DNA from: a virus | Length of the DNA stretch: 64,000 bases | Virus record (IMG/VR): IMGVR_UViG_3300032092_000009 | Span: 46,869-110,868 of that record | Reading direction: 5' to 3' (one strand) | In this document: in pieces, positions 1 through 64,000 of the stretch | Layout: every line of letters begins with the position of its first letter | Position numbering within the stretch: the stretch's first letter is position 1 | Position numbers and translations under genes: made by a program | Notes under the pieces: generated by a model | What the model was told of the DNA's origin: nothing | The model's input: the letters and a program-made list of their open reading frames with translations, nothing else | Databases searched by the model: none

Positions 1-2
1 AC

Positions 3-3000
3 TACGGTAACTTTAATGGCACTTCAGTAGTAAATTCTATTCGTTTTGGTACCTCAACAAATAACTCGACTTTTTCTGGAGACGGTGCTTGGGGAATTAA
101 ATTGTATAATGATAATGGATATATACAATTTGGTCCTGCAAATACTAGTCATGCGCATATCTATACAGACAGAGCCAACTTCTATTTTAACAAAGACATT
201 CTAATAAATGGTAACTCAGTAATTACTACATCAACTATTGGTTCACAAACTGCAGGTTCAGTTACAGGATTGACTTTAACTAGTTCTGCAAATAATCTTA
301 ACCCAGATAACGTAACTCAGAATCAAATTGGATATAATACATCTGTAAGTCTATTTGGACAAACGGATGGGGGTCTTTATTCTTCTGCATATAGTTCTAG
401 TTGGATTCATCAGATTTATGGTGATTTTAGAAGTGGACAAATTGCAGTAAGGGGAAAAAATAATGGAACATGGCAATCTTGGAGAACCATCCTAGATAGC
501 GGTAACTACACAAGTTACTCTCCCTCCCTTACAGGCAGTGGGGCTAGTGGTACCTGGGGAATCAGCATTACTGGTAACTCTGCTTATGCTACAAATAGCA
601 CTAGGTTGTATGCTTCCGACTCTCCATATACTTATGGTGGAGCAGCACCTTACTATATGTATATGAACTACGATGGAGGTAGTTACTGGGAACTCAAAGT
701 TTCTCCTGCTACTCCAGGTGCTGTAAGAGTTGCTTACTCAAACAATTCTGGAGCTGTAGGTAATATTGATGTATCTCGAATTGTTTATGGAGATGGAGCA
801 AGAGGTAGATCTACAAGTAAGATAGGCGGAAATGCTAATACTTCTGATTCTTCAAATTCTTCTGGATTTTATTTTGGAAACGCTGTTGCAGGTATGCCTA
901 GTACAGACTGGTGGAATTGGTTAACTGTAGCAGGAAATTCTTGGTCAGGAGGAGACGGTTATGCTTATCAAATGGCTGGTTCTTTCTGGGGTGACGACTT
1001 CAGATTAAGACGTATGACTAGTGGGACTTGGAATTCTTGGTTAACAATTATTCATTCTGGAAATATAGGTTCTCAATCCGTAAACTATGCAACTACTGCA
1101 GGGGCACTTAGTTCGATGAACATTTCCCAGTTCAGTAATAATTCAGGCTATTTAACAGGAATAACGTCAGGACAAGTAACAGGAGCTTTAGGATATACTC
1201 CGTATAACTCTAGTAACCCTAATGGATATATAACCTCATCAGGAAGTATTAGTGGTAATGCAGCTACGGCTACAACTGCAAATGCTTTAACCAGTATGAA
1301 CATTTCTCAGTTTACTAATAACTCTGGATACCTTACTTCCCTTCCTTCACATAATCATGATGATAGATACTACACAGAATCAGAGATTGATTCTCAGATA
1401 AGTGGAAGACTATATCAAGCTTCTGTTAATACTTTTGACTTTAATGCTTTTAACGGAACTGGTTTATATAGAGGCTCAACAGGTAGTTGGAGTAATAGAC
1501 CACCTTCAGGACATAATGGAGGAGCTGTCTTACAGATAGACACCCATCCTGGAAACTACCACTCTCAATTGTATTTTGACACAGGGGCAGAGAGACTCTA
1601 CTTCCGAAATGCTAATGCAGGAACTTGGGGAAACTGGTTGACTGTACTTCATAGTAGTAACTTTAACTTATACTCTCCTAGCCTAACGGGAAGTAATGCT
1701 AGTGGAACATGGAATATCAATGTAACTGGAAGTGCAGGATCAGTAGCATGGACTAACGTAAGTTCTCGCCCTACTGCTTTATCTCAATTTACCAACGATC
1801 TAGGCAACCTATCTTCAACAGGTGGTACAATAACTGGTGACTTAAACCTACAGTATAGTTATCCTCGTATTAATTTTTATGATACAGACAATGACTCTGA
1901 TTACTCTTTAATTAATAATAATGGTAACTTTAGTCTTTACGACATTAATAACAACGTTCATCGTTTTGTAGTCTTAGCTGGGGGAAATGTAGGAATCAAT
2001 ACTACTAGTCCTGCTAACTTACTTACCGTTAACGGCAGTACAAGAATTGTTACTCATGCCCAGCAAGGTCTATTTGGCTATGATGATCCTACAGGAGGAT
2101 CTTTTATCTGGTCGATAACTAGATATACAGACGGAGATGGTAACGATTTAAATATTAATGCTTTAGCAGGTTTTGCAGTAAAAACAGGAGCTAGTTCTCT
2201 TACCAATAGTGGACACCAGTTTTATATAAACTCAAGTGGAAACGTAGGTATAGGAACCAGACTACCTGTAGGTCAATTAAATGTATTCGGTGGAACAGGT
2301 AATAACGCTGCTATCTTAACTCTTCAATCTCAGTCTGGAGGAAACGGTAACACGGGTATTTATTTTAGGCCTTATCAAAATGAAACTTTTGCTAATAGTG
2401 CAGAAGCCCAAGCAGCTATTTTGGCTCAAGATGCTAGTTACTCTGCACATATTAAATTCCTAACCAAGGTTCCTGGCTCAGGTACAAACTCTTTAACAGA
2501 GAGAATGCGTCTTACTAGTACAGGTAATCTTCTGATAGGTACTACTACAGATAACGGATTTAAGTTAACTGTAAGCGGAACTGCTAACATTACGAACAAT
2601 GTTAAGGTAGGATCAAATACTTTTGTTGTAGATACTGTAAACAATAGAGTTGGTATCGGAGGAAGTGCTACACCATCCTACACTCTTGAGGTATTAGGTA
2701 AAGGCTTTTTTAACGAACAAGTTATTATTGCAAATGGTGAGGGTCTTTCTCTCTTGAATAATAATGTTCAGATTAAACCACCTGTAATAAACTCACTAGG
2801 TTTCTATACTGGCACAAGTGGTGCTAATGAAAGGATGCGTATCACTCCTTCAGGTAATGTAGGAATTAATACAACAAGTCCAACTACTCTTTTAAATATT
2901 AAGGGTACCAGTACTACATCAGCTCTTGCTTCTTTTAAGGTAGAAAATTTTTCAGGAGATCCTGGAATTATTGTAAATGATGCAGGTAACTTGTTAGTAG

Positions 3001-3173
3001 GAACAGCTTCTGATTCAGGAAATAGATTAGAGGTAAATGGAACAGTTAATGCAACTGGATATAAACTTAATGGAGTAACAGGTTATACAGGAATGGTTAC
3101 TATACAACAAGCACCTCCGATGCCTCCTATAACTTTTGATATTCAGAATGGTATAATCATGAGCGTCACCTAA
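3..3173 (+). CDS. Tail fibre protein, C-terminal part (5' end outside window)
   Basis: The frame is open from base 3 with no stop, so the gene begins before the window; the first in-frame start-like codon (TTG at 102) is only internal. The visible ~1056 residues are Ser/Asn/Gly/Thr-rich beta-fibre repeats. Early repeats end in W(N/G)xWxT(I/V)LxSGN; a middle part has two SMNISQF(S/T)NNSGYLT units and an HNHDDRYYTESEID collar-type motif; the last third has about six GN(V/L)xI(N/G)T repeats, each followed by a short beta hairpin. These are common in phage tail fibres and receptor-binding shafts. The extreme C-terminus (GYTGMVTI...FDIQNGIIMSV) resembles the tips of crAss-like fibres and lacks the S74 auto-cleaving chaperone. 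Likely role: host recognition. It is followed by its own intergenic promoter. Confidence 0.85.
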   Translation, partial: YGNFNGTSVVNSIRFGTSTNNSTFSGDGAWGIKLYNDNGYIQFGPANTSHAHIYTDRANFYFNKDILINGNSVITTSTIGSQTAGSVTGLTLTSSANNLNPDNVTQNQIGYNTSVSLFGQTDGGLYSSAYSSSWIHQIYGDFRSGQIAVRGKNNGTWQSWRTILDSGNYTSYSPSLTGSGASGTWGISITGNSAYATNSTRLYASDSPYTYGGAAPYYMYMNYDGGSYWELKVSPATPGAVRVAYSNNSGAVGNIDVSRIVYGDGARGRSTSKIGGNANTSDSSNSSGFYFGNAVAGMPSTDWWNWLTVAGNSWSGGDGYAYQMAGSFWGDDFRLRRMTSGTWNSWLTIIHSGNIGSQSVNYATTAGALSSMNISQFSNNSGYLTGITSGQVTGALGYTPYNSSNPNGYITSSGSISGNAATATTANALTSMNISQFTNNSGYLTSLPSHNHDDRYYTESEIDSQISGRLYQASVNTFDFNAFNGTGLYRGSTGSWSNRPPSGHNGGAVLQIDTHPGNYHSQLYFDTGAERLYFRNANAGTWGNWLTVLHSSNFNLYSPSLTGSNASGTWNINVTGSAGSVAWTNVSSRPTALSQFTNDLGNLSSTGGTITGDLNLQYSYPRINFYDTDNDSDYSLINNNGNFSLYDINNNVHRFVVLAGGNVGINTTSPANLLTVNGSTRIVTHAQQGLFGYDDPTGGSFIWSITRYTDGDGNDLNINALAGFAVKTGASSLTNSGHQFYINSSGNVGIGTRLPVGQLNVFGGTGNNAAILTLQSQSGGNGNTGIYFRPYQNETFANSAEAQAAILAQDASYSAHIKFLTKVPGSGTNSLTERMRLTSTGNLLIGTTTDNGFKLTVSGTANITNNVKVGSNTFVVDTVNNRVGIGGSATPSYTLEVLGKGFFNEQVIIANGEGLSLLNNNVQIKPPVINSLGFYTGTSGANERMRITPSGNVGINTTSPTTLLNIKGTSTTSALASFKVENFSGDPGIIVNDAGNLLVGTASDSGNRLEVNGTVNATGYKLNGVTGYTGMVTIQQAPPMPPITFDIQNGIIMSVT

Positions 3174-3181
3174 GCTACTAC

Positions 3182-3211
3182 TTGACAAAATAACTAATAA
3201 CATTATATTTG
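3182..3211 (+). promoter_or_regulatory. Bacteroidota-type promoter
   Basis: TTGACA at 3182 and TATATTTG at 3204-3211 match the -33 and -7 (TAnnTTTG) boxes of the Bacteroidota primary sigma factor, with 22 nt between their first bases. It lies 37 nt upstream of the next start codon. Confidence 0.75.
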
Positions 3212-3247
3212 TAATGTATACAAAACTAAAATTATAATTTTACAACA

Positions 3248-3751
3248 ATGGCACTTAAAATCACAAAAAGCATTGGTACCGATAAAGGTATTACCAATGA
3301 GGCATACATCCGTATTGCCGACTACCAAATTTCTAAAACTGGTAACGCTAACTTCCGTATCCAGATTTACTTGAACGAAGCAGACGCTACTCCTAACGTT
3401 TCTATGGGTCCTTCAGGTGTTGAGCAAGCACGTAACCAACAAATTGGTGAGTACTTGTCTGTATCCTTGACTAAGCAAGTAGAAGAAGTTAAGACTCGTA
3501 CTATGATGCGTCCAGTTGAAGTAGATGTAGTTAAGACTCGCACTATCACCAACGAAGAGGGTGAAGAAGTAACCGAAGAATACACTGTAAAAGAATACGT
3601 GACTGAAGAAGTTACTGAAGAGTACACTGTTACAAACACAGTTCCTGATCTATCTTCCGCAGAAGGTGTTGACATTTTTGCATTTGGCTATAGCCACTTG
3701 AAAGCCAAACTTGTCAGTTTGTTTACTGCTGGTAAGGTAGAAGACTGTTAA
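3248..3751 (+). CDS. Small abundant tail-associated protein with VKTRT/EEYTV repeats
   Basis: 167 residues of unknown function. It has its own promoter and a strongly biased codon set (AAC, TTC, GGT, CGT) like the capsid gene, which suggests high expression. The N-terminal ~75 residues look globular. Residues ~78-130 are a run of short charged repeats (VKTRT twice; TEEYTV and VTEE several times), probably an extended beta or rod segment. The C-terminal ~35 residues are again globular. Placement right after the tail fibre and before a coiled-coil gene suggests a fibre-associated or virion surface protein. No family was recognised. Confidence 0.7.
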   Translation: MALKITKSIGTDKGITNEAYIRIADYQISKTGNANFRIQIYLNEADATPNVSMGPSGVEQARNQQIGEYLSVSLTKQVEEVKTRTMMRPVEVDVVKTRTITNEEGEEVTEEYTVKEYVTEEVTEEYTVTNTVPDLSSAEGVDIFAFGYSHLKAKLVSLFTAGKVEDC

Positions 3752-3752
3752 T

Positions 3753-3784
3753 TTGGCAGGATTTATAAAAAAGCATTATATTTG
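3753..3784 (+). promoter_or_regulatory. Bacteroidota-type promoter
   Basis: TTGG at 3753 and TATATTTG at 3777-3784 (24 nt apart, slightly long). It overlaps nothing coding and sits 25 nt before the next ATG. Confidence 0.65.
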
Positions 3785-3809
3785 CATAAACCAACTAAAC
3801 ATATAAATC

Positions 3810-4109
3810 ATGGCTACTAAATTAACTGAACAAGAAATCGAAGCAATCAAAGGCTTCCAGCAAAAGACTCAAAACGTAATTATGGATTTGGGTAAGATCG
3901 AACTTCAAATGAATGACTTGCTTTCTGTAAAAGAGAAGGTAAAAGAAGCAATGGCAGAAGTAGTAAAAGAACAGAATGAGTTCTTCCAGACTATCGAAGC
4001 TAGCTACGGTAAAGGTCAAATCAATTTGGATTCATTTGAATTTATTCCTGCTGAAGCACCTGTTGATGAAACTCCTGTAGTTCCTTTTACTCAGGCAGAA
4101 GTATTGTAA
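3810..4109 (+). CDS. Small coiled-coil protein
   Basis: 99 residues. Residues ~5-70 form a long amphipathic, charged helix (heptad pattern of L/I/V/M with K and E), ending in an acidic, proline-containing tail (APVDETPVVPF). It is monocistronic: its own promoter lies upstream and a strong intrinsic terminator downstream. No family recognised. It could be a trimeric fibre base or a chaperone for the preceding tail proteins; this is inference from position only. Confidence 0.65.
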   Translation: MATKLTEQEIEAIKGFQQKTQNVIMDLGKIELQMNDLLSVKEKVKEAMAEVVKEQNEFFQTIEASYGKGQINLDSFEFIPAEAPVDETPVVPFTQAEVL

Positions 4110-4130
4110 TTTAACTTTATTTCATAAAGA

Positions 4131-4160
4131 CCCTCAGAGAAATCTGGGGGTTTTTTGTTT
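4131..4160 (+). terminator. Intrinsic terminator
   Basis: CCCTCAGA, loop GAAA, then TCTGGGGG followed by TTTTTTGTTT: an 8-bp stem with a U-tract. It ends the tail-fibre module. Confidence 0.85.
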
Positions 4161-4173
4161 TATAGCCAACTAG

Positions 4174-4203
4174 TTGACTTATTTTTTTAAAGTTTTATCT
4201 TTG
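4174..4203 (+). promoter_or_regulatory. Bacteroidota-type promoter for the lysis/exported-protein operon
   Basis: TTGACTT at 4174 and TATCTTTG at 4196-4203, with exact 22-nt spacing between first bases. It is the only clear promoter before the tightly packed genes that run to 11859. Confidence 0.7.
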
Positions 4204-4257
4204 CCCATAACCAACCTTTTCTCACTTAAGTACCGTTTATGAAAGTCCGAAGTTGCT

Positions 4258-4374
4258 TTGAACATCCTTTCAGATATCACTGTGCTAGTGAGTTTAACTG
4301 TTTTTCTCACTGTCCTGCTTTCTAAGTGGGCCATAGAAGACATTATTAAATTTTTAAGAAATAAAAAAAGGTAA
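4258..4374 (+). CDS. Candidate 38-residue single-span membrane peptide (TTG start)
   Basis: A short frame opening at TTG 4258 and ending at TAA 4372-4374, 4 nt before the next ATG. It encodes a hydrophobic span (about residues 7-22, rich in L, V, T, F) followed by a charged, very basic tail (KFLRNKKR). Size and layout recall small holin or antiholin peptides. The start is non-ATG and codon evidence is thin. A competing 28-codon ATG frame (4239-4325) is Cys/His-rich but less protein-like. The 170-nt interval between promoter and next gene otherwise has no explanation. Confidence 0.35.
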   Translation: MNILSDITVLVSLTVFLTVLLSKWAIEDIIKFLRNKKR

Positions 4375-4378
4375 CTAT

Positions 4379-4627
4379 ATGAAACTATTAAACTTTATTG
4401 GCGGACTCTTCAAAGATGAGAAGGGTGTTGTCTCCATGAAACGCTTGTGCGGATTAGTATGCACAGCTACACTATGCGCTACATTGTACGCTAACTCTTT
4501 TACTGAAGCTCACTTTGCTCCTTCTGTTCCTTTGGTGGATGCGGTTGCTTTGTTGGCTTTTGGTTGTCTAGGTTTGACTTCTGTTGAGAAAATCATGAAG
4601 AAGCCAGAAGCACCTAGCGAAGACTAA
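4379..4627 (+). CDS. Holin-like two-span membrane protein
   Basis: 82 residues. The N-terminus is an amphipathic stretch with FIGGLF and DEKGVVS, then two hydrophobic segments at ~22-38 and ~53-70 (the second contains AFGCLGLTS), and a charged C-terminus (KKPEAPSED). Size, two spans and charged tail fit small phage holins. Its place directly before a candidate peptidoglycan enzyme supports a lysis role. Proteins of this shape are frequent in Bacteroidota phages; no experimental assignment can be made from sequence alone. Confidence 0.6.
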   Translation: MKLLNFIGGLFKDEKGVVSMKRLCGLVCTATLCATLYANSFTEAHFAPSVPLVDAVALLAFGCLGLTSVEKIMKKPEAPSED

Positions 4628-4657
4628 TTTACTATAAACTATAAACTATAAACAACT

Positions 4658-5245
4658 ATGAGCTACACAAGAGAACAAATCGAAGCGGCTATGAAAGCCA
4701 AAGGTTATAAGTACTTTGAGAATGGAGATTTTAACGTAAACATTATTGGTGTACGTAACTCTTCTACTGGTACTAAAGTAACTAACGTATTTGACGATCA
4801 CTTAACTCTTTCTTACAAAGAAGGTGGTGAGTGGAAATTTAAAATCTGGCCTGCTACTACAGATCCAGGAACTAAGGGTGTTAAAGAATTCCATAACGCT
4901 GCAGGTGTTGCACGTTTGGTACCTGGTCAATACTCAGGTTCACACCATGTAGGATTGCACCAAGGTAAGTACGAAGCCCTTAAGCAAAAGGCTAACGTTA
5001 AAGTTTACCGTGATGCTAACAAAGACATGAACTATGACGAGTCCAAGATACAAGAAGGCATCTTCGGTATTAATATTCATAAAGCTGGTGCAGACTCTAC
5101 CTACGTTGAAAACTGGAGCGAAGGTTGCCAAGTGTTCAAGAAGTCTGCTGACTTTGATGCATTCATGGTTATCTGTAAGAAGGCTGCGGCATTGGGTGGT
5201 AACTCTTTCACTTATACTCTTATTGAATCTAAAGATATCAAGTAA
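4658..5245 (+). CDS. Candidate peptidoglycan enzyme with YkuD-like H...SxGC motif
   Basis: 195 residues without a signal peptide, so it would need a holin to reach the wall. The core has GINIH (His141) followed 13 residues later by W-S-E-G-C (Ser154, Cys157), matching the His...S-x-G-C active-site arrangement of YkuD-type L,D-transpeptidases, in which Cys is the nucleophile. A short SGSHHVGLH segment lies at ~92-100. Codon use is highly biased, suggesting strong expression. Its position after a holin-like gene suggests the main endolysin or a wall-modifying partner. The family match is by motif only; another cysteine peptidase or amidase fold is possible. Confidence 0.5.
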   Translation: MSYTREQIEAAMKAKGYKYFENGDFNVNIIGVRNSSTGTKVTNVFDDHLTLSYKEGGEWKFKIWPATTDPGTKGVKEFHNAAGVARLVPGQYSGSHHVGLHQGKYEALKQKANVKVYRDANKDMNYDESKIQEGIFGINIHKAGADSTYVENWSEGCQVFKKSADFDAFMVICKKAAALGGNSFTYTLIESKDIK

Positions 5246-5716
5246 ATGAAAGGACTTCTAGTAAGTCTTTTCCTAATTCTTTCTATCCCCTGTTCTTCTC
5301 AAATCAATGTGATGAAGGCAGGGGATGGTTGGGATTTAAAGGTAGACTCGGCCTTAGCATTAATTGCTCAAACTGATGTCAACGCTTATACTAGAGTAAT
5401 AGATGTCTGCCAAGTAATAGACTTCTGGATTAGCCCCTATTCCTCTAATACAATCTCCCAAGATGGTGGAACTATATTTATCGCTACAGGAGACATAAAA
5501 ACGAATTCACTCAATAACCTAGCTTGTGTTATTGTACATGAAAGTCTTCACTTATACTACTTGTTACATCCAGTAGAACAGTCACAGGACGAAGAAGAAC
5601 TTAAGTGTTATATCTACGAGTTAGACTTTATAAAAAAACTACCAACCCCAGAGCCTTGGTTACAGGCAAATGCAATTGAACAATTACATAAATTAACTAA
5701 AACAAAAACAAAATGA
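5246..5716 (+). CDS. Secreted HExxH metalloprotease-like protein
   Basis: 156 residues. A Sec signal peptide (about 1-19, ending CSSQ) is followed by a small domain with HESLH at 98-102, the zinc-binding and catalytic motif of gluzincin-type peptidases. Acidic residues (DEEEL) about 20 residues later could supply the third ligand. The start ATG directly follows the previous stop, and its TGA overlaps the next ATG (ATGA), so the genes are translationally coupled. Export implies a periplasmic or extracellular target, unlike virion proteins. Function is inferred from the motif. Confidence 0.6.
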   Translation: MKGLLVSLFLILSIPCSSQINVMKAGDGWDLKVDSALALIAQTDVNAYTRVIDVCQVIDFWISPYSSNTISQDGGTIFIATGDIKTNSLNNLACVIVHESLHLYYLLHPVEQSQDEEELKCYIYELDFIKKLPTPEPWLQANAIEQLHKLTKTKTK

Positions 5717-7611
5717 ATAAACTATTTAAAGTAATCATCGGGGTGTTGACATTGTTGGTTGGCAATGTATCAGCACAAAGTTCTGCTACCTCTCCAGGTA
5801 CAGGTCATTGGGTTGTAATCGACTCAGGTTATCAAGTAGCTACAAACACTGTAGGACAGACTGTAGCTCCTCTACACTTCTACAATACCTCTACTTCTGA
5901 AAAGATCACAGGTATGCAGTTCCGTGTATTCTACGATAAGACAGCTTTCACAGCAGTTGTTCCTTCTCTTAAGATTTCTTCTACTGATCAATACTTGCAG
6001 TATGTAGATAGTAACACACAAGGTTTCTTAACTGTTACATTGGCTTACACTGGATCTAGCTCAACATTTAACTACTCTAATGGAGCTACATTTGATCTTA
6101 CCTTCACACACGCAAGCGCAGCTGTATGGAACACATTGGATTCTATTAAGACTCTTAAGGTATCAGGTGTTAAATCATTCGCTAACAAAGCCGCTACTAA
6201 CTGGGGTAACGATACTACTTTAGTAGTTTACTCTTATGGTGGTCGCTTCAACCAGAAAGTATTAAGATTTGCTGCTAAGTTTAAAAACGTAACAGGTTCT
6301 GACGCTAAGAACTTGTGGGTGTCTTTGGAAAAGAAAGCTCCTTCAGGATCTTGGACTCAAGTAGAAGCTAAAGCAACTAACTCTAGTGGTGTTGTTGTAT
6401 TCCGTAAATTCTTGGATACTACTTACTGGGATGTACGTATGGTTGTTAAGGGAGATACTATGACCCCTGGTAACGTATTCTCTACTGCAGATGCACAGAA
6501 AATTAACCAGTCTATTCTAGGTCAATATGTTGCTTCAGGATTTGACTACTACACTATGGACGTAAACGGAACTGATGGAACTATTTCTATTGCTGATGTT
6601 TACTCTGTATACGGACGTTTGGCAGGTAGATTCTCTGCATGGCCTAATTCTAAGAAGGATGTAATGTTCTTTACAGTTGCTGAGTACAACTCAATTAATG
6701 GATCTGCTACTAACTTAACTTCTACTTACTCTACTATTAATAACTTTAACTACACAATTGACGGTAGAGATTCTATCACTTACTACGTAGCTGTTAAAGG
6801 TGATGCTAACTCTACAGGATTTAAGATGGCTCGTTTAACACCTATTAAGATTGTTAACCCAGCTAATGCTAAGCGTTACATCATTGACGAGACTGTAGAA
6901 TACGACTTCCCTGCAGAAACTATTGAGATCAACATGCCTAAAGTAACTGTAGACGAAGGTAACTTGGTTAACGTACCAGTTAAAGTACTGACTAACGGAA
7001 AGAACTTAGGTGCACTACAATTAGACTTGCGTTATGACACTGCTTACTTAGAGTTTAAGAAAGTAGAAAACACTGAGAAGATGATGAAGTGGACTTCTTA
7101 CTTGAACCCTTCTAATGGAATCATTTCTTGGGGAGCTGCTGACTTGACTAACGAGAACATGCTTAATGACGGAGAGCAAGTATTCACTCTTCAATTTATC
7201 GCTAAGAAGCCACAAGACTCTTGGGCTACTGCAGCTTTGTGGACAGGTGCTAAATACGTAGGAGACAAAAACTCTAAAGACATGAACATTACCCCTGCTA
7301 TGGGAGTAATTGAAGTACGTAGAATTAACAAGGGAGTTGTTTCACTTAATGACTTGAACTCTATTATTACTTTTCCTAACCCTACAGAAGGTCCAGTACA
7401 AATACAATTCAAGATCAAAGAAGACAGCGAAGTAGACGTAGCTATCTCTGATGAGGTGGGAAGACGTGTACAAACGATTTTAAGAGAAAGAATGCCTGCA
7501 GGTAAGTACAAGTATAATACAAACCTAGATCGTCTCCCTAATGGCTTCTATGTACTTTCTGTAACAACTCAAAAAGAAATCTTACACTCCAAAATAATCG
7601 TACAAAAATGA
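5713..7611 (+). CDS. T9SS-exported cohesin/dockerin-like surface protein
   Basis: 632 residues. A signal peptide (1-21, VSA/QSS cleavage) is followed by a cohesin-like beta domain (~35-160), a prealbumin-like beta segment (~180-245), a dockerin-like pair (~247-300) with calcium loop DVNGTDGTISIAD (D283-D295, one residue longer than canonical), a linker domain shared with the lectin gene, and a second cohesin-like domain (~405-535). The last ~78 residues (from ~555) match the type IX secretion sorting domain (type A): FPNP near its start, a (V/I)xISDxxG strand, LPxGxYxLxV, and a basic end. The predicted route is Sec to the periplasm, then host T9SS to the surface. It overlaps its neighbours by ATGA junctions. 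Domain calls are from pattern recognition; ligand and purpose are unknown. Confidence 0.75.
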   Translation: MNKLFKVIIGVLTLLVGNVSAQSSATSPGTGHWVVIDSGYQVATNTVGQTVAPLHFYNTSTSEKITGMQFRVFYDKTAFTAVVPSLKISSTDQYLQYVDSNTQGFLTVTLAYTGSSSTFNYSNGATFDLTFTHASAAVWNTLDSIKTLKVSGVKSFANKAATNWGNDTTLVVYSYGGRFNQKVLRFAAKFKNVTGSDAKNLWVSLEKKAPSGSWTQVEAKATNSSGVVVFRKFLDTTYWDVRMVVKGDTMTPGNVFSTADAQKINQSILGQYVASGFDYYTMDVNGTDGTISIADVYSVYGRLAGRFSAWPNSKKDVMFFTVAEYNSINGSATNLTSTYSTINNFNYTIDGRDSITYYVAVKGDANSTGFKMARLTPIKIVNPANAKRYIIDETVEYDFPAETIEINMPKVTVDEGNLVNVPVKVLTNGKNLGALQLDLRYDTAYLEFKKVENTEKMMKWTSYLNPSNGIISWGAADLTNENMLNDGEQVFTLQFIAKKPQDSWATAALWTGAKYVGDKNSKDMNITPAMGVIEVRRINKGVVSLNDLNSIITFPNPTEGPVQIQFKIKEDSEVDVAISDEVGRRVQTILRERMPAGKYKYNTNLDRLPNGFYVLSVTTQKEILHSKIIVQK

Positions 7612-7955
7612 ACATTAAAAAAGCACTTGGTTTTAGCCAAGCAGAACCAGTAGTAGTAGATCCTAAGAATAGGTTCTATTATATGCTACAACAAATGCAA
7701 GCCAATCGTTGGAAGATCACTGCTATCGTATTAGGTTTGTTCTTCTTTATTATCCTTGGTATTAACTCAGCTGTATTCTTCGGAGTAGAGATTGCGGAGA
7801 ACTGGAAAGAAATGTTGCTTATTCTTTTTGGAGCATTCGTAGGTAATTTGAACAAAGTAGTAGACTACTGGTTTAATTCTGAAGATCGAGATAAGATGCT
7901 AATACAGAAGGTGGATGAGGAAGATGGTGAATCATTGTCAAATAATAATCCATAA
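7608..7955 (+). CDS. Holin-like membrane protein
   Basis: 115 residues. The N-terminal ~35 are cytoplasm-like, then a strong span (~38-60, IVLGLFFFIILGINSAVFF) and a second segment (~69-85, LLILFGAFVGNLNKVV), followed by DYWFNSEDRDKMLIQK. The GAF-x-N-x-V-x-x-YWFxSxxxxK pattern is characteristic of a holin family common in phages of Gram-negative bacteria. It starts inside the stop of the T9SS gene (ATGA). This is the second holin-like gene of the operon; it could serve lysis or membrane anchoring of the export cassette. Confidence 0.6.
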   Translation: MNIKKALGFSQAEPVVVDPKNRFYYMLQQMQANRWKITAIVLGLFFFIILGINSAVFFGVEIAENWKEMLLILFGAFVGNLNKVVDYWFNSEDRDKMLIQKVDEEDGESLSNNNP

Positions 7956-7959
7956 TAAT

Positions 7960-8283
7960 ATGTCAGAAGAACAAGAAGAAAGCGTAATGTCAGCTACTAA
8001 GAAAGCTATCATTGGCGCAGTCACCACTGCTGTAACTGCAGGAGGTGCATGGTTTGCCACTCACTTTGGTGGCGGTGAAGAACCTAAAGAAGAAGCTAAA
8101 ACAGAACAAGCACCCGCTGCTGCTCCTGTGATTAACTTGAATCTAGAGAACAACAACACTAACCAGCAGAAACAATCTTCAGGTGGAACTACTACTATCA
8201 TCAAAGAAAGAACAGTAGAAAAACCTGCAGCTCAATCTGCTCCTGCAACCAAACCACAAGCTGATGAGGAAGATCCTTGGTAA
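7960..8283 (+). CDS. Small membrane-anchored protein with Pro/Ala/Asn-rich tail
   Basis: 107 residues counted from ATG 7960 (MSEEQEE), 4 nt after the preceding stop; an upstream in-frame ATG at 7915 would overlap the previous gene by 41 nt. There is one hydrophobic segment at ~16-35 (AIIGAVTTAVTAGGAWFATHF), then a disordered tail rich in E, K, P, A, N and Q ending EEDPW. The 3' end overlaps the CsgG-like gene by 20 nt. No family recognised. The shape (one span plus flexible periplasmic or cytoplasmic tail) would fit a linker between membranes or a lysis accessory. Confidence 0.6.
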   Translation: MSEEQEESVMSATKKAIIGAVTTAVTAGGAWFATHFGGGEEPKEEAKTEQAPAAAPVINLNLENNNTNQQKQSSGGTTTIIKERTVEKPAAQSAPATKPQADEEDPW

Positions 8284-8971
8284 ATGGTTTAACAAGTTCA
8301 TGACTCTTGTAGTCTTGACCTTAGCAGGTTGTGGTTCTATGAAGACTACTACCGAAGAAGATAAAGTGGAGGTTAAAGACATCTCCACTGTATCTAATTA
8401 TAGTGATTCTATTAAAAAAACAGTACAAGTGGTAAGCGTAGATATGACCAAGGTACTTGCTCTTTATCCTGCTCTTCAGGAAAAGAACGTAGGTCTTGGA
8501 TTTGCAGAATCTGTTTTGGATTATTTGGATGAAACAAACAGATTTATATTTACGGAAGAAAAATCAGAGATCAAAGAAAGAATGGTCACTCAATTCAAAG
8601 CATCAAAGAAAGGCGTATTCGATGAGCCTATTGATGGCAAAGGTAAGATTAAGCCTGCTCACTACTTTGTGTATGTTACTGTGGCTGATTTTGCTGTTGA
8701 TGAAGACGAGCAAGTTGATGGCCTTAAGTCAAAAGTTGTTGTCACTACCTTCATTCGTTTACAAGTTCGCTTTGTGGACGCTAAAACAGGTCAGATCTAT
8801 ATTGGATCTGGCGAAGGAGAGTCGACTAAGACTGGTGAATCATTCTTAAAATCTTTAGATGATATGAAGTTCTCTCAAAGCACAGTAGGTAAAGCTACTC
8901 GTAAATCTTTGGAGACAGCTTGTACTAATGTGATTCAAAATCTCATTAAGTCAGGTGTATTTAAAAACTAA
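8264..8971 (+). CDS. CsgG-family outer-membrane lipoprotein
   Basis: 235 residues with a lipoprotein signal peptide (basic start, LVVLTLAGC lipobox, Cys23). The mature part follows the CsgG/HfaB pattern: VGLGFAESVLDYL...RFIFTEE...ERM (strand, helix, and the 'rF-v-er' segment), then AHYFVYVTVADF, then RLQVRFVDAKTGQIY...GEG, then a C-terminal helix with an A(T/C)xxxIQNLI pattern. CsgG proteins form oligomeric outer-membrane channels for curli-like subunits. Here the gene lies between secreted-protein genes, so it may form or assist an export pore. Pore-lining segments cannot be verified by eye; the family assignment is moderately strong. Confidence 0.65.
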   Translation: MRKILGKWFNKFMTLVVLTLAGCGSMKTTTEEDKVEVKDISTVSNYSDSIKKTVQVVSVDMTKVLALYPALQEKNVGLGFAESVLDYLDETNRFIFTEEKSEIKERMVTQFKASKKGVFDEPIDGKGKIKPAHYFVYVTVADFAVDEDEQVDGLKSKVVVTTFIRLQVRFVDAKTGQIYIGSGEGESTKTGESFLKSLDDMKFSQSTVGKATRKSLETACTNVIQNLIKSGVFKN

Positions 8972-10430
8972 AATACTAATACTATTTATGATAGCTCTGT
9001 CTCTTCGGGGGCAGAGCTTTATTTATTCGTATACAGATCCGTGTACACAGGAGTTAAAGTTTATTAACGCAGACATGTCTAGTCCTATAGTGATTGCTTA
9101 CTACGGACAGGTTAAAACTTTCTCCTACACAGAGTTACAAGATGGTACGTTTGATAATTGGATAAATAGTGTATATTTGAAGTATCAAAGTACATCACCC
9201 TGTCAAGGAGTTGGAGTAACAACTACTACAACTACCACAACAAATACTACCCTAAACATTGTAAGCAATGTTATGAACCTAGGGGCTATTTCAAATGTTG
9301 GTAGTGTAAACGTAGACGTAGGCTCAAGTACCTCTTCAGGAACAAACATAGGAACAACAAAAACCAATAATAACAATGACAATCGAACTAGTTCTCGGAA
9401 TCGTACTAGCAGTAGCTCTAGTCGTTCTAATTCTTCTGGCAGCTCGTCAGGAGAAAATGGAAAATCAAATGATGGAGGAAACTCATCAGAAAATCAAAGT
9501 GGGTCTTCATCCAACTCCAACTCCAGTGGAGAAGGCAGCGGAGAAGGTAATGGAGGAAGCAGTAGCTCCAGCTCCAGTTCCAGTAGTAGTGGAGGAAACT
9601 CCAGTGGTAGTGGAACTAGTGGAAGTAGTAGTGGAAGCTCCCAAGGTGGAGGCGGAAGTGGTGGTAAAACCGAAGAAAAAACGGAAGTACAAACCGAGGA
9701 ACCCACAGAACAAAAAGTAGAAGAAACTAAAACTGAGACTCAAAAATCTCAGTCTACTGGTACTGCAAAAGCTGCAGGAAAAGCTAAAGCCGAAGTTGCT
9801 AAGCCTGCAATCTTAGTAACTGGTGATTTAGTTGGTATTCAGACTAAGTCTGATGGAGCACAAGATGCAAGAGGTACTGCCTCTTTTACTAGAGTAAAGG
9901 GAGACGGTACTTCTTCTCTTGGGTTTTCAGCTGACTACATGGTTAACGCTAGAATAGGAAATATCTCTTGCGTACGTTCCTGGATAGGAGCAAACAAAAA
10001 AGGACACAAACATATCAGTGTTGTATCTGATGGACTTAGCATAATGCCTAAGTCAATGTCAAACACTCTTCTATTTGTAAGAGTTAATTCAGTTAAAAAC
10101 TTTACAGCGCTCTACGGAGCAGCGGGAACCTACGGTAAACTATTTGGAGAAGAAATGATTTCTACCATTGCCATAGGAGGTTTTATGTACAAAGGTAAAC
10201 TTACTAAGAGTATAGACGCTACAGTTATTATGGCTGGTATCTATTCTCCTTATTCTAAGTATTACACAGAGTCTATATTTGAAGCTAAGCCTATTGTTAT
10301 TCCTTTCTTCAACTTTACATATAGAATGACCAAGACTTTTGGTTTAGGTATTACTGGAGGAGGAACATACGTAGCAGGACAGGATATATTGAACTTTCAA
10401 TTATTAATGGGAGCTAAGTTATTAATATGA
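8955..10430 (+). CDS. Exported protein: Ser/Gly-rich linker plus outer-membrane-like C-terminal domain
   Basis: 491 residues from GTG 8955, which gives a full signal peptide (K-x-K, hydrophobic core, LRGQS); the ATG at 8988 would remove its basic start. An N-terminal domain (~21-85) is followed by a Thr/Asn/Val stretch, a low-complexity tract of S, G, N, then E, T, K (~140-255), and a C-terminal ~215-residue beta-rich domain with alternating aromatic strands (YMVNARIGNI, FFNFTYRM, LGITGGGTYVAG) ending FQLLMGAKLLI, typical of outer-membrane beta barrels. The gene overlaps the CsgG-like gene by 17 nt and the lectin gene by 4 nt. The low-complexity tract coincides with a second frame at 9376-9720. 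Confidence 0.65.
   Translation: MYLKTKILILFMIALSLRGQSFIYSYTDPCTQELKFINADMSSPIVIAYYGQVKTFSYTELQDGTFDNWINSVYLKYQSTSPCQGVGVTTTTTTTTNTTLNIVSNVMNLGAISNVGSVNVDVGSSTSSGTNIGTTKTNNNNDNRTSSRNRTSSSSSRSNSSGSSSGENGKSNDGGNSSENQSGSSSNSNSSGEGSGEGNGGSSSSSSSSSSSGGNSSGSGTSGSSSGSSQGGGGSGGKTEEKTEVQTEEPTEQKVEETKTETQKSQSTGTAKAAGKAKAEVAKPAILVTGDLVGIQTKSDGAQDARGTASFTRVKGDGTSSLGFSADYMVNARIGNISCVRSWIGANKKGHKHISVVSDGLSIMPKSMSNTLLFVRVNSVKNFTALYGAAGTYGKLFGEEMISTIAIGGFMYKGKLTKSIDATVIMAGIYSPYSKYYTESIFEAKPIVIPFFNFTYRMTKTFGLGITGGGTYVAGQDILNFQLLMGAKLLI
9376..9720 (+). CDS. Candidate overprinted membrane protein inside the Ser/Gly tract
   Basis: A 114-codon ATG frame, shifted +1 relative to the 491-residue gene and wholly inside it. 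It reads as a coherent protein: an N-terminal transmembrane helix (IELVLGIVLAVALVVLILLAA), a short charged part, then a Pro/Val/Glu/Ala-rich stalk and a basic end (VKPKKKRKYKPRNPQNKK). Such stalk-and-basic-tail endings are seen in single-span phage membrane proteins. Its limits (host residues ~141-255) coincide with the host frame's low-complexity region, as expected if one frame was overprinted on the other. It could still be a compositional by-product of GGA/AGT/TCC repeats. Confidence 0.45.
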   Translation: MTIELVLGIVLAVALVVLILLAARQEKMENQMMEETHQKIKVGLHPTPTPVEKAAEKVMEEAVAPAPVPVVVEETPVVVELVEVVVEAPKVEAEVVVKPKKKRKYKPRNPQNKK

Positions 10431-11410
10431 GGTGGTTAGTTATTCTATTCTTTATTGTAAGCCCTCTAAGTGCACAATTTACTTATTCTGGATACTTGTA
10501 TAATGCAAATGGATCTGGGGCCAACAACGTAGCTATAAAACTGTATAGAAGAACTAACTCAACTATTACAGGCTTTACTAATCAGCAGAACTACAACGGG
10601 CACTCTTATTACCGTTCTACAGGAACTGCATTTTGGACTACAGCCAAGACTAACTGCTCTAATATGGGAGGGCACTTAGTAACTATTACAACTTCAGGAG
10701 AGCAAAGTTTTCTATATAATCTCTGGCCTTCTGGATGGATAGGACTAACAGATGAAGTAACAGAAGGTACTTGGAGATGGGTTACAGGGGAAAGTTATTC
10801 TTATTCTAACTGGAACTCTGGAGAACCTAATAATGCAGGTAACGAAGATTATGTTCAATTTGTATCTAATGGTAGGTGGAATGACTTACCTAATAACTAC
10901 GCACTTCCTTATGTACTAGAGTTTGAGTATTTAGTAACTACTTCTTCTTGGACACTCTACAAGACTATATATACTAACTCTTCGGGTTACTATTCTATTT
11001 CTGAGACTTACGATCCTTCTAAGGAATACTACATTGAGATAGATGCTCCTACCAGAATTCAATCTTATACAACTTCAGACATTCAAGGAGTATCTAATAT
11101 TATTCTCGGAAGGAGTGTAAGGAATGGTTTGTCTTTTCATATGTTTGATGTTAATGAAGACGGAGTAATTTCTATAGCAGATAAGTATTATGTAGCTGCG
11201 AGGAAAGCTGGTTTATTCTCTAGATGGAGAACAGCTCCTGATGTAAGGATCTTTACTACTGCTCAATACAATTCAATTAAAGCAGCAACAACAAACGTAA
11301 GAGCAACCTATCCTGGAGTTACTACTCATACTACAACTACCTTAACCTCAGGGGGAAGTTTAAACTTATATATAATAGCTCCTGGCTATGCTGGAGCAGT
11401 AACCTACTAA
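10427..11410 (+). CDS. Secreted C-type lectin with dockerin-like module
   Basis: 327 residues: signal peptide (1-16, PLSAQ), a short beta segment, a C-type lectin domain (~58-166), a linker, and a dockerin-like module (~215-275). The lectin domain has WIGL, the EPN motif (133-135) that in animal and bacterial C-type lectins binds calcium and mannose/GlcNAc-type sugars, and WND (151-153). Most canonical disulfide cysteines are absent. The dockerin-like loop DVNEDGVISIAD (D241-D252) has the canonical calcium spacing. The following ~40 residues (DVxxFTxAxYNSI...ATN) are shared with the 632-residue T9SS protein. No T9SS sorting domain is present, so surface retention would need a partner. Confidence 0.75.
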   Translation: MRWLVILFFIVSPLSAQFTYSGYLYNANGSGANNVAIKLYRRTNSTITGFTNQQNYNGHSYYRSTGTAFWTTAKTNCSNMGGHLVTITTSGEQSFLYNLWPSGWIGLTDEVTEGTWRWVTGESYSYSNWNSGEPNNAGNEDYVQFVSNGRWNDLPNNYALPYVLEFEYLVTTSSWTLYKTIYTNSSGYYSISETYDPSKEYYIEIDAPTRIQSYTTSDIQGVSNIILGRSVRNGLSFHMFDVNEDGVISIADKYYVAARKAGLFSRWRTAPDVRIFTTAQYNSIKAATTNVRATYPGVTTHTTTTLTSGGSLNLYIIAPGYAGAVTY

Positions 11411-11412
11411 CT

Positions 11413-11859
11413 ATGAAAAAACTATTTATACTTTGCTTTCTAGTCACTATGATGACTTCTCTGAGTGCTCAATGCTATAAAGTTGACACTGTAACATCAA
11501 TTGCTTCTGTAACAGAAATAGGAGGAAGACCTATAATCTTTGGAGCACAAACAACTTTAGAAGAGATTGCAGCCTCAAAGTACCAACTATGTAATGAGGG
11601 CAGTCCTATTTCAGGAACAATCAAATCCATTGCTATGCCTGAAGAACTCTTAAATATCGTAGGGTTACAGTTTCTTAAGAGAGACTATATTGTAATCACT
11701 GAGATAAATCTAAATGGAGTAACTGTTCTTGGAGAGGCTAAAAAGACTGTCTATGTTAATGCTATGTTTGTTTCTGTAGAAGGTATTCCTCATAACAGAA
11801 AAGCTTATTCTAAGGCATTGGAGAAGTCTTTCAAGAATGGATTTGAGAATTTGAAATAG
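11413..11859 (+). CDS. Small secreted protein of unknown function
   Basis: 148 residues with a signal peptide (1-19, SLSAQ cleavage). The mature protein is a mixed alpha/beta domain with two cysteines near each end of its first third (CYKV and QLC), a central strand pair (DYIVITEINLNGVTV) and a C-terminal helix (YSKALEKSFKNGFENL). It is the last gene of the exported cassette, 2 nt after the lectin stop, and ends in TAG. No family recognised; CsgE- or CsgF-like accessory function is only a guess from its company. Confidence 0.6.
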   Translation: MKKLFILCFLVTMMTSLSAQCYKVDTVTSIASVTEIGGRPIIFGAQTTLEEIAASKYQLCNEGSPISGTIKSIAMPEELLNIVGLQFLKRDYIVITEINLNGVTVLGEAKKTVYVNAMFVSVEGIPHNRKAYSKALEKSFKNGFENLK

Positions 11860-12213
11860 TTTTTGTTCCTTCTCATTCTGAGAAGTAGTCTATTTTGACT
11901 TTCTATTCTAACTTATATTGCAGCAGTTTTTAACCAAATAGCTCTCGGAGCTAAGTCTCTGTTCTGTCCACTTATTGCCTACGGTCTATTACTTGTAGGT
12001 CAGAGCACTGCAAACTTCATTAGAACATTTTGACACTATCGGAGAAACCTCTTTTCACCTCTGAGGGCTACTCATACTATCCAACTTCTAGCAGATTACT
12101 TTTTAATCCTCGTCTGCGAACATTAAGAAATGGTGTCGGGGGGTCAAAGATAAAGCGACTTACGTGTAAGTAGATGTCCGTGTGGAAAATTTGTGAAATA
12201 AAAGATAGCTAGA
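11860..12213 (+). other. 354-nt non-coding, hairpin-rich interval
   Basis: No start-to-stop gene is convincing. Visible hairpins: TAGCTC/GAGCTA with a 3-nt loop (11939-11953), CCTAC/GTAGG (11978-11999), GATTA/TAATC, and ACTTAC-GT-GTAAGT (12158-12171). A degenerate promoter (TTGACTTT at 11895, TATATTG at 11914) could drive a small RNA on the plus strand. A 44-codon open stretch (11899-12033) reads as a membrane-like peptide but has no ATG, GTG or TTG start, so it may be a gene remnant. No tRNA cloverleaf was seen. Confidence 0.4.
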
Positions 12214-12486
12214 TTAGAGTCCAGCTACATTCTGAGCATGCATATAGTCTGTCTGCTGCATAGGTTGATCATCTCCTAGAATAGATTCTAGAGCATAGTC
12301 AATATAATCGAAGAGCATTTCTTCTGTGTACTTCTTTCTATAGGTAAAATCTTTGAATCCTTGATAAAGGGCATCCTTGAATCCACCTATGTCTCCTGCT
12401 ATCTTGACCTCTTCATCCTGTAAGGCTAGAAGGAAGAACTCGAATACTTCTTCTGAGGTCGGCTTTTTAACTTTTTCCATCGACAT
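12214..12486 (-). CDS. Small acidic helical protein on the minus strand
   Basis: 90 residues from ATG 12486 (MSMEKVKK). A longer frame to 12507 exists, but that ATG lies inside the -7 box of its own promoter (12505-12512), so translation should begin at 12486 or 12480. The protein is helical and acidic (EEVFEFFLLALQDEEV, EMLFDYIDYALESIL) with one basic patch (YRKKY). It is the only minus-strand gene inside the late block, facing away from the packaging genes. A regulatory or anti-host role is possible but not shown. No family recognised. Confidence 0.6.
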   Translation of the reverse strand: MSMEKVKKPTSEEVFEFFLLALQDEEVKIAGDIGGFKDALYQGFKDFTYRKKYTEEMLFDYIDYALESILGDDQPMQQTDYMHAQNVAGL

Positions 12487-12504
12487 AGCAGTAATTGTTT
12501 GATA

Positions 12505-12534
12505 CAAATATAGGTTTAAATAAAGTTTTGTCTA
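12505..12534 (-). promoter_or_regulatory. Minus-strand promoter
   Basis: On the minus strand, TAGACA (from 12534) and TATATTTG (12512 to 12505) with the same 22-nt spacing as plus-strand promoters of this phage. It drives the lone minus-strand gene. Confidence 0.65.
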
Positions 12535-12590
12535 TAGTGTTTATCTAATTCCCTGAGACATCTAAAATAATTATCTAGGTTACAAATTGA

Positions 12591-12605
12591 GTTAACACGT
12601 GTAAC
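12591..12605. promoter_or_regulatory. Palindromic candidate operator
   Basis: GTTAACACGTGTAAC contains the perfect palindrome ACACGTGT and lies between the two divergent promoters. A related inverted repeat (ACTTACGTGTAAGT, 12158-12171) shares the core ACGTGTAA and lies just past the end of the minus-strand gene. Could bind a dimeric regulator. Confidence 0.35.
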
Positions 12606-12643
12606 ATTTGATATTAATTACTGGTTTAGACTTAACATTTAAC

Positions 12644-12673
12644 TTGACTTTTTTTGTTACAATCGTATATTTG
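12644..12673 (+). promoter_or_regulatory. Bacteroidota-type promoter for the packaging module
   Basis: TTGACTTT at 12644 and TATATTTG at 12666-12673, 22-nt spacing. It lies inside the longest possible frame of the next gene and therefore fixes that gene's start at 12698, 24 nt downstream. Confidence 0.75.
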
Positions 12674-12697
12674 TTTAGCAAAAAACAAACCAAACCA

Positions 12698-13054
12698 ATG
12701 AAAGTAGCACGTAGATATGAAGAAGGAGTTAAGTTACATCAAGCATATATTGATGTATTGCTCAGACTTGCAGGGTATAGATTATCAGATTTATACACTA
12801 GTATATTAGCCCATAGTTCCTACTACGGCACTTTAGACAAAGAAGTAAAAGAAAGAATCGCTGGTGAGTTTAACACATCAATTCAGGTAATCTCTAATGG
12901 AATTACTAGATTAAGAAAGATGGGCATCTTAGAAAAAAACATAGTCAACCCAAGACTGTGTCCTACTAGCAAGCAAGGTGTTACACTCACATTGGTTCTT
13001 TCAACAGGCAATGGAGTAACTGAGAATAAGGCAGAGAGCGCAATAGCAGTATGA
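12698..13054 (+). CDS. Winged-helix-like DNA-binding protein
   Basis: 118 residues from ATG 12698 (MKVARRYEEG); the longer frame from 12608 runs through the promoter and adds a spurious hydrophobic start. The region ~20-95 is helical and ends in a helix-turn-helix and wing pattern: IAGEFNTSIQVISNGITRLRKMGILEK, as in MarR-type or replication-initiator winged helices, with the recognition helix at VISNGITRLRK. It is the first gene of the packaging operon and stop-overlaps the IHF-like gene (ATGA). A transcriptional regulator of late genes is likely; the target is unknown. Confidence 0.55.
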   Translation: MKVARRYEEGVKLHQAYIDVLLRLAGYRLSDLYTSILAHSSYYGTLDKEVKERIAGEFNTSIQVISNGITRLRKMGILEKNIVNPRLCPTSKQGVTLTLVLSTGNGVTENKAESAIAV

Positions 13055-13593
13055 GGAAAGTAAAAGATAGGTATGAAGGTATTGAAATAAAAACTTATGC
13101 AGCTTACTCAGAAGTTGCTAAGGAAACTGGAATGACTATCGACCAAGTAAGCACTATCTACGAATGGTACTTAAAGAAGACCATAGAAGAGATAAGAGAT
13201 CTTCCTACTGTGAAAGTAAGAATGTCTGGCTTAGGAGTACTTGTATTTAATCCTAACAAAGCAATCAAGATCATTGCTACTAAGATTAAGTCTGAGTACT
13301 TGATTACCCAGGAATCCAGAGAAGACTGTACAGCACTTAGAGGATATAACAATTATTATATGCTTAAAGACTGGCTTAGGATTTTCGAAGAAAGGTACGA
13401 AAGAGGAAAGAGCAAGAAACTATACACAGACGTAGTAGTAGATTACATGGACAGAGAATTACTAAGACAAAAACAAAACCACAAAAATTTATATGAATCC
13501 TTACAAAGAGTACATGGCCCTGAGCCTGAAGGGTCTGAAGAATTTGAACAAAGTCTTGGAGGGAGTAGCAACGAAGACAGCGAATCAATTTAA
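13051..13593 (+). CDS. IHF/HU-like DNA-binding protein
   Basis: 180 residues. Residues ~15-75 follow the HU/IHF pattern: helix-turn-helix (YSEVAKETGMTIDQVSTIYEWYLKK), then a short strand with VRMSGLGVLVFNP, equivalent to the GFGxF strand. Residues ~80-140 are helical and basic, and the C-terminus is acidic. crAss-like phages encode IHF-like subunits near their structural genes, which agrees with the position here. Expected role: DNA bending during packaging or genome organisation. It starts in the previous stop codon and its 3' end overlaps the zinc-ribbon gene by 101 nt. Confidence 0.6.
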   Translation: MRKVKDRYEGIEIKTYAAYSEVAKETGMTIDQVSTIYEWYLKKTIEEIRDLPTVKVRMSGLGVLVFNPNKAIKIIATKIKSEYLITQESREDCTALRGYNNYYMLKDWLRIFEERYERGKSKKLYTDVVVDYMDRELLRQKQNHKNLYESLQRVHGPEPEGSEEFEQSLGGSSNEDSESI

Positions 13594-13876
13594 ACTATTG
13601 AGTAATGAAAAACAGAACGTTATCGCAGAGAGAATGGATATTTGTATCAAGTGTCCCTACAATTCAACAAACGCAGTCACTTCCCCTGAGTACTTACAAC
13701 TTACGGGCGAACACTACAGCACCACAAGGACAGAACTACACTGTTCGTTTTGTGGTTGCATCTGCACCTACAAAACAGCATCCCTATCTTCGGATTGTGG
13801 AATAGAAACTTGGAATAACTCCAACCCTAACAACCCAGAAAAACACTTAGAACTATTATGGAAAAGAACAGAGTAA
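13493..13876 (+). CDS. Zinc-ribbon protein
   Basis: 127 residues. Two cysteine pairs are visible: C-I-K-C-P (~51-54) and C-S-F-C-G-C (~83-88), followed by a lone Cys in SSDCGIETW. This CxxC...CxxCGC...CxxxxW arrangement is typical of small phage zinc-binding proteins found near packaging genes. The N-terminal ~40 residues are helical and lie in the 101-nt overlap with the IHF-like gene; internal starts (ATG 13517) are possible. Role unknown, probably nucleic-acid binding or a packaging accessory. Confidence 0.6.
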   Translation: MNPYKEYMALSLKGLKNLNKVLEGVATKTANQFKLLSNEKQNVIAERMDICIKCPYNSTNAVTSPEYLQLTGEHYSTTRTELHCSFCGCICTYKTASLSSDCGIETWNNSNPNNPEKHLELLWKRTE

Positions 13877-13989
13877 AAAAGACCACAATCAAGAATGGTT
13901 GTGACAAAAAGCCAGGAAGCAAGTGTGGAGTACAAATTTACTTCTTGCCTGCTGACAAACCTCTAACACAGGTTTCTTCTAAAAAATAA
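13858..13989 (+). CDS. Small 43-residue basic protein
   Basis: ATG 13858 to TAA 13987-13989, overlapping the zinc-ribbon stop by 19 nt and ending 4 nt before the next ATG, so it fills the only gap in this operon. Ten lysines lie in the first 28 residues, with two cysteines (NGCDKK and SKCGV) that could pair or bind zinc, then a short hydrophobic strand (VQIYFLP). Too short for a family call, but spacing and codon use fit a real gene. Confidence 0.55.
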   Translation: MEKNRVKKTTIKNGCDKKPGSKCGVQIYFLPADKPLTQVSSKK

Positions 13990-13993
13990 GATT

Positions 13994-14200
13994 ATGGAAA
14001 ACCACCAAGCCCCTAGTCCTCAACCTCACGTAGCCAATACTCTCCAAGATAACTTATTTGAAACATTTAAGATCTTCTGGAAAGCAGGTTACTCTTATGG
14101 AAAGACAGGAAGGGATGAAGATTTCTATGCACGTGTCCTAGAAGACATTATGAATATGAATCAAATTGACTTCCTAAAAAAGTACAACAATGGCAACTAA
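13994..14200 (+). CDS. Small hypothetical protein upstream of terminase
   Basis: 68 residues. The first ~15 are Pro/Gln-rich, then helices with aromatic residues (LFETFKIFWKAGYSYGKTGRDEDFYARVLEDI). It overlaps the next gene by 11 nt. No family recognised. Membership of the packaging operon suggests an accessory to terminase or capsid assembly. Confidence 0.6.
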   Translation: MENHQAPSPQPHVANTLQDNLFETFKIFWKAGYSYGKTGRDEDFYARVLEDIMNMNQIDFLKKYNNGN

Positions 14201-14507
14201 GAAATTATCATACATATCAGCAGAGTTAGAGTGGGCAGAACAACGCCTAACTGAGTGGAGGGCATACATTGATAACAATCCTATCAACGGACTCAAAGAC
14301 AGGATTGAATGGAAGCCAACAGCTAAAGGAGGAACTATGCCTATGGTTATTGCTAGTCAAGAATCTCAAATCAAGTCTTTAAGAGATACTATGAAAGAGT
14401 ATCTAGCTCTTTTAGAAGTAGTAGATAGATTGAGAGAGAAAGAAGAGCAAAAAGCAGAAGCTAGAGGTTCTCAAGAGATCAATGGTAAGATGAAACAGTT
14501 TAGTTAA
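14190..14507 (+). CDS. Candidate small terminase subunit
   Basis: 105 residues, mostly helical: an N-terminal helix (AELEWAEQRLTEWRAYID), a short central loop with WKPTAKGG, and a C-terminal coiled coil (~60-90, with LRDTMKEYLALLEVVDRLREKEE). It ends 5 nt before TerL. Small terminase subunits commonly lie directly upstream of TerL and use helical DNA-binding plus oligomerisation segments; that order and size are the only evidence. A clear helix-turn-helix is not visible, so it may be another packaging accessory. Confidence 0.4.
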   Translation: MATKKLSYISAELEWAEQRLTEWRAYIDNNPINGLKDRIEWKPTAKGGTMPMVIASQESQIKSLRDTMKEYLALLEVVDRLREKEEQKAEARGSQEINGKMKQFS

Positions 14508-14512
14508 TAGTT

Positions 14513-16522
14513 ATGTATCCAAATCTAGAAAGTCCTGAATTCCTAATCAACGTACACAATCTCCCTGACGCAGACTCAGAGGAGTATACTGCGTTCTGGG
14601 AAAACGAGGACAAAAAGATTACAGAGGGTGTAACTATTAACGGATTCTATTTTTCTCCTTTTATTTACTGGCACTTAAACTACTGGTCCATTTATGTGGA
14701 CACTATGATAGGTAAGCGTCAAGTTCGTAAATTAGATAAACCTCAGTTGTGGGACACCTACTTAGCTGTAGATGAAACTATCAACAAAGCTGAGAATCAC
14801 GAAGACGGAAAGAAAGGAGTTGTTATGGTAGGATCAAGACGTATCTCTAAATCAGTTCTTACTTCTTCCTATATGGCTCACAAGGCTGTAACACAGAAGG
14901 GATCTGACAACTTGATATCTGCGCTTAATCAACCTGACTTAAAAGTAATCACAGACTATGTAGACTTAGGTCTTAGAAACCTTCCTGACTATTTTAGATT
15001 TCCTCGTATTGAGGATGACTGGAAGAAGCAGGTAACTTTAGGTTTTAAAGATAAAAAGACTAACGCTCGTAATGAGTGGTCTAAGTTTCATGTACGTAAC
15101 TTCGATGAAGGTAACAATACGGAAGCAGCGGCAGGTCTTACTCTATCTTCGTTTCTTTTGGAAGAAGGAGGAAAAGGAAAGATCCTTAGTTGTTTAGCGG
15201 CAACTACTCCGTGTTTTGATAGTCCTTATGGATGGCGTTGCTCTCCTTTTGTAATTGGAACTTCTGGAGACATGAGTAAAGCAGCTGACCTAGAAGAACT
15301 TTTCAATAACCCAGAAGCTTATAACTTTCTTCCTGTAGAATCTAACGAATCAGGAAAGTCTTACGGATTGTTTATTCCAGGAACTCGTTCTTTGAAAGTA
15401 CCAAAAGAAGAAAAGCCTTTAGGACTTTACTTAGGTAAGGAAGGTCAGTCCGAGTTAGATCTAATTAAGATCTGGGTAGCAGACGAAGAAAAAGGTAAAG
15501 ACCAGATTCTTAAGTCTAGAGAGCAGATTAAAAAGTCTAGTGGATTAGAGACTTACTTGAAAGAAGTAATGTATTACCCACTAACTCATGAAGAGTGTTT
15601 CCTAGAACTGTCTCAGAATATCTTTCCAGTAGATTTGCTTCAGGAACAATTACAGAAACTAACAGCTCAAGAGATTGTAGCTGACAACGTAGAACTGTAT
15701 ACAGGATCTGAAGGAACTATTAGACACAAGTTTACAGATAAGAAAGCCGTTACAATGTTCCCAGTGAAGCCAACAGATGACATTGAGGGTTGCGTACAGA
15801 TTTGGGAATATCCTCTCTCAGATGCTCCCTATGGGCTTTATACAGCAGGAACGGATCCATACAAACAATCACAGGCTCACTACTCAACTTCTTTAGGGTC
15901 TACTTACATCTACAAAAGGGTACATAGTCTTAACGGAGAAGGGTGGCAGAATATGGTTGTTGCTTGTTACACAGGTCGTCCTAAGAAGATTGAGACTTGG
16001 TACGAGACTACTAAGATGCTTCTTAAGTATTACAATGCTAAGACTCTTTGTGAAAACATGGACTACGGTTTTATCCAACACTGTGTAGATAAGAACGAAT
16101 CTCCCAGAGTACTTGAGAAGACACCTAGATTCTTAAATGATATTCATCCTAACTCTACAGTTAATCGTGACTATGGTATTCACATGACTAAAGATATTAA
16201 AAACTATTTGATGTCCCTCATCATTGAATACATTACCGAAGTAGTAGAGATAGAGAGAGACGCAGATGGAAACATAGTAAAAGAACGCTTAGGAGTAACC
16301 AGAATATTAGACCCTGTACTGATTAAGGAATTAATTAAGTTTACACCTAAGTTAAACGTTGACCGAGTTATATCTTTTGGCTTGACATTAGCAATGGCTA
16401 AATCATTGAACACTCAGGTAATCATATCTGATGCAAGTCAAGACACTAGAATGCAAGCATACTTTAGAGAGAAGAAAGGGAACTCTCTATTCCGTACTAC
16501 CTCATCTCCCTTCCGTTATTAA
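14513..16522 (+). CDS. terL: Terminase large subunit
   Basis: 669 residues. The ATPase half has a Walker A variant GSRRISKS (107-114) and a Walker B FLLEE (214-218, Glu218 as catalytic carboxylate). The C-terminal RNase H-like nuclease half has GTDPY (Asp448), ENMDYG (Asp517), and a later DRVISFGLTLAMAK segment with the third acidic residue. Length and motifs match crAss-like phage TerL. The enzyme would cut concatemers and drive DNA into the procapsid, docked on the portal encoded 25 nt downstream. Confidence 0.93.
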   Translation: MYPNLESPEFLINVHNLPDADSEEYTAFWENEDKKITEGVTINGFYFSPFIYWHLNYWSIYVDTMIGKRQVRKLDKPQLWDTYLAVDETINKAENHEDGKKGVVMVGSRRISKSVLTSSYMAHKAVTQKGSDNLISALNQPDLKVITDYVDLGLRNLPDYFRFPRIEDDWKKQVTLGFKDKKTNARNEWSKFHVRNFDEGNNTEAAAGLTLSSFLLEEGGKGKILSCLAATTPCFDSPYGWRCSPFVIGTSGDMSKAADLEELFNNPEAYNFLPVESNESGKSYGLFIPGTRSLKVPKEEKPLGLYLGKEGQSELDLIKIWVADEEKGKDQILKSREQIKKSSGLETYLKEVMYYPLTHEECFLELSQNIFPVDLLQEQLQKLTAQEIVADNVELYTGSEGTIRHKFTDKKAVTMFPVKPTDDIEGCVQIWEYPLSDAPYGLYTAGTDPYKQSQAHYSTSLGSTYIYKRVHSLNGEGWQNMVVACYTGRPKKIETWYETTKMLLKYYNAKTLCENMDYGFIQHCVDKNESPRVLEKTPRFLNDIHPNSTVNRDYGIHMTKDIKNYLMSLIIEYITEVVEIERDADGNIVKERLGVTRILDPVLIKELIKFTPKLNVDRVISFGLTLAMAKSLNTQVIISDASQDTRMQAYFREKKGNSLFRTTSSPFRY

Positions 16523-16547
16523 CTAAAACTAAAATAAATATACTGAA

Positions 16548-19001
16548 ATGATTATTGAATCTCTCAAAGAGTACACTGATCCACTAAATCACGCCTATTT
16601 CTACCCAGAGCAATTTGTAAGCTTATCGGAGAAACAGAAAGAGCAGTGGATTAAGTCTACTATGGACTACTTTGCAAATATTGCATTTTCGCAGTATAAG
16701 CAAAATATCAACTTCAGAAAGAACTACCGTTTGCTTAACGGTGAATTCAACTTTGCTGACTACACAAACGTCCCTGAGTATCAGGAGATGATAAGCTATT
16801 TGAATGATGTTCCAGATCAGGAACCTGAAGTACCCCAGCATTTGAAGCACTATCCAATAGTTAATCCTCCTATCAATCAGTTGAAGGGTGAGTTGATTAA
16901 TCGTCCTCACAAATACAAGGTAAAAGCTGTGGATGATGAAGCCATCAACGAGACTATTGACTTTAGAACTGAGTTGATTAAGGAACACTTCCTACAAAAA
17001 CTGCAAGCACAGATGGAAGGTCAGGAGATAGATCCAGAACAAGAGGCTCAGATGCAGCAAGAGATCCAGGATAAAATCTTGGATTACACTTCAGTTGCTG
17101 AAGAGTGGGGTAACAAAACTCTTAATGCACTCAAGTATCATTTTAACTTTAGAGAGAAGTCACAAGGATCTTTCTTAGATTTTTTGGTAACAGGTAAAGA
17201 GTTTCACCACTTCTACCCTGATAATTCTCGCTTAGGTTTTAATTATAAAGTAGAGAATCCATCTAACGTATGGTACCTGGCTAACCGTAATGCTCAGTAT
17301 ACTTCTGATTGTTGGGCACTAGGTCTTATCGAAGTTCTTTCTATGACTGAGATTGTAGAACGTTACAATCTAACAGGAGAAGAAGTAGAACATCTTAAGA
17401 ATCGTTCTCTGCAAAACTTAAGAAACAATGAGTACTCTCCTTTGGCTCCTGCTCTTCCAGATCCTAACGATCCTTTGTGGCAGTTGACTTTTGAAAACGT
17501 AGGTGACTTTGCCAACGGAGGTATTGACCATAACGTATTCTCATTTAACTCTCAGCACTCTTACACAGTTGTTACTTCTTACTGGCAGTCTAAAAAGAAA
17601 ATCTTTAAGAGAACTTTCCTAGACGAAGAAGGATTTCAACAAGAGATGTTTGTATCTGAAGACTACAAGATGGACAAAACTCTGGGTGATGTTATGCTTG
17701 AAGAACTTTGGATTAACGAATGGTGGAGAGGTATCAAGATTGGAGCAGACATCTACGTAAACGTAGAACCCTTAGAATTTACTCAACAGGCTCCTATCGT
17801 AGGTATCATTAATACTACTCGTAACACTCAAGGTAAATCTTTGTTAGATCTTCTTAAGCCCTACCAGGTTCTTTACAACATCTGTATGAACCAGTTGTGG
17901 GAATTGCTTGAGAAAGAAATTGGGGTTGTGTTCTTAGGTGACCTTAAAGTTGTTCCTAAGAAAGATTCTCAAGATCCTATTGAGACAATGCTTTGGAATG
18001 CCAAGAACAGAGGTACTCTTTTGATTGATACTTCTATTGAGAATACAGGAGGAGCTGTACAGTTCAACCAATTCTCTCGTATGGATCTTACACGTTCTCA
18101 GGAAATTCAAGCACGTATCCAACTAGCTCAACAACTTCGTTTAGAGGCTTATGAACTAGTAGGTCTTACTCGTCAACGTTTAGGTAACTCTCAAGCATCA
18201 GACACAGCAACTGCTGCTAACAATGCTTTGATTCAATCCTTTGCTCAGACAGAGACTTGGTTTGCTTGGCATGATAACATCTTGCAGAAAGTGTATCAGA
18301 CTATCTTGGACATGGCTCAGTATATTGAGTTGCAGAAACCTACTTCTACGCTTAACTACTTAAACTCTGAACTAGAGACAGTATTCCTAAGAGTAAGTAA
18401 GAATGAACTCCTTCATGAACTATTCGTATTCGTTTCTTCTTACGCAGAAGATAAAGTAACCCTAGAACAGTTGAAGCAATTGGCTCAGCCTGCTATGCAG
18501 AATGGAGCAGAGCTCTCTGAAATGGTAGACTTGTTTACTGCTAACTCTGAAAGAAATCTACGTAAGACTTTGGGTGATGTTCAGAAACGTAAAGAAGCTA
18601 TTCGTCAACAAGAGCAAGCTATGAAACAACAAGAGTTGCAGCAACAGCAAGCACAGTTTGAACAGAAGATGCAGATGGATGCTGCTCAGAAAGCAGAGGA
18701 TGCACGTAGAGAAGATATGAACAAGCAGCTTGATCGTGAGAACAGACTTCAGGTAGTACAACTTCAAGGTATTGCTAACGAAGGTTCTTATAATCCTGAA
18801 GTAGACACTACAGGTCTTCTAATTCAACAAACTAAAATGGCTCAAGAAATTTCTAAGCAAAGCTTTGATAAAGTAGTTAAAGATAAAGAGCTTAGTTTGA
18901 AGGAGAAAGAGCTGTCTCTCAAGGAGAAAGACATCGACAACAAACTAAAAATAGCTCAAACAAATAAAAATAAATACGATTCAGGCTCAAAAAAGAAATA
19001 A
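16548..19001 (+). CDS. Portal protein
   Basis: 817 residues, directly after terL and before scaffold and capsid. The N-terminal and central parts have the portal pattern (FRKNYRLLNGEFNFADY, INQLKGELINRPHKYKV, FLDFLVTGKEFHHFYPDN, GLTRQRLGNSQASDTATAANNAL). The C-terminal ~130 residues are a long Gln/Glu/Lys-rich coiled coil (barrel or crown helix), with a repeated KELSLKEKE unit near the end. Dodecameric portals are the head-tail vertex and DNA channel. The last codons lie in an inverted repeat that spans the stop. Confidence 0.88.
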   Translation: MIIESLKEYTDPLNHAYFYPEQFVSLSEKQKEQWIKSTMDYFANIAFSQYKQNINFRKNYRLLNGEFNFADYTNVPEYQEMISYLNDVPDQEPEVPQHLKHYPIVNPPINQLKGELINRPHKYKVKAVDDEAINETIDFRTELIKEHFLQKLQAQMEGQEIDPEQEAQMQQEIQDKILDYTSVAEEWGNKTLNALKYHFNFREKSQGSFLDFLVTGKEFHHFYPDNSRLGFNYKVENPSNVWYLANRNAQYTSDCWALGLIEVLSMTEIVERYNLTGEEVEHLKNRSLQNLRNNEYSPLAPALPDPNDPLWQLTFENVGDFANGGIDHNVFSFNSQHSYTVVTSYWQSKKKIFKRTFLDEEGFQQEMFVSEDYKMDKTLGDVMLEELWINEWWRGIKIGADIYVNVEPLEFTQQAPIVGIINTTRNTQGKSLLDLLKPYQVLYNICMNQLWELLEKEIGVVFLGDLKVVPKKDSQDPIETMLWNAKNRGTLLIDTSIENTGGAVQFNQFSRMDLTRSQEIQARIQLAQQLRLEAYELVGLTRQRLGNSQASDTATAANNALIQSFAQTETWFAWHDNILQKVYQTILDMAQYIELQKPTSTLNYLNSELETVFLRVSKNELLHELFVFVSSYAEDKVTLEQLKQLAQPAMQNGAELSEMVDLFTANSERNLRKTLGDVQKRKEAIRQQEQAMKQQELQQQQAQFEQKMQMDAAQKAEDARREDMNKQLDRENRLQVVQLQGIANEGSYNPEVDTTGLLIQQTKMAQEISKQSFDKVVKDKELSLKEKELSLKEKDIDNKLKIAQTNKNKYDSGSKKK

Positions 19002-19044
19002 AATGAGCTTAAAGTAGGGGGTTTTTGAGCCTGAAAATCCCCTA
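18980..19044 (+). other. Possible RNA pseudoknot/terminator spanning the portal stop
   Basis: Stem 1: TTCAGGCTCAAAAA (18980-18993) with TTTTTGAGCCTGAA (19022-19035), 14 bp, perfect. Its loop contains the portal stop TAA (18999-19001) and TAGGGG (19015-19020). Stem 2: TAGGGG pairs with CCCCTA (19039-19044), downstream of stem 1 and followed by TTTT. Loop-to-downstream pairing is the layout of an H-type pseudoknot; alternatively stem 2 alone is an intrinsic terminator. Confidence 0.55.
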
Positions 19045-19086
19045 TTTTAACTTAATGTGTATATCATAACCAAAATTATTAATCTC

Positions 19087-19116
19087 TTGTGTTAATTTTT
19101 TAAAATATTACTTTTG
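19087..19116 (+). promoter_or_regulatory. Bacteroidota-type promoter for the capsid module
   Basis: TTG at 19087 and TACTTTTG (TAnnTTTG) at 19109-19116, 22-nt spacing, 20 nt before the scaffold-like gene. Confidence 0.6.
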
Positions 19117-19136
19117 AATTAAACCAAACTAACCTT

Positions 19137-20276
19137 ATGACACCTAATAGTTCTTTAGAGAATCTAGAGTTCTTTGACAGTTTTTCCGTAGATGATCCAA
19201 TTGATTTGGATACCGCTGTTGAAGATCCCAATGCAAACATCAAACCCGATATCCTAGGAGGAGAAGAGTTTGATCCTTTGAAAGATGAGGAAGAAGATAC
19301 TCCCCCAGCACCTCCAACACCTCCTAAGACTCCTGCTCCTGCTCCTGCAGAAGAGGAAGAAGAGGAAGAAGAGATAGACTTAGACGAAGATAACGAAGAA
19401 GGAGAAGAAAACTACTTCGAAGTATTCGGTAAAGGTCTTGTAAAAGCAGGAATGCTTAACGTAGAAGAGGGAGAAGAGATTGAATGGACTGAACAAACGT
19501 TCTTAGCTAAGATGAATGAAACCATTGAAGACAGAGCATGGAATCAGTTAGAGGAACTCGCAACCGAGACCTACGGAGAAGCAGGAGTACAGATGATCGA
19601 AGATATCTTCATTAACAAAGTACCTGTTCTAGAATACCTACAAAAGTTTTCAAACGAACAAATTGTAGAGAATGTAGACTTAACTGTAGAAGCAAACCAA
19701 GAAAGAGTTTTCCGTTTGTATCTAGCTAAGACAGGAATGGACGAAGATGAGATTACAGATCAACTTAACTACGCTAGAGATAATGATCGCTTAGAGGCAT
19801 ATGCTCAGAAGTACCACGGTAAACTGATAGAGAAGATGCAACAGGAAAGAGCAACACTCGCACAAGAGAGTGAAGCACGAGTACAGGCGATGAGACAAAA
19901 AGAAGAGGAAAGAGAACAGCTTTATGCTGACGTACTTGATAAAGCAATTGCTTCTGGTGCTATCGAAGGATACCCAATCAATGAACAGTCTGCAGGTGAT
20001 CTTTTTGATTTCGTTCTTTCTAAACCACACGTTCTTCCAAACGGTCAACGTATTAGTGAGTTTGAATACAAACTAGCTAAGATGCGTCAGGAAGATCCAA
20101 GTAAGTTTCTAGCTGTAGCAAAACTTGTTCAGAGTGATTTGGACTTGACTCCTGTAAAAAGAAAAGCTGTTACCGAAGAAACTAATTCTCTCTTCAATGA
20201 TTTAAAGACCAAGAGCAAGAAGTCAACTAAGCCTGCAAAGTCTAATGACGATCTATTCTCACGGTACTTCAAATAA
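19137..20276 (+). CDS. Capsid scaffolding-type protein
   Basis: 379 residues. The N-terminal ~110 are disordered and very acidic (long runs of E and D plus a PPAPPTPPKTPAPAP stretch). A helical core follows, with coiled coil at ~215-265, and the C-terminus is basic (KTKSKKSTKPAKSNDD). An acidic-disordered plus coiled-coil architecture with a basic tail, encoded immediately before the major capsid gene, is typical of phage scaffolds, which bind the inner capsid through the basic tail. No protease motif was seen in the window to remove it. Confidence 0.65.
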   Translation: MTPNSSLENLEFFDSFSVDDPIDLDTAVEDPNANIKPDILGGEEFDPLKDEEEDTPPAPPTPPKTPAPAPAEEEEEEEEIDLDEDNEEGEENYFEVFGKGLVKAGMLNVEEGEEIEWTEQTFLAKMNETIEDRAWNQLEELATETYGEAGVQMIEDIFINKVPVLEYLQKFSNEQIVENVDLTVEANQERVFRLYLAKTGMDEDEITDQLNYARDNDRLEAYAQKYHGKLIEKMQQERATLAQESEARVQAMRQKEEEREQLYADVLDKAIASGAIEGYPINEQSAGDLFDFVLSKPHVLPNGQRISEFEYKLAKMRQEDPSKFLAVAKLVQSDLDLTPVKRKAVTEETNSLFNDLKTKSKKSTKPAKSNDDLFSRYFK

Positions 20277-20308
20277 AAACACAAAAACAAAAAAAATAAA
20301 TTACTACT

Positions 20309-21832
20309 ATGCCTAATCAAAGTATTCCACATGTTAATGGGAGAGTTATAGCTAACGCTCACATGACAAGCTCATTCTATTCTAAGAATGGTTTGGGTAA
20401 ATTGACAGACAAGAATTTTGTTGAAACTATGTTGCGCACTAAGCCTGACCAGTATGACAAAATGATGATCCGTCTTTTCACTGACACTAAATTGTACAAG
20501 AACGACCTTTTGGATTTGGTCATGAAGACTGGTAAGCCTTTCATGGTTAACGATCCTAACGGTGTTTTCACCTACAAAATCAAGAAGCGTGCTGAGTTGC
20601 CAAAAATCATCATCGGTACTTCTGCTTCTAATCCTGGTAGAGATGGTTCTGTATTCGAATTGGTGTTTGACAAGAACGTATTCGTTGTAAACGATATCGT
20701 AACTGCTCACCGCTACGAGCAAGAGACTCAAATCCAGATCGTATCTGAAGGAGAGAAATTCCAAAACGGTTTCAAATACAAGTGTACTGCTGTTGGCGCT
20801 TCTGCTGCTGATTTCGTAGATGCTCGTTTCTTGGCTGTAGGAGTTGAGTACTTCAAGATCGGTAACGTATTGGGTGAGTACACCACTTCATTCTCTAGCT
20901 TGGGATTGTTCGATGGTAACTTGGAAGTAATGGCTGACGTATTGCAACAGTATGGTGTTGAACACACTATCACTGACTGGGCTGATGCTACCAAATTGGG
21001 TATGCAAACTGATGCAGCTGGTAATCCTATGGATATCACCTACTACTCAGTTTCTGATCCTATGGCTGAAGGCGAAAAGACCAAGATTGTTGGTTGGGAG
21101 CCTACTGTATCTCGTTTGTTGCGTATGGAAATGTTGCGTATGAAGGCTAACACTTTGATGTGGGGTCGTCAAGGTAACGGTAAAGACGAAAAAGGTCGTC
21201 CTACTCGTGCCAAGCAAGGTTTGTGGCAGCAATTGCACTTGGGTAACGTTATCTATTATGATCGTGGCCAGTTCTCTTTGAACTTGATTCGTACTGCTAT
21301 CGGTGACTTGTTCTACAACCGTGTGTTGATTAAAGATCGTAGCGTGAAGATCTACACTAACCGTTCTGGTATGGAGTTGGCTTCTACTGCTATCCGCAAA
21401 GACTTCAACGGTCAGAACTTTACTGTATCTGCTGATAAGTTCTTGGATGGTAAAGATCGTACCAAGCAAGGTTACGCTTTCCAATTCGATCACTTCATGA
21501 CCACCGAAACTGGTCCTGTAGAATTCGTAGAATTGGAACAGTTGAACGAGCATGCTACTTTCTTGGAGTTGGGTCCTAACAAGAAGACTCCTCCAATCTT
21601 CATCATCTTGGATGTAAGTGGTCAAGAAGACGCTGGTATCCGTGAGGTAAAATTGTCTACTCGTCCTAACATGTACTACCAGTACATTGCAGGTTCAGTA
21701 GGATTCGGTGCTCAACAGACATCAATCGCTAACAAAGATCCTTACAGTACCTACATCATGAAGGACTTCTGTGGTATCTTCTTGGAAGATCCTACCAAGA
21801 CTGTAATCATTAAAGAATTCCCTCGCATCTAA
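20309..21832 (+). CDS. Major capsid protein
   Basis: 507 residues. Position after portal and scaffold, length, and strong codon bias (AAC, TTC, CGT, GGT, TTG) fit the crAss-like major capsid protein with HK97 fold. Features: N-terminal arm (MTSSFYSKNGLGKLTDKNF), a long segment with FELVFDKNVF and VNDIV, a central helix (VSRLLRMEMLRMKANTLMWGRQG), and a C-terminal domain ending SVGFGAQQT...KDPYSTYIMKDFCGIFLEDP. The fold is inferred from context; no residue signature by itself proves HK97. A G/C-rich hairpin follows the stop. Confidence 0.85.
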   Translation: MPNQSIPHVNGRVIANAHMTSSFYSKNGLGKLTDKNFVETMLRTKPDQYDKMMIRLFTDTKLYKNDLLDLVMKTGKPFMVNDPNGVFTYKIKKRAELPKIIIGTSASNPGRDGSVFELVFDKNVFVVNDIVTAHRYEQETQIQIVSEGEKFQNGFKYKCTAVGASAADFVDARFLAVGVEYFKIGNVLGEYTTSFSSLGLFDGNLEVMADVLQQYGVEHTITDWADATKLGMQTDAAGNPMDITYYSVSDPMAEGEKTKIVGWEPTVSRLLRMEMLRMKANTLMWGRQGNGKDEKGRPTRAKQGLWQQLHLGNVIYYDRGQFSLNLIRTAIGDLFYNRVLIKDRSVKIYTNRSGMELASTAIRKDFNGQNFTVSADKFLDGKDRTKQGYAFQFDHFMTTETGPVEFVELEQLNEHATFLELGPNKKTPPIFIILDVSGQEDAGIREVKLSTRPNMYYQYIAGSVGFGAQQTSIANKDPYSTYIMKDFCGIFLEDPTKTVIIKEFPRI

Positions 21833-21847
21833 TTGCGAATCTATGAC

Positions 21848-21871
21848 GGAGGGGGTTTAATAGCCCCCTCC
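21848..21871 (+). terminator. Hairpin after the capsid gene
   Basis: GGAGGGGG, loop TTTAATAG, CCCCCTCC: a strong 8-bp stem 16 nt after the MCP stop. No U-tract follows, so it may protect or process the capsid mRNA 3' end rather than fully terminate. Confidence 0.6.
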
Positions 21872-21911
21872 TGATTAGATAAAGTTAGAACTAAACCAAA
21901 AACCAAACCAA

Positions 21912-22850
21912 ATGAGTAAACAAATAGCACAGGGAGTGCGTATTATTCGTCCCTTCAAACGTCAACCATCTAGCATGCGCACCTTAGAGGGTTCATTGTA
22001 CCAGAATGGATACAACTTCATTCCAGGAACAGTAAGAAAATTTTTCCCACGAGTTGATTCACGTGGAGTAATTCGGACAGGATTAGACGAGAACTCTCCA
22101 AAGTTCCGTGGAATCTTAGACCTAAAAGTTAGAGAGCAAGAGATTCAAAGAGTTACACAACTTAGAGAATACTACGAGTCTATCCTAGACGAGTCCTTGT
22201 TGCCTAACAGTACGTTCTATGACGAAATCAAAGAAAATGGCTATACCCTAGAAGACGGTGACAACCTCTTCAATATGGAAAATCCAAGAGACGCAATCAA
22301 TTTCTATTGGTTAATGGAAACTGATATGGTTGCTGCTTCTATGGATGATATAGAAAGTGGTAAAGTCGATACATCAATTGTAAAATTCTACGTTTACAAT
22401 GGTGATGTTGAAACTAAGACAACCTTTGAGCGTAAGAAAAAGATCAACAGCGCTATTGCATCTCTTGATAAGATGACTGCAAGCAAGCGTAAGAAGGTTC
22501 AGAAACTTATCGGCTTAGGTTTGCCTATGGATGCTACAGAAGAAGAAGTTTACAATGCAGTAGATGAATTCCTCCGTACACCTGCCTCTGCTCTAGATAG
22601 AGACCCTATCGAACAGTTTAACAGAATCATGGCTTACAGTGATGATTTGTTGGATGTTAAGTCTCTGGTTAGAGATCTAGTAGATAAAAACATAGTTAGA
22701 ATTAAAGGTTCTATTGTATACGAAGGTGAGCATGTGTGGTCTAAGTCAATTGAAGAGTTTGAACTTTTCTTGGCAGATCCTAAGAACACTGAAGAGTACA
22801 CAGCCTTTAAAGAAAAACTAAAGAACAAAGCACGAATTGACGCTCTATAA
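21912..22850 (+). CDS. Structural protein downstream of the capsid gene
   Basis: 312 residues. The N-terminal ~50 are basic and glycine-containing (RIIRPFKRQPSSMRTLEGSLYQNGYNF), followed by mixed helices (EQEIQRVTQLREYYESIL), and a lysine-rich helical middle (SAIASLDKMTASKRKKVQKLIGLGLP). The C-terminus is helical and charged. It has no recognisable enzyme motif. Its position between MCP and a connector protein suggests a capsid-interior or head-completion protein. Confidence 0.6.
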   Translation: MSKQIAQGVRIIRPFKRQPSSMRTLEGSLYQNGYNFIPGTVRKFFPRVDSRGVIRTGLDENSPKFRGILDLKVREQEIQRVTQLREYYESILDESLLPNSTFYDEIKENGYTLEDGDNLFNMENPRDAINFYWLMETDMVAASMDDIESGKVDTSIVKFYVYNGDVETKTTFERKKKINSAIASLDKMTASKRKKVQKLIGLGLPMDATEEEVYNAVDEFLRTPASALDRDPIEQFNRIMAYSDDLLDVKSLVRDLVDKNIVRIKGSIVYEGEHVWSKSIEEFELFLADPKNTEEYTAFKEKLKNKARIDAL

Positions 22851-22867
22851 TAAACTAAATAACTGAT

Positions 22868-23584
22868 ATGATCCCTGTTGAGGAACTCATCTATGAGTTT
22901 AAACTAACTTTAAATAAAATCAATCGTCAGGATAACATTGATATCCCGATTGAAGATATTATAGTTTACCTCAACAAGGCTCAGATTAGCTGGGTTAAAA
23001 CAAAGATTAACCCTAACAATGTTTACAAAGTAGGGTACGATTCGATAAGGAAACGGATTGATGATCTTCAGGTTCTGAAGGAAAGCAATGTTCCCTTAAA
23101 GCCAATAAAAACAAACGATCTCTTTCATGTCGGATATGATTGTCCTTTGAAAGATGCAGCAAACTATATGTTCTACATTTCGTCTTATGCTATGGCTAAA
23201 AACGGCACTTGTGTTGAGCCAATAACTGTAGACTTAATTAGACATGGAGAACTTACGACTAAGTATCTAGATGGAAATTACAACCCTTCGTTTGAGTGGA
23301 GAACAACTATAGCCACACTGGGGAACGATAATTTGACTATATATACTGATAGTAAGTTTCAGATTCAAAAAGTGTTTATGACGTACTTACGTTATCCCCT
23401 CAATATAGATGTAGAGGGCTACGTTAAGTTTGACGGAACAACATCTAAGAATCAAAACTCAGAACTTCCTGAATATGCTAAGTCAGACCTAGTCGATTTA
23501 GCTGTGAAGTTCGCTGCTCAATCTACAGATAATCAAGCTCAGGCAGTGTTTGCCGAAGATCGTTTAAACAAAAATACTGAATAA
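22868..23584 (+). CDS. Head-tail connector (ring/adaptor) candidate
   Basis: 238 residues. It opens with helices (VEELIYEFKLTLNKINRQDN...DIIVYLNKAQISWVKTKI) and ends with a helix (DLVDLAVKFAAQSTDNQAQAVF), with beta segments between. This helix - beta core - C-terminal helix plan with an N-terminal 'YLNKAQ' helix is like phage head-completion/adaptor proteins that join portal and tail rings. Assignment rests on plan and gene order. Confidence 0.5.
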   Translation: MIPVEELIYEFKLTLNKINRQDNIDIPIEDIIVYLNKAQISWVKTKINPNNVYKVGYDSIRKRIDDLQVLKESNVPLKPIKTNDLFHVGYDCPLKDAANYMFYISSYAMAKNGTCVEPITVDLIRHGELTTKYLDGNYNPSFEWRTTIATLGNDNLTIYTDSKFQIQKVFMTYLRYPLNIDVEGYVKFDGTTSKNQNSELPEYAKSDLVDLAVKFAAQSTDNQAQAVFAEDRLNKNTE

Positions 23585-23595
23585 TATATAAAACT

Positions 23596-24660
23596 ATGAA
23601 TCACAAGATCACACAAATCTTTGTACCTAACGCAGTATCTGCTGCTACTAGTACTTTTGCAATGGCTGAAAAGTCTGTTGCTGCTTTTAATGCAGACTTG
23701 ACTTCCAACTTGGGAGCAACTCCTGCTGTTCCTGCATCTTTCCAATTGGTTTTCGGAACAGGTACCAACAACAAATACGGTACTTTCAAAACTGGTGTTA
23801 TCAAGCAAAGCAACATTTTGTCTGTAACTAAGACAAATGCTGACTTGACTGTAACTCAGCAAGTTTCTTACATTGGTTGGGATGAAGCTTCTGCTGCTAC
23901 TCCTGTTTTCAAATGTGACGAAGAGTATGTTGTTACTTTGAAAATTGACGAGTACTGGAGCAAAGGCATCTATCAACCAATGATCCAAGAGTCAGTAGTA
24001 GTTAAGACTGCTTGCTGCTCTGATTGTGGTGGTGACTGCGATGCTTTGTCTGCAGCTACTTACATGACTGCTATTGTTACCAAGATCAACGCTTCTCCTT
24101 TGTTGAGCAAGTATGTAGTTGCTTCTTTGGTATCTAGCGGCTCTAACTACGGTGTTAAATTGGTAGGTAAGGCTTTGGATGAATTCGGAAACGCTTGTGT
24201 TCCTGATGCAGTTCCTTACGTATTCAACTTGGTACGTTTCAAGGCTCACGTACATGCTGGTCCTTACAACACTCAAGACTTTGACATCGAAGATTCTTGC
24301 GCTGCTTGGACTATCACTTACGCTACTCCTGTTAAATACCCAGTAGGTGCTAAAGCAGCTATGGCTGAAATGGAGCGTAACTACTTCACTAACAACTTGC
24401 CTGCTGTTGCTGAAGCTCGCTACTACTGGAATCCTATCTACAACGAGGATGCTAACAAGTTCATGTATGTTCCTACTTACACTGCCGCTACAGGTTTTGA
24501 AATGTATGAAATTACTTTCTTGGAAGATTCTCCAGTAGGTTTCGAGAAGAAGACTCAAAACACTCACTCAGTTATCTTGTTGAGTGAAGAGGGTGGAGCA
24601 GGTGAAGCTGCTATCCGTGCTTTGATTAACGCTTTGACTGGTCAGTCTTTCGTAGACTAA
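23596..24660 (+). CDS. Abundant virion structural protein, cysteine-containing
   Basis: 354 residues. Codon bias is as strong as in the capsid gene, implying a high-copy virion component. The protein is mainly beta with an Ala/Ser-rich N-terminus. A cysteine cluster (ACCSDCGGDC, ~137-146) sits in an apparent surface loop, and further single cysteines are spread over the middle. The C-terminus has a short Gly-rich turn (SEEGGAGEAA) and an amphipathic helix. An auxiliary capsid, tail-tube or head-surface protein is possible. It has its own strong terminator. Confidence 0.6.
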   Translation: MNHKITQIFVPNAVSAATSTFAMAEKSVAAFNADLTSNLGATPAVPASFQLVFGTGTNNKYGTFKTGVIKQSNILSVTKTNADLTVTQQVSYIGWDEASAATPVFKCDEEYVVTLKIDEYWSKGIYQPMIQESVVVKTACCSDCGGDCDALSAATYMTAIVTKINASPLLSKYVVASLVSSGSNYGVKLVGKALDEFGNACVPDAVPYVFNLVRFKAHVHAGPYNTQDFDIEDSCAAWTITYATPVKYPVGAKAAMAEMERNYFTNNLPAVAEARYYWNPIYNEDANKFMYVPTYTAATGFEMYEITFLEDSPVGFEKKTQNTHSVILLSEEGGAGEAAIRALINALTGQSFVD

Positions 24661-24672
24661 TCTAAAGAATAT

Positions 24673-24699
24673 GTGGGGGATTAAGTTCCCCCACTTTTT
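24673..24699 (+). terminator. Intrinsic terminator
   Basis: GTGGGGGA, loop TTAAGT, TCCCCCAC, then TTTTT: a strong stem with U-tract, 13 nt after the preceding stop. Confidence 0.85.
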
Positions 24700-24722
24700 C
24701 TAACCTATTAATTTAAATCGAA

Positions 24723-25019
24723 ATGAAAGATATCACTCTAAAACCTGGAACATTCAGTGAACCCTTGGAAAATGCTTCTGGCAAAGGTCCTGGGAAATCA
24801 CTTGTAAAATTCATCCTGAAGGTTTTGTCTAGTAGCTCTACTTGCTGCGACAAGACTTTTGCTTACGGAACAGTAAACAACTCTACCGTTACTCTTTTGT
24901 CTTACACCACTGCAGAATTGACTGCATTGACTACTAAGCCAGAAGGTACCTTGGCATACGATACTACTTTGAACAAAGTACACGTATACACTGGTTCTGC
25001 TTGGGTAGCTCTCCACTAA
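24723..25019 (+). CDS. Small head-fibre-like protein
   Basis: 98 residues. The N-terminal ~35 include a helix (KSLVKFILKVL), then STCCDK, a Thr/Ser-rich beta region, and a C-terminal motif of the form KPEGTLAYDTTLNKVHVYTGSAW. The (P)xGxLxYDTTxxKxxVYTGSxW pattern is common in phage fibre tips and trimerisation segments. Lying between terminators in the capsid region, it may be a head fibre or decoration protein. Confidence 0.6.
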   Translation: MKDITLKPGTFSEPLENASGKGPGKSLVKFILKVLSSSSTCCDKTFAYGTVNNSTVTLLSYTTAELTALTTKPEGTLAYDTTLNKVHVYTGSAWVALH

Positions 25020-25033
25020 TCACTAAATAAAAG

Positions 25034-25059
25034 GGGGAGGTAATACTCCCCTCTTTTTT
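25034..25059 (+). terminator. Intrinsic terminator
   Basis: GGGGAG, loop GTAATA, CTCCCC, then TC and TTTTTT. It lies 8 nt before the next gene, so that gene may depend on read-through. Confidence 0.8.
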
Positions 25060-25066
25060 AAAAACT

Positions 25067-25573
25067 ATGAACGTACAACTCAACTTAGAAGCACTTAAAG
25101 CAAAGGATTGCGCTTACTTGTCAATTCTTGATACATCAGTATATCCATTAGCTCCTGATACAGCAGAGATCTCTATCTCAGTACCAGGGTATGACAATCC
25201 ATTTACCTTCGATTACACTATCGGAGAAGTTAATATCTTTAACTCTTACAACTTTGGATTTACTACTTCAGCTACTACTGGCTTTACTGCTCTACCTGAT
25301 GGCGTTTATACATTAACTATTACTACTTGTCCTGATACAGGAGTTAACACTCGTTACCACTTGAGGACTTGTAAGATTGATTGTCGTCTAGGCGTACAGT
25401 GGGCTAAGTATGTAGACTGCTGTGAAGATGAGAAGACACTTTATTACTTAGACAAAATTGAGTTTTTGTTGAAGGGAGCTGAGGCACATGCTGACCTTTG
25501 CAACCCTGCAAAAGCTACTGAATTATATAAGAAAGCCGATGACCTACTCAAACGAATTGAGCTTGACTGTTAA
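25067..25573 (+). CDS. Cysteine-containing structural protein
   Basis: 168 residues. The first ~95 are a beta-sandwich-like domain (SISVPGYDNPFTFDYTIGEVNI...LPDGVYTLTITTCPDTG) and the last ~60 are helical (DEKTLYYLDKIEFLLKGAEAH...ELYKKADDLLKRIEL). Seven cysteines, including adjacent CC in VDCCEDEK, are concentrated between the two parts. Likely a virion surface or fibre-anchor protein. Its 3' end overlaps the next gene by 35 nt. Confidence 0.6.
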   Translation: MNVQLNLEALKAKDCAYLSILDTSVYPLAPDTAEISISVPGYDNPFTFDYTIGEVNIFNSYNFGFTTSATTGFTALPDGVYTLTITTCPDTGVNTRYHLRTCKIDCRLGVQWAKYVDCCEDEKTLYYLDKIEFLLKGAEAHADLCNPAKATELYKKADDLLKRIELDC

Positions 25574-25727
25574 GAAAAAACTTGCTAATGCTGCTTACAA
25601 AGAACTACAGCATATCAAGTACTTAACAAAACCCTATTACAAAAAGTCTAGAGCATTAGCACGCTTCCTTAAGTATGCTGATTGTCTAGATTGCGACACA
25701 CAAGCAACCTTGAAAATTAAACTTTAA
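25539..25727 (+). CDS. Small basic helical protein
   Basis: 62 residues from ATG 25539 (MTYSNEL); a longer frame from 25488 would overlap the previous gene by 86 nt and adds nothing protein-like. The product is helical and Lys/Tyr-rich (KKKLANAAYKELQHIKYLTKPYYKKSRALARFLKYA), with CLDC near the end that could bind metal. It lies between two virion-protein genes. No family recognised. Confidence 0.55.
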   Translation: MTYSNELSLTVKKKLANAAYKELQHIKYLTKPYYKKSRALARFLKYADCLDCDTQATLKIKL

Positions 25728-25731
25728 AACA

Positions 25732-26256
25732 ATGACTAACTGCTGCCCCAATAACAACTGCGTAGAAATCGTTCCTTCTGGGTGCGTAAAGTATACAGGT
25801 ACTCCTACTACAGGAGGTCTGATTGATTCCTTTAATTCTTGTGACCCTTATCTGAATGACTTGCTTAAGTTGTTGGATGATAATGTTACTACACTTGATG
25901 CACGAGTAGGTTTAGATAAAACTACTTTTGATGCAGCTAATACTGCTTGTGGTACTACTCCAGTAATTTCAATGACAGGAGTAACAGTTAAGGATGACAA
26001 ATACTACTCTGCTGATGTAGTTATTAAGTTGGTAGGAGTTATTTGTGAATTGCGTTCTCGTCTTAACTATCTTACTACAGAAGACATTAACTCTAATCTA
26101 GGTAATCTTCACTGGGAAGACTTGCCTTTGAGTCCCTCTTTTAAAGCTTGGTTGACAGACAAATGTCTTGGAGATGATCCATGTGGTACAGGTGCTCCTA
26201 CTACATTGGGTGGATTATTGAGAGCTATCATTACTAAACTTTGTACTTGCTGCTAA
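25732..26256 (+). CDS. Cysteine-rich fibre-associated protein
   Basis: 174 residues with 12 cysteines, including MTNCCPNNNC at the start and LCTCC at the end. The N-terminal CVKYTG motif recurs in the next gene as CITYSG, so the two N-termini look homologous. The middle has a helical coiled segment (YLNDLLKLLDDNVTTLDARVGL). Two genes with similar Cys-rich heads in tandem suggest a head-fibre anchor and its elongated partner. No enzyme motif seen. Confidence 0.6.
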   Translation: MTNCCPNNNCVEIVPSGCVKYTGTPTTGGLIDSFNSCDPYLNDLLKLLDDNVTTLDARVGLDKTTFDAANTACGTTPVISMTGVTVKDDKYYSADVVIKLVGVICELRSRLNYLTTEDINSNLGNLHWEDLPLSPSFKAWLTDKCLGDDPCGTGAPTTLGGLLRAIITKLCTCC

Positions 26257-26258
26257 TT

Positions 26259-27935
26259 ATGTCTACTTGTCTTGATTGTTTCGGAACATATACAAACACT
26301 CCCTGCGATTCAGTAGGGTGTTTGTCAACTAACTACGGTAAGTGTATTACTTACTCTGGTTTGCCCTTAGCCTGTGGAACAGGTGCTATTTCAACTGTTA
26401 GCAAAGCAGGTTTAGCATTAAGCCCTACTGTAATAACTGAGTATACCGTTTCTCCTACAGGAGGATCAGGTTCAGGAGCTTCTGTAAAAGTTACACGTAC
26501 TCCTGGCTCTAACGCTTACACAGTAACTCTTCTTAACGGAGGTTCAGGTTATACAGTAGGTAACTTCCTCACTGTATTGGGAACTTCTTTGGGTGGAGCG
26601 ACTCCTGCAAATGATTTGACATTGCAAGTAACAACTCTTGCAGCTATTATCAATACTGGAGCTAACTTAGACGTTGTAGTATCAAATCTACACCAACGTA
26701 TCTGTAACCTTACAGCATCAGGTTTAGATTACTCTGCATACTCATACAGTTGTTTGAGAGTAGGTGGAGCATTGACAGGTATTGGTACACCCATTACAAC
26801 TGCTCAACAATTTGTAGAATCTACTGCAAGTGCTTTGTGTTCTTTGAATACTCGTACTCTTGCTTTAGAGACTCCTACCTTTACAGTTCCTGGTTGTATC
26901 TCTTTGACTTCTGGAGTATCTACTCTTAGTCAGATCTTGACTGCATACGGATCTAAAATCTGTACTATCAATACAAGTGTTGATATGACTGGGGTTTTGG
27001 GTAATCCTTGTATTGCTTTTGCATTCTCTACTAAGCCTACTTCTACTGTAGTTTCTGATTACTTTAACTGGGTAACTAGTAACATGTGCTCAATGTACCA
27101 AGATCTTTCAAGTGACTTGGTTACTACAGGCGCAACTGTAGCTAGTTTGAAAACTTACGTAGCAGGTGTAGGATCTATTCCTGCATCTATTAATACTTCT
27201 TGTATCCCTGGTGGTTCTAGCACAAGTACTTTGAGTGCAGCAGCTATCTTGTTTACTAGTCAGATCTGTGCTATCAACACGGCATTGGCTTCTATTCCAG
27301 CTACTAACTACGCTTTGACTTGGGCTACTAACTTTGGCTCTACTGCTTACTATGGTTATACTTTTAACTATACTAACACAAGTACTACTCTCCAAACACA
27401 ATTGGATCGTGTAGTAGCTACTTTGGGTAGAATGAAGCTTAAGTTGAATCCTGCTCACTTTACTGCTACTAGTGATTCAGATGGTCTTAATATTTCTCTA
27501 GTTAGTACAGGTGGTGGCGCTACCCCAAGTTTTGTAAACTTGACAGCTGGCACTCTTACTAACGCTGTAGTAGTTTCTTCTGCAAGATTCCCTATTGGTA
27601 GTTTGCCTAAACTTCAGAAGTATGGTAACGTTGTTACTATCATTGGAAGTTTGGCTGTAAATGCTACTGGTTCATTTACTTGGACTCACGGACAATCTTT
27701 AACTATTGCAAACATTCCTGCAGGTTATGCTCCTCTCTATACTCAAGTGTTCGATGTATTGATTCTTAAGTATGCTACAACTTCTGGTACTCCATCTACG
27801 GCTGTATACCATGGTGCATGCTATTTGAACGGTACTGATCTTGTTGTAGAGTTGAATAACCCAGCAGCTTCAGTGACATTATCTGGTACAGAATCCCTCG
27901 AAATTTTTGTCGGAGGAAGATCGTACGCAGTTTAA
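26259..27935 (+). CDS. Cysteine-rich head or tail fibre protein
   Basis: 558 residues from ATG 26259 (MSTCLDCF), 2 nt after the preceding stop; an earlier in-frame ATG at 26241 lies inside that gene. The N-terminus has six cysteines within the first 40 residues (CLDC...C...C...C) and a CITYSG motif like its neighbour. The shaft is Ser/Thr/Ala-rich, with repeated units of the form C-x-(L/I)N-T followed by a beta strand (LCSLNTR, ICTINTS, ICAINTA). The C-terminal ~150 residues form a beta domain (VTIIGSLAVNATGSFTW...ESLEIFVGG) like fibre tips. Likely surface fibre. Confidence 0.7.
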   Translation: MSTCLDCFGTYTNTPCDSVGCLSTNYGKCITYSGLPLACGTGAISTVSKAGLALSPTVITEYTVSPTGGSGSGASVKVTRTPGSNAYTVTLLNGGSGYTVGNFLTVLGTSLGGATPANDLTLQVTTLAAIINTGANLDVVVSNLHQRICNLTASGLDYSAYSYSCLRVGGALTGIGTPITTAQQFVESTASALCSLNTRTLALETPTFTVPGCISLTSGVSTLSQILTAYGSKICTINTSVDMTGVLGNPCIAFAFSTKPTSTVVSDYFNWVTSNMCSMYQDLSSDLVTTGATVASLKTYVAGVGSIPASINTSCIPGGSSTSTLSAAAILFTSQICAINTALASIPATNYALTWATNFGSTAYYGYTFNYTNTSTTLQTQLDRVVATLGRMKLKLNPAHFTATSDSDGLNISLVSTGGGATPSFVNLTAGTLTNAVVVSSARFPIGSLPKLQKYGNVVTIIGSLAVNATGSFTWTHGQSLTIANIPAGYAPLYTQVFDVLILKYATTSGTPSTAVYHGACYLNGTDLVVELNNPAASVTLSGTESLEIFVGGRSYAV

Positions 27936-27944
27936 TATAAATCT

Positions 27945-28014
27945 TGACAGGGTTTTTTTGGTTGGTTTTCCTGTCATCTTGCTAGTAGGAGCCTGCGAAA
28001 GTGGGCTCTTCTAG
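27945..28014 (+). terminator. Tandem hairpins after the fibre gene
   Basis: Hairpin 1: TGACAGG (27945-27951) with CCTGTCA (27970-27976), its loop being a T/G tract. Hairpin 2: CTAG-T-AGGAGCC with GGCTCTT-CTAG (27982-28014), an 11-bp stem with one bulge around GCGAAAG. No U-tract follows hairpin 2. Likely termination or mRNA 3'-end structure between the fibre and tail modules. Confidence 0.55.
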
Positions 28015-28028
28015 TTCTTAAATAACAC

Positions 28029-28059
28029 TTGACTTAACTTTAAAATTAAATTATATTTG
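28029..28059 (+). promoter_or_regulatory. Bacteroidota-type promoter for the neck/tail module
   Basis: TTGACTT at 28029 and TATATTTG at 28052-28059 (23-nt spacing). It starts the operon that encodes ring proteins and the muzzle. Confidence 0.75.
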
Positions 28060-28095
28060 TATTAGACCTTAAATTGACCCAAACTATATTCTGAC

Positions 28096-28737
28096 ATGTA
28101 CACGAATTCGGATTTAATTGCCAGAGTCAAAAGCGCTAACAAGTTTGTTAGTGATGATGACATGATTAGTGATCGTTATATATACGGGTTACTTAAGACT
28201 AAAGCTTCTACATTATTGAGAAGAGAGATTAACCTAAGAAGGTTGCTTACTTCAGATAATGTTTACCAAGCTTATGAATGCGTACATCTAATCGAAGCTC
28301 CTGGTTCAGAGTGTGATTTGAAATGCCCTATACGTAGAACTAAAAACAAACTACCTAAAATTGATGAGGGCTTGTATTCTTACTTTATCCAGGGTGTGTT
28401 CAACACTTCTAACTCGGAGGAACTTTTTCCTACTACTATTAGAGATTTTATTAATCACAGCTCTTTACGTTTTAAGACCCCTAAAAAATACTATACTATC
28501 CGCAATGGATACCTTTATGTTTTAGATCCTGATGTAGAGTGTGTGAATATGTATGCTTACTTTACAGAGTCTATCGAAGACTTAGACGGTAGTCAGTGTA
28601 TGAGCATGTACGATAAACAGTTTAAGTTTCCTGGATACTTAACTGATACATTGATCGAGATGTGCAATCAGTCGCTTATCAACTATCATAAATTACCTTA
28701 TGAGACAGAGGATAACAACAGAGACGAACCCAACTAA
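28096..28737 (+). CDS. Neck/tail ring candidate
   Basis: 213 residues. It begins with helices (NSDLIARVKSANKFVSDDDMISDRYIYGLLKTKASTLLRRE). The middle is beta with two nearby Cys pairs (CVHL, CDLKCP), and the C-terminus is helical (YLTDTLIEMCNQSLINYHKLP). No enzyme motif. It is the first gene of the tail operon that leads to the ring and muzzle proteins, where crAss-like phages encode neck components. Confidence 0.5.
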   Translation: MYTNSDLIARVKSANKFVSDDDMISDRYIYGLLKTKASTLLRREINLRRLLTSDNVYQAYECVHLIEAPGSECDLKCPIRRTKNKLPKIDEGLYSYFIQGVFNTSNSEELFPTTIRDFINHSSLRFKTPKKYYTIRNGYLYVLDPDVECVNMYAYFTESIEDLDGSQCMSMYDKQFKFPGYLTDTLIEMCNQSLINYHKLPYETEDNNRDEPN

Positions 28738-28739
28738 TT

Positions 28740-29243
28740 ATGTCGAAAGACTTTATAAAACCAAACAAACAAACCTACGTTAGACTGAAAGAAAGAGACA
28801 CTAGTTCTGATACTAATTATCTCAGTCTTAAAGCCTATCATCTGTTCTTAAAAGAAACTAAACGTAAAGACATTACCTATAAGCAGTTTTGTGGTGTTCC
28901 TAAAAAGATCCACTTAAAACTTATGGAGAGGTTGTTACGAGGAAGATACTCTCTGAGGTTCCCAAACTTCGGATCAATTAAAATTGTAAAAACTGAAAAT
29001 GCACTTAAAGAAGGTAAACATACAATTATTAATTGGAAATACTATAAAGAAACAGGTATCAAAGTGCCTTATAGAAACTCACATACCGATGGTGCCATCT
29101 ATAAGTTTCACTTGTATCCATATTCTAAACGAGTAGCACAATTTGGTTTCTATGACTTACGAATGTCTAACAGACATAAGAAAGCCTTAGCAGACGCAAT
29201 TAATAATAACAAGATAAACATTTCACCACCTCCCCAATACTAA
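28740..29243 (+). CDS. HU/IHF-like or neck-associated basic protein
   Basis: 167 residues, basic. Residues ~40-85 have a pattern close to HU/IHF: YKQFCGVPKKIHLKLMERLLRGRYSLRFPNFGSIKIVK, with helix-turn-helix dimer region then the F-x-x-F-G-S strand. The rest is Lys/Tyr-rich. crAss-like phages encode IHF-like subunits in this neighbourhood, which supports the call, but the match is weaker than for the gene at 13051. Start follows the previous stop by 2 nt. Confidence 0.45.
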   Translation: MSKDFIKPNKQTYVRLKERDTSSDTNYLSLKAYHLFLKETKRKDITYKQFCGVPKKIHLKLMERLLRGRYSLRFPNFGSIKIVKTENALKEGKHTIINWKYYKETGIKVPYRNSHTDGAIYKFHLYPYSKRVAQFGFYDLRMSNRHKKALADAINNNKINISPPPQY

Positions 29244-29247
29244 AAAA

Positions 29248-30090
29248 ATGAAATACGATAACACTAACTTTATTTCTTCTGAACCTCTAGTTGCTGAAGT
29301 TAAGCAGGAGCTTAAGTCGTACTTTGAAGCTGGTGCTATCAGTGAGGTTTTGATTCCCACTATTATAGATCAGGCACTCCGTAAACTTAGAGTTATGGTA
29401 CTTAAGCCTGAAGAAGCTGTACTTACATTCTCTGGATATAAATCTGAATTACCTTGTGACTTTGCTTTACTTGATCATGCTTTGTTGTATGATGCAGATG
29501 TAGAGTGGTATGCAGGAGTTAATTCTATGAGAGGGTACTGGTGGCAAAACCTCGAATGCACAGGAGGTTGTGATGGAGGAGATTGCGTTAAGCAAGAAAA
29601 CTACTACGAAACTATCAGTGTACCTACTCCTGGATTTAAACTTACAATGAAGCACCCTAAAATGCTTCGTGTTTACCATGGCTCTAAAGCTTTGTGTACA
29701 GAAGGATGTGAGAACTTAAGTGTTTCCTCTCCTGATGTTTTACAAATTTTCCCGAATAAAAGCATTACTGCTACGTTTGAAACAGGCTGTGTTTACCTTA
29801 GATATTACTCACGTCCAATGGACGATGATAACTTACCTATGGTGCCAGAAATTCTTGAGGTTGAAGAGTATGTCAAGTCTTATCTTAAGTTTAAATTTTT
29901 TGAGCAGCTTTGGCATTCAGTAGTTGACGAAAGTCAACGTCAAGTAGAAGCCAAGTTTCAATACTACAGACAAGATCAATTGAATAAACTACAAGCTGCT
30001 AATGGATTCTTGTTGACGTACACTAAGCAACAGATGGCAGATAACGTAGCTAGAACCAGAACTCGCTTTAATAAGTTCTACATCTCCTAA
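29248..30090 (+). CDS. Tail ring protein (head-tail adaptor type)
   Basis: 280 residues. Plan: N-terminal helices (AEVKQELKSYFEAGAISEVLIPTIIDQALRKLRV), a beta core with a CTGGCDGGDC loop (~106-115), and a long C-terminal helical hairpin (EYVKSYLKFKFFEQLWHSV...FQYYRQDQLNKLQAANGFL). This resembles the P22 gp4/T7 gp11-like adaptor rings that crAss-like phages place below the portal. It lies 5 nt before the muzzle gene, as in other crAss-like genomes. Confidence 0.6.
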   Translation: MKYDNTNFISSEPLVAEVKQELKSYFEAGAISEVLIPTIIDQALRKLRVMVLKPEEAVLTFSGYKSELPCDFALLDHALLYDADVEWYAGVNSMRGYWWQNLECTGGCDGGDCVKQENYYETISVPTPGFKLTMKHPKMLRVYHGSKALCTEGCENLSVSSPDVLQIFPNKSITATFETGCVYLRYYSRPMDDDNLPMVPEILEVEEYVKSYLKFKFFEQLWHSVVDESQRQVEAKFQYYRQDQLNKLQAANGFLLTYTKQQMADNVARTRTRFNKFYIS

Positions 30091-30095
30091 TTTTA

Positions 30096-33000
30096 ATGCA
30101 AAACAAAATCAATCAGAACACGGCAGGTTTAAACCTTGATTCGGTTAATTACCAGATCAAGGAGAACATGATTACGTATGCCTTGAATGCAAACGTGCAG
30201 TCTCATGATGGTAACTCAACCACATATACTAACGAGCCTTCAAACCAAATCTGTTATGATTTTAGTTTAACTTATCCTGGATTTAAAATACTTAATGTTT
30301 TAAGTATTACAGAACAGTCTAAGTTAATTGTTTTCTTAGCTCATCCAGATGGCAGATCGCTTATTGGAGAGTTAACTAATTTAAATAAAGATTGTACTAC
30401 ACTAACAGAAACAGAAACAGATTGTGGTTGTATCTCTGGAACAGTAGTAACTAACGTAGTGAATAGTGCAACAGGTTGTTGCACTTTTACCCCATTAATT
30501 GTAGATAACTGTTGTGATTGTACAGATTGCTACAGATACTCTGCTCAATCAATAAACAATACTCCTTACTCTATAACTTACGTAAATTGTAACGGAGTAG
30601 AAGTAACAGATACTTTTCCTTCAGGTATAGGAACATTTACTGCTAGAAAGAACAAATATATTCTTCCTTCAGATGTTGAGATACTTGATAGCAATCTAGA
30701 GTCTCAGGGACAGTGTGTTCCTAAAACTTCTGACTGCTGTCTAAAATTGTCTACAGATTTTCCTGTGTACTCTGAGTACAGAATTGATAACTGTGAAACA
30801 AAGGTTTACTTTATTGCAAGAAATATACAACCTCGTTACTTCTCTTTAGAAGAACCTTTGGGTCGTGATCAATGTGGAGATGCCCTTGACTGTCTTACAG
30901 ACGCTTGTGAGCGCTTAAAACTATTCCCTGACTTTTGCCAAGCAGATATCTATCCAACAGCAATTGACTCAGGTGGAAGACTTAAGGGAGGTGTATACTC
31001 TTTCTCAGTGGCTTATGCAGATGAGAATGGAAAAGAACTTACAGATTACGTAGACTTCAGTAATCCTATTGCAATCTTTGAGCGAGCTATTACTGAACAA
31101 ACAGAGTACGAAACCTCTAAGTCTATCAGAGTATCAATAGATCACAGTACTACAATCTTTGATTACTTTAATCTAGTTGTAGCAGAAAATATAAATGAAG
31201 TAACTACATACCAACTGGTAGGTACTTACAGAGTAAATCAATCTACTTATAGAGACTCTTTAGTTTACACTGGAGATTACTCTTCTACTTTCTCTTCTAT
31301 TGTCCCTCTCATCCGCAGTCCTCACTACGAGACAGCAGAGATTATTGAGAAACAGAATGACATCTTGATGTTGGCTGATTTGGTAGAGACTCCTAAGTAT
31401 AACTTTCAATTACTTGCTAATAAGATTAAACTTCGCTGGGAAACTGTAAAGATGCCAGTTGATAATAAGTTTGATTACTCTAATCCAGAAATCGCTTACT
31501 TCTTTAGAACTTATCAGAGGGATGAAGTTTATCCTTTTGGTATTAAGTTTAAACTAAAGAACGGTAAGTATACAGATGTATTTCATATTCCAGGTAGAGA
31601 AGTATTTCCAAACTCAGATGAGAGATCACTTATCTATCATGATAGTAACCCAGATGCATTTGGTACAGTTAACGATTGTATAGTTACAGACAGAGAAGAG
31701 AAATGGAAAGTATATAACACAGCTACAACTGGTATTACTCCTCCTAACAATACCCCTTCTTTACAAGAAGCTCAATACTCTTGTAAGATTACAGTAGAAA
31801 CTGGTGGGGAATTTGCTTACTGGGAATCTACTGAAACTTATCCTTGTTATGAAGAAGTGTGGGGAGCCTTAGCAGGTCAACCTATTCGTCACCACAAGTT
31901 CCCAGAGAATGCTAAGTCACATATCCACGCAGATGGGGATGACTTTATCTATCCTATCGGAGTACGTCTCTGGAGTGAAAGTTTGTTTGCATCTATCCTA
32001 GATACAGAAACAGTATACGATCCTTTGAATACTTATGGTAATCATCAGATACCTGTTAAAGAGTTGATCTGTGGTTATGAGTTAGTAAGAGGTAATCGTG
32101 TAAACAATAAATCAGTAGTAGCTAAAGGACTTGTTTACGATGTAGGATCTTTCAGAGATGTTAAGTCAGGTAGAGAATTCTATTATCCTAACTATCCTTA
32201 TAACTCCTTGGAGGATGACGCTTACATCAAATCTACTCCAGACTGGTATAACAAAGCTGATAGAGGATTAGAAGAATCTAATGCTGATTTTAGTTCTGGA
32301 CTACGTCTTCATAAAGGTTTTAATGTTATTGGTTCTCGCTATACATTTCATTCTCCTGATACACACTTCCAGTATCCTAAGATTGGTACAGAACTTAAGC
32401 TAGAGACTGTAGAGTACGGTAAAGTACAGGGTAAGTTTGTTCCTGTATTAGATCATCCACAGTATAAGTTTTTGACAACTGCAGACTATGCGGTTACTGC
32501 AGTATTAGCAGATGCTTTATCTTTAGCTTTTGAATCAGAACTTACAACTACTCCTACTCCAGGGGCTGCAACTAGGTGGAAAGCAGATGCTCTAGCTATA
32601 CTTACAAATAACCAGATATTTATAGATCTACTTGAGAAGTTAATTCCTAATACAAACTTTGCTTATCAGTTTAACTCAGTAGGAGAGTACAAAAGATTCC
32701 TTCCTATTACAACTATAGGCAACAGAAGAAGATTCTTAGATATTGGTTTATATGCTAACGACAAGATTGTAGAACTGAATGACGACAAGCCTCTTCATAA
32801 TAGACTAAGAGAAACTTCAGTTTATCTTAAGACTAGTGGATCATTCTCTACAGAATATGCTAGTATTGTAGATAATAGTCGTTACACAATAGGACAAAAG
32901 AATCTACAAAACAATCCAGAACAGATTGTTGAGAGCGATACAAGAGCATACTACGCTTCTGTTAAGAGAAACTTTCCTAATCAGTATGGACAGATTGAAA

Positions 33001-35159
33001 ATATTACTTATGTTTCTACTGGCTACTCTTGTTCTGTTTACACAGACATTACTAATACGCTAAAGATCAAGGCTAAGTATTATCCTGCATTTGGAGGAGA
33101 TACGTTCATTAACAAGTTTGCACTTAAACGTAAGCACTCTTTCTTTACTCGTAACCTTGCTAATCTTCCTGCTAAAGTAGACAACGTTCCTTTTGATTAC
33201 TGGTTGTATCCTAATCTAGGATACCCTACATACTACATCGGAGAGTCTCCTGCTACTATTGATAATGCAGCTTACACAGCATTACTTGCGGGACTATCTG
33301 CAGCAATAGCAGCGGCTATAGCAGCATCAGCAACTGGGGCTCCTTCTGGAGTTGCAATGAATTCTGCAATCTCAGGAGCACTAGCTACTGCTTATGCTCT
33401 GTTTGTTAAAAAGAATAACCTAGATGCAGATCCTCAATCATTCTTTTACCAGAAAGGGTTCTTCTATACAGCTTCTTATGGTATTCCTGTATTCTATGTA
33501 GAGTCTGATATTAACGTAGATCTACGTCATGGAAGAAATGACCTAGAAGAGAACTTCTATCCTAACGTAGGAGATGGTATTCCAGATGAGTGGTTGCATG
33601 AAGTTAACGTACCTATTAAGTTTGACAACTTCTATAGTTACAATGCTACTTACTCTGCACAAAATCTAAGTCCTAACCTTCCATATAGATTAAAGTATCC
33701 TTCACTAGAGTGTTTGTCTATCCATAACAACCGAGTAATCTACTCAGATCCTGCAAACTCTTCTAACTATCTTTCTGATGCTTGGCGAGTATTCCGTCCA
33801 GGAAACTTCTATGACTTTCCTAAGCAAGGTGGCCGCTTAATTGATTTGAATGCGGGAGAGAACGAAAGAGTGTATGCTAGATTTGAGAATACAACTAAAG
33901 TATACAACTCTCGTATCACCCTAAGTACTAACTCTCCTTATCAGTTAGAGATTGGTAGTGCAGAGATGTTCAAACAAAAACCTGTAGATCTTGCTAAAAC
34001 AGATCTAGGTTATATTGGAACTCAACACAAAGCTTACGTTAAGTGTGAGTATGGAACATTCTGGGTAGATGCTAAACGTGGTCACATCTATCAGATCACA
34101 GGAGACGGATTCAACGAGATTAAAACAGAAAGTAACTTTAACTGGTTTAAACAGAATCTTCCTTTCCAAATCCTAAAAGATATTTCAAATGCAGACATAG
34201 ACAATCCACCGATTGGCTTAGGTATTGTTATGGGATGGGACGAAAGGTATGAGAGGGTATTTATTACTAAGTTAGACTACAGAGTTAAACCTGAGTTTAG
34301 AGCAGGCAATCCTTCAGTAGTTAAATACATTACAGATACTTCGGATACTAATTATAGAAAATATGTACTAGAGGGTGGAAGTACTCAAGTAGAGATTACT
34401 TTTGGTGATCCTGCATTCTTTGAGAATAAGTCTTGGACAGTTGCTTACTCACCAAAACTTAAAAACTTTATTTCTTTCTACTCATTCCTTCCAAACTTCT
34501 TTGTTCCTATGTTGGGTAACTTCCAAACAGTTATCAATACTTCTGCAGGAGCATCTACTTGGAACCATAATCTTTCTATCTTTACTTACCAGACTTACTA
34601 CAACAAACTCTATCCTTACATCATAGAGTACAATGTAAACTCTTTCCCTCAGGTATCTACAGTTAACTCTATTACTTTGATGCAGGACATCCAAGAATAT
34701 TACTCTGACTACGAGTACTACTCTTTGTCTACTGCAAATAAAAAGAACTTAGCAAACTTTACTAAGGCAATCATCTATAACAAAGAACAGTCCTCTGGTA
34801 TTATTAAGTTGATTCCTGAAGAGTTCGGTAACACAAGACAGAAGATTACCTATCCTAGAATGACTACAACGGGCATAGAAGCGCTTATCTCTCGTAGAGA
34901 ACACTTGTATACCTTTAACGGATTTTGGAACGTTGCAGCGCAAGGAAATGGACAACCACTTTGGTCTACTCAATGGAGTGACTTGATTACTCAGTATCCA
35001 ATAGACAAGATACCAAACACTAAGAGTGTAAGACCTGTATCTGTATCTTACCAGAAGTCTAAGATTAAATCAGACTTTGCTAAAGTAAGATTGATTCAAG
35101 ATCAGTACTCTAGATTTAAGTTTATCAATACAATCCAAATAACTCAAACCAACCCATAA
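30096..35159 (+). CDS. Tail muzzle/stabilization protein
   Basis: 1687 residues. The N-terminus (KINQNTAGLNLDSVNYQI...YALNANVQSHDGN) has the pattern of crAss-like 'stabilization' proteins that form the tail muzzle. The body is mostly beta with many Asp/Asn/Tyr repeats, as in propeller-like tail nozzles. Two unusual insertions are visible: a cysteine cluster (~100-146, with DCGC, GCC, NCCDCTDC) and an Ala-rich hydrophobic helical segment (~1059-1103). It should form the distal tail and gate ejection of the cargo proteins encoded downstream. Confidence 0.75.
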   Translation: MQNKINQNTAGLNLDSVNYQIKENMITYALNANVQSHDGNSTTYTNEPSNQICYDFSLTYPGFKILNVLSITEQSKLIVFLAHPDGRSLIGELTNLNKDCTTLTETETDCGCISGTVVTNVVNSATGCCTFTPLIVDNCCDCTDCYRYSAQSINNTPYSITYVNCNGVEVTDTFPSGIGTFTARKNKYILPSDVEILDSNLESQGQCVPKTSDCCLKLSTDFPVYSEYRIDNCETKVYFIARNIQPRYFSLEEPLGRDQCGDALDCLTDACERLKLFPDFCQADIYPTAIDSGGRLKGGVYSFSVAYADENGKELTDYVDFSNPIAIFERAITEQTEYETSKSIRVSIDHSTTIFDYFNLVVAENINEVTTYQLVGTYRVNQSTYRDSLVYTGDYSSTFSSIVPLIRSPHYETAEIIEKQNDILMLADLVETPKYNFQLLANKIKLRWETVKMPVDNKFDYSNPEIAYFFRTYQRDEVYPFGIKFKLKNGKYTDVFHIPGREVFPNSDERSLIYHDSNPDAFGTVNDCIVTDREEKWKVYNTATTGITPPNNTPSLQEAQYSCKITVETGGEFAYWESTETYPCYEEVWGALAGQPIRHHKFPENAKSHIHADGDDFIYPIGVRLWSESLFASILDTETVYDPLNTYGNHQIPVKELICGYELVRGNRVNNKSVVAKGLVYDVGSFRDVKSGREFYYPNYPYNSLEDDAYIKSTPDWYNKADRGLEESNADFSSGLRLHKGFNVIGSRYTFHSPDTHFQYPKIGTELKLETVEYGKVQGKFVPVLDHPQYKFLTTADYAVTAVLADALSLAFESELTTTPTPGAATRWKADALAILTNNQIFIDLLEKLIPNTNFAYQFNSVGEYKRFLPITTIGNRRRFLDIGLYANDKIVELNDDKPLHNRLRETSVYLKTSGSFSTEYASIVDNSRYTIGQKNLQNNPEQIVESDTRAYYASVKRNFPNQYGQIENITYVSTGYSCSVYTDITNTLKIKAKYYPAFGGDTFINKFALKRKHSFFTRNLANLPAKVDNVPFDYWLYPNLGYPTYYIGESPATIDNAAYTALLAGLSAAIAAAIAASATGAPSGVAMNSAISGALATAYALFVKKNNLDADPQSFFYQKGFFYTASYGIPVFYVESDINVDLRHGRNDLEENFYPNVGDGIPDEWLHEVNVPIKFDNFYSYNATYSAQNLSPNLPYRLKYPSLECLSIHNNRVIYSDPANSSNYLSDAWRVFRPGNFYDFPKQGGRLIDLNAGENERVYARFENTTKVYNSRITLSTNSPYQLEIGSAEMFKQKPVDLAKTDLGYIGTQHKAYVKCEYGTFWVDAKRGHIYQITGDGFNEIKTESNFNWFKQNLPFQILKDISNADIDNPPIGLGIVMGWDERYERVFITKLDYRVKPEFRAGNPSVVKYITDTSDTNYRKYVLEGGSTQVEITFGDPAFFENKSWTVAYSPKLKNFISFYSFLPNFFVPMLGNFQTVINTSAGASTWNHNLSIFTYQTYYNKLYPYIIEYNVNSFPQVSTVNSITLMQDIQEYYSDYEYYSLSTANKKNLANFTKAIIYNKEQSSGIIKLIPEEFGNTRQKITYPRMTTTGIEALISRREHLYTFNGFWNVAAQGNGQPLWSTQWSDLITQYPIDKIPNTKSVRPVSVSYQKSKIKSDFAKVRLIQDQYSRFKFINTIQITQTNP

Positions 35160-35163
35160 TACC

Positions 35164-35544
35164 ATGAAAGAAAAAGAACTTTTCACTACAGTCAAACCCG
35201 AGATAGTAATTGGACAGTTGTTCCAGTCTCGTGACATCATCCACATTGCACACTTGCAGACAACTTCTTTTAGTGAGCACAAAGCACTAGACGGTTACTA
35301 TACTGAGATTATTGGTTTAACTGATGATATCGTAGAGTCTTACTTCGGTACAATAGGTAAAAGACTTAACTTTAAGATTCCTGCATCTGAGTACATGAAT
35401 GCAAGAACTCACTTGATCTATATGAAAGACTATATGATGAAGCATCGTGGAGTATTTGGTATGGAGAATACCCACCTACAGAACTCAATTGATGAGGTAA
35501 TTAGTTTGATCACTAGTACCTTATATCAACTTACCTTAACTTAA
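35164..35544 (+). CDS. Conserved four-helix-type protein (DUF5856-like)
   Basis: 126 residues, 4 nt after the muzzle gene. Pattern: VIGQLFQSRDIIHIAHLQTTSFSEHKALDGYY...IIGLTDDIVESYFG, a helix pair with several His and Glu residues, then a C-terminal helix (SIDEVISLITSTLYQLTLT). I recall this layout from the DUF5856 family of crAss-like and related phages, whose helices resemble ferritin/Dps-like bundles. Whether it binds metal is unknown. The family name is from memory and should be confirmed by profile search. Confidence 0.5.
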   Translation: MKEKELFTTVKPEIVIGQLFQSRDIIHIAHLQTTSFSEHKALDGYYTEIIGLTDDIVESYFGTIGKRLNFKIPASEYMNARTHLIYMKDYMMKHRGVFGMENTHLQNSIDEVISLITSTLYQLTLT

Positions 35545-35559
35545 ACTAAATAAAACTAT

Positions 35560-35802
35560 ATGAATCGCTTAAAGAAAGCTTACTCTTCTTGCATGGAGTG
35601 CGGAGGTAAGAAAATGAAATCAGGAGGCAACTGGATTAAGAAAGCTATTAAGAAGCCAGGTTCTTTTACAGCTCAAGCTAAAAAGGCTGGAATGTCTGTA
35701 CCTGCTTTTCGTGACAAAGTATTGGCTAACAAGTCTGCCTACTCTTCTACTACAGTAAAGAGAGCTAACCTAGCTAAGACTCTTTCTAAAATGAAAAAGT
35801 AA
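35560..35802 (+). CDS. Small very basic protein with CxxC
   Basis: 80 residues. N-terminal SSCMECGGKK (possible zinc or disulfide pair), then a module GGNWIKKAIKKPGSFTAQAKKAGM-type (Trp, Lys-rich turn, Ala-rich helix) and a Lys-rich end. High positive charge suggests DNA binding, perhaps packaged in the virion. Overlaps the next start by one base (TAATG). Confidence 0.65.
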   Translation: MNRLKKAYSSCMECGGKKMKSGGNWIKKAIKKPGSFTAQAKKAGMSVPAFRDKVLANKSAYSSTTVKRANLAKTLSKMKK

Positions 35803-36455
35803 TGTTTGTACCAGGAGTAAATGGTTCTGTAATTCCTAGTGTCTCTTCAGGCTCAAAGCTTAAGGGTGCATATAAGAATTCTAAAAAGCGTAAGATGCCT
35901 AATGGAGGTTTAACTTATACTCCATATAGTCCAGCTCAAAACAGGTACACTGATAGTCCTGTACAAAAACCTATTGTTAAACCTAGAGTCGGAGATACTA
36001 TTAGTCCTAACTATGAACGTCTTTATACTGACCTAGGGGTAGATCTTGGATCTTATATTCCAGGTCCTGTAGGAAGAGGATTTAATGCTGTATCGGTTAT
36101 CAGGTCTGCTGATAACAATAGTTATAATCAAGGATTAGATCTTATGCCTGGTAAGAAAGCAAATACTATTAGTGTAGTAAATGATATTTATAATATATCC
36201 AATGCTAAGCCTTACAAGTATCAGGGTAGAAAACTAAAGGATGGAGGAGAAGTAGAGACAGAAGATGAGGATGAGTCAGAGGACGAATCAGAGGACGATA
36301 AAGAGATGGTAGATGGAGTAGCAAGTATCTTAAGAGGAGTTAAGAGTAAAGCTAATAGGTTGCAGTTAGCAAATAAACTTGCTAAACAATTTAATAGAGA
36401 AAAAGTAAATTATGACTTAAAATCATTCTTAAAGAAATCAAATGTAAAGAAATGA
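35802..36455 (+). CDS. Basic/acidic virion-associated protein
   Basis: 217 residues. The N-terminal ~75 are basic and Gly/Ser/Pro-rich (KGAYKNSKKRKMPNGG). The middle has a short ordered part (YERLYTDLGVDLGSYI), and ~148-168 is a strongly acidic run (E and D with S). The C-terminus is helical and basic (LANKLAKQFNREKVNYDLKSF). It belongs to a cluster of four small basic genes placed just before the cargo operon. No family recognised. It may organise DNA or cargo in the capsid. Confidence 0.55.
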   Translation: MFVPGVNGSVIPSVSSGSKLKGAYKNSKKRKMPNGGLTYTPYSPAQNRYTDSPVQKPIVKPRVGDTISPNYERLYTDLGVDLGSYIPGPVGRGFNAVSVIRSADNNSYNQGLDLMPGKKANTISVVNDIYNISNAKPYKYQGRKLKDGGEVETEDEDESEDESEDDKEMVDGVASILRGVKSKANRLQLANKLAKQFNREKVNYDLKSFLKKSNVKK

Positions 36456-37024
36456 AAAAGATGATAAAACGTAAAGATGGATCTTACTCACAAAGAGGAT
36501 TGTGGGATAACATCCGTGCTAACAGAGGTTCTGGAAAGAAACCTACTCCAGAGATGCTTAAGCAAGAACGTAAGATTAAACGTAACATGGCTGAAGGTGG
36601 TAAGATGCCTACTAGTGTTGCTAAGGCAAGATTCGTAGCAGCTAATAATGGAAATGTATCTGAGGCTAGACAAGATGCTTCTAAGTACGGATACAAGTTT
36701 ATGGCTGGTGGTAGACTTAAAAAAGCTTACATGGCTAAGGGTGGAACTATTGCTAAAACAACTAAAGGCCCAGGAGCTAACTATCGTCCTACTAAGCAAG
36801 GTGCTGGTATGACTAAGAAGGGAGTTATGGCTTATCGTAGAGCTAACCCAGGTTCTAAATTAAGTACTGCTGTTACAGGTAAGGTAAAGCCAGGTAGCAA
36901 AGCAGCTAATCGTAGAAAGTCCTACTGTGCTCGTTCATTAGGTCAGTTGCGTAGATCGAAACAATCTACACAGAATGATCCTAATAGCAGAATCAGACAA
37001 GCACGTAGGCGTTGGAAGTGCTAA
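36452..37024 (+). CDS. Basic protein with DUF6321-type C-terminus
   Basis: 190 residues, very rich in Lys, Arg and Gly. Two 'M(A/K)GG' segments (NMAEGGKMP, KFMAGGRLK) look like repeats, and the C-terminal ~45 residues (GSKAANRRKSYCARSLGQ...NSRIRQARRRWKC) match the pattern I associate with the DUF6321 family of phage proteins. Starts in the previous stop codon region (4-nt overlap). Likely a nucleic-acid-binding virion component. Confidence 0.6.
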   Translation: MKKMIKRKDGSYSQRGLWDNIRANRGSGKKPTPEMLKQERKIKRNMAEGGKMPTSVAKARFVAANNGNVSEARQDASKYGYKFMAGGRLKKAYMAKGGTIAKTTKGPGANYRPTKQGAGMTKKGVMAYRRANPGSKLSTAVTGKVKPGSKAANRRKSYCARSLGQLRRSKQSTQNDPNSRIRQARRRWKC

Positions 37025-37045
37025 ACTAAAACTAAAACTAAATAT

Positions 37046-37204
37046 ATGGCAACTAAAGCATCTAAAACTAAATCAACCTCTTCAGCTTCTAAGTTCAAAG
37101 TTAAACCTAAGATCAGAAGAAAGGGAGTTGTAGCGAAGACTAAAGCTTCAAAGTTAAAGTCTAGCAAAAATTATCTTAAGAAAAGCAGAGGACAAGGGAG
37201 TTAA
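37046..37204 (+). CDS. 52-residue highly basic protein
   Basis: ATG 37046 to TAA 37202. Almost a third of residues are Lys or Arg, with motif KPKIRRKGVVAKTKASK...KNYLKKSRGQG. Similar short KxxRKG(I/V)xAKTK...KNYKK..RGQG proteins occur near the cargo genes of crAss-like phages. Too short for most gene finders but spacing, codon use and the terminator right after it support reality. Probably DNA-binding. Confidence 0.7.
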   Translation: MATKASKTKSTSSASKFKVKPKIRRKGVVAKTKASKLKSSKNYLKKSRGQGS

Positions 37205-37223
37205 TTCTCCCTTGCTTTTTTTT
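37193..37223 (+). terminator. Intrinsic terminator with stop codon in its loop
   Basis: CAAGGGAG (37193-37200), loop TTAATT, CTCCCTTG (37207-37214), then C and eight Ts. The stop TAA of the 52-residue gene (37202-37204) is in the loop. Confidence 0.85.
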
Positions 37224-37241
37224 ATTAATCTTGTATATTTG
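37212..37241 (+). promoter_or_regulatory. Promoter of the cargo operon
   Basis: TTG at 37212 (inside the right arm of the preceding terminator) and TATATTTG at 37234-37241, exact 22-nt spacing. It is 63 nt before the first cargo gene. Confidence 0.55.
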
Positions 37242-37304
37242 TATAACTAGCTTATTCTCAAGCAGTTATTAACTTTCTATGTTAATAACATAAATCATTA
37301 AAAC

Positions 37305-39671
37305 ATGTTAAGAAGCAATCTTTTTAAGAGATTTGGTACTAAAAAATTCCAAGATGCAGGAACAGTTACAAAACCTGAAGAAACAGGTTTGTCTATTCCT
37401 ACTATAGAGGATATTAAAAAGAACTTTACTATTAACAATCCTTTTGTTCTAGATAGTTATACTACCGAAGAACAACCTAAAGGCACTGTTAGTACTGGTA
37501 CTAGTTCTTTTGCCCCTGGTACATTTAGTGACTTAGTTAAGAGTCCTATGTTTACTAGTGGACTTTCTCCTTTAAATCCTTACGATGTTAATCCTAAGAC
37601 ACCTGAGGCAGAACAAGGACCAATGACTAAGGAACAAAGTGACTACTTTGTGTTAGACCAAACTACTCCTGAGACTCCTGCTACTAAAGAAGACAATACA
37701 CCTGCTATGGTATCATTAGGTCTACTAGGATTTGATGCTTTGCTAGGCAAGAATGAAGATCTAAAGAATCAACAAAAATTAAACGAGTCAATACAACAAA
37801 GAAACTCTAAGCCTTTATACGATTATAATTATATGTATGGTCGTACAACTAGTGGAGGTACAGAGTATCAACCTATAATAAAAGCAGAAATGGGTGCAAA
37901 AATAAACAAGCGTTATGCTAGTGAAGGCATGAACGATGTAGAGGTAGAAGGTGGAGAGTATATCCAACTTCCAAACCTAGAAACAGAAATGGCTTCAGGT
38001 CCTTCTCACAGTAATGGAGGTGTCCCTACAAATCTTCCTGATCAAACTCGTGTATATTCTAATAATCTAAAGCCAGAAGGATCTAAGAAGACCTTTGCTC
38101 AGATTGCTAAAAACTACGATACAACTTCTTATAAGAAAGTATTAGATAATACCTTTGCAAAACAAGTAGACAAAGACACAGCTACTATTATGATGCAGAG
38201 AAACCAAAAGATACTTGATCAATTATTTGCTGATCAACAAGCTATGAATGGTAACTCTACAGGAGAAGTGGAAGCAAAGGGTGGAGCAAGTATTAATAAC
38301 CCAGGATTTAAAGCTCTTCCAGGTTATGTACAAGCTAAGATTATGGCTAACATGGCTGATGGCGGGGAAACAGACCTTCCTAGAGTCAAAGCAATTGATC
38401 CTTTGAATCTGGATGCTAATTCAACGCTTAATCAATTAGAGACTCAGCTTGCATTAGAAGCAGCAAACAAAGCTTCTAATATTGCTGCTCGTAGTAAGAA
38501 TGCTTTATTTGATCCTACTAAGCCAGGTATGCCTGCTCACACAGTTCCTGAAGGTCAGTTCTTGACAGGTATTGATCCTTCTCTGAACCCTAGTTTGGAA
38601 ACTGTTCCAGGAGTTCAACCTAGTTTGGGTACAGGTGTGTATGGAGAAGAGTCTAATATAGATATCTTTAATAAAAACTATCGTTGGTACCTAGATGACC
38701 TACAAGCAAGTGGTGAAACATTTGATCCAAGTAGGGAAGGAGATGTACGCAGAGCACAGGTTGCTTATACAGAAGAAGCTTACAATAGATTTAAGAAACA
38801 AGGTCTAACTGAAGAAGAGGCAAGAAAGAAAGCGGATGAGATAGGATTTGTAGCAACTAAGTCTTTACAGAACTCTGTAGATGATATGCTTGGTAGATAT
38901 ACAGCTACTCGTATTCTTCCTGAGAACACTCCTCCTGCTCCCGTTACTCCAGGAGAGAAACCTCCAATGGATTTAATAGATGGATTTACTCCTCAACCTG
39001 AGAAAGCAAAATCTACCACTACACAAACTACTACAGGAAGAACTTTTACAGGACCAGGTGCTCCTGCTAAAGGAAAATATATCCCAGGACAGTTTCCTTT
39101 GTATCAGGCTATTCCTGAAGCAATGGGACTTGCTCAATCACAACAAATCTATCCTTATGCTATTCCTGAGATAGATGCTCCCTATGTTCGTCCTCAGACT
39201 TTAAACATCCAAAGTCAATTACAGGATATAGATAGTATGGCTACTGCAGCACAGAGAGCAGGAGGAGATCCTCTTACTACTTACATTGCAGGGTTGGATG
39301 CTAAGCAAAAAGCTTTCCAAGCTAAGCAAAACTATGACGCAGAAGGTAGATCTAGGGCAGATATGGCGAACGCACAAATGAGAATGTCTGCTGATCAAAT
39401 TAATGCACAGTACTTTGATCGTGTGTATAACAACTTGGTAGGACAAGCAAGAGATGCTCAATCTGCAGAAAAGCAGGCAGCTGTTGCAAGTCTTACAAAT
39501 AAAAAGGCTAAATTTACACAGGAAGAAACTAAGAAGTCTGCTTACATAAATGCTCTTATGGAGAACTACGATGTAGATTCTAAAGGAAACTTTACATTAA
39601 AGCCAGGTAAGAACCCTGTCTTAAATTCTAATCCAGCAAAAACTGCCAAGAAGGGCATGTATAAAAAATAA
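37305..39671 (+). CDS. Large virion protein of the cargo operon
   Basis: 788 residues. A disordered Pro/Thr-rich N-terminus (~1-165) is followed by a conserved-looking core (~205-260): EVEGGEYIQLP...GPSHSNGGVPTNLPDQTRVYSN, a pattern I associate with crAss-like structural proteins encoded just before the large cargo genes. A long disordered middle follows, then a C-terminal Ala/Gln-rich coiled coil (~640-730) and a basic end. No enzymatic motif. Likely an internal or neck-associated virion protein. Confidence 0.6.
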   Translation: MLRSNLFKRFGTKKFQDAGTVTKPEETGLSIPTIEDIKKNFTINNPFVLDSYTTEEQPKGTVSTGTSSFAPGTFSDLVKSPMFTSGLSPLNPYDVNPKTPEAEQGPMTKEQSDYFVLDQTTPETPATKEDNTPAMVSLGLLGFDALLGKNEDLKNQQKLNESIQQRNSKPLYDYNYMYGRTTSGGTEYQPIIKAEMGAKINKRYASEGMNDVEVEGGEYIQLPNLETEMASGPSHSNGGVPTNLPDQTRVYSNNLKPEGSKKTFAQIAKNYDTTSYKKVLDNTFAKQVDKDTATIMMQRNQKILDQLFADQQAMNGNSTGEVEAKGGASINNPGFKALPGYVQAKIMANMADGGETDLPRVKAIDPLNLDANSTLNQLETQLALEAANKASNIAARSKNALFDPTKPGMPAHTVPEGQFLTGIDPSLNPSLETVPGVQPSLGTGVYGEESNIDIFNKNYRWYLDDLQASGETFDPSREGDVRRAQVAYTEEAYNRFKKQGLTEEEARKKADEIGFVATKSLQNSVDDMLGRYTATRILPENTPPAPVTPGEKPPMDLIDGFTPQPEKAKSTTTQTTTGRTFTGPGAPAKGKYIPGQFPLYQAIPEAMGLAQSQQIYPYAIPEIDAPYVRPQTLNIQSQLQDIDSMATAAQRAGGDPLTTYIAGLDAKQKAFQAKQNYDAEGRSRADMANAQMRMSADQINAQYFDRVYNNLVGQARDAQSAEKQAAVASLTNKKAKFTQEETKKSAYINALMENYDVDSKGNFTLKPGKNPVLNSNPAKTAKKGMYKK

Positions 39672-39676
39672 AACCT

Positions 39677-41383
39677 ATGCCAATTTCAGCACAACACACT
39701 AAGTTTGTTTACCCAGATTATGTATCTGCATTACCTGCAGATGATCTGATTAATCTTGCTGTTAAGAAACAGGAGATGTACACTGAAGGACTTGCTAAAG
39801 TACAACAGAGTGTAGACGCTTACGGCCAACTACGTAATAATATTAAGACAGATGTAGAACGTGAGTACTTTGACAAGACTATGGATAACCTAGTAAAGAC
39901 TATCAATGATAATGCTGGACTAGACTTCTCTATGAAAGGAAACGTACAAGCAGTATTGAACATCGGTAAGCCTATAGAGAAGGATGAGTACATTACTACA
40001 GCTATCTCTAATGGTAAAGAAATTACCCGTAGACAAGAAACTTTATCTAAACTTAAGTCTGACGAGAGAAGTGCTGCTAACGATGCAGATTACTTTGAGG
40101 ATGTTCAGGATTATATGAAGAGTGGTAAGCTCGGATATAAACTTGGTACAAAAGAATACACTCCCTACATTGACATCTCTAAAGAAATCAATGACAGAAT
40201 GAAGAGTGCCAAAGAGAATGGTACTGTAGATATTATCATGGATGGTAAATACATTCGTACAGAGTCTGTAAAAGGTCTTTCTGAGAATGAGGTTGCTTCT
40301 AAGATTTCAGCTATGTTAGGTGCAAAAGAAAAGAATCAACTTCGTATTGATGCTATGTATGACCTTAAGCAAAAAGGTATTCCACAAGCACATGCAGAAG
40401 TCGTAGGTTATTATTCTAATCTTAAAGCTTCTAGTGAAGCTACTCTGTTGGAGGGACAACGTCAATTGCAAGAAGCACAAGCTGCTTATGCTAAGGCTCC
40501 TACAGAAAGTGCTAGACAAGCTTTAGAGGCTGCTAGAGCTCCACTAGAGCAAGCAAGAGTTCAAGCTGAGGTTGCTAACAAAACTTTACAGAAAGTATCT
40601 GACATTAATAACTTTAATCCTAATCAATACGTAGGATTGTTTACTTCTAGCTTTATTGCTAACCAAGCTAATGCTTATGCTTATCGTCAGGTAGAACAAA
40701 AGATTCAAGCAGATCCTTATGGAGTACAGGCAGTAACTGCTGCAAACGCACGTAGTCTTGCCCAGCTAAACAGTTCTTTGCGTAGACAAGAGAATGCTGA
40801 GAAGATAAATCTAGCTGCAACTAAGTTACCTGCTGATGCTCGTGTTATCTCTGGTCAAGATAGATTTAATATTGATTTTCCTACTGCTCCTGCGTTAGAT
40901 CAAATGTCAGAGAGATACCAGAAAGTAGGTATTACTGTTGGAGGAAAAACTAATGCAAGTAACGTAGGTAGAGAAATTCAACAAGCTAAAAACCTTATGG
41001 AGAAGGCAGATATTAATACTCCAGAAGGAAGAAAGGCTTTGCAAGATGGTATTAATAAATTGAAAACATCTTATAACTTGACTGGTAAAAAGGATGAGTA
41101 CTTAGATGGAGTAGTTAGAAAAGCAGACGCTATCCTAAAAGCTTACAACAATTATCAAGATAAAATTAATGCTAAAGATAGTAAGTTCAAAGAAGGCGAG
41201 TTCCCTGAAGTAGACTTTGGTTCAGGAACAATGCCAGCTGATGAATACTTTAGACAACCATTCTTTGAGTTGATGGAAAGTCCAAGAACCTTGATCTACT
41301 CTAGATCAGGAAGAACTACAAGTATGAATGACTTCTTGTCTACTGTAGATTTAAGTCAAACTCAAACAACTGCTGAAGATTAA
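39677..41383 (+). CDS. Helical virion protein of the cargo operon
   Basis: 568 residues, helical throughout: N-terminal YPDYVSALPADDLINLAVKKQEMYTEGL, then several coiled-coil stretches (AQAAYAKAPTESARQALEAARAP at ~258-280; AINLAATKLP region). No catalytic motif. It starts 5 nt after the preceding stop, so the two are probably cotranslated. Rod-like helical proteins at this place in crAss-like genomes are candidates for internal virion or ejection proteins. Confidence 0.6.
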   Translation: MPISAQHTKFVYPDYVSALPADDLINLAVKKQEMYTEGLAKVQQSVDAYGQLRNNIKTDVEREYFDKTMDNLVKTINDNAGLDFSMKGNVQAVLNIGKPIEKDEYITTAISNGKEITRRQETLSKLKSDERSAANDADYFEDVQDYMKSGKLGYKLGTKEYTPYIDISKEINDRMKSAKENGTVDIIMDGKYIRTESVKGLSENEVASKISAMLGAKEKNQLRIDAMYDLKQKGIPQAHAEVVGYYSNLKASSEATLLEGQRQLQEAQAAYAKAPTESARQALEAARAPLEQARVQAEVANKTLQKVSDINNFNPNQYVGLFTSSFIANQANAYAYRQVEQKIQADPYGVQAVTAANARSLAQLNSSLRRQENAEKINLAATKLPADARVISGQDRFNIDFPTAPALDQMSERYQKVGITVGGKTNASNVGREIQQAKNLMEKADINTPEGRKALQDGINKLKTSYNLTGKKDEYLDGVVRKADAILKAYNNYQDKINAKDSKFKEGEFPEVDFGSGTMPADEYFRQPFFELMESPRTLIYSRSGRTTSMNDFLSTVDLSQTQTTAED

Positions 41384-41397
41384 AAACCAGACTAAGG

Positions 41398-44300
41398 ATG
41401 CCTAAAGAACCTTTATACAACTTACCTCCTAAAAGTGGTATCTTAACTACTCGTACAGTAGAGTTAGGAAATACTGCAGCATCAAGGTCATTAGCTTATA
41501 ATGAGATTAGTGCTCAGAATACTAGTGCAAGGATAGCACAGGAAGCACAGCAGAAAGAAGCTGCTAGGTTAAAAGCAGCTAACGATGCAAAGGTTGATGG
41601 AGCATTAGAAGTAGCCGCTAAAATAAACTTAGAAACTGCAGGTGCTCTTAAACCTGGTACTTTTTTTCCTCCTCCATCTGCTAGAGGTACTATGGGTCCT
41701 CAGTTAACTGCTGAGTATCAAATGGTAAACCAAGAGAAGAATCGGTCTAAGCAAATCATCACCCAGAGTTTTGCTGAGAAAGATCCTATTTCTGAAGAGT
41801 TGAATAAAAAAATTGGGCAAGTAGAAGACGAACTAGACTCTATTGTTTCTAGTAAACAAAGCGGTTCACTAATGACTACTGGATCTTCTGCAGAAGTAGG
41901 TGGAAGTGCAGGTTTATTTTTACAAGACTTTATTAAAGAACAGGCACTAGGAAAAGATGTTAGTATAGAAAGAGAAAAGGAGTTAAGAAATACTCTTTCA
42001 AATCTTAGTCAAGCTCAAGTAAATATTAATAAGTTTAAGACAGACATTCAGTTAGCAAAAGCTACTGAAGACTATTTGCTTAATCTTAAAGGAAAAGGAC
42101 AGAAGCTAGATCAAAATACTATCAAAGGGCTAGTAGACGTATCTAAAGACATAGTAGCAAAACAGAGAGCAGCTACAAGAGGGGACGAATTATATAATCC
42201 TGATACTTACGAAACTTATATGACTCAGATTAAAGGAAACAATGATTTCTTTGACTGGAGGCATACTGATATTAGTATAGGAAGTACTCTTGAAGCTGTA
42301 CACAATAAAATTAAAGAAGATCCAAGTAAGGCAAAGGAATTAATACCTGTCTTAAACGAACTTCAAACTGCCTATAAGCAGCACGAGAAGACTAATAGGG
42401 ATGCTTATGATAACTATTACGGAGCACAAAAAAGGTATTTAAAAGAAGGAATGGCAGGTAGCACCTACCTGAAGAGTCAAGTATTAGGTTCTGCAGCTGA
42501 GGGTATTTATAACTTTACTTCTCCTTTTATTACTACTAGTTTAGATTTATTAGGTCTTCGTAAAACTGCATTTGAAGCAAGACAAGCTAAAGATAAAACT
42601 TATTCTGGTGCTGTATTGTATGCTGACCTTAATAAGGACCAACAACTTGATGAAAGAGATTGGGACATACACAAAAATTATCAACGAGTAGGACAAGACG
42701 TTACTTATATAAAACAAGATGGAAGTAGAGGATACCTTGCAGAGTCTGTTTTAGGTGCTTCAGTAAGAACATTAGCAGAAATGGCTCCAACACTTTTTCT
42801 TACTCGAGGATTAATGGGGGTTGGGATGGGAGCACGTGCTGCTACATTTCTTCCTGTTGCTGTCTCTTCTGGAGTAAGATCTTTTGAAGAGAATAAGAAG
42901 TGGTATAAAGATAAAACAAATGCTGCAGTAGTAGGAACTCTTCAAGGAATTATTGAAGGTGCTACTGAATCTATTGTTCCCGATATCAATTACTTTTTGG
43001 GTAATAAGAAACTTGCAACTAAGGCATTGGGAGCAAGTGAGAAGAAGTACTTTATTGCTCAAACTTTAGTTCCTGAATTTACTAATCTCTCTACCGCTGC
43101 TAAAAACTTTTTAACAAGTTCTGGTTATGCAGCAAAGGCTGTTGCCTCTCAGTCTCTACAGGAAGGATTTGAGGAAGAGATCTCTATGTTTGCTAATTAC
43201 TTTTTAGATAAAGTTTACAAAACCAAAGACGATCAGTTTGGAGAAAAGCCTCAAGAACTTGACGACTCTAGCATCTTAGGTTTTGGAAGTTCAATGATTA
43301 CAACATTTATTAACTCAGCTGCTTCTGGTCTACTTATGTCTGGCGCATCTATTGTAGCTTCTCGTAATCAAGATAGGAACTATATGCGATTTAACATTGC
43401 AAATAATCCTGAGTTATTTAAACAAGAACTTACTAAACAACTTCAAAACAAGCAGATTACTCAAGATCAATATAACAGAGGTATCTTAGAGACTGGTCGC
43501 TTAACTCAGTTGAAGGAACAGGCTAATAGTACTATGATGAATCTAGTTGATGCAGGTACATTGCTAGAGGACAAAGATCAACAGTATGACTACTTTTCTA
43601 GACTATTAACTAGGGATGACTTGTTACAAAAAGTAGATTACAACTCTCTGTCTGATGAAGACAAAGCAGAGTACGTTAAGCAAGTAGAGAAAGTAGAAAA
43701 AGAAATAAACTCTTACGAAAATCTAGCTAAGCAGTATGCTGAAATGCCTCAAGAAAAGAAAGAGGGGGTATTGGCTAAGATGGTACAGAGACAACTAGAC
43801 ACTATACAGAATACTAATAGTCCTGAAGCCCTCGCTAAAAACTTGGAAGACATTGATGATGCTATCCAGGTAGGTGAGAAGACGGGTAAAGGCTCTCCTA
43901 TTATGGTTTCTGGTAGACAGCAAATAAGAGAAGCTGTAATTGCTCGTATGGAACAATTACAAAAAGTTGAGGATAATGGTAATACTGTATTTGAGAATCA
44001 ACTACTAGACACTCCAGTAGAGTCTATGGGTGAGTCTATGCAGGTTAGCAATACTGTGCGTTTAGAGAAACTTTTGTTAGAGAATGATAGGATGGTTAGT
44101 CCTGCAGTAAAACAAGAGCTTAGAAGTCGTATAGCAAATGCTTCTCGTGTTGCACAAGAAAGACTTAACGAACTCCCTAAGAAAGAGCAAAGAAAAGTAA
44201 TTGCAAGAGAATTAGCACGTGTAGAACTCTTACATCCAGGTACTGCATTTAGTGATGAAAGACTTAAGACATTGTTTGGTATGGAGTTTACTCCAGAAGA

Positions 44301-46086
44301 AAAGTCTGAAGTGATTAGAGAAACTGCAGTAACTTTATCTAGAGAGAAAGAGAAGATTGAAGATGAGGAAGTACTGCAACCTGCAGAAAAGGATATTGTG
44401 ATGGATGCTTTGATTAAATCGTTTGAGTCTGAGCCATTAGAGATACAGGTAGAGAATGAACAAGGCAACCTAGAAAGAGTAAGAAATGAAGAAAGAGTAA
44501 ACAGAGAGAGGAGAGCAATCTTTGCTATTCCTAGATCTAAATCTAAAGACCAAGCTAAAGGTAGAATTAAATCTATCTTTAAGGCAATGGGCTATAGTTC
44601 TGAGGACATTAACAAGGCTCTAGAAGATATTAATAAAGTCTTTGATAATGAGGAAGTTACAGAACCTGGAGATATCTATAGTTCTTACTTAAGATTTCTA
44701 GATTCTAATTTGCTTAAAGGTTTACCTGACAAAGCAGTTACCGAGGAAGTTATAGTAGAAGAAGCTGTTGTAACACCAGAAACTCCTGGAACACCTACTG
44801 AAACACCTACAGAAGTAGTTGCTGAAGTAGTTCCTAGTACTACCGAAGAAGATGAGTTGTTTGGAACTAACGAGGAGATTGATGCTGCAAGAGAAAAGAA
44901 ATTAGGAATACCTGAAGTAGATCCTGCAGATCAAGTAGTAGTTGAGACTCCTGTTGTTGTAGAGGATGAGTTCGATGGCTTAGAGGTTGTTCCTGTAAGT
45001 ACTATCACCTCCCCTGAGTTAGTACATACTACTCCTACTGTATTTACTAGTAGTAATTCTGGAGTACAGGGTTCCATCATGAGGACTATGAGCAACTCTA
45101 TAGAGTCTTATAGTCTTAAGTTGATGGATATGTTCTCTTTTATTAGAGAGACTTTAGGCGAGTCAGCTATGTCTAGCCTAGAGAACATATATAATAGTGT
45201 AACAGAGGCGCTTAAAACGCAAGATAAAGAGGCTATTGATAAACTTAAAGAAGACTATTTGTCTGTATTTAGTGGAAGTACATTTGCTCCCGAACAATTA
45301 GAGTACATTTGGAATGAGCAATACGTTAAAGGTAAGCCTGATGCTTCTGTTCCGTTTCAAGAAGTAGCTTATGTTACTAACCCTCAGTTTGCATTAGCAT
45401 ACAAAGACGAGGAAGTAAGTGTTGCTGCAGTAAATAAAAGTACAGGAGAGTTGTTTGTCTACAAAGCAAAAGTAACAGGTAACGTAAATGACTCTAATCA
45501 GATTGAAGTTAAGACTGCTAAAGGTGCTTTAGTTTACGTTAAGAAGAGTAGCATTCAAGCTGGTAAGGTTATACCTATTAATGTAAGAGTTAACTTTAAT
45601 CAAACTAACTCTGTAATGATGACAGCAGTAGATAGGACTAGCGGAGAGATTGCTAAGTTTAATTCTAACGGAGAAAGAGATTCTCAAGGAGATACCCAGT
45701 TAAATGTATTTGCTCCTAAAGAAAATGCTACAATAAAAGAAGTAAAAAAGAATCTTGCTTCAGGTCAACCTATTGCTCATACTCTTCCTATTCACACAGG
45801 TCCTAGAATCAATACTGCTGCCGCTTATAGAAAAGGAAAGAACTCTGTTTACTTAACTGCATCAGTTGCAGGCATTGATACTAATATTCAGACAGTGACT
45901 CCAGTAGAGTTAGAAGTAGTGTCAGAGGTAGCAGTAGAGCCAGAAGTGACTACTAATTTAAATGCAGATGAATTAGCGATTCTTTCTTTTGATGTTAGTG
46001 CACTAGAGAACCTTGAGAGTGCTGCTGAGTCCTTAGATCAAAATACAGGACAAGAGATTGATAATGCAGGAAGCTGCAAACTTTAA
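41398..46086 (+). CDS. Giant virion cargo/ejection protein with membrane-active segments
   Basis: 1562 residues. An Ala/Gln-rich helical N-terminus is followed by two long hydrophobic segments at ~463-495 (PTLFLTRGLMGVGMGARAA region) and ~624-656 (GFGSSMITTFINSAASGLL region), then helical charged stretches. A Pro/Thr/Val/Glu linker lies at ~1120-1210, and the C-terminus is a beta domain. Hydrophobic segments inside a very large, otherwise soluble virion protein are typical of ejection proteins that insert in the host membrane. It precedes the virion RNA polymerase gene. No catalytic motif was recognised. Confidence 0.6.
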   Translation: MPKEPLYNLPPKSGILTTRTVELGNTAASRSLAYNEISAQNTSARIAQEAQQKEAARLKAANDAKVDGALEVAAKINLETAGALKPGTFFPPPSARGTMGPQLTAEYQMVNQEKNRSKQIITQSFAEKDPISEELNKKIGQVEDELDSIVSSKQSGSLMTTGSSAEVGGSAGLFLQDFIKEQALGKDVSIEREKELRNTLSNLSQAQVNINKFKTDIQLAKATEDYLLNLKGKGQKLDQNTIKGLVDVSKDIVAKQRAATRGDELYNPDTYETYMTQIKGNNDFFDWRHTDISIGSTLEAVHNKIKEDPSKAKELIPVLNELQTAYKQHEKTNRDAYDNYYGAQKRYLKEGMAGSTYLKSQVLGSAAEGIYNFTSPFITTSLDLLGLRKTAFEARQAKDKTYSGAVLYADLNKDQQLDERDWDIHKNYQRVGQDVTYIKQDGSRGYLAESVLGASVRTLAEMAPTLFLTRGLMGVGMGARAATFLPVAVSSGVRSFEENKKWYKDKTNAAVVGTLQGIIEGATESIVPDINYFLGNKKLATKALGASEKKYFIAQTLVPEFTNLSTAAKNFLTSSGYAAKAVASQSLQEGFEEEISMFANYFLDKVYKTKDDQFGEKPQELDDSSILGFGSSMITTFINSAASGLLMSGASIVASRNQDRNYMRFNIANNPELFKQELTKQLQNKQITQDQYNRGILETGRLTQLKEQANSTMMNLVDAGTLLEDKDQQYDYFSRLLTRDDLLQKVDYNSLSDEDKAEYVKQVEKVEKEINSYENLAKQYAEMPQEKKEGVLAKMVQRQLDTIQNTNSPEALAKNLEDIDDAIQVGEKTGKGSPIMVSGRQQIREAVIARMEQLQKVEDNGNTVFENQLLDTPVESMGESMQVSNTVRLEKLLLENDRMVSPAVKQELRSRIANASRVAQERLNELPKKEQRKVIARELARVELLHPGTAFSDERLKTLFGMEFTPEEKSEVIRETAVTLSREKEKIEDEEVLQPAEKDIVMDALIKSFESEPLEIQVENEQGNLERVRNEERVNRERRAIFAIPRSKSKDQAKGRIKSIFKAMGYSSEDINKALEDINKVFDNEEVTEPGDIYSSYLRFLDSNLLKGLPDKAVTEEVIVEEAVVTPETPGTPTETPTEVVAEVVPSTTEEDELFGTNEEIDAAREKKLGIPEVDPADQVVVETPVVVEDEFDGLEVVPVSTITSPELVHTTPTVFTSSNSGVQGSIMRTMSNSIESYSLKLMDMFSFIRETLGESAMSSLENIYNSVTEALKTQDKEAIDKLKEDYLSVFSGSTFAPEQLEYIWNEQYVKGKPDASVPFQEVAYVTNPQFALAYKDEEVSVAAVNKSTGELFVYKAKVTGNVNDSNQIEVKTAKGALVYVKKSSIQAGKVIPINVRVNFNQTNSVMMTAVDRTSGEIAKFNSNGERDSQGDTQLNVFAPKENATIKEVKKNLASGQPIAHTLPIHTGPRINTAAAYRKGKNSVYLTASVAGIDTNIQTVTPVELEVVSEVAVEPEVTTNLNADELAILSFDVSALENLESAAESLDQNTGQEIDNAGSCKL

Positions 46087-46116
46087 TTAAAAAAGAGTAA
46101 AAGTACTAAACTAAAG

Positions 46117-46124
46117 TATATTTG
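46117..46124 (+). promoter_or_regulatory. -7-like element next to the RNA polymerase start codon
   Basis: TATATTTG, five bases before the ATG at 46130; no TTG at the expected -33 position. If functional, transcription would start at or next to the start codon (leaderless mRNA). Confidence 0.35.
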
Positions 46125-46129
46125 TAAAG

Positions 46130-49100
46130 ATGGCAAAAATAATCTGCCCTACCAGGGAAAATAAAGACTTTTCAAACTTAAGCAATGCTCTTGGTAGTGA
46201 TGCCTTGGCTAGATATGTATGGTATAAGAATAGCAATCTTCCTTTAAACTTAACTGAGGATGCTGAAGGTAATATTGTTTCTAGTGAGATCTACGATAGA
46301 ATCTTAAACGAAGTTGCAGATGGTAATGAAAGTCTTGCTTTAGGGATTACTGCTATCATGCACTATCCTAGCTTCCAAGAGAAGTATGGAGAAGAAGACC
46401 CTGCTTTTACTGTAGACTACATTAAGCAAGAAGCACAAGATAAAGCAGATAAAGCAGCTAAGAGACAAGCACAACTTCTTGAAGAAAAGATTATTCCAGG
46501 CACCAAGACTCTTTATATTCAGTCTCCTGAAGGTGATGTTATCTATACTCAAGAAGAAGGAAAAGAAATTTTTGACAGTCTAGAGTACCTTGCCTCTACT
46601 AAGAAGAGTTGGAAAGCAGTATTAGATGCTTTAGCAGAAAGATTTACAGACATCCAAGCTAAAATTAAGAATAGTGCAGTTGATCCTGAGTCTAATGTTA
46701 CTCCACAAGAAATTGCCATTGCTAAAAACTTAGTTAATATTCTTAAGAACTGGCCCCAAGTAAAAGCTTGGTATCTTAGTCAGGATACAAACTTTGGCTT
46801 AGAGTTGACTGAAGACGAAGTTAATCCAGATACAGGAGGAAACGTCTACAATAAGAATGCACATGATCGTAGTCAGATGGATCTAGCATCTGCTCAAGTT
46901 ATTAAACTAGTACAGTCTCTTCCCAAATACAATAAACTTACTACACAGAATCGTAAGGATGTAAAGTCAGGAAAGAAAAGTATTACTGATTTCCAAGTTA
47001 TAAGTAACCTTACAGGTTTTCCTATTGTAGGAAACTTCTCTACTAACTGGAATGTACTTACTTCTAGTTTATCTGGAATTACTAAGTACGATAAGATTCT
47101 CGAAGAGTTGACAGTTGTTGCTCAAGAATATCCTCAGTTTAGAGATTTGGTTAACATGCTTCCAAAGGAAGATGTACAAGATGTTGACTTGAATACAGCA
47201 AACTTTGTAGCCTCATTTGTACAAACAGTATCTCTCCCTGAGATTGCTGCTTACCAATTATCTATAGGTAAAAAGAATGACGGTAAACAAACTAAGGTTG
47301 TTACTAAGACCTTTCAATTAGGTACTAGAACAGTTGACAACCTTATTAAGTATTTTGACGAAGACTACTTTAGGTCTAATCCTAAATATGGAATGCTTAA
47401 CGATGAGGGAAAGACTGTACTTAACATCCCTAAGATTCTAGAAGACTTTGCCAATATTAAAGACATTAGGGCATTTTTTGCTAATGAAGGAGATATAAAC
47501 TCTGCTGAAGGTATAAAATTACTGTACAATATCCATAAGTTTTATAATGCTTTAGGAGTTATACCTACTAACGCTCTTTATTTAAAAGACAAAAAAGCAC
47601 TATATGCCTTCTTGAAGGACAATACTTTTCATGTAAGAGAACTTTACGATAAGTTAGAGGCAAGTAAAGATAACAAAACAGTTACTCAACCTCTTCAGTT
47701 TTTGTCTCGTCCTCAAGGAAGTGGAAAAGCATTAGGTCCTAAGTTTGATATCATTAACTCTATCGTAGGATACTACGGTAAGTTTGAAAGAGAGTTTGCT
47801 TCTGGTTCTTACTTTAACCCTGAAGACAAACTACAATACAATCGTGTACAATACTTCTATCTAACTCAAGTAACTAATGCACTTAACAATGTAGCAAGTT
47901 ATAACGAGTTAATTGCTATGCCAGAGTTTGCTCACCTAGACGTAAGATTGAATCCTAATATATTAGGTTCTGTATGGCTAGAGAGGATGTTTGGTATCAG
48001 CATTAAAGGTAAGACACCTGGCCAACTAAAGAAGGACTTGGATGCGGGTAAGCAGTTTCCTAGACTTAAAACTAAGTTTAGTAAAGAACCATTTAAGATA
48101 AACATTGTAAACTACTCAGGTCTGAGTATTGATGCAGATGTTAAGGAGGGTATAACTACTACTGAGCTTACCTCAGAAGATAAGATTGTACAAGACTTTT
48201 TATCTTTCTTTGGTTCTGGTATAGTTGAGAACATTCGTTTTGGTGATAAAGGAACTTCTTATGCTACAGTTACCTCAGGTAAGGTAGAGGAAAGGATTTA
48301 CATTCCTCTTAACTCTGACGTACTTGGTATGATGGAGAAGCCTAGTTCTGTTATAGAACAGTCTTTGGTAGATCAGTTTAATGCTTATCTTACTTCAGAA
48401 GTCTTTCGTGTACTTGCCGTAAACAAAGAAACTAAGAAGAATACATACACTAAGAATGGCAGACAGTTATTCTTATTTAAAGATATCATCCCTAAGGAAG
48501 ACTACGATGCTTTGACAAGTGAAGACAGTAACGTAGTAAAAGAAGCTTATGCAAGAGTATCTAGTAATCTTCCAACCTACTTAGGTCAATACTTCACTAA
48601 ACAGACTCAAGAGTATAAGAAGCGTCTGATGGATTCTGTACTTGGAGACAACACTGCTATCAAGACAACTATTACCGAAGAACAGAAAGAAGAACAATTG
48701 GTAAACTCTTTATCTGCTTTGGGATTTGTAGATCCTGCTTTATTTAAAAAGAATCAACTTACTAAGCAAAACTTAGACTACGTTATTGCAAACTACCTTA
48801 AGAATGACTTTATCCATAAAGCAGAGTTCATGAAGGTATTTGTAGGAGACATTTCTAACTTCCAAGTTAAAGGTGACTTCCGTGAGGTATTCAAACGTAT
48901 TCCTCTTACATCTTCTCCTGGCTTTATCTTCCAAGATAATCCAGTAGTGATGTCTCACTTAAACAATAGTAGTGCAACTAACGGACTACATAAAGCGCTT
49001 ACAGGAGCTGCACAGAAGTTCCGTAAGACTGTAAGGACTGTTATCTTTAATGATGTCAACACATTCAGTAAAGAAGACTGGCCTACTTATAGAAATGCTT

Positions 49101-52100
49101 TAGGTCTTCCTGATACCATGGAGTATCAAGAGTACGTAAACTCTCCTAAGGAAGCAGATGCACAGGGTTTAGTTAGTTTAGACTTCTATCGTAACTATCT
49201 TATTGGGTTAGGACAGTGGTCCCAAGAACAAGAGAATGCTTACTTAAATGAAATCGAGATCTTTAAGATCCTTAACAAGACTGAGAAGACAGAAGAAGAC
49301 TACGCTAAAATGCAAGAACTAAAAGCTAGCATGAACTATGTAGGTTTTCCTCCTTTGAAGTTAGGTCACTATGGTCCTATTGTAGAGGATGTTAAACTTA
49401 CTGCATTACATAAGTATTCTTTGGCTCCTATGATTCCTTCTATGATTGCTGGTACTCAGTTAGAGGAATTGAATAAGCAAATGATTGCTAAGCAGATTGA
49501 CTATGCAACATTCAACTCAGGATCAAAAGCGTCCAATTTTGGAGACGCTTTGGACTTTTATGTACCAGATGCAGACAATGCAGGCACACTTAAAGTGAAT
49601 CCTGACATCAAGGGAAACAACGTTACCACTCTACACTTGACCAATCTTAAACAACAGCAGTACATTGCTCCTAAGTTTAAGAACGAAGCTACTCTAGCTA
49701 CTCAGATGGTTAAGCTTATCTTTGGTGACTTCTTTGCTCAGGGTAACTTATCTGATCTAAATGCTAGTACTGCTAAGAATATCTCTGACCTCTATAAAGA
49801 CTATACCAGCATACTAGGGAATATCATTGGAGCAGAGGAAGCAAACTTGTTTAACAAGTTAGGTATTACTAAAGATGCTCAAGGTAACTTTGTAAACTTT
49901 GATAACAAGAAGTTCTACAACTTCCTTAAAGGAGAGTTGGATAAAAGAGATACTAGTGCTTCTCTTAAGCGTTATATCCAATTAGATGAAGCTGGCAATA
50001 TCAAGTATCCACTTGACGCTACTAAGAATAGAGCAGAGATTGAAAACATCTTACTGTCTATTATTAATAACAAGATTATCTCTCAGAAGATTCACGGAGA
50101 GTCTTATGTTCAGATGGCATCTACTGCTCAAGGTAACACAAGATTCACTAAGCCTACTGAAGAACAAATTAAAAAGTATGGTATCAACGGACTACGATTC
50201 TATCGTAAAGGTCCAGAGGGTACAGAACCTGCAGATGTAAAGATTGCTTTCAATCCTAAGAAGCATGCAGGTCTACTTAATCTTACATTTAAAGGTAAGA
50301 AGATTGGAACTATAGATAACCTTAACAAGATTCTTAAGTCTAGTAACCAAGATGCTATTGATTGGGTTAACCAACACAGTAAGAAACTAAGTTTAGTAGG
50401 TGTACGTATTCCAGTACAAGGTCTAAACTCTATGGAGTACTTCCGTGTAAGAGAGTTCTTGCCTACTAGTGCAGGTCCTGTTATTGTTGTTCCTGCTCAG
50501 ATTGTAGTTAAGTCTGGATCTGACTTTGACATTGATAAGTTGACAATGTTTGAACCTAAGTTAACTGCTAACGGAGAGTTGGTTGATGACGGAGGATTCA
50601 CTCTTAAAGATTACAATGCTAATCTTCCTAGCCAAAAGGAGTCAATGAGAATGCTTAAAACTCTTACTGAGGTTAAACAAGCTTTGGTAGAAACTTTAGC
50701 AGCGACTCCTGCTTACGTTAATAAAAAGCAATTAGAAAAAGAAATCCAAGAGTTGACTGAGTCTATCTCTACTACAGAGGAAGAGATCAGCAAGTTCTCT
50801 AATAAGAAGATGAACTTGGAAGAACTTCAGGCTTTGATGTCAGAAGGATCTAACGACAAAGAAAACTTAATTAAACAAAAGATTGAAGAAGCAAAAGCTC
50901 TTGTTAGAACAGGTGACCTAGCAGCTTCACTTCCTGTTCTTAAGTCTCTTAAGTCAGAGATTAACGATTACGTAAGTACAGTTAACGGAGTACAAAACTT
51001 CAAGCAAGCTAACATCAACAAGTTGATAGATGTATTTAGTTCTGTTCTTTCTATGAAAGAGAACTACGATAAGCTTGTACTTCCTAATACTAACACAGTA
51101 TTGACAGAGATCTCAGATAAGCTACAAGCTAATCCTATCACTTCTACTGAGTTGTTTAGTCCTCTTACATCTAATCGTGTATATGGAGATAATATCGAGT
51201 CTAAGAAAGCCTTAGGTATTGATGCTAAACTTAACACAATGCAGAAGGAGTTCCAGATTGCAGGACTAATTTACACAAGTGAATTTGCTAGTATGTATCC
51301 TTTTGCTGCTAACCGTGTAGAAAAGGGTATTAGTTTAGGTGAGAAGACTCTTACTGATGGTACCTCTATCTCTAGAGTAATTAGTGAAGCGATTAACGGG
51401 CACGTAGATATTGCAAAAGAAGATTGGATTATCTTGTTGGGATTAGATAAAGCTAAGACTCCACTATTCCACTCTATGATTCTTGCAGGTACCCCTGTAA
51501 AAACTGCCTTAGACTTTTTGAATAAGCCAGTAGTTAAGCACGTACTTAAAGAGTCTACTAGAGGACCTTTGTTCAAACAGCTAGGAGTTAGAAGAGGAAG
51601 ACTTGTTAAGATGACTTTCAAAGAAGTCTTAATGGATACTCTAAAGAGTCTTAACATATCTAAAGAGGCAATAAGTATTGTTAATAGTTCTATTGTTAGT
51701 GACGAGAGTGGAACTATAAAAGTAAAACCTACTATAGAAGCTTTGAATATAGCTTTGAATGAAGGTAATTTTGCAAATGAGTCAGATGCTTCTCAAGTAA
51801 AAGATATAGTAGATCTGTTTGTAGTTAAGGAAATGCAGAGTGCTATACAACAGTTGACTGGCTTGGTAGACTATAACACTAGAAGATTCCAAAACTCTTA
51901 CCAAGTTAAAGCAGATAAGATTAGTGCAGCAAAGATTCAAGAGAGTTTTAATGCATCAGGACTTGACAAACTAACTAATAAGTCTGCTCTTTCTAAGTTT
52001 AATCAATCTAACACTATTGAGTCTTTGATGCCTCAAGTGTTTGATGTATCAAATCATCCTAGTGTGTTAGATGCTATTACAACTTATTCTAATAACGCTG

Positions 52101-53224
52101 GAATCTTTACTGAGGAGGACTTAGTTAAAGCCTCTAGAAAAGTTAAAGACAACTACCTTGTTACTATGGTACAGTTGTTTGGCGTAGATGGTACAGGAAC
52201 TAAACTACAAGATAAGTTTTTCTCTAATGCAGGTCTTTTGAATAAAAATAACCCAGAGAATTTATCTAAGAGGATTGCTGATATCAGTGAGAAGTATAGT
52301 GACTTATCTAAGAATCAAATCTTGGCTAATCTTTATACAGCAGAAACAACTTCAAATAACATTATCTTTAGACTTAGGAACGCTAACTTGGATAGTTACT
52401 TGATTGGTGAGTACGAGAAAGCATTCATAGAGGGACTTAATGATGTACGTGAAGACGTACGTAGTGTATTTGAGAATCTAGGTCTAGGGACTTTCCTTCA
52501 GTTTGGTTTTGCTAAAAACTCTTATGGACTCTCCCAAGTAGTTCCTTACGAGACTTATGTAACTCATACTACTCAAGCAGTCGCTAAGCTTAAAGAAGGA
52601 CTTAACAATCCTAGCTTCGCAGAGTCTATGTCTAAGTACGTAGGTTTGATGACTTACTTCAATGATAGTAGAAACGTTCCTACTTTGGTTCTTAACTCAA
52701 GAGTAGCTAGAGTTAGTTATGAGAACGACTTCTTAGGTACTTTAGGTAGATTAGAGTCTGAGGTTGAAGATAGTCTTAGAAACATAGCTAACTTTAAAGG
52801 CAAGACTTATACTAACTTTGATAACATTAAGTCAAAGGGTAAGTTCAGATCTTTGCCTATTCAGTTGGTAGATATTATTCCTACTAAGAAGACTACCCCT
52901 GTTGCTATGAGAAACCTAGAGGGTACTATTCTTATTAATGAGAAAGAGTTCATTAAGAAGTTTAACGATAAGGCTTGGACTAAACCTGCTAAACAACTAG
53001 ATGATAGCTTTGCTACTCCTTTAGCTTCAGATGAATTCCAATCACTAGAAGAGTTCTTGACCTTTGCTTTGATACATGAAGCTAAACACAACACTATCAA
53101 ACAAGAAGAAGGTGAAACTAAGGGACAATATGAGGACAGAATTAACCAAGCGGCTTTACAAGACTTACGTTACAACTACGGTAAGGGAGAATCAAGCAGT
53201 GTAATAGACCCATTTAAATGTTAA
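46130..53224 (+). CDS. Virion-packaged RNA polymerase of crAss-like type
   Basis: 2364 residues. The segment KSGSDFDIDKLTMF contains the DxDxD triad (Asp1465, 1467, 1469), which in the characterised crAss-like virion RNA polymerase (phage phi14:2) coordinates the catalytic magnesium in a double-psi beta-barrel active site. Length is close to that enzyme (about 2200 residues), and the placement among cargo genes agrees. A second barrel would be expected beyond ~1600 but cannot be delimited by eye. Near the C-terminus HEAKH (2316-2320) is a zinc-peptidase-like HExxH motif. Expected role: it is ejected with the genome and transcribes early genes. Start at 46130 gives the expected MAKIICPTRE-like beginning. 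Confidence 0.85.
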   Translation: MAKIICPTRENKDFSNLSNALGSDALARYVWYKNSNLPLNLTEDAEGNIVSSEIYDRILNEVADGNESLALGITAIMHYPSFQEKYGEEDPAFTVDYIKQEAQDKADKAAKRQAQLLEEKIIPGTKTLYIQSPEGDVIYTQEEGKEIFDSLEYLASTKKSWKAVLDALAERFTDIQAKIKNSAVDPESNVTPQEIAIAKNLVNILKNWPQVKAWYLSQDTNFGLELTEDEVNPDTGGNVYNKNAHDRSQMDLASAQVIKLVQSLPKYNKLTTQNRKDVKSGKKSITDFQVISNLTGFPIVGNFSTNWNVLTSSLSGITKYDKILEELTVVAQEYPQFRDLVNMLPKEDVQDVDLNTANFVASFVQTVSLPEIAAYQLSIGKKNDGKQTKVVTKTFQLGTRTVDNLIKYFDEDYFRSNPKYGMLNDEGKTVLNIPKILEDFANIKDIRAFFANEGDINSAEGIKLLYNIHKFYNALGVIPTNALYLKDKKALYAFLKDNTFHVRELYDKLEASKDNKTVTQPLQFLSRPQGSGKALGPKFDIINSIVGYYGKFEREFASGSYFNPEDKLQYNRVQYFYLTQVTNALNNVASYNELIAMPEFAHLDVRLNPNILGSVWLERMFGISIKGKTPGQLKKDLDAGKQFPRLKTKFSKEPFKINIVNYSGLSIDADVKEGITTTELTSEDKIVQDFLSFFGSGIVENIRFGDKGTSYATVTSGKVEERIYIPLNSDVLGMMEKPSSVIEQSLVDQFNAYLTSEVFRVLAVNKETKKNTYTKNGRQLFLFKDIIPKEDYDALTSEDSNVVKEAYARVSSNLPTYLGQYFTKQTQEYKKRLMDSVLGDNTAIKTTITEEQKEEQLVNSLSALGFVDPALFKKNQLTKQNLDYVIANYLKNDFIHKAEFMKVFVGDISNFQVKGDFREVFKRIPLTSSPGFIFQDNPVVMSHLNNSSATNGLHKALTGAAQKFRKTVRTVIFNDVNTFSKEDWPTYRNALGLPDTMEYQEYVNSPKEADAQGLVSLDFYRNYLIGLGQWSQEQENAYLNEIEIFKILNKTEKTEEDYAKMQELKASMNYVGFPPLKLGHYGPIVEDVKLTALHKYSLAPMIPSMIAGTQLEELNKQMIAKQIDYATFNSGSKASNFGDALDFYVPDADNAGTLKVNPDIKGNNVTTLHLTNLKQQQYIAPKFKNEATLATQMVKLIFGDFFAQGNLSDLNASTAKNISDLYKDYTSILGNIIGAEEANLFNKLGITKDAQGNFVNFDNKKFYNFLKGELDKRDTSASLKRYIQLDEAGNIKYPLDATKNRAEIENILLSIINNKIISQKIHGESYVQMASTAQGNTRFTKPTEEQIKKYGINGLRFYRKGPEGTEPADVKIAFNPKKHAGLLNLTFKGKKIGTIDNLNKILKSSNQDAIDWVNQHSKKLSLVGVRIPVQGLNSMEYFRVREFLPTSAGPVIVVPAQIVVKSGSDFDIDKLTMFEPKLTANGELVDDGGFTLKDYNANLPSQKESMRMLKTLTEVKQALVETLAATPAYVNKKQLEKEIQELTESISTTEEEISKFSNKKMNLEELQALMSEGSNDKENLIKQKIEEAKALVRTGDLAASLPVLKSLKSEINDYVSTVNGVQNFKQANINKLIDVFSSVLSMKENYDKLVLPNTNTVLTEISDKLQANPITSTELFSPLTSNRVYGDNIESKKALGIDAKLNTMQKEFQIAGLIYTSEFASMYPFAANRVEKGISLGEKTLTDGTSISRVISEAINGHVDIAKEDWIILLGLDKAKTPLFHSMILAGTPVKTALDFLNKPVVKHVLKESTRGPLFKQLGVRRGRLVKMTFKEVLMDTLKSLNISKEAISIVNSSIVSDESGTIKVKPTIEALNIALNEGNFANESDASQVKDIVDLFVVKEMQSAIQQLTGLVDYNTRRFQNSYQVKADKISAAKIQESFNASGLDKLTNKSALSKFNQSNTIESLMPQVFDVSNHPSVLDAITTYSNNAGIFTEEDLVKASRKVKDNYLVTMVQLFGVDGTGTKLQDKFFSNAGLLNKNNPENLSKRIADISEKYSDLSKNQILANLYTAETTSNNIIFRLRNANLDSYLIGEYEKAFIEGLNDVREDVRSVFENLGLGTFLQFGFAKNSYGLSQVVPYETYVTHTTQAVAKLKEGLNNPSFAESMSKYVGLMTYFNDSRNVPTLVLNSRVARVSYENDFLGTLGRLESEVEDSLRNIANFKGKTYTNFDNIKSKGKFRSLPIQLVDIIPTKKTTPVAMRNLEGTILINEKEFIKKFNDKAWTKPAKQLDDSFATPLASDEFQSLEEFLTFALIHEAKHNTIKQEEGETKGQYEDRINQAALQDLRYNYGKGESSSVIDPFKC

Positions 53225-53228
53225 AGAT

Positions 53229-53747
53229 ATGGCAAGTTGCGATTTAAAAACAACAAACAGAGAGTACATGATTGCAAAGGGAGCTATAGTACAAGGTTCC
53301 CTTAAGATACCGAATGAACGTCTATTCGATCTACATAATGCAGAGATCAGAGATTCTGCTAACCAACGTTATAATTTAAATAACGAGGAACTTCCTTTTA
53401 CTAAAACTGAAAGACGAATTACTAGAAACGATTATCTTAGAAGAGGGTCTGACTACTTTGTAGAGTGGGGATTCAATGATAAGTTCTTTGATAATATTAG
53501 ACCTATAGTAGAAATGTACAAGTCTTTTGATGAGGATATCTACGATGAGACCCCTACTACTATCCCTACTTACAGTCAAATGCAGATTTCCTTTGAAGAA
53601 AGCATAGACGATAATATCATAGTAAAGGAAAGTCCTATTAGGACAACCTTTCCTTACGAAGCCGAAGACTATCTTGCAGATGTTAAGGCAGAAACTAAAG
53701 CCAACTTAACTAGACTTCAGTTTAAAGAAGAGGCTTGTAATATTTAA
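53229..53747 (+). CDS. Unknown protein between cargo genes
   Basis: 172 residues, 4 nt after the polymerase stop. It is charged and aromatic (RRITRNDYLRRGSDYFVEWGFNDKFFDNI), with an acidic middle (SFDEDIYDETPTT) and a helical end (EAEDYLADVKAETKANLTRLQFKEEA). One Cys at each end. No family recognised. Its position between two cargo genes suggests a chaperone for, or a minor part of, the ejected complex. Confidence 0.55.
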   Translation: MASCDLKTTNREYMIAKGAIVQGSLKIPNERLFDLHNAEIRDSANQRYNLNNEELPFTKTERRITRNDYLRRGSDYFVEWGFNDKFFDNIRPIVEMYKSFDEDIYDETPTTIPTYSQMQISFEESIDDNIIVKESPIRTTFPYEAEDYLADVKAETKANLTRLQFKEEACNI

Positions 53748-53748
53748 T

Positions 53749-53756
53749 TATATTTG
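53749..53756 (+). promoter_or_regulatory. -7 promoter element
   Basis: TATATTTG, one base after the preceding stop and 22 nt before the ATG at 53779. No matching -33 element, so weak or activator-dependent. Confidence 0.4.
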
Positions 53757-53778
53757 TATAATAACTTAAGATAAAATA

Positions 53779-56700
53779 ATGTCCTGTAAAGCAACTATAA
53801 AATCTCCTATTACTGGTAAGACAGTGATGTCTACTACATATTACCAATTGACTAATGTATTCGATAAAGAGAAAGCAGTAGATATCTATAATAGTATGTA
53901 TACTCCTGGATTCCAAGATCTTCTTGGTTTTGATTGGACTACCAACAAGGAGTATAGAGAAGAACTTAACTTAAATGGAGAGCCTAAAATTGAGTATCTT
54001 AATGAGATTCTTGGATTAGAACTATCTGATTATCAATTAGATGCAATCAATTCTGAGGAAGATGCTTTGACTCAGTTGGATCCTATGCAGGAGTTTCCTA
54101 CATATGATGAAGCTGTATTAGTTGCAGCAAACTTTAATCTTAATCCAAGATACAAGAACATTTCAGCAGAAGTAGTTCGTACAGACAAAGGCTTTAGGGT
54201 GTCTATTGGGTTGTTTAAGGCTTCTGGTATAGAGTCTAAGGAGACCTTAAGTAAACTTAACTTTGGTGAAATTATTTCTCAGTTCTTTCCAAATAGTAAC
54301 TCTAGTTGGGATGATGTAGTATCTGGTTTGCTTACCAGTGATAGACTTTCAGACACTCAGAAGACCGTTCTTTCTAAATTAAAAGAACTTCAAGACATTA
54401 ATCCTAGTGTAAAACTAGTAATCTTTGACGATACTGATTCTATGGATGCAGGTCAAGTTGCATTCTATGATAATAACTCACGCACTATCTACATAGGTAA
54501 GACAGTAAGTGAGAGCATGGATGATTCTAAGCTCATTACAGACCTCATCCACGAGTCTATGCACGCTTACACCATTAAGGCTTTGAATGAACCTGTTACA
54601 GATCAGGAGAAGGCATTTAAGGCAGAGATGGAAAAGGTATACAACTCTTACTTGAAGAAGTTTCCCAACCTAGTTGTTAACTACGGGTTTACTAACGTAG
54701 AAGAGTTTGTAAGTGAGGTAGTATCTAATCCTCATTTTAGAGCAGCATTAACTACACAACAAGAATCTCTTAAGGAAGATAAAGGCTTTTTAAGGAACAT
54801 GTTAGAGAAAATAACAAACTTCTTAAAAGGTTTGTATACAGATTTACCTAACATAGAACAGATTGATTCTACAATCAATAGCTACTTAGATCATTTGATT
54901 GAGACCAGGGATATGCCTATTACCCAAGGAGAATACGATCTAAGATTTAAGAGTGAGAAGTATAATCCTAATGGCCTTACAGATCTAGAAAGATTTCCTG
55001 AGTTGCAGAAGTTCGTAAACTTTATTAATAAGAATACTTCTAGTAAGATGTGGGGACAGATTACACAGTCTCTTAAGGAGATTGATGCTACTCTTAGAAG
55101 TACAGGAAGACTACAGGAACGTTTTAGTGACATCAACTCTACTAACGCTAAAGATATTCTAGCTAATACAATTGCTTATCTTAACACAGCTCTTACCACC
55201 CTTACTACTGTACAGAATCAACTTGATTTGTATAAGAAGAATGCTTCAGAGTTTGAGGACTTTGCTATTATTAAAACTTTTAACTACGCTAAGAACTTAA
55301 GCGGAGTAATCAGAGAGCAGATCAATGAATTCGAAAAAGAGTTTAATGCTATCTTTAGTTTAGAGGATATAACAAACATGCAGGATAGAGCTACTGCACA
55401 AGAAGCTCTTGAACTGGCTATTCCTGATTATGCACAGGTAGTTAAAGAACTTATGCAGACTATTGAAGAGACTCGTAAGTTAGCAGACTCTATTGATAGC
55501 AACTATAACAATGCAGTAATTGCTCCTATTGCTAGGGAGTTGGCTGCTTCTTTTGGTGAAGAAGCTACAGTAGAAGGTAAGAAGAGAGTAAAAGAACAAC
55601 TTACTGCTTTGACTGCGGCTAAAGCCAAGGCAGATGCTAATGGTAAAACTGCTTTATCTAAAGTACTTGCCAAAGAGATCGAAGACCTAAGACAATTAGA
55701 AAGATTTATTCCTACTGCAAAGAACATCGAAGAACTTCTTAAGAACGATAAGAAGTACGGAAGGGAGACTAGCTTTTTGGGTATGTGGATTAACAACGCA
55801 GTACAAGGAAAGAATCCTACTGTACAGATTGTTAAACAGTTTATTGATAAGGCTACCGCTGAAGCACAGGTAAACTCAGGTAAGTTTAGTAAGCGTGCTC
55901 AAGATATCTTTGATAGACTTCGTAACCTAAGAGGTAAGTTGGCTACTGAAGGTATGACTTATCAAACTCTTTACAAAGGGTTTACTAGGGTAGTTGAAGT
56001 TCTACATAAACAACCAGATGGTTCTCTTAAGAAAGTAAAGCAAGCAGTACTAAACACTAAATTAAAAGAAGAGGAATTCCAAAATGATCTTAAACTTCTT
56101 TTAGAAAGAGAAGAGCAGGCTATTAAGTCAGGTGATCAATCTGCTATAGATAACACTAAGGCTGCTACTAATAAATTCCTAGAGGATTACGCTTTACGTC
56201 CTTATACAGACGAATACTATAAGATTCAAGAGTTACTTACTGAAGAAGCAAAAGAAGCTAGGGAAGCTATCTTGTCTGAGATTAACTTCTTATCAGAAGA
56301 TTTAAATCCTGATGAGACTACTAAGGATGAGATTAAAAGATTGTTGACTGAGTTTAATCGCTTAGGTTCTTTGTACTACTCTAACGGAGATGAGAAGCCA
56401 GTAGGAAGTAAAGACAGAAGAGTAGCAGAGTCAATCATTGCGTGGAAGAAGGAAAGAAATAACCAAGATGTACTTACTTATGATAACGTTAGTAAGCGTA
56501 AGCAGTGGCAGATACAAAAGAATGAAATAGACGAAGAGTACAATAAAATCCTTAAGAGGAAGAATGCCTCAGATATTTCTATGTCTATGAGAGCATTTTC
56601 AGACTTGCAAGACGATAATCTTGCAGAAGAGAACGAAAAAATTACTAAGGAGTTTGAAGAAGCAAAGAAAGTAAGGGATCAGTGGTACGAAGAGAATACT

Positions 56701-59700
56701 AGAACAGAAATCTCTCCAGAGTTTTACAGAGAGCAAGAGGCTATAACAGATTCTATTAATGCTATTCTTAGTAGGTATCCTTCTTTAGATGCAGAAGACC
56801 TTACTGAGGCTTACAAGAGATTAAACAACGCTATCTTAGGCTTTAGAGATAATGACGGAGCTATTCAAGGTAATGATGTAGTCAATGCAGGTAATTTGTT
56901 TCAGACAGTTAAAGACATAGAAGCAGAGATAGAAGACATCAAGAAGTATGCAGAGGCAAGAGAGTTAAGTGCAGATGATAAGTCAGAGTTAGGCAGACTG
57001 TATAAAATGCTTAATGCTTTGCAGGGTAGAAAAGAAACCCAATACTACAAAGACAAAGTAGCAGAAGTCCAAGCAACAATCAGAACAGAGGTATCTCAAG
57101 ACCAAGAGTTCATGGATTCGTTGGAGGAGAAAGCAAAGACAAGAAGAGAGACTTACATTGCAGCACAGTTGATGAGTACATTTACAACTGTAGAAGAAAT
57201 AAAACAAACAATCCTAGAAGAAGAAATAGACGATAGATTTAGAGCAAGTCAGTGGTATAAGGACAATCATATTGTTACCGAAGAGGTAAAGATAGTAAAC
57301 GGAGACACAGTAACTACAACTAAAGAAAGACCTTCTTATATCTGGACTCAGATTCTTCCTAAGGATGCTCGTCACATTATTGAGGACGCTCCTTCATTCC
57401 AATGGTCTATACCTGTAATTGACGATAAGTTCAAGAACAAAGACTACAGATTTACTTCTGAACCTAGACCAAGAGAGACTTCTGATGGTAAATACTCTAA
57501 CCAAGAGTACTACAGCCTTCCTTCTCAAGAGAGAGCAATTCTAGATGAAATTATCTCTTTACACGAGGACGTACAGAAAGAGTTGCCTAAGAGTCAACGT
57601 ATCGGATACTCTCTAGTAAATGAGAACAAGACAGCATTTGAGACTTTATCTAATGTTTTCAGAAGACCTCTTGATACTTTCTCAGGTATCTATGAGTTGT
57701 TTAAGTTAGCTTTTGTACCTAACATAGGTTCTAGTCAATACGAACAGTTAGACGAGTCTGAGGTAGAGACTATCTCAGGAAGAAAAGTACAATTGATTCG
57801 TAGTCGTTACAAAACTCCATTGAATACAGATCAGGTATCTTATAATATCTTGGGTAATATCGCTAAGTATGGAGTTTACTCTTCACACTTTGCAGCTATG
57901 CAAAAGATTATGCCTACTGTCTTCAGCACTAGAGATGCATTAGAAAGAAACAAAACTGCTGAAAGTACTTTGTCTACAGTAGACTTTGAAATCTCTAAGA
58001 ACTTCTACGGAGAAGAGATTAACTCAATGGGTAATACAAAGTTTGTTAAACTTCTTACTCGTCCTGCCAACAAGTTTTTGTCAGTAGGTCAACGTAAAGC
58101 TTTGCAGTTTAACGCAATTGCATCTATTAAGAACTTTGCAGTCAACTTATGGAATGCAGGAATAAATGCAAATCTAGCAGGCGTAAGTAGACAAGAATTC
58201 ATTCAGGGTATGTGGAGAGGACTTAAACAATCAGATAAGATGTTTGAAGTTTACAGAGGTGGAGGTAATGTTTCTTACTACGCAGACCTTTTAATGCACT
58301 TTAATGCTATGCCACAAGCACAACCTGGAGCTAAGGCAGATACTATTCATCAGACTATGTTGAATAGATTTGTATCTAGTGAGACTGCAGGTTTTGTAAT
58401 TCGTGGATACTTGGAGAGTATTTCTACTATTGCTGTATTCGAGTCTATCATGAATCAGTACAATGTTCAGATTGAAGAAGGTGGAACAACAAGAACTATT
58501 AAGTTAGCAGAAGCATATGAACAAGTAGACGGTAAACTACAGCTTAAAGCTGGAGTAAAAGTAGAGAACATATCTCGCTTAGAACAACAGATCAGAGATA
58601 GAATCTTTAATTACTTTACCTCAACACAGGGTAACTACTATAAGAGAGGGTCAGCTCAATACGAAAGATATATTCTTGCAAGAATGGTCATGAGTATGAA
58701 GCGTTGGTTAGCTACTACATTTAATAATAAGTATGGATCAAGAAGACTCCAGTTAAATACAGGTAACATAGAGAAAGGATTTAACAGAGAAGTTGGTTCT
58801 TATTTAAAACTACTTGCTTTGGGTGGTAGTTCTATGGCTAACCAGACAGTTACAGATCAACAAAAGTCTAGGATGCGTACTGCAGCTACCAACTTAGTGG
58901 GTATGCTTGCTATACAACAAGCCTTGATCACTACTATGGGTATCATAGCTAAGTCTTTAGATCCAGATGATGAGGAGAGCACTAGTCCATTCTTAGCGTT
59001 TATTGCTAACTTACTTCAAGGTATACATGACGAGTTAACTACCTTTAGTCCTATAGGGGCAGCAAACTGGGCTTACAAGTCATTCTATCAAACTCCTACC
59101 AAACAACCAGGAGAGAGTAACACAATAGCAAGAGGTAAACAGTTAGGTTGGAGTGTTATTGGTGGTACAACTAAAGCTTCCTATGATGCATTGACTCCTT
59201 TGTTTGATGGAGATACTTGGTCAGATCCTTTTGGTTCTTTCTCATATAAGTATGCTAATGGTCTTCCTAACTCATTCAGTACTCCTAAAGCACTGTATGG
59301 TAAGCCTAATCTACTTGCAGCTTTCATGATTTATACAGGAGCAGAGTCAGGTATGAGTCAATTCCTACAGCCAGAGAAAAAGCTTTATACTGTATTGAAA
59401 TACAACCCAAGGTTAGACTTAACGGAAGAAAGAAGGATTAAACTAGATCCTATGGGAAGCTATAACCAATTGAGCGAGAGAGTGTCCGAGATTAAAAAAG
59501 AGTTAAAGTCAGTAGATCCTTCAAAGAGAATCACAGATCAAGGAGAAAGAATAGAGAGATTTAAAGAGATTGCTTCCTTGGAGAGTAAGATGGAGATCAT
59601 AGGAATGCAGTATCCATACGTAGGAGCCTACTATAGAAATAGAAAGTTTGGTTCTTCATTGGGAAGTAGGGAAGCAGCGAGACTCAATAAGGAAATCGAG

Positions 59701-59808
59701 AGGTATCAGATGCAAAATAACCCCGAAGAATTCCTAAGAGATAAGCTGGAATCTAAAGTAGAAGGGTTAAGAAATAAGGTAGAATCAGAAAGACTAAGGA
59801 GAAAGTAA
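53779..59808 (+). CDS. Giant virion cargo protein with metallopeptidase-like domain
   Basis: 2009 residues. The N-terminal ~350 contain LIHESMHAY (HESMH at 258-262), followed ~45 residues later by EEFVSEV, matching a gluzincin-type zinc peptidase (HExxH plus downstream Glu). A very long helical, charged middle (~390-1150) has many coiled coils. The C-terminal part has hydrophobic helices (e.g. ~1707-1725, LVGMLAIQQALITTMGIIA) and a basic helical tail. A peptidase head, rod and membrane-active segment fit an ejection protein that could cleave envelope or cargo proteins. Substrate unknown. Confidence 0.65.
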   Translation: MSCKATIKSPITGKTVMSTTYYQLTNVFDKEKAVDIYNSMYTPGFQDLLGFDWTTNKEYREELNLNGEPKIEYLNEILGLELSDYQLDAINSEEDALTQLDPMQEFPTYDEAVLVAANFNLNPRYKNISAEVVRTDKGFRVSIGLFKASGIESKETLSKLNFGEIISQFFPNSNSSWDDVVSGLLTSDRLSDTQKTVLSKLKELQDINPSVKLVIFDDTDSMDAGQVAFYDNNSRTIYIGKTVSESMDDSKLITDLIHESMHAYTIKALNEPVTDQEKAFKAEMEKVYNSYLKKFPNLVVNYGFTNVEEFVSEVVSNPHFRAALTTQQESLKEDKGFLRNMLEKITNFLKGLYTDLPNIEQIDSTINSYLDHLIETRDMPITQGEYDLRFKSEKYNPNGLTDLERFPELQKFVNFINKNTSSKMWGQITQSLKEIDATLRSTGRLQERFSDINSTNAKDILANTIAYLNTALTTLTTVQNQLDLYKKNASEFEDFAIIKTFNYAKNLSGVIREQINEFEKEFNAIFSLEDITNMQDRATAQEALELAIPDYAQVVKELMQTIEETRKLADSIDSNYNNAVIAPIARELAASFGEEATVEGKKRVKEQLTALTAAKAKADANGKTALSKVLAKEIEDLRQLERFIPTAKNIEELLKNDKKYGRETSFLGMWINNAVQGKNPTVQIVKQFIDKATAEAQVNSGKFSKRAQDIFDRLRNLRGKLATEGMTYQTLYKGFTRVVEVLHKQPDGSLKKVKQAVLNTKLKEEEFQNDLKLLLEREEQAIKSGDQSAIDNTKAATNKFLEDYALRPYTDEYYKIQELLTEEAKEAREAILSEINFLSEDLNPDETTKDEIKRLLTEFNRLGSLYYSNGDEKPVGSKDRRVAESIIAWKKERNNQDVLTYDNVSKRKQWQIQKNEIDEEYNKILKRKNASDISMSMRAFSDLQDDNLAEENEKITKEFEEAKKVRDQWYEENTRTEISPEFYREQEAITDSINAILSRYPSLDAEDLTEAYKRLNNAILGFRDNDGAIQGNDVVNAGNLFQTVKDIEAEIEDIKKYAEARELSADDKSELGRLYKMLNALQGRKETQYYKDKVAEVQATIRTEVSQDQEFMDSLEEKAKTRRETYIAAQLMSTFTTVEEIKQTILEEEIDDRFRASQWYKDNHIVTEEVKIVNGDTVTTTKERPSYIWTQILPKDARHIIEDAPSFQWSIPVIDDKFKNKDYRFTSEPRPRETSDGKYSNQEYYSLPSQERAILDEIISLHEDVQKELPKSQRIGYSLVNENKTAFETLSNVFRRPLDTFSGIYELFKLAFVPNIGSSQYEQLDESEVETISGRKVQLIRSRYKTPLNTDQVSYNILGNIAKYGVYSSHFAAMQKIMPTVFSTRDALERNKTAESTLSTVDFEISKNFYGEEINSMGNTKFVKLLTRPANKFLSVGQRKALQFNAIASIKNFAVNLWNAGINANLAGVSRQEFIQGMWRGLKQSDKMFEVYRGGGNVSYYADLLMHFNAMPQAQPGAKADTIHQTMLNRFVSSETAGFVIRGYLESISTIAVFESIMNQYNVQIEEGGTTRTIKLAEAYEQVDGKLQLKAGVKVENISRLEQQIRDRIFNYFTSTQGNYYKRGSAQYERYILARMVMSMKRWLATTFNNKYGSRRLQLNTGNIEKGFNREVGSYLKLLALGGSSMANQTVTDQQKSRMRTAATNLVGMLAIQQALITTMGIIAKSLDPDDEESTSPFLAFIANLLQGIHDELTTFSPIGAANWAYKSFYQTPTKQPGESNTIARGKQLGWSVIGGTTKASYDALTPLFDGDTWSDPFGSFSYKYANGLPNSFSTPKALYGKPNLLAAFMIYTGAESGMSQFLQPEKKLYTVLKYNPRLDLTEERRIKLDPMGSYNQLSERVSEIKKELKSVDPSKRITDQGERIERFKEIASLESKMEIIGMQYPYVGAYYRNRKFGSSLGSREAARLNKEIERYQMQNNPEEFLRDKLESKVEGLRNKVESERLRRK

Positions 59809-59819
59809 CTCCTTAGTCT
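59791..59819 (+). terminator. Hairpin containing the cargo gene stop in its loop
   Basis: AGACTAAGGAG, loop AAAGTAA, CTCCTTAGTCT: a perfect 11-bp stem. The loop contains the stop TAA (59806-59808). No U-tract follows. Confidence 0.7.
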
Positions 59820-59827
59820 ACTATCTC

Positions 59828-59857
59828 TTGACTTTATTTTAAATTAAAGTAAATTTG
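59828..59857 (+). promoter_or_regulatory. Promoter of the second lysis module
   Basis: TTGACTTT at 59828 and TAAATTTG at 59850-59857, 22-nt spacing, 49 nt before the next ATG. Confidence 0.7.
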
Positions 59858-59906
59858 TGTATACGGACTTAGGTCGGACTTAGAGTCGTAAAAGATAATA
59901 TACATT

Positions 59907-60245
59907 ATGGAAACTCATGACATTCTCAGAGAGCAATCAAAGAAACTTCGTCAAATCGAAAGTCAACTTTGTTGCATCAATGCTAGCGTAACTGCGGAAG
60001 CAGGTATGAATGGTAGCAAAGTTATTTCAGGTACTTCTCCTGTTACAGGAAGCTTTCAGTACTTTGTAGTAAACGCATCTGCTGTAGTTACAGCAATCTT
60101 AGATCAAAGCGGTAATAGTCTTATGACTTCACTAAGTTTATCTGGGATTACTTTAGCTCCAACAATGAAGATTAGCGTACCTAAAGGTACAACTATCTCT
60201 TCTATCACACTTTCTTCTGGTTCAGTAATCGCTTACAACGCTTAA
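59907..60245 (+). CDS. Small fibre-like or decoration protein
   Basis: 112 residues. An N-terminal helix (LREQSKKLRQIESQ) with CC at ~22-23 is followed by a beta-rich domain of Val/Ser/Thr strands (FQYFVVNASAVVTAIL...TISSITLSSGSVIAYNA). This helix plus beta-strand cap is like short phage decoration or fibre proteins. Its last base overlaps the first of the holin start codon (TAATG). Confidence 0.5.
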   Translation: METHDILREQSKKLRQIESQLCCINASVTAEAGMNGSKVISGTSPVTGSFQYFVVNASAVVTAILDQSGNSLMTSLSLSGITLAPTMKISVPKGTTISSITLSSGSVIAYNA

Positions 60246-60667
60246 TGAAAACCCTTCTAATAGCTTTCACTACAGTATGTGCCTTCTTAGGCACATATTT
60301 TTTAAAGTTGACTGCAGATAACTTCGAGCAGTTCTTAGCTATAGTGTCTGTTGTTAGTTTAGATGGTTTCTTTGGTGTGTGGGCTGGAACAAAGAAAGAA
60401 GGTTTTCAAACTCGTAAGGCACTAAAAGTTCTTAAGACTTTGGTTGGTTGGGTAGTAATACTATCCGTTGTTCTCCTAGTAGAGAAAGGATTTGATGGTA
60501 CATTTTGGCTAAGTGAGACTATTTGTGCTCCCTTTATTATCTTCCAACTGATTAGTGCTCTTAAGAATGCACATACAGTAGGAATCATAGATAACAGTGT
60601 ACTATCCCAAGTTCTAGAAAAAATAGACAGACATAAATTCAACCACGATGAAAAACCTCTCGATTAA
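60245..60667 (+). CDS. Phage holin
   Basis: 140 residues with four hydrophobic segments (~1-22, ~30-44, ~62-80, ~92-105), and a charged C-terminus (DRHKFNHDEKPLD). The segment DGFFGVWAGTKKEGFQTRKALK between spans 2 and 3 matches the D-x-x-x-G-x-x-x-(A/G)xK pattern of the toxin secretion/phage lysis holin family (phage_holin_4). It would form the inner-membrane lesion. It lies directly before the spanin-like pair, overlapping it by 20 nt, which strengthens a lysis role. Confidence 0.75.
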   Translation: MKTLLIAFTTVCAFLGTYFLKLTADNFEQFLAIVSVVSLDGFFGVWAGTKKEGFQTRKALKVLKTLVGWVVILSVVLLVEKGFDGTFWLSETICAPFIIFQLISALKNAHTVGIIDNSVLSQVLEKIDRHKFNHDEKPLD

Positions 60668-60965
60668 ACTTAACTTTATCTTTTTCTTTGTTATTGTATA
60701 CCTGCTTTACAGGTACGAGTATGTACAAGAGCAGGACACTAACCAAGTAATATCTTTTATAGATTCTATAGATAAAGCCAACGATACTTACTTCGAAAAG
60801 ATAGACTCTCTAGAGCACATCAAGCACGAAGAGTATCACAACTATGAAAAAATCACCTTAAAGTATGACACAATTCAGATTGCTATTGACACTATGCCTG
60901 ATATTGACGGCACAAAGTATCTACTCACAATCTCTAGACAGCTTACCGCTAAAGGAGTTGAATAA
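60648..60965 (+). CDS. Candidate inner-membrane spanin
   Basis: 105 residues with an N-terminal signal-anchor (LNFIFFFVIVYLLYRY), then an extended charged periplasmic helix (~27-75). An N-in anchor plus coiled periplasmic domain, directly downstream of a holin, is the layout of Rz-type inner-membrane spanins. The next gene begins inside this one in another frame (101-nt overlap), a common feature of spanin pairs. Sequence similarity to known spanins cannot be judged by eye because the family is highly divergent. Confidence 0.5.
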   Translation: MKNLSIKLNFIFFFVIVYLLYRYEYVQEQDTNQVISFIDSIDKANDTYFEKIDSLEHIKHEEYHNYEKITLKYDTIQIAIDTMPDIDGTKYLLTISRQLTAKGVE

Positions 60966-61224
60966 TGAGTTCTTAAAAGGAATTCAAGCACGTGAAAGAG
61001 TAGTTAGTTTAAAGAAGATTGTCAAAGCAGACAGTCTTCAACTACATTATTATAAAGATTCTATAGTTCCCAACTACCAAAAGGCTTTAGATACAGCCAA
61101 GGTAGAGATAGTTCGCTTAGATACTAAAGTTAGATCTCAAGCAGAAACTATAAAAACATTGAAGAATGTTTTGAAAGGCGGATTAATTGCTATAGCTTTG
61201 TTAACCATAGGGTTAATACTTTAA
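60865..61224 (+). CDS. Candidate spanin partner, signal peptide plus C-terminal span
   Basis: 119 residues. A signal peptide (1-22, SIYSQ) is followed by a coiled-coil domain (~30-95, with VEIVRLDTKVRSQAETIKTL) and a C-terminal hydrophobic segment (GGLIAIALLTIGLIL). Outer-membrane spanins are usually lipoproteins, but the nearest cysteine (Cys11) is preceded by Leu, so no lipobox is seen; the C-terminal span could anchor it instead, as in single-gene spanins. The first 101 nt are nested in the preceding gene. The export signal and overlap favour a lysis role. Confidence 0.5.
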   Translation: MTQFRLLLTLCLILTAQSIYSQSLDSLPLKELNNEFLKGIQARERVVSLKKIVKADSLQLHYYKDSIVPNYQKALDTAKVEIVRLDTKVRSQAETIKTLKNVLKGGLIAIALLTIGLIL

Positions 61225-61235
61225 CCACCAAGCCT

Positions 61236-62570
61236 ATGATGCCAATCTCTAAACAGATTGTCCAGTATTATATGGACAATCCAAATACGAATGAGACAGC
61301 TATTGAAGTTGCTCTTCGTTTTAATTATCATCCTGAAGAACGTAATCAGTTAAGGGGTAAGCGAGTTCGTGATTTAAAAAGATCAGCTATGGCTAAACTT
61401 CTAAAAGGTGATCCTCTTTACATGCCAAACCCACAATCTGAGATTAATTCTAATACAACTCTAGGAACATACGATGAGAATCTAGAAAAAGGTACCTTAG
61501 AAGTATCTAAACTAGTCTCTGAACAACCTAGATCTGCAGAAGAGATAATTAGAATCCACAAAATAGATACTACTAAGTGGAAATTAGTTCAGTATTGGAG
61601 TAAAGAAAAGAGTGCAGGCTGGCTAGTGTCAGCCTTATTTGCTCATATAAAGCCTGAGGATACTTTTAATGATGACATAGAAGGCATTTTAAGAGAAGTT
61701 TTTTTAGAGTCTGACATCAATGTATATCCAACGCCTAAGAAAGCTCCTGTGAGCACTAAGAGAGGCTTATTCGTATACATGAGTGACAAACATGTAGGTG
61801 CACTTACACACTCTACTGCTCTTTTTGGTAACGAATACAATGAGAATGTCTTTGAGGAGCGAATGAATAGAACTCTAGAGGAAATAGAAAGACAAGTAAA
61901 GACTTATGGAAGACTAGAAGACTTGTTTATTTGTGACTTGGGTGACTCTTTAGATGGTTGGAATGGCTACACTACTAGAGGAGGTCACCAATTGCCTCAG
62001 AACATGGATAATAAAGAAGCTTTTATGACTTATCTTTATGCTCATAAGAGATTCTTTGATACATTAGTAGAGAGAAACTTAGCAAATAACCTTCACGCAG
62101 TAATGCAAACTAACGATAACCATGCAGGTTCATTCGGTTACATTACTAATCAAGCATTAAACTTATACTTAAATACAGCTTATCCATTCATCAAAGTAAC
62201 GATAATGGAGAAGTTCTTAGAACATTTTGACTATGGCAAACATACGTTTATCTTCACTCACGGAAAAGATTCTGAAGATCTTAAGCACGGTCTTCCCCTT
62301 TTCTTAAATGAAAAAGCAGAAAACTTCCTTAATAAGTACATCAATCACCACAACTTAGGAGAGAATAAAAATATCTCGATAGTAAAAGGAGACCTACATA
62401 CAGAGAGTATGCAACAAGCATACAAGTTTAGATACCGTAATGTATTGTCTATGTATGGTTCTTCTAAGTGGATTATGAACAACTTTGGCCCTGGGTATCC
62501 AGGAGTTTCCTTTGATTTAGTAGAAAAAGATACGGATTTGATTTATTCGTTTTATATTCGCTTTAAATAA
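61236..62570 (+). CDS. Metallophosphoesterase with N-terminal HTH-like region
   Basis: 444 residues. The C-terminal two thirds carry all calcineurin-like phosphoesterase motifs in order: D-x-H (Asp184, His186), GD-x-x-D (Asp237, Asp240), N-D-N-H (293-296), HG (342), and G-D-L-H (His388), which bind two metal ions. The N-terminal ~60 residues are helical (SKQIVQYYMDNPN...RGKRVRDLKRSAMAK) with a helix-turn-helix appearance. Phosphodiesterase or exonuclease activity is expected; its substrate (DNA, RNA or nucleotide) is not shown. It follows the lysis genes by 11 nt, an unexpected place for a DNA enzyme. Confidence 0.8.
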   Translation: MMPISKQIVQYYMDNPNTNETAIEVALRFNYHPEERNQLRGKRVRDLKRSAMAKLLKGDPLYMPNPQSEINSNTTLGTYDENLEKGTLEVSKLVSEQPRSAEEIIRIHKIDTTKWKLVQYWSKEKSAGWLVSALFAHIKPEDTFNDDIEGILREVFLESDINVYPTPKKAPVSTKRGLFVYMSDKHVGALTHSTALFGNEYNENVFEERMNRTLEEIERQVKTYGRLEDLFICDLGDSLDGWNGYTTRGGHQLPQNMDNKEAFMTYLYAHKRFFDTLVERNLANNLHAVMQTNDNHAGSFGYITNQALNLYLNTAYPFIKVTIMEKFLEHFDYGKHTFIFTHGKDSEDLKHGLPLFLNEKAENFLNKYINHHNLGENKNISIVKGDLHTESMQQAYKFRYRNVLSMYGSSKWIMNNFGPGYPGVSFDLVEKDTDLIYSFYIRFK

Positions 62571-62577
62571 AAATAAG

Positions 62578-62808
62578 ATGATTACCCTAGCAGATATAGA
62601 CAAATTAATAAATCAATTCTATCTAGACTCGGAGAAGGATGGTCAAGCAATGAGACCTAATGCAGTCCTACTTACCGAAGAGCAGTTCGAAGACTTGCTT
62701 ATAGAGATGGGAGTAGAAGACGAAGATGATGTCACAATAGAAAGTATATACGGATTAGATGTCATACTTGCAGTAGGACTAGAGTATCCGAGAGTAATAA
62801 GACTTTAA
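62578..62808 (+). CDS. Small acidic hypothetical protein
   Basis: 76 residues, acidic, with two helices (ADIDKLINQFYLDSEKD, EEQFEDLLIEMGVEDEDD) and a short strand (GLDVILAVGLEYPRVI). It is 7 nt after the phosphoesterase stop and ends the plus-strand block before a bidirectional terminator. No family recognised. Confidence 0.65.
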   Translation: MITLADIDKLINQFYLDSEKDGQAMRPNAVLLTEEQFEDLLIEMGVEDEDDVTIESIYGLDVILAVGLEYPRVIRL

Positions 62809-62821
62809 TAAGACTTTAAAT

Positions 62822-62850
62822 AAAAAGGGGCCCTATTAAGAGCCCCTTTT
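62822..62850. terminator. Bidirectional terminator between convergent blocks
   Basis: AAAAGGGGC, loop, GCCCCTTTT: a perfect 9-bp stem with A-run before and T-run after, usable on both strands. It separates the plus-strand late genes from the minus-strand block. Confidence 0.85.
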
Positions 62851-62900
62851 CATTTGGTTGGTAAAATAACTAAAAACTAAAACTAAATAAACTAAAACTA

Positions 62901-63224
62901 TTAGATCGCTTGTGGTCCACCTGTTAAGCTAAAGAAAGCAAGAATCTCTTCCTTTACCTTCAACTCAACTACGATAGGCTCACTTGTGATTTCAAATTTA
63001 GTGATTTTTACTGGAACTTTTTGCTTAGTTGCAGGATCAATCTTGTATTGATAGTCTACAGGATTAAGTTTGTCTGCTGCTCCCTCAAGAACAATAGCCA
63101 ATCCATTCTCTGTAGGATAGGTCATCAACACCTTGTTAAGGTCAAAAGAGAAACCCTTTTTAATAACGAGTTCCATCTCTTCACCACTCTCGATTTTCTC
63201 TTTTTCGGTATAGTAGAATAACAT
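62901..63224 (-). CDS. Unknown protein, minus-strand block
   Basis: 107 residues. N-terminal YYTEKEKIESGEEMELV, then beta segments (ENGLAIVLEGA, KVPVKITKFEITSEPIVVELKV), and a hydrophobic end (ILAFFSLTGGP). It lies 11 nt after the GroES-like gene. Mixed beta composition; no family recognised. As a neighbour of a co-chaperonin and a deaminase it belongs to the early or replication half. Confidence 0.65.
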   Translation of the reverse strand: MLFYYTEKEKIESGEEMELVIKKGFSFDLNKVLMTYPTENGLAIVLEGAADKLNPVDYQYKIDPATKQKVPVKITKFEITSEPIVVELKVKEEILAFFSLTGGPQAI

Positions 63225-63235
63225 AGTCGTATATA

Positions 63236-63517
63236 TTACCAGATGATAGCGATGTCGCTAGACCTTACCATGATTTTTTCATTGCCCTCTACTTCTACTA
63301 GTTCTGCAGATTGCAATGACATTAACTGTACATAGACTTTGTCTCCAACGTTGATACCTTGAACTTCTTCTCCAACGGCAAATACTTCTAGGTTCTTCAA
63401 CTTCTTCAACTCTTCAAACTCCATTGCCTCCTCCATCTCTGGACTCAACTTGATAAGTCTTTCTTCTTTTACAGGACGATTAAGTAATACTCTGTGTCCT
63501 TTTACTTTGATGCTCAT
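63236..63517 (-). CDS. GroES-like co-chaperonin
   Basis: 93 residues. It follows the Cpn10 pattern: KGHRVLL at the start, a central charged segment where GroES has its mobile loop, then VFAVGEEVQGINVGDKVYV and a final strand pair VEGNEKIMVRSSDIAIIW. Phage GroES homologues (e.g. T4 gp31) pair with host GroEL to fold capsid protein. Length fits the ~95-residue family. It is encoded 11 nt upstream of the unknown gene and 7 nt after the deaminase. Confidence 0.7.
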   Translation of the reverse strand: MSIKVKGHRVLLNRPVKEERLIKLSPEMEEAMEFEELKKLKNLEVFAVGEEVQGINVGDKVYVQLMSLQSAELVEVEGNEKIMVRSSDIAIIW

Positions 63518-63524
63518 ATCTTTT

Positions 63525-63965
63525 TTAATTTAGTTCTGCTTTAATTACATCTAGACCTGCAGCAATCAAAAGCTCTAAGCCTGATCTGTCTCTATAGTCT
63601 TCGATGTATACAAATGTAGTGATTCCACTTTGAATTATCAACTTAGCGCAATGCACACAGCATGCATGAGTACAGTACATAGTGGCTCCCTCTGTACTGA
63701 TAGGACTCTTGCATGCTTTAGTGATTGCATTAGACTCTGCGTGTAATACGTATTCAAAGGTTACATTGTTGGCTTCACAAACATTAGGGAACCCAGAAGG
63801 TGTGCCATTATAACCAAAGGAGATGATGTTACCATTCTTAACAATTAAGGCTCCTACTTGGAGTCTTTCACAGTAGGACTCTTGAGAAATTCTTTTAGTT
63901 AAATCTAAGTAAAGCAATGCTTTATCTCCTACTGTTGTGTTGTAAATGATTGGTATCTTATGCAT
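63525..63965 (-). CDS. dCMP deaminase (cytidine/deoxycytidylate deaminase family)
   Basis: 146 residues, full length for phage dCMP deaminases. Zinc site: HAE (His75, catalytic Glu77) and C-V-H-C (Cys103, Cys106). Other family features: YCERLQVGALIVKNGNIIS and GYNGTPSG. The residue before the first zinc cysteine, almost always Pro (PCxxC), is Cys102 here. The enzyme would convert dCMP to dUMP for dTTP synthesis during replication. It is the first gene of the minus-strand operon within the window. Confidence 0.88.
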   Translation of the reverse strand: MHKIPIIYNTTVGDKALLYLDLTKRISQESYCERLQVGALIVKNGNIISFGYNGTPSGFPNVCEANNVTFEYVLHAESNAITKACKSPISTEGATMYCTHACCVHCAKLIIQSGITTFVYIEDYRDRSGLELLIAAGLDVIKAELN

Positions 63966-63986
63966 ACTATGGTTTTAAACTTTCTT

Positions 63987-63994
63987 CAAATCTA
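63987..63994 (-). promoter_or_regulatory. -7 element of the minus-strand operon
   Basis: On the minus strand TAGATTTG (TAnnTTTG), 21 nt before the deaminase start. The expected -33 position is past the window end. Confidence 0.5.
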
Positions 63995-64000
63995 TAAATT

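What the first reader, a model, noticed from the sequence alone, without database searches (positions are those of the whole stretch)
5246..11859. A phage operon for envelope and surface proteins: T9SS cargo, lectin, CsgG-like pore
Between a lysin candidate and the packaging genes lies an unbroken operon in which at least six products carry a Sec, lipoprotein or membrane signal. They include a T9SS-sorted cohesin/dockerin-like protein, a C-type lectin with the same dockerin-like module, a CsgG-family lipoprotein and an outer-membrane-like protein. Virion proteins are assembled in the cytoplasm and do not need Sec signals, so these should act on or outside the infected cell. Inference: a phage-directed surface complex that changes host adhesion, blocks superinfection, or holds progeny near hosts. 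I know of no described phage system of this kind.
Basis: partly seen in the sequence, partly recalled or inferred. Interest (0 to 1): 0.92.

Follow-up and report, generated by a model that had tools for sequence, protein, structure and literature searches.

The report
Phage kit for recoating infected cells
Several unrelated groups of phages carry the same set of genes that seems to use the infected bacterium's own export machinery to put a sticky protein with a swappable sugar-binding head on the cell's outside, which would change what that cell sticks to or which other phages can attack it.

Summary
Seven of the 8 ORFs at 5246-11859 carry a Sec, lipoprotein or membrane signal by hydropathy. 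The 632-aa protein has a cohesin domain and a T9SS sorting tail. The 327-aa protein has a C-type lectin domain and a dockerin-like module homologous to part of the 632-aa protein. The lipoprotein has a predicted CsgG fold, and the 491-aa protein ends in a predicted outer-membrane barrel.

New here: the genes form an obligate module. In 36 of 36 loci fetched with the CsgG-like protein, and 49 of 49 overall, six core genes sit together. The module moves between crAss-type and contractile-tailed phages (Lpo 92-94% identical at terminase 29%). It was found in no other of 394 Bacteroidota genomes; the one positive copy lies on a phage contig. The sugar-binding head is a swappable cassette (lectin, PA14, GEVED or an unknown domain).

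Best reading (0.55): an infected-cell surface display. T9SS anchors a cohesin scaffold on which a dockerin-tagged adhesin docks. Its purpose (adhesion or superinfection exclusion) is untested. Phage-encoded T9SS cargo was reported in 2019-2020; eight searches of an open-access library found no paper on this module.

The parts
4126..4155 (+). terminator-like hairpin that closes the upstream unit
   Evidence: 13-pair stem with T-run; 15 terminator-like sites in 3700-12700 against 4.3 in shuffles
4174..4203 (+). Bacteroidetes-type promoter TTG-N19-TAnnTTTG
   Evidence: 8 exact-spacing matches in the window, 1.2 expected, 0 of 100 shuffles reach 8; with spacers of 17-21, four more lie between 3182 and 12644, at 3753, 4545, 7709 and 9151
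4379..4627 (+). hol: small 82-aa membrane protein, module-associated; 'holin-like' only by size and position
   Evidence: hydrophobic segment 46-70; no Pfam or PHROG family at E<0.1; homologue within 1.4 kb of the module in 47 of 49 loci, upstream, downstream or inside it
4658..5245 (+). lys: endolysin-like protein; co-transcribed neighbour, not a core part
   Evidence: phrog_3000 1.4e-38, phrog_33083 endolysin 3.2e-13; present in 28 of 49 loci
5246..5716 (+). HEx: secreted 156-aa protein with a HExxH motif
   Evidence: Sec signal by hydropathy; HE..H in 38 of 38 representatives; in 42 of 49 module loci
5713..7611 (+). T9C: scaffold; Sec signal, cohesin-like domain (5842-6189), dockerin-like module (about 6445-6642), cohesin (6925-7314), T9SS sorting tail (7372-7602)
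   Evidence: Pfam and NCBIfam; dN/dS 0.03-0.12 against five relatives
7608..7955 (+). TMa: small inner-membrane protein
   Evidence: hydrophobic segment 32-50; in 44 of 49 loci; sub-cut-off match to TIGR04370 oligosaccharide repeat unit polymerase (1.8e-4, 20.6 bits, cut-off 40)
7960..8283 (+). TMb: short, weakly hydrophobic N-terminal segment, then a Pro-rich tail ending in an invariant Trp
   Evidence: start taken from homologues that begin MSEE; the segment is below the membrane cut-off; all 52 representatives end in W; in 49 of 49 loci
8264..8971 (+). Lpo: lipoprotein with CsgG-like fold
   Evidence: AlphaFold model pLDDT 68.6; Foldseek CsgG 6.6e-7; VIA Z 12.7 over 166 residues
8955..10430 (+). 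OMP: Sec signal, small N-domain (9015-9185), about 200-residue low-complexity linker (9201-9803), C-terminal barrel of 12 long strands (9807-10421)
   Evidence: AlphaFold model, overall pLDDT 54.7 and pTM 0.42, barrel blocks 54-80; VIA CymA Z 18.3, EspP 17.3
10427..11410 (+). Lec: dockerin-tagged adhesin
   Evidence: Lectin_C 9.9e-17; homology to the dockerin-like part of T9C, 37% over 137 aa, 3e-19
10572..10937 (+). exchangeable head of Lec (C-type lectin with EPN and WND motifs)
   Evidence: DNA similarity to phage G001 stops at 10572 and resumes at 10937, with about 535 bp of other DNA in its place
11413..11859 (+). Spq: secreted 148-aa protein, probable distant relative of Lpo
   Evidence: profile comparison with Lpo, probability 91.8, pairwise E 7.5e-7; in 49 of 49 loci

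Best explanation
This is a mobile phage module that recoats the infected Bacteroidota cell. SHOWN by sequence or model: the scaffold T9C has a Sec signal, a cohesin and a T9SS type A sorting tail; the adhesin Lec has a Sec signal, a dockerin-like module and a ligand-binding head that is swapped as a cassette; OMP has a predicted outer-membrane barrel; Lpo has a predicted CsgG fold; TMa has a membrane segment; and the core genes occur together in every locus with enough flank. INFERRED: the host Sec and T9SS machines export T9C and attach it to the outer surface; the dockerin of Lec docks on its cohesin, so that the head faces outward; OMP, Lpo, Spq, TMa and TMb form an accessory envelope-spanning assembly that exports Lec or holds the display (Lec has no T9SS tail of its own, so something else must carry it across the outer membrane). 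Most likely purpose: changing what the infected cell sticks to (a sugar-coated surface or neighbouring cells). Second: blocking other phages.
For: T9SS tail in 33 of 34 and cohesin in 33 of 34 T9C rows; the row without either is immuto gp14, half of a split scaffold whose other half, gp15, has both. The sorting tail is of the kind bacteria of this phylum use: the T9C profile matched at E<=1e-12 in 109 of 296 Bacteroidota genomes (one of them the phage contig of G017), and nearly all listed matches lie in its last ~110 positions (list truncated). Lectin_C in 32 of 33 and Dockerin_1 in 14 of 33 Lec rows. In the cultured Flavobacterium phage immuto, gp14 and gp15 each begin with a signal-like sequence (by eye), so the halves fused in the window can be separate proteins, a hint that they bind each other. 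Module completeness 36 of 36, 27 of 27 and 49 of 49. Module identity is decoupled from the phage: G002 and G007 have T9C 84-90% and Lpo 92-94% with TerL 29%; six other records carry a contractile sheath, and the G017 contig a T4-type Gp23 capsid protein. Heads are exchanged: CTL 18, X400 15, PA14-type 7, GEVED 7, other 2 of 49 loci, classed by motif (family matches of examples). Purifying selection on T9C, Lpo, OMP, Lec and Spq, dN/dS 0.03-0.18. OMP and Lpo models.
Against: No experiment; no expression, secretion or binding data. Dockerin in the window's own T9C and Lec does not show in Pfam, and the N-terminal cohesin is just under the cut-off, so cohesin-dockerin binding is inferred. T9C also carries a dockerin-like module, so it could bind itself rather than Lec. 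In the distant locus L219 the cohesin protein lacks a T9SS tail, so T9SS anchoring is not universal. The operon is co-transcribed with an endolysin, which fits a lysis role as well. TMb did not pass my membrane cut-off. Lpo and OMP models are of moderate to low overall confidence (pLDDT 68.6 and 54.7). Head type against tail fibre is not testable with what I had: the closest pair shares head class but not fibre, which does not support receptor masking.
Confidence: 0.55

Rival explanations
1. The module is an outer-membrane opening or lysis accessory of Bacteroidota phages: Lpo/Spq (CsgG fold), the barrel OMP and the inner-membrane proteins bridge or open the envelope at the end of infection, and the lectin and scaffold help by loosening surface layers.
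For: Shares a promoter with an endolysin; the small membrane protein hol is within 1.4 kb of the module in 47 of 49 loci; L219 has an endolysin (phrog_181 1.8e-72) next to its copy.
Against: The window has a separate holin (60245-60667, phrog_199 3.2e-5) and an overlapping pair with spanin-like topology (60648-60965 and 60865-61224, by hydropathy only). The endolysin is in only 28 of 49 loci, and in immuto the module lies beside replication and nucleotide genes. A swappable sugar-binding head and a T9SS tail are not needed for lysis.
Confidence: 0.2
2. Fibre or polymer exporter: Lpo forms a CsgG- or PelC-like ring below the barrel OMP, and the pair exports a phage-encoded surface fibre or polysaccharide.
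For: Lpo fold matches CsgG (Z 12.7) and PelC (Z 9.6); the OMP model matches barrels including PelB (Z 13.5) and FapF (Foldseek 1.6e-2). TMa has a sub-cut-off match to an oligosaccharide repeat unit polymerase model (1.8e-4, 20.6 bits, cut-off 40), possibly only through its membrane segment.
Against: No curlin, CsgE or CsgF family among the ten proteins 4379-11859. The segment of Lpo that should correspond to CsgG's first membrane hairpin is strongly acidic and conserved.
Confidence: 0.12
3. Ordinary passenger cargo picked up from a bacterial genome that improves the host's attachment or feeding during infection, with no dedicated phage role.
For: T9SS cargo is common in this phylum, and PMC7468147 considered extra enzymatic capabilities for phage T9SS cargo.
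Against: The core proteins were not found in bacteria: 0 of 394 (Lpo) and 0 of 295 (OMP) further Bacteroidota genomes; the only positive is G017, the centre of the search, on a contig with terminase and Gp23 capsid genes. Only 3 relatives in one pattern scan of 84,980 species genomes, on contigs with phage genes. The gene set is fixed and under purifying selection.
Confidence: 0.07
4. Virion decoration or tail proteins.
For: They lie between tail-fibre and packaging genes, and lectin-fold domains occur in tail proteins (recalled).
Against: N-terminal hydrophobic stretch in all representatives of six of the families; the same module in crAss-type and contractile-tailed phages.
Confidence: 0.03

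Closest known systems
Cryophage T9SS cargo genes (PMC7468147, passages read)
   Same: Phage genes with T9SS type A sorting domains that vary between otherwise near-identical phages; one is a PA14 protein; superinfection exclusion was proposed there.
   Different: Those are an endoglucanase, a glycoside hydrolase and a PA14 protein. The words lectin and cohesin do not occur in the text. Here the tail sits on a cohesin scaffold, the variable head is on a separate dockerin protein, and further envelope proteins travel with it.
T9SS sorting-domain proteins near BACON-repeat ORFs in gut phages, cluster 2 (PMC6949934, passages read)
   Same: Phage-encoded T9SS tails upstream of the head genes.
   Different: BACON repeats; 'cohesin' and 'C-type lectin' do not occur in the text; no multi-gene envelope module in the passages read.
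Cellulosome scaffoldins with cohesin and dockerin (recalled)
   Same: Surface-anchored cohesins that receive dockerin-tagged sugar-binding partners.
   Different: Phage-encoded, T9SS-anchored, one adhesin instead of many enzymes; binding untested.
CsgG (curli) and PelC outer-membrane lipoproteins
   Same: Predicted fold of Lpo.
   Different: No curli partner families seen; lipobox pattern in only 17 of 26 representatives; membrane hairpins doubtful.

Membership tests
T9SS type A cargo | N-terminal Sec signal plus C-terminal sorting domain | tested here: met
   Hydropathy signal; PF18962 38.2 bits (cut-off 27) and TIGR04183 34.4 bits (cut-off 23)
T9SS type A cargo | Export and tail cleavage by the T9SS | not testable with these tools
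   Needs secretion assays
Cohesin/dockerin scaffold | Cohesin domain in the scaffold | tested here: met
   PF00963 59.2 bits (cut-off 24.1), best stretch 405-534; the N-terminal one alone is marginal, 24.0 bits
Cohesin/dockerin scaffold | Dockerin in the partner (Lec) | tested here: inconclusive
   Not in the window's own copy; Dockerin_1 at E<=1 in 14 of 33 rows, best 5.9e-4; EF-hand_5 0.051 at 237-250 of the window's Lec
Cohesin/dockerin scaffold | Cohesin binds dockerin | not testable with these tools
   Needs a binding assay
C-type lectin domain | Pfam Lectin_C above cut-off and the EPN/WND calcium-site motifs (motifs recalled) | tested here: met
   62.1 bits, cut-off 22.6; WND invariant and EPN nearly invariant in 33 rows
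CsgG secretion channel | CsgG fold | tested here: met
   Foldseek 6.6e-7, VIA Z 12.7, rmsd 3.9, 166 aligned, on a model of pLDDT 68.6
CsgG secretion channel | Membrane hairpins that form the outer-membrane barrel | tested here: inconclusive
   The segment FAVDEDEQVDGLKSK is acidic and conserved; its match to the CsgG hairpin is recalled, no residue-level superposition was available
CsgG secretion channel | Partner genes CsgE, CsgF, curlin | tested here: not met
   None among the ten proteins 4379-11859 in Pfam at E<=1; the rest of the genome was not scanned for them
Outer-membrane beta barrel | Sec signal and a C-terminal barrel of long strands | tested here: met
   12 long strands in 285-489; the 50 listed VIA entries are outer-membrane barrels by title, top CymA Z 18.3; overall model confidence low to moderate
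Type V autotransporter | Passenger N-terminal to a 12-strand barrel with a helix inside it | tested here: inconclusive
   Order of parts and strand number fit and EspP is second (Z 17.3); no in-barrel helix shown
crAss-like phages (carrier of this copy) | crAss-type large terminase | tested here: met
   27-38.5% to Leptolyngbya phage Lbo-JY46, Cellulophaga phi4:1 and gut crAss-like phages; that these relatives are crAss-like is partly recalled
Rz/Rz1 spanins | Inner-membrane spanin with overlapping lipoprotein gene | tested here: inconclusive
   TMb and Lpo genes overlap by 20 bp and TMb has phrog_1026 Rz-like at E 0.066, but Lpo is 235 aa with a CsgG fold, and a separate spanin-like pair exists at 60648-61224

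The most novel reading that the evidence does not exclude
Phages of Bacteroidota share a dedicated, horizontally traded envelope-spanning apparatus, found in phages only, that gives the infected cell a new outer surface: a T9SS-anchored cohesin scaffold that carries an interchangeable dockerin-tagged sugar-binding head. By swapping heads, the phage resets what the infected cell adheres to or which competitor can enter, independently of its virion and its tail fibre.
Probability: 0.4. Interest if true: 0.9.

Novelty: new variant of a known kind. Interest (0 to 1): 0.78.

Why it matters
If true, a phage does not only lyse or hide in its host but rebuilds the cell's outside through the host's own T9SS, with a modular sticky head that is traded between unrelated phages. 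In IMG/VR 462 stretches encode a relative of the CsgG-like member, so it is not rare. A cultured pair exists (Flavobacterium phage vB_FspM_immuto and Flavobacterium sp. LMO8), which makes the question testable at the bench. The window's Lpo, OMP and Spq match no Pfam family below E 0.1 and no PHROG below E 0.04; in NCBIfam only Lpo has a hit below 0.1, LpoB under its cut-off.

Tried and rejected
Virion role: rejected because the module is shared by crAss-type and sheath-bearing phages and its products carry signal-like N-termini. Lectin as a target of a diversity-generating retroelement: made unlikely because the CTL domain is the most conserved part of Lec among CTL carriers (mean column identity 0.85); I did not search for a reverse transcriptase. 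Co-variation of head type and tail fibre: tried over 17 distinct entries, 4 of them of unknown head type. Fibre-sharing groups (L006/L008/L009, PA14-type; L016/L043, CTL) share head class, the L033-window pair shares class but not fibre; too few and too related to decide. 4379-4627 as the holin: doubtful, see parts and rivals. Bacterial origin of the core: not found. Sequence search of PDB with Lpo, Spq and OMP profiles: nothing useful. Split scaffolds in L062 and L197: the second part has no signal sequence of its own, so I did not count them as support; only immuto gp14/gp15 was used. The adhesin of L217 is broken into pieces; it was described only. Habitat of the IMG/VR contigs was not determined. 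Literature: eight searches of the open-access library (listings seen, passages read in two papers) found no paper on this module; subscription papers and preprints are not held. One search for immuto listed four papers, none opened.

Rows dropped before counts: one search kept 49 of 89 distinct Lpo loci (at least 4.5 kb upstream and 5 kb downstream). Of the 49, 38 were brought in by the scaffold query, 9 by the Lpo query, 2 others; hence the separate counts over Lpo-query loci (36 of 36) and lectin-query loci (27 of 27). The 18 records were picked by me for length and spread, and some are near-identical (G014 and G015), so they are not 18 independent cases. Alignments used 90%-identity representatives: all 26 for Lpo, 30 of 57 for Spq, 36 of 36 for OMP, 32 of 38 for T9C, 31 of 43 for Lec, each plus the window and immuto (for the sets). 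One search compared five relatives chosen by me. Genome searches 88-90 sampled 395 and 296 genomes of the phylum, G017 itself included.


Full report
WHAT WAS CHECKED. The window is bases 46869-110868 of a 110,868-bp IMG/VR virus record. Its terminase (14513-16522) matches crAss-type phages: 38.5% to Leptolyngbya phage Lbo-JY46, 29% to Cellulophaga phi4:1, 27-29% to gut crAss-like phages. The flagged stretch holds eight ORFs, all on the + strand, overlapping or at most 4 bases apart. A terminator-like hairpin at 4126-4155 and a Bacteroidetes-type promoter at 4174-4203 (8 exact-spacing sites in the window, 1.2 expected, none of 100 shuffles reached 8) suggest that the unit starts before 4379 and includes an endolysin-like gene. 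With looser spacing other promoter-like sites lie inside the unit, so internal starts are not excluded.

THE PARTS. 5713-7611 (T9C): cohesin PF00963 at 6.6e-16, T9SS sorting tail PF18962 at 1.7e-9, confirmed by TIGR04183. Its N-terminal domain is a borderline cohesin (24.0 bits, cut-off 24.1). 10427-11410 (Lec): C-type lectin 9.9e-17, followed by a module that is 37% identical over 137 residues to the middle of T9C (E 3e-19; profile comparison probability 99.5). This shared module is dockerin-like: Dockerin_1 is found at E<=1 in 14 of 33 Lec rows and 7 of 34 T9C rows, not in the window's own copies. 8264-8971 (Lpo): no sequence family above cut-off, but its predicted model (pLDDT 68.6) matches CsgG best (Foldseek 6.6e-7; VIA Z 12.7, rmsd 3.9, 166 residues; the best other proteins are Cj1090c 11.1, LptE 9.9 and PelC 9.6). 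Whether it makes a pore is open, since the segment that would be the first membrane hairpin (by recall of CsgG) is acidic and conserved, and only 17 of 26 representatives have a lipobox pattern. 8955-10430 (OMP): small N-domain, about 200 residues of low-confidence linker, and a C-terminal barrel of 12 long strands (overall pLDDT 54.7); the 50 listed VIA entries are outer-membrane barrels by title, led by CymA Z 18.3; Foldseek's best is TamA at 2.6e-4. 11413-11859 (Spq) resembles Lpo by profile (probability 91.8). 5246-5716 (HEx) keeps HE..H in 38 of 38 representatives. 7608-7955 (TMa) has a membrane segment; 7960-8283 (TMb) has a weaker one, below my cut-off, and all 52 TMb representatives end in Trp.

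THE MODULE. Relatives are common in IMG/VR: 91 stretches for T9C, 123 for Lpo, 229 for Lec and 462 with an Lpo profile. Among distinct loci with enough flank, T9C, TMb, Lpo, OMP, the Lec position and Spq are all present in 49 of 49, in 36 of 36 fetched by the Lpo query, and in 27 of 27 fetched by the Lec query. TMa is in 44, HEx in 42, the small membrane protein hol in 47 (within 1.4 kb, upstream, downstream or inside) and the endolysin in 28 of 49. Among 50,697 annotated phage records, tblastn with four of the proteins found one phage only: Flavobacterium phage vB_FspM_immuto (four records, host Flavobacterium sp. LMO8). Bacterial genomes lack the core as far as searched: three relatives in one pattern scan of 84,980 species genomes, on contigs with phage genes, and none in 394 (Lpo) or 295 (OMP) Bacteroidota genomes besides G017, whose copy lies on a contig that also bears a terminase (1.3e-20) and a T4-type Gp23 capsid gene (1.1e-40). 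In bacteria the T9C profile matches mostly through the sorting tail (109 of 296 genomes at E<=1e-12).

MOBILITY. Of 18 records that I picked, 6 have a terminase related to the window's (two at 82-95%, four at 28-29%), 6 others have a contractile sheath (PF04984), and 6 showed neither, one of which (G017) has Gp23 (records can be fragments). Module identity does not follow the terminase: G002 has T9C 90%, Lpo 94%, TerL 29%; G007 84%, 92%, 29%; the sheath-bearing G008 has T9C 78%, Lpo 85%. This argues strongly against a virion role.

THE SWAPPABLE HEAD. Phage G001 is 94-95% identical in terminase and 92% in T9C, and its DNA aligns with the window from 3180 to 10572 and from 10937 to 16600. The gap is the lectin domain, where G001 has about 535 bp of other DNA that encodes a PA14-type head (1.4e-5). 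Across the 49 loci the head is CTL in 18, an unassigned 400-aa form (X400) in 15, PA14-type in 7, GEVED in 7 and other in 2. These classes rest on sequence motifs, with Pfam support for examples: PA14 1.4e-5 and 6.6e-8, GEVED 2.7e-14, none for X400, L064 and L218. In two near relatives Lec has synonymous divergence 0.60 and 0.68, while most neighbours have 0.02-0.29 (TMa in L033 is a further exception at 0.77; the endolysin of L005 was saturated), which fits recombination at Lec. T9C, Lpo, OMP, Lec and Spq are under purifying selection, dN/dS 0.03-0.18; TMb reaches 0.28, and the tiny hol gene 0.61 on very few changes.

A SPLIT SCAFFOLD. In immuto the scaffold is two genes, each beginning with a signal-like sequence by eye: gp14, equivalent to the N-terminal and dockerin-like half (no cohesin or dockerin in Pfam), and gp15, with cohesin 5.9e-9 and sorting tail 2.4e-8. 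Fusion in one lineage and separation in another is a hint, not proof, that the halves bind each other.

HOW IT MOST LIKELY WORKS. Shown: signals, domains, predicted folds, gene order, mobility, head exchange. Inferred: host Sec and T9SS place T9C on the surface; Lec docks on it by cohesin-dockerin contact; OMP, Lpo, Spq, TMa and TMb help Lec cross or hold the complex, since Lec lacks a T9SS tail. The purpose is open; I put adhesion or aggregation of infected cells slightly above superinfection exclusion. Against: no experiments; dockerin evidence is indirect; T9C could bind itself; L219 has a cohesin protein without the tail; co-transcription with an endolysin fits a lysis role, although the window has another holin and a spanin-like pair.

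RELATION TO WHAT IS KNOWN. Phage-encoded T9SS cargo is known: PMC6949934 and PMC7468147 (passages read); the second also saw variable cargo and suggested superinfection exclusion. What I did not find in print is the cohesin scaffold with a separate swappable adhesin, the obligate envelope module and its spread across phage groups. I therefore rate it a new variant of a known kind.

Noticed in passing
60245-61224: A second, more classical lysis cassette: holin (phrog_199 3.2e-5) followed by two overlapping small genes with spanin-like topology by hydropathy.
   Followed up: partly
7960-8283 and all 52 homologue representatives: TMb ends in an invariant tryptophan (DPW, ESW, APW and similar) after a Pro-rich tail; it looks like a C-terminal docking signal.
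   Followed up: partly
8993-9018: A strong hairpin with a T-rich tail (11 pairs) near the start of OMP, in its signal-peptide codons; it could attenuate the operon.
   Followed up: no
5248-5272: A terminator-like hairpin just after the endolysin stop codon, at the start of HEx; it could set the module's level relative to the endolysin.
   Followed up: no
102-3173: The tail-fibre gene differs in nearly every relative examined, even at 98.7% terminase identity (L033).
   Followed up: partly
L216:9935-10513: Immuto has a DNA/RNA non-specific endonuclease with a signal-like N-terminus (PF01223 1.1e-25) directly upstream of its module.
   Followed up: no
L218 (contig C291 of G017): The 254-kb phage contig that carries a module copy has another T9SS sorting tail at 133091-133333 of the contig.
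   Followed up: no
L002 (PP438436.1): The closest annotated terminase is from a phage recorded with a cyanobacterial host (Leptolyngbya boryana), odd for a crAss-type terminase; the host label may deserve a check.
   Followed up: no
11860-12213: About 350 bases without an ORF of 60 aa between the module and the packaging genes; no Rfam match in the window.
   Followed up: partly

What the first reader, a model, noticed from the sequence alone, without database searches (positions are those of the whole stretch)
5713..7611. Type IX secretion sorting domain on a phage protein
The last ~78 residues have the FPNP...SDxxG...LPxGxYxLxV pattern of the type A T9SS C-terminal domain, combined with an N-terminal Sec signal. 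T9SS is restricted to Bacteroidota and relatives, so the phage would be using its host's surface-export machine. This also predicts that the host has T9SS, which narrows the host to T9SS-positive Bacteroidota.
Basis: partly seen in the sequence, partly recalled or inferred. Interest (0 to 1): 0.85.

Follow-up and report, generated by a model that had tools for sequence, protein, structure and literature searches.

The report
Phage protein scaffold for host surface
A virus of Bacteroidota bacteria carries a protein tagged for its host's own surface-export machine (T9SS), and that protein looks like an anchor onto which interchangeable, virus-encoded sticky domains could be docked on the outside of the infected cell.

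Summary
ORF 5713-7611 (+, 632 aa) has a Sec signal peptide and ends in a type A T9SS sorting domain, above the curated cut-offs of Pfam and TIGR04183, with seven predicted strands. The residues shown to matter in Porphyromonas are invariant in 59 distinct homologues. The protein also holds cohesin domains and an internal dockerin-like segment. It lies in a tightly packed operon of other exported proteins, one a C-type lectin with its own dockerin-like tail. The module recurs in more than 90 IMG/VR contigs and in cultured Flavobacterium phage immuto, a T4-like myovirus unrelated to this crAss-like phage. Among relatives the lectin is replaced by PA14, GEVED or an unnamed domain, even beside scaffolds 96-98% identical, while the dockerin-like tail stays. 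In immuto the scaffold is split into two genes, and only the second carries the sorting domain. Best reading: a phage-encoded, T9SS-anchored scaffold that displays swappable adhesins on the infected cell, perhaps for superinfection exclusion. Export is well supported by sequence, docking is inferred, function is open. Phage T9SS cargo was reported before (Cryophage 2020); I found no report of a cohesin-dockerin display module in phages.

The parts
5713..7611 (+). scaffold gene: signal peptide, cohesin 1, transthyretin-like domain, dockerin-like segment, cohesin 2, T9SS type A sorting domain (632 aa)
5713..5775 (+). Sec signal peptide (aa 1-21), cleavage expected before Q22 (Bacteroidetes Q-rule)
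   Evidence: inspection; Q22 in 59 of 59 homologues
5776..6252 (+). N-terminal cohesin-like domain (approx. aa 22-180)
   Evidence: Pfam Cohesin reports 2 stretches in the protein; predicted strands 33-175
6463..6642 (+). dockerin-like segment (approx. aa 251-310), one EF-type loop DVNGTDGTISIAD at 283-295
   Evidence: Pfam Dockerin_1 below cut-off in several homologues, best 20.6 of 22.9 bits; D283, N285, D295 invariant; helices 258-271 and 293-304, low confidence
6916..7332 (+). cohesin 2 (approx. aa 402-540)
   Evidence: Pfam Cohesin 59.2 bits, best stretch 405-534; Foldseek to solved cohesins, e.g. 2jh2 TM 0.82 by target
7363..7608 (+). T9SS type A C-terminal sorting domain (aa 551-632)
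10427..11410 (+). swappable display gene: signal peptide, C-type lectin domain (aa 70-163), transthyretin-like plus dockerin-like tail with loop DVNEDGVISIAD
   Evidence: Lectin_C 62.1 bits; head replaced by PA14, GEVED or an unnamed domain in relatives
8264..8971 (+). lipoprotein, weakly CsgG-like, conserved in the module
   Evidence: below the CsgG cut-off
8955..10430 (+). exported Ser/Gly/Asn-rich protein with a conserved beta-rich, outer-membrane-barrel-like C-terminal ~210 aa
   Evidence: barrel by inspection only
7608..7955 (+). small inner-membrane-like protein of the module
7915..8283 (+). small protein with one membrane segment and a Pro/Ala-rich tail, conserved in the module and in immuto gp016
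11413..11859 (+). small exported protein closing the module (homologue of immuto gp019)
5246..5716 (+). exported protein with HESLH (HExxH-type) motif, overlaps the scaffold start

Best explanation
The gene encodes a phage scaffold for the surface of the infected Bacteroidota cell. Step 1, well supported by sequence: the protein crosses the inner membrane by Sec and is cut before a glutamine. Step 2, well supported by sequence but not by experiment: its C-terminal type A sorting domain hands it to the host's type IX secretion system, which carries it across the outer membrane and attaches it there. Step 3, inferred: its cohesin domains bind the dockerin-like tails of co-expressed phage proteins, first of all the lectin protein encoded in the same operon. 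That protein has a signal peptide but no sorting domain, so binding the scaffold would be its route to the surface. Step 4, inferred: the infected cell therefore displays one of several interchangeable glycan-binding or adhesin-type heads. Most likely benefit, a guess at about 0.35: the displayed heads mask or crowd host surface glycans, hindering superinfection by other phages and re-adsorption of progeny.
For: T9SS signal over curated cut-offs, at the extreme C-terminus, with a seven-strand prediction. The Gly of motif Lb3b4 and the Lys of motif C-t, both shown to matter in P. gingivalis (PMC11285876), correspond to positions identical in 59 of 59 homologues and in an 11-sequence set at 27-64% identity. 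Profiles match a solved T9SS sorting-domain chain and solved cohesins. Cohesin at 59 bits with fold matches to solved cohesins. dN/dS medians of about 0.08-0.18 where computable, so every such domain including the CTD is under purifying selection. In immuto the scaffold is two separately exported genes: gp014 with the dockerin-like segment and no sorting domain, gp015 with cohesin plus sorting domain. A fused protein elsewhere and two partners here suggest the halves bind each other. One display gene per locus in 64 of 64 loci, with heads Lectin_C 23, unnamed 24, PA14 10, GEVED 6, one truncated, exchanged between scaffolds up to 98% identical. With the lectin head as independent bait, 79 of 79 loci carry the dockerin-like tail and the downstream module gene.
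Against: No export or binding experiment exists. The dockerin match stays below the Pfam cut-off everywhere (best 20.6 of 22.9 bits), and the first calcium loop is degenerate. The AlphaFold model is weak overall (pLDDT 55) and very weak over the dockerin-like segment. The display heads were not found in the phage's own tail fibres, so a shared receptor is not supported. Host T9SS genes could not be checked for this uncultured phage.
Confidence: 0.6

Rival explanations
1. The same display module makes infected cells stick to other cells (sibling capture or aggregation), bringing new hosts close to the burst, instead of blocking superinfection.
For: Lectin, PA14 and GEVED are adhesin-type domains; sibling capture was proposed for phage curli genes in dilute waters (PMC7029224), and the module carries a weakly CsgG-like lipoprotein.
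Against: No clumping was seen with the curli-bearing phage Melnitz (PMC9004378); nothing here tells adhesion from masking.
Confidence: 0.22
2. The scaffold is a T9SS-exported surface adhesin by itself; the cohesin and dockerin-like parts are only structural and do not dock, and the lectin protein stays in the periplasm.
For: Dockerin matches are below cut-off and one loop is degenerate; cohesin folds occur outside cellulosomes (C. perfringens GH84C cohesin, 2w1n).
Against: Scaffold and dockerin-tailed gene are always together and share the same tail; calcium-loop positions D283, N285, D295 are invariant; the split in immuto leaves gp014 without any sorting domain.
Confidence: 0.2
3. The module belongs to lysis: holin, endolysin, exported HExxH protein, membrane protein, lipoprotein and outer-membrane protein together disrupt the outer membrane, and the scaffold helps this.
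For: In the window the module directly follows an endolysin-like gene in one tightly packed run.
Against: In immuto the module lies among replication and nucleotide-metabolism genes, away from holin and endolysin; a swappable lectin head makes no obvious sense for lysis.
Confidence: 0.1
4. The proteins decorate the virion, and the sorting-domain fold is only a structural Ig-like domain.
For: A tail-fibre gene lies just upstream; Ig-like domains are common on virions.
Against: All carry Sec signals with Q at +1; the T9SS-specific positions are fixed; the module is shared by a crAss-like phage and a T4-like myovirus that share no detectable head or portal genes.
Confidence: 0.07

Closest known systems
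Phage-encoded T9SS cargo of Cryophage (PMC7468147) and of BACON-bearing gut phages (PMC6949934)
   Same: Type A sorting domains on phage proteins in variable genes; one Cryophage cargo has a PA14 domain; superinfection exclusion was suggested there too.
   Different: There each cargo carries its own sorting domain. Here one conserved scaffold carries it, and the variable head is a separate protein with a dockerin-like tail and no sorting domain.
Cellulosome scaffoldin with dockerin-tagged modules
   Same: Cohesin domains on an anchored protein; interchangeable modules that share a dockerin-like tail.
   Different: Phage-encoded, two cohesins, T9SS anchor instead of S-layer or sortase anchor, binding heads instead of enzymes, no carbohydrate-binding module found; docking untested.
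Phage superinfection-exclusion lipoproteins such as T5 Llp (PMC9586334)
   Same: Exported envelope protein made by a lytic phage during infection; proposed benefit.
   Different: Llp is a small periplasmic lipoprotein acting on FhuA; this is a large outside scaffold, and the exclusion role is only a hypothesis.
Curli-like clusters of pelagimyophages and Melnitz (PMC7029224, PMC9004378)
   Same: Phage operon with a (here weakly) CsgG-like lipoprotein and further exported proteins.
   Different: CsgG similarity stays weak here, as does profile comparison to CsgG; no CsgF or curlin was identified.
Flavobacterium phage vB_FspM_immuto gp013-gp019
   Same: Same set of genes; homologues at 25-50% identity.
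   Different: Scaffold split in two genes, lectin gene placed first, T4-like genome; annotated only as lectin, cohesin or hypothetical proteins.

Membership tests
T9SS type A cargo | C-terminal PF18962 / TIGR04183 domain above curated cut-off | tested here: met
   38.2 of 27 bits and 34.4 of 23 bits; also met in 8 of the 9 distant scaffolds scanned, the ninth at 26.8 of 27
T9SS type A cargo | Sec signal peptide | tested here: met
   By inspection, with Q at +1 in 59 of 59 homologues; no signal-peptide program was available
T9SS type A cargo | Seven-strand sandwich | tested here: met
   Seven strands 551-630, mostly pLDDT 80-88; predicted only
T9SS type A cargo | Functional Gly in motif Lb3b4 and Lys in the last strand (PMC11285876) | tested here: met
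   G583 and K627 invariant; equivalence set by position in the strand order and the G-R-R context, not by superposition
T9SS type A cargo | Export depends on T9SS; host has T9SS | not testable with these tools
   Host unknown; the relative immuto infects Flavobacterium sp. LMO8
Cohesin (PF00963) | Profile above cut-off and cohesin fold | tested here: met
   59.2 of 24.1 bits; Foldseek best hits are solved cohesins
Cohesin (PF00963) | Binds a dockerin | not testable with these tools
Type I dockerin (PF00404) | Profile above cut-off | tested here: not met
   Best 20.6 of 22.9 bits; 6 of 16 members match at E up to 1
Type I dockerin (PF00404) | Two calcium loops each followed by a helix | tested here: inconclusive
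   One canonical loop, first one degenerate; two helices predicted at low confidence
C-type lectin (PF00059) | Profile above cut-off (window 10427-11410) | tested here: met
   62.1 of 22.6 bits
CsgG (PF03783) | Profile above cut-off (window 8264-8971) | tested here: not met
   Best E 0.00019 in a distant homologue, no hit in the window protein itself; hhalign probability 12%
Crassvirales | Related portal and capsid proteins | tested here: inconclusive
   Portal matches many crAss-like phages at about 25% identity over 80-90%; no formal classification run

The most novel reading that the evidence does not exclude
Unrelated phages of aquatic Bacteroidota share and trade a complete surface-display machine: a T9SS-anchored cohesin scaffold that carries its own dockerin-like segment and so could chain into arrays, onto which the phage plugs one of several exchangeable adhesin heads to re-coat the infected cell. 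This would be a phage counterpart of a cellulosome, and a head-swapping superinfection-exclusion coat.
Probability: 0.3. Interest if true: 0.88.

Novelty: new variant of a known kind. Interest (0 to 1): 0.7.

Why it matters
It turns a one-off curiosity (a sorting tag on a phage protein) into a conserved, transferable module found in many environmental phages. It suggests that lytic phages of Bacteroidota commonly use the host's type IX system to remodel the cell surface during infection. It names a cultured phage-host pair (immuto and Flavobacterium sp. LMO8) in which this can be tested directly. It also gives a sequence-based predictor for T9SS-positive hosts of uncultured phages.

Tried and rejected
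CsgG identity of 8264-8971: tried Pfam on single and multiple members, profile comparison with E. coli and phage CsgG, PDB search and AlphaFold (pLDDT 39); suggestive at best, not claimed. Shared receptor between display heads and tail fibres: no head-like domain found in other genes of the window, the left arm, immuto or the loci. Host by genome search: the only hit in 84,980 species genomes is a short contig in a Sphingomonadaceae MAG that encodes an 85%-identical scaffold, most likely binned phage DNA, so it says nothing about the host. PHROGs gives no useful family for the scaffold. Virion-structural reading considered and ranked low. Bacterial origin of the module not found, but the scan used only two short peptide patterns and so is weak. 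The sigma-70 promoter scan found no more sites than shuffled sequence. Papers on phage T9SS cargo, cohesin-dockerin and phage curli were searched in the open-access library only.

Full report
OBSERVATION. The window lies at 46,869-110,868 of a 110,868-base viral record. ORF 5713-7611 (+, 632 aa) exists as described. It scores 38.2 bits against Pfam Por_Secre_tail (cut-off 27) over profile positions 2-75 of 75, and 34.4 bits against TIGR04183 (cut-off 23). It is the only such domain found in the 110,868-base record. The N-terminus is a typical Sec signal ending VSA|Q.

ANATOMY. Pfam also finds cohesin (59.2 bits, cut-off 24.1, two stretches, best 405-534). The AlphaFold model from 21 homologues is poor overall (pLDDT 55), but the last 80 residues form seven strands at mostly pLDDT 80-88, and the cohesin part is recognisable. 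Foldseek's best hits are solved cohesins, for example 2jh2 with TM 0.82 by target length. A profile of 11 diverse homologues matches two solved 75-residue chains, 8glj_D (named as a Por secretion sorting domain) and 8glk_D (Endonuclease I), as well as solved cohesins. Between the cohesins lies a transthyretin-like domain and a dockerin-like segment with one canonical calcium loop. Its ligand positions D283, N285 and D295 are invariant, but Dockerin_1 never reaches its cut-off (best 20.6 of 22.9 bits).

CONSERVATION. IMG/VR yields at least 91 contigs encoding relatives, the 80 kept being 59-99% identical. Among 59 distinct proteins with a complete CTD, ten CTD positions and the +1 glutamine are fixed. 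G583 and K627 are in positions equivalent to the functional Gly of motif Lb3b4 and Lys of motif C-t in P. gingivalis (PMC11285876). The two export signals are the fastest-changing parts (median identity to the window 33% for the signal peptide and 51% for the CTD, against 79-91% for the other domains). The CTD is still under purifying selection (dN/dS about 0.18). This is what one expects if export signals adapt to different hosts while the scaffold stays, an inference helped by the reported incompatibility of CTDs between species (PMC11285876). The glutamine at +1 follows the Bacteroidetes Q-rule (PMC5837995); P. gingivalis phages with Q-rule proteins are known (PMC10367356).

THE MODULE. The gene sits in a run of overlapping genes, 5246-11859: exported HExxH-type protein, scaffold, small membrane protein, small Pro/Ala-rich membrane protein, lipoprotein, exported Ser-rich protein with a barrel-like C-terminus, exported C-type lectin with dockerin-like tail, small exported protein. 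The order is kept in the relatives wherever contigs are long enough. The lectin gene is the variable element. In 64 loci there is exactly one display gene: head Lectin_C in 23, an unnamed domain in 24, PA14 in 10, GEVED in 6, and one truncated (Pfam). Neighbours can be nearly identical while the display gene differs: L040 and L076 share a scaffold at 98%, a lipoprotein at 99% and the last gene at 99%, but the heads are unrelated and the tails 77% identical. When the lectin head alone was used as bait, 79 of 79 new loci carried the dockerin-like tail and the downstream module gene, and 48 showed the scaffold's second cohesin; the others mostly begin inside the module. Distant scaffolds (27-46% identity) keep cohesin plus sorting domain.

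TWO UNRELATED PHAGES. The portal protein of the window phage matches crAss-like phages. The cultured relative, Flavobacterium phage immuto, is annotated with T4-type gp20, gp23, sheath and baseplate. A comparison of the two gene sets finds the module (lectin 50%, lipoprotein 41%, scaffold halves 25-31% identity) plus a holin, thymidylate synthase, an exported nuclease, an endolysin-like gene, two small conserved ORFs and short, weak matches to tail or structural proteins; no capsid or portal match. So the module travels as a unit. In immuto the scaffold is split: gp014 (signal peptide, cohesin-like, dockerin-like, no sorting domain) and gp015 (own signal peptide, cohesin 36.7 bits, sorting domain 34.6 bits). 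This is the classic fused-versus-split pattern of interacting partners. The lectin heads of window and immuto are 70% identical where the tails are 36% identical, through recombination or stronger constraint.

MECHANISM. Shown by sequence: export signals, cohesin, lectin, co-location, head exchange, sharing between unrelated phages. Inferred: T9SS export in this host, docking, surface display of the lectin, benefit. The lectin protein has a signal peptide but no sorting domain, so docking to the scaffold is the simplest way for it to reach the outside. The benefit is open: masking of surface glycans, cell-cell capture, or another use.

KNOWN OR NEW. Phage-encoded T9SS cargo was reported for Cryophage, including a PA14 cargo and the suggestion of superinfection exclusion (PMC7468147), and for BACON-bearing gut phages (PMC6949934). 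I found no paper describing cohesin-dockerin-like display modules in phages in the open-access library; papers outside it could exist. The individual parts are known kinds; the arrangement appears new.

LIMITS. No wet-lab evidence. The dockerin-like match is below cut-off. The CsgG similarity of the lipoprotein is weak. The host is unidentified. Signal peptides and the outer-membrane barrel were judged by eye.

Noticed in passing
window 8264-8971: Highly conserved lipoprotein (immuto homologue lacks the lipobox) with weak CsgG similarity; possibly another phage-encoded outer-membrane pore component.
   Followed up: partly
window 8955-10430: Ser/Gly/Asn-rich exported protein with a run of Thr, a length-variable low-complexity middle and a conserved barrel-like C-terminus; function unknown.
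   Followed up: partly
G000 30396-31043 (L085), immuto 9935-10513: Exported DNA/RNA non-specific endonuclease, 60% identical between the two unrelated phages and directly upstream of the module in immuto; could cut incoming DNA in the periplasm.
   Followed up: partly
L149 512-2404: Scaffold interrupted by an in-frame stop between the dockerin-like part and cohesin 2, close to where immuto has its gene split; error, pseudogene or readthrough not decided.
   Followed up: no
window 46130-53224: 2364-aa protein with SGSDFDIDKLTMF, a DxDxD-type motif as in crAss-like phage RNA polymerases; recognised by eye only.
   Followed up: no
L087: Contig of a Sphingomonadaceae MAG that encodes an 85%-identical scaffold; probably phage DNA binned wrongly.
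   Followed up: no
L130 6842-8008: Second exported protein beside the lectin gene that begins like the unnamed display head; some phages may carry two display proteins.
   Followed up: no
L089 (immuto 49172-59988): Cluster of glycosyltransferase and sugar-modifying genes in immuto, another possible way to remodel host surface glycans.
   Followed up: no

What the first reader, a model, noticed from the sequence alone, without database searches (positions are those of the whole stretch)
9376..9720. Overprinted reading frame: membrane-stalk protein inside a Ser/Gly-rich tract
A +1 frame of 114 codons starts with ATG, gives a clean transmembrane helix, a Pro/Val/Glu stalk and a basic KPKKKRKYKPRN tail. 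Its start and stop coincide with the edges of the low-complexity region of the host frame (residues ~141-255). One explanation is that the host frame is low-complexity because it must accommodate the other protein, or the reverse. Genuine dual coding of this length is rare.
Basis: partly seen in the sequence, partly recalled or inferred. Interest (0 to 1): 0.75.

Follow-up and report, generated by a model that had tools for sequence, protein, structure and literature searches.

The report
Membrane protein gene nested inside another
In a family of environmental viruses of Bacteroidota-type bacteria, a gene for a small membrane protein lies wholly inside another gene in a shifted reading frame, while relatives carry the same small gene on its own, so the overlap looks like real double coding that the gene can enter or leave.

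Summary
The ORF 9376-9720 is real, and the evidence favours genuine dual coding. Its length and matching edges prove nothing: +1 stops need a host codon with middle T, and all 2000 host-synonymous shuffles stayed open. The evidence is elsewhere.

(1) Relatives: 24 of 29 loci found with the small protein carry it nested at the same place; 5 of 29 (three distinct versions) carry it as a free-standing gene with the same TM helix and KPKKKRKYKPRN tail. The nested peptide scores 83.6 bits against a profile of the free proteins only; the shuffle maximum is 41.3. Over 12 tail codons, free and nested differ by 4-9 bases and 0 residues.
(2) Host-synonymous divergence is reduced over the TM, second-helix and tail blocks, but not the P/V/E stalk.
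(3) A Bacteroidota-type promoter lies inside the host gene, 204 nt upstream: 21 of 21 unique host sequences with the ORF, 0 of 37 without it.

Hosts lacking the long ORF keep a Ser/Gly/Asn tract, so the tract does not exist for the ORF. At least one free copy (L027) probably escaped from the nest. Expression and function are untested.

The parts
8955..10430 (+). Host gene: signal peptide, small N-terminal domain, disordered Ser/Gly/Asn + Lys/Glu/Thr linker, C-terminal outer-membrane beta-barrel-like domain (GTG start as listed)
   Evidence: low-confidence model with about 11 strands from residue 285, Foldseek top hits are OM barrels; no Pfam or PHROG match
9376..9720 (+). Nested gene in +1 frame, 114 aa single-pass membrane protein
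9379..9498 (+). TM helix continuing as a long helix (residues 2-41 of the small protein)
   Evidence: AlphaFold2 model, block means 91, 97, 92, 79 pLDDT over residues 1-40; host-synonymous change 0.034-0.072 over 9393-9482
9523..9561 (+). Second helix with conserved AAExVMxEA (residues 50-62)
   Evidence: host-synonymous change 0.054-0.097 over 9513-9581
9562..9666 (+). P/V/E stalk: mainly the Ser/Gly host frame read +1, no sign of selection in the small frame
9667..9717 (+). Basic tail KPKKKRKYKPRNPQNKK
   Evidence: KPKKKRKYK invariant in the 12-row alignment; free versus nested 0 residue differences in 12 codons
9150..9179 (+). Internal promoter motif: -33 TTTGA, -7 TATATTTG; predicted start of transcription about 9184
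   Evidence: 21 of 21 unique long-ORF hosts, 0 of 37 others; invariance; consensus from PMC6847099
9150..9222 (+). Block of host gene with almost no third-position change among nested relatives
   Evidence: 3 of 25 third positions variable versus 0.68 in flanks, 0 of 20000 shuffles as invariant
9356..9375 (+). A-rich translation leader of the nested gene (A at -3, -6, -13; 70% A)
   Evidence: determinants from PMC6847099
8264..8971 (+). Lipoprotein gene overlapping the host gene start, partner in the adhesin-like module
4658..5245 (+). Endolysin (PHROG lysis match) that borders the slot in which the small gene is found in relatives

Best explanation
A genuine same-strand overlapping gene pair. 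The host gene (signal peptide, disordered linker, predicted outer-membrane barrel) carries in the +1 frame of its linker a complete gene for a small single-pass inner-membrane protein: TM helix, second helix, flexible stalk, strongly basic tail. SHOWN by sequence: homologous free-standing genes exist; the +1 sequence matches them beyond what the host protein forces; host-synonymous change is reduced over TM, second helix and tail; an invariant Bacteroidota-type promoter motif lies 204 nt upstream inside the host gene. INFERRED: that promoter makes a separate mRNA and the A-rich leader starts translation at 9376. Constraint is divided: TM, helix and tail serve the small protein, the stalk serves only the host. 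INFERRED topology N-out/C-in, since K/R follow the TM in all forms, so the basic tail would face the cytoplasm. INFERRED and weak (about 0.3): it acts with the neighbouring holin-endolysin module, for example as a lysis regulator or membrane tether. The gene moves between nested and free states: free L027 sits inside the nested clade and probably escaped.
For: 29 loci with the protein, 24 nested and 5 free. Score to free-only profile 83.6 bits versus shuffle mean 12.9, sd 7.0, max 41.3; L017 76.0 versus max 40.4. Host-synonymous differences 1862/13021 = 0.143 in the ORF versus 11573/48636 = 0.238 in flanks, 153 pairs of 18 unique sequences. Tail: 0 residue and 4-9 base differences. Promoter 21/21 versus 0/37; 8 of 11 TATATTTG in the window lie just upstream of genes, 11 found versus 3.6 expected; free L025 and L028 have TATATTTG 24-26 nt upstream. 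Of 45 records with the terminase region (44 loci plus window), the 22 of the window's clade with a readable slot each hold one small gene: 15 nested, 1 free plus, 6 free minus (the minus-strand ones are only weakly similar).
Against: No expression data. The overlap-aware ratio over the whole ORF is only 0.74 (0.54-1.01), and 1.45 (0.75-2.96) in the TM block by NN/NS; the supporting SN/SS of 0.32 (0.13-0.66) rests on few sites. Serine codons show no reduction (0.179 versus 0.169). The stalk shows none, and alignment there is unsure. A Ser-rich tract read +1 is hydrophobic anyway. Long-ORF hosts are close relatives, so promoter presence is one shared event; only its synonymous invariance is independent evidence. 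Bare TAHHTTTG occurs in 15 of 37 other hosts. No family match for the small protein above cut-off.
Confidence: 0.85

Rival explanations
1. By-product: a Ser/Gly/Asn tract is automatically open and hydrophobic in the +1 frame, and the ORF is not translated.
For: 2000 of 2000 shuffles stay open; hosts without the gene also have hydrophobic +1 runs, e.g. 82 aa in L102.
Against: Free-standing homologues, 42 bits above the best shuffle, tail with only synonymous changes, promoter and reduced host-synonymous change.
Confidence: 0.06
2. The conservation is caused by a DNA or RNA element in the host gene (promoter, recombination site, packaging signal), not by a protein.
For: A strongly invariant DNA block does exist at 9150-9222.
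Against: That block lies outside the ORF; inside it, tail codons differ between free and nested genes only synonymously in the small frame, so free genes keep protein, not DNA.
Confidence: 0.04
3. The +1 reading is reached by a programmed frameshift from the host gene, giving a host N-terminus fused to the TM and tail.
For: The +1 frame is open from 9352, eight codons before the ATG.
Against: Free genes begin with their own ATG and two versions have a promoter motif 24-26 nt upstream; the nested ATG has an A-rich leader; no slippery site was systematically sought.
Confidence: 0.04
4. Origin, in-situ birth: the small gene arose by overprinting in the host linker and all free copies are escapees.
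For: The basic tail is the +1 reading of a Lys/Glu/Thr segment also present, in similar form, in hosts without the gene such as L099; L027 lies in the nested terminase clade, has a V-rich stalk (0.50) and a leader 17/24 identical to nested L017 versus at most 14/24 for 37 other genes.
Against: L025 and L028 carry it in another neighbourhood (L025 terminase 29% identical; none found for L028) with little V in the stalk; a minus-strand free relative in close phages may be homologous. The host tree root is not resolved.
Confidence: 0.35
5. Origin, capture: an older free small gene of the lysis module became embedded in the host linker, and L027 later left again.
For: In L025, L028 and L151-L153 a small TM/basic-tail gene follows holin, endolysin, 93-aa and 146-aa genes; DNA homology with L027 stops at the small stop codon.
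Against: Requires the captured DNA to read as Ser/Gly linker in the host frame; L027's other frames are full of stops.
Confidence: 0.4

Closest known systems
Phage lambda Rz/Rz1 embedded two-component spanins (PMC6139136, passages read)
   Same: A small membrane-linked protein wholly inside another gene, +1 frame, same strand, in a dsDNA phage.
   Different: The small protein has no cysteine, so no lipoprotein signal; its host gene is a predicted OM barrel, not an i-spanin. The survey reports no spanin family mixing embedded with separated members; here one family has both. A spanin-like overlapping pair sits elsewhere in the window (60648-61224).
phiX174 lysis gene E inside gene D (recalled, from no call except titles in the reference list seen)
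   Same: Embedded, shifted frame, N-terminal TM helix, basic C-terminal part.
   Different: No sequence similarity tested or claimed; this phage has an endolysin and holin-like genes, so a single-gene lysis protein is not needed.
Viral overprinted genes in general (PMC8227390, listing abstract and passages)
   Same: Protein with unusual composition in an alternative frame of a disordered region.
   Different: Free-standing relatives exist, so the gene moves between overlapping and independent states.
Flavobacterium phage immuto adhesin-like module (MW353176.1)
   Same: Lectin, cohesin and host-gene homologue (29% identity) in a similar set.
   Different: Its host homologue has +1 stops and no nested gene of this kind.

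Membership tests
Same-strand embedded overlapping genes | Complete ORF within another ORF, different frame | tested here: met
Same-strand embedded overlapping genes | Purifying selection on both frames | tested here: inconclusive
   Reduced host-synonymous change and zero residue change in the tail support it; overlap-aware NN/NS 0.74 (0.54-1.01) for the small frame is not significant, host NN/SN 0.56 (0.39-0.77) is
Same-strand embedded overlapping genes | Both proteins expressed | not testable with these tools
   Only promoter and leader predicted
Two-component spanin (Rz/Rz1) | One partner an OM lipoprotein with lipobox cysteine | tested here: not met
   No cysteine in the small protein, none just after the host signal peptide (read)
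Two-component spanin (Rz/Rz1) | Spanin family match | tested here: not met
   PHROG search: small protein 0 families, host 0 families at 0.1
De novo gene born by overprinting | Outgroup hosts that never had the ORF | tested here: inconclusive
   Hosts without it exist but the root is unresolved
De novo gene born by overprinting | No older homologue elsewhere | tested here: inconclusive
   Free homologues exist; age relative to nested copies unclear except L027
Crassvirales / crAss-like phages (the virus itself) | Core gene similarity | tested here: inconclusive
   Endolysin 50% to Rudgehvirus jaberico, terminase 29% to Cellulophaga phi4:1 and 38.5% to Leptolyngbya phage Lbo-JY46, major capsid 21% to cr130_1

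The most novel reading that the evidence does not exclude
A gene born by overprinting in the disordered linker of an adhesin-module gene, its basic tail being the +1 reading of the host's Lys/Glu/Thr segment, acquired its own internal promoter and later escaped more than once to independent loci, including into another phage lineage: a natural series from nested to free gene.
Probability: 0.35. Interest if true: 0.82.

Novelty: new variant of a known kind. Interest (0 to 1): 0.64.

Why it matters
Nested genes are missed by most gene callers and usually rest on one weak argument, an open frame. Here the same protein exists nested and free, so what overlap does to a protein (longer, V-rich stalk; conserved ends) can be read directly, and the direction of gene movement between the two states becomes testable. 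It also shows how linkers of low complexity can hold a second gene at almost no cost, and warns that open +1 frames over such linkers are by themselves meaningless.

Tried and rejected
Rejected as evidence: ORF length and edges (2000 of 2000 shuffles open). Rejected: spanin identity (no cysteine, no family match, a spanin-like pair elsewhere). Database look-ups that gave nothing: no match for the small protein in 50,697 phage records or in genome contigs, nor for the minus-strand relative in the phage records. The profile search in viral contigs gave only loci already known; L027 and L028 as queries gave no further free homologue. Fold search of the host model says only outer-membrane barrel, at mean pLDDT 42. 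TATATTTG at 10274 was noted; the residues over it vary among nested relatives (ESLFEAK in L007, the contig of L037), so it was not taken as a promoter. A third shuffle test (L068) failed with a script error and was not repeated. Papers: no description of this overlap was found in searches of the held open-access library; that is the whole basis for calling it unreported.

Rows dropped: the 153-pair tests use 18 unique nested sequences; L001-L022 are mostly the same contigs as L031-L050, and L023, L024, L067, L068 (different TM segment) were left out of them. The promoter count uses 58 unique hosts with the YYGQ anchor; 14 loci without it are not counted. The short-group test used 20 unique of 24 listed, the no-motif group 11 of 15. 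Terminase tree: 34 of 44 loci plus the window.

Full report
What is there. The ORF at 9376-9720 is exactly as described: ATG, 114 codons, TAG, +1 to the host ORF 8955-10430. The window is part of a 110,868-base virus record. Its nearest named relatives by core proteins are crAss-like and Cellulophaga/Flavobacterium phages and a Leptolyngbya phage, all distant.

What is not evidence. A +1 stop codon can only form where a host codon has T in the middle. The Ser/Gly/Asn/Thr/Lys/Glu tract has none, so the ORF must begin and end where the tract does. Shuffling synonymous host codons kept at least 110 open codons in 2000 of 2000 cases, for the window and for L017. Ser-rich codons read +1 also give V, A and L, so a hydrophobic run is expected.

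Relatives. A search with the small protein found 29 viral loci. In 24 it is nested in the host gene; in 5 it is free-standing, with no long ORF in the other frames. The five are three versions: L025/L026, L027, L028/L029. Searching with the host C-terminal domain gave 80 loci. Those without the long nested ORF still have a Ser/Gly/Asn-rich linker, so the tract does not owe its existence to the nested gene. Some of these (L054-L097, and L101) carry a short +1 ORF ending in EEIHQKIKAG plus a few residues; host-synonymous change falls to 0.086-0.103 there against roughly 0.3 nearby, and NN/NS is 0.33 (0.14-0.63) at the motif, 0.91 (0.75-1.10) after its stop and 0.95 (0.79-1.12) in the group without the motif.

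Does the +1 frame code? Scored against a profile built only from the three free proteins, the window's nested peptide reaches 83.6 bits; 2000 shuffles that keep the host protein give mean 12.9, sd 7.0, maximum 41.3. L017 gives 76.0 against a maximum of 40.4. Over the 12 codons of the tail, free L025, L027 and L028 differ from six nested genes by 4-9 bases and by no residue. Among 18 unique nested sequences (153 pairs) host-synonymous differences are 0.143 in the ORF and 0.238 in the flanks. The fall is at the TM (0.034-0.072), the second helix (0.054-0.097) and the tail (about 0.09); the stalk is not reduced. By residue, T and K fall most, S not at all. The overlap-aware ratio is weaker: NN/NS 0.74 (0.54-1.01) overall, 0.35 (0.09-0.97) in the tail, 1.45 (0.75-2.96) in the TM block; SN/SS 0.32 (0.13-0.66) on few sites. 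The homologues and the tail therefore carry more weight than this test.

How it could be expressed. A second zone almost without synonymous change lies at 9150-9222: 3 of 25 third positions vary, against 0.68 in the flanks, and 0 of 20000 shuffles had so invariant a window. It holds TTTGA and TATATTTG in the manner of the Bacteroidota promoter (-33 TTTG, -7 TANNTTTG; PMC6847099, passages; PMC9723704, passages). All 21 unique hosts with the long ORF have the full motif, none of 37 others does, though 15 of 37 have a bare TAHHTTTG somewhere in the stretch. TATATTTG occurs 11 times in the window (3.6 expected), 8 of them just upstream of genes. Two free versions have it 24-26 nt before their ATG. 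The nested ATG has A at -3, -6 and -13, positions that help initiation in F. johnsoniae according to the same paper. That this promoter and leader work is inferred.

What the protein looks like. AlphaFold2 gives a helix over residues 2-41, a helix over 50-62 and disorder in most of the rest (mean pLDDT 66.1). In every form Lys/Arg follow the TM and none precede it, which by the positive-inside rule suggests N-out/C-in, with the basic tail in the cytoplasm. No Pfam family reached its cut-off and no PHROG family matched. The host is a low-confidence outer-membrane barrel with a long disordered linker.

Where the gene sits in relatives. The terminase region of 44 loci plus the window shows the slot between endolysin and a conserved minus-strand gene. 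Of 45: 15 nested, 1 free on the plus strand (L158, the L027 contig), 6 with a minus-strand gene of like architecture (L151, L152, L153, L164, L182, L185), 11 with the host module but no long nested ORF, 7 with none of these seen, 5 cut off. The minus-strand proteins are only weakly similar: E 6e-4 to 4e-3 in four and not below 0.01 in two; profile comparison 95% over the TM stretch, so they may be analogues. L025's phage has a terminase only 29% identical, yet the same holin, endolysin, 93-aa and 146-aa neighbours as L151-L153. That neighbourhood is the only basis for suggesting a role near lysis.

Which came first? L158/L027 lies inside the nested clade of the terminase tree with starred support, its stalk is V-rich like nested ones (0.50), and its 24-nt leader matches nested L017 at 17 positions, against at most 14 for 37 other gene leaders. 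It probably left the nest when the host module was lost. For L025/L028 the direction is open. The tail reads from a host Lys/Glu/Thr segment that hosts without the gene share in similar form (L099), which favours birth in place; the shared free neighbourhood favours capture. The host tree does not settle it, because the outgroup branch is far too long.

Comparison. It works like other embedded phage genes such as lambda Rz1 in Rz, but is not a spanin: no cysteine, no family match. The spanin survey (PMC6139136, passages) says no spanin family mixes embedded with separated members; this family does have both states. I found no description of this pair in searches.

Verdict.

Noticed in passing
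window 60648-60965 and 60865-61224: Overlapping pair (TM plus coiled-coil protein, then a signal-peptide protein with C-terminal TM) after a holin-like 140-aa gene at 60245: looks like the phage's spanin pair, similar in layout to pairs after the endolysin in crAss-like phages (L197-L199).
   Followed up: partly
window 5713-7611, 8264-11859: Adhesin-like module: cohesin plus Por secretion tail, lipoprotein, host gene, C-type lectin; similar set in Flavobacterium phage immuto (L196). A type IX sorting tail in a phage gene is unusual.
   Followed up: partly
L054, L059-L061, L064, L065, L070-L097, L101: Short +1 ORF (TM-like run plus EEIHQKIKAG, then stop) in hosts of other phages, with reduced host-synonymous change at the motif.
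   Followed up: partly
window 3204, 3777, 12505(-), 12666, 28052, 37234, 46117, 53749: TATATTTG just upstream of genes, in some with TTGAC about 22 nt before it: probable promoters of this phage.
   Followed up: partly
L025 3558-4235: GIY-YIG-like homing endonuclease gene between endolysin and the 92-aa gene of the lysis module (name recalled from its sequence, not from a search).
   Followed up: no
L179 1036-2806: The cohesin-like gene is split into pieces in this relative.
   Followed up: no
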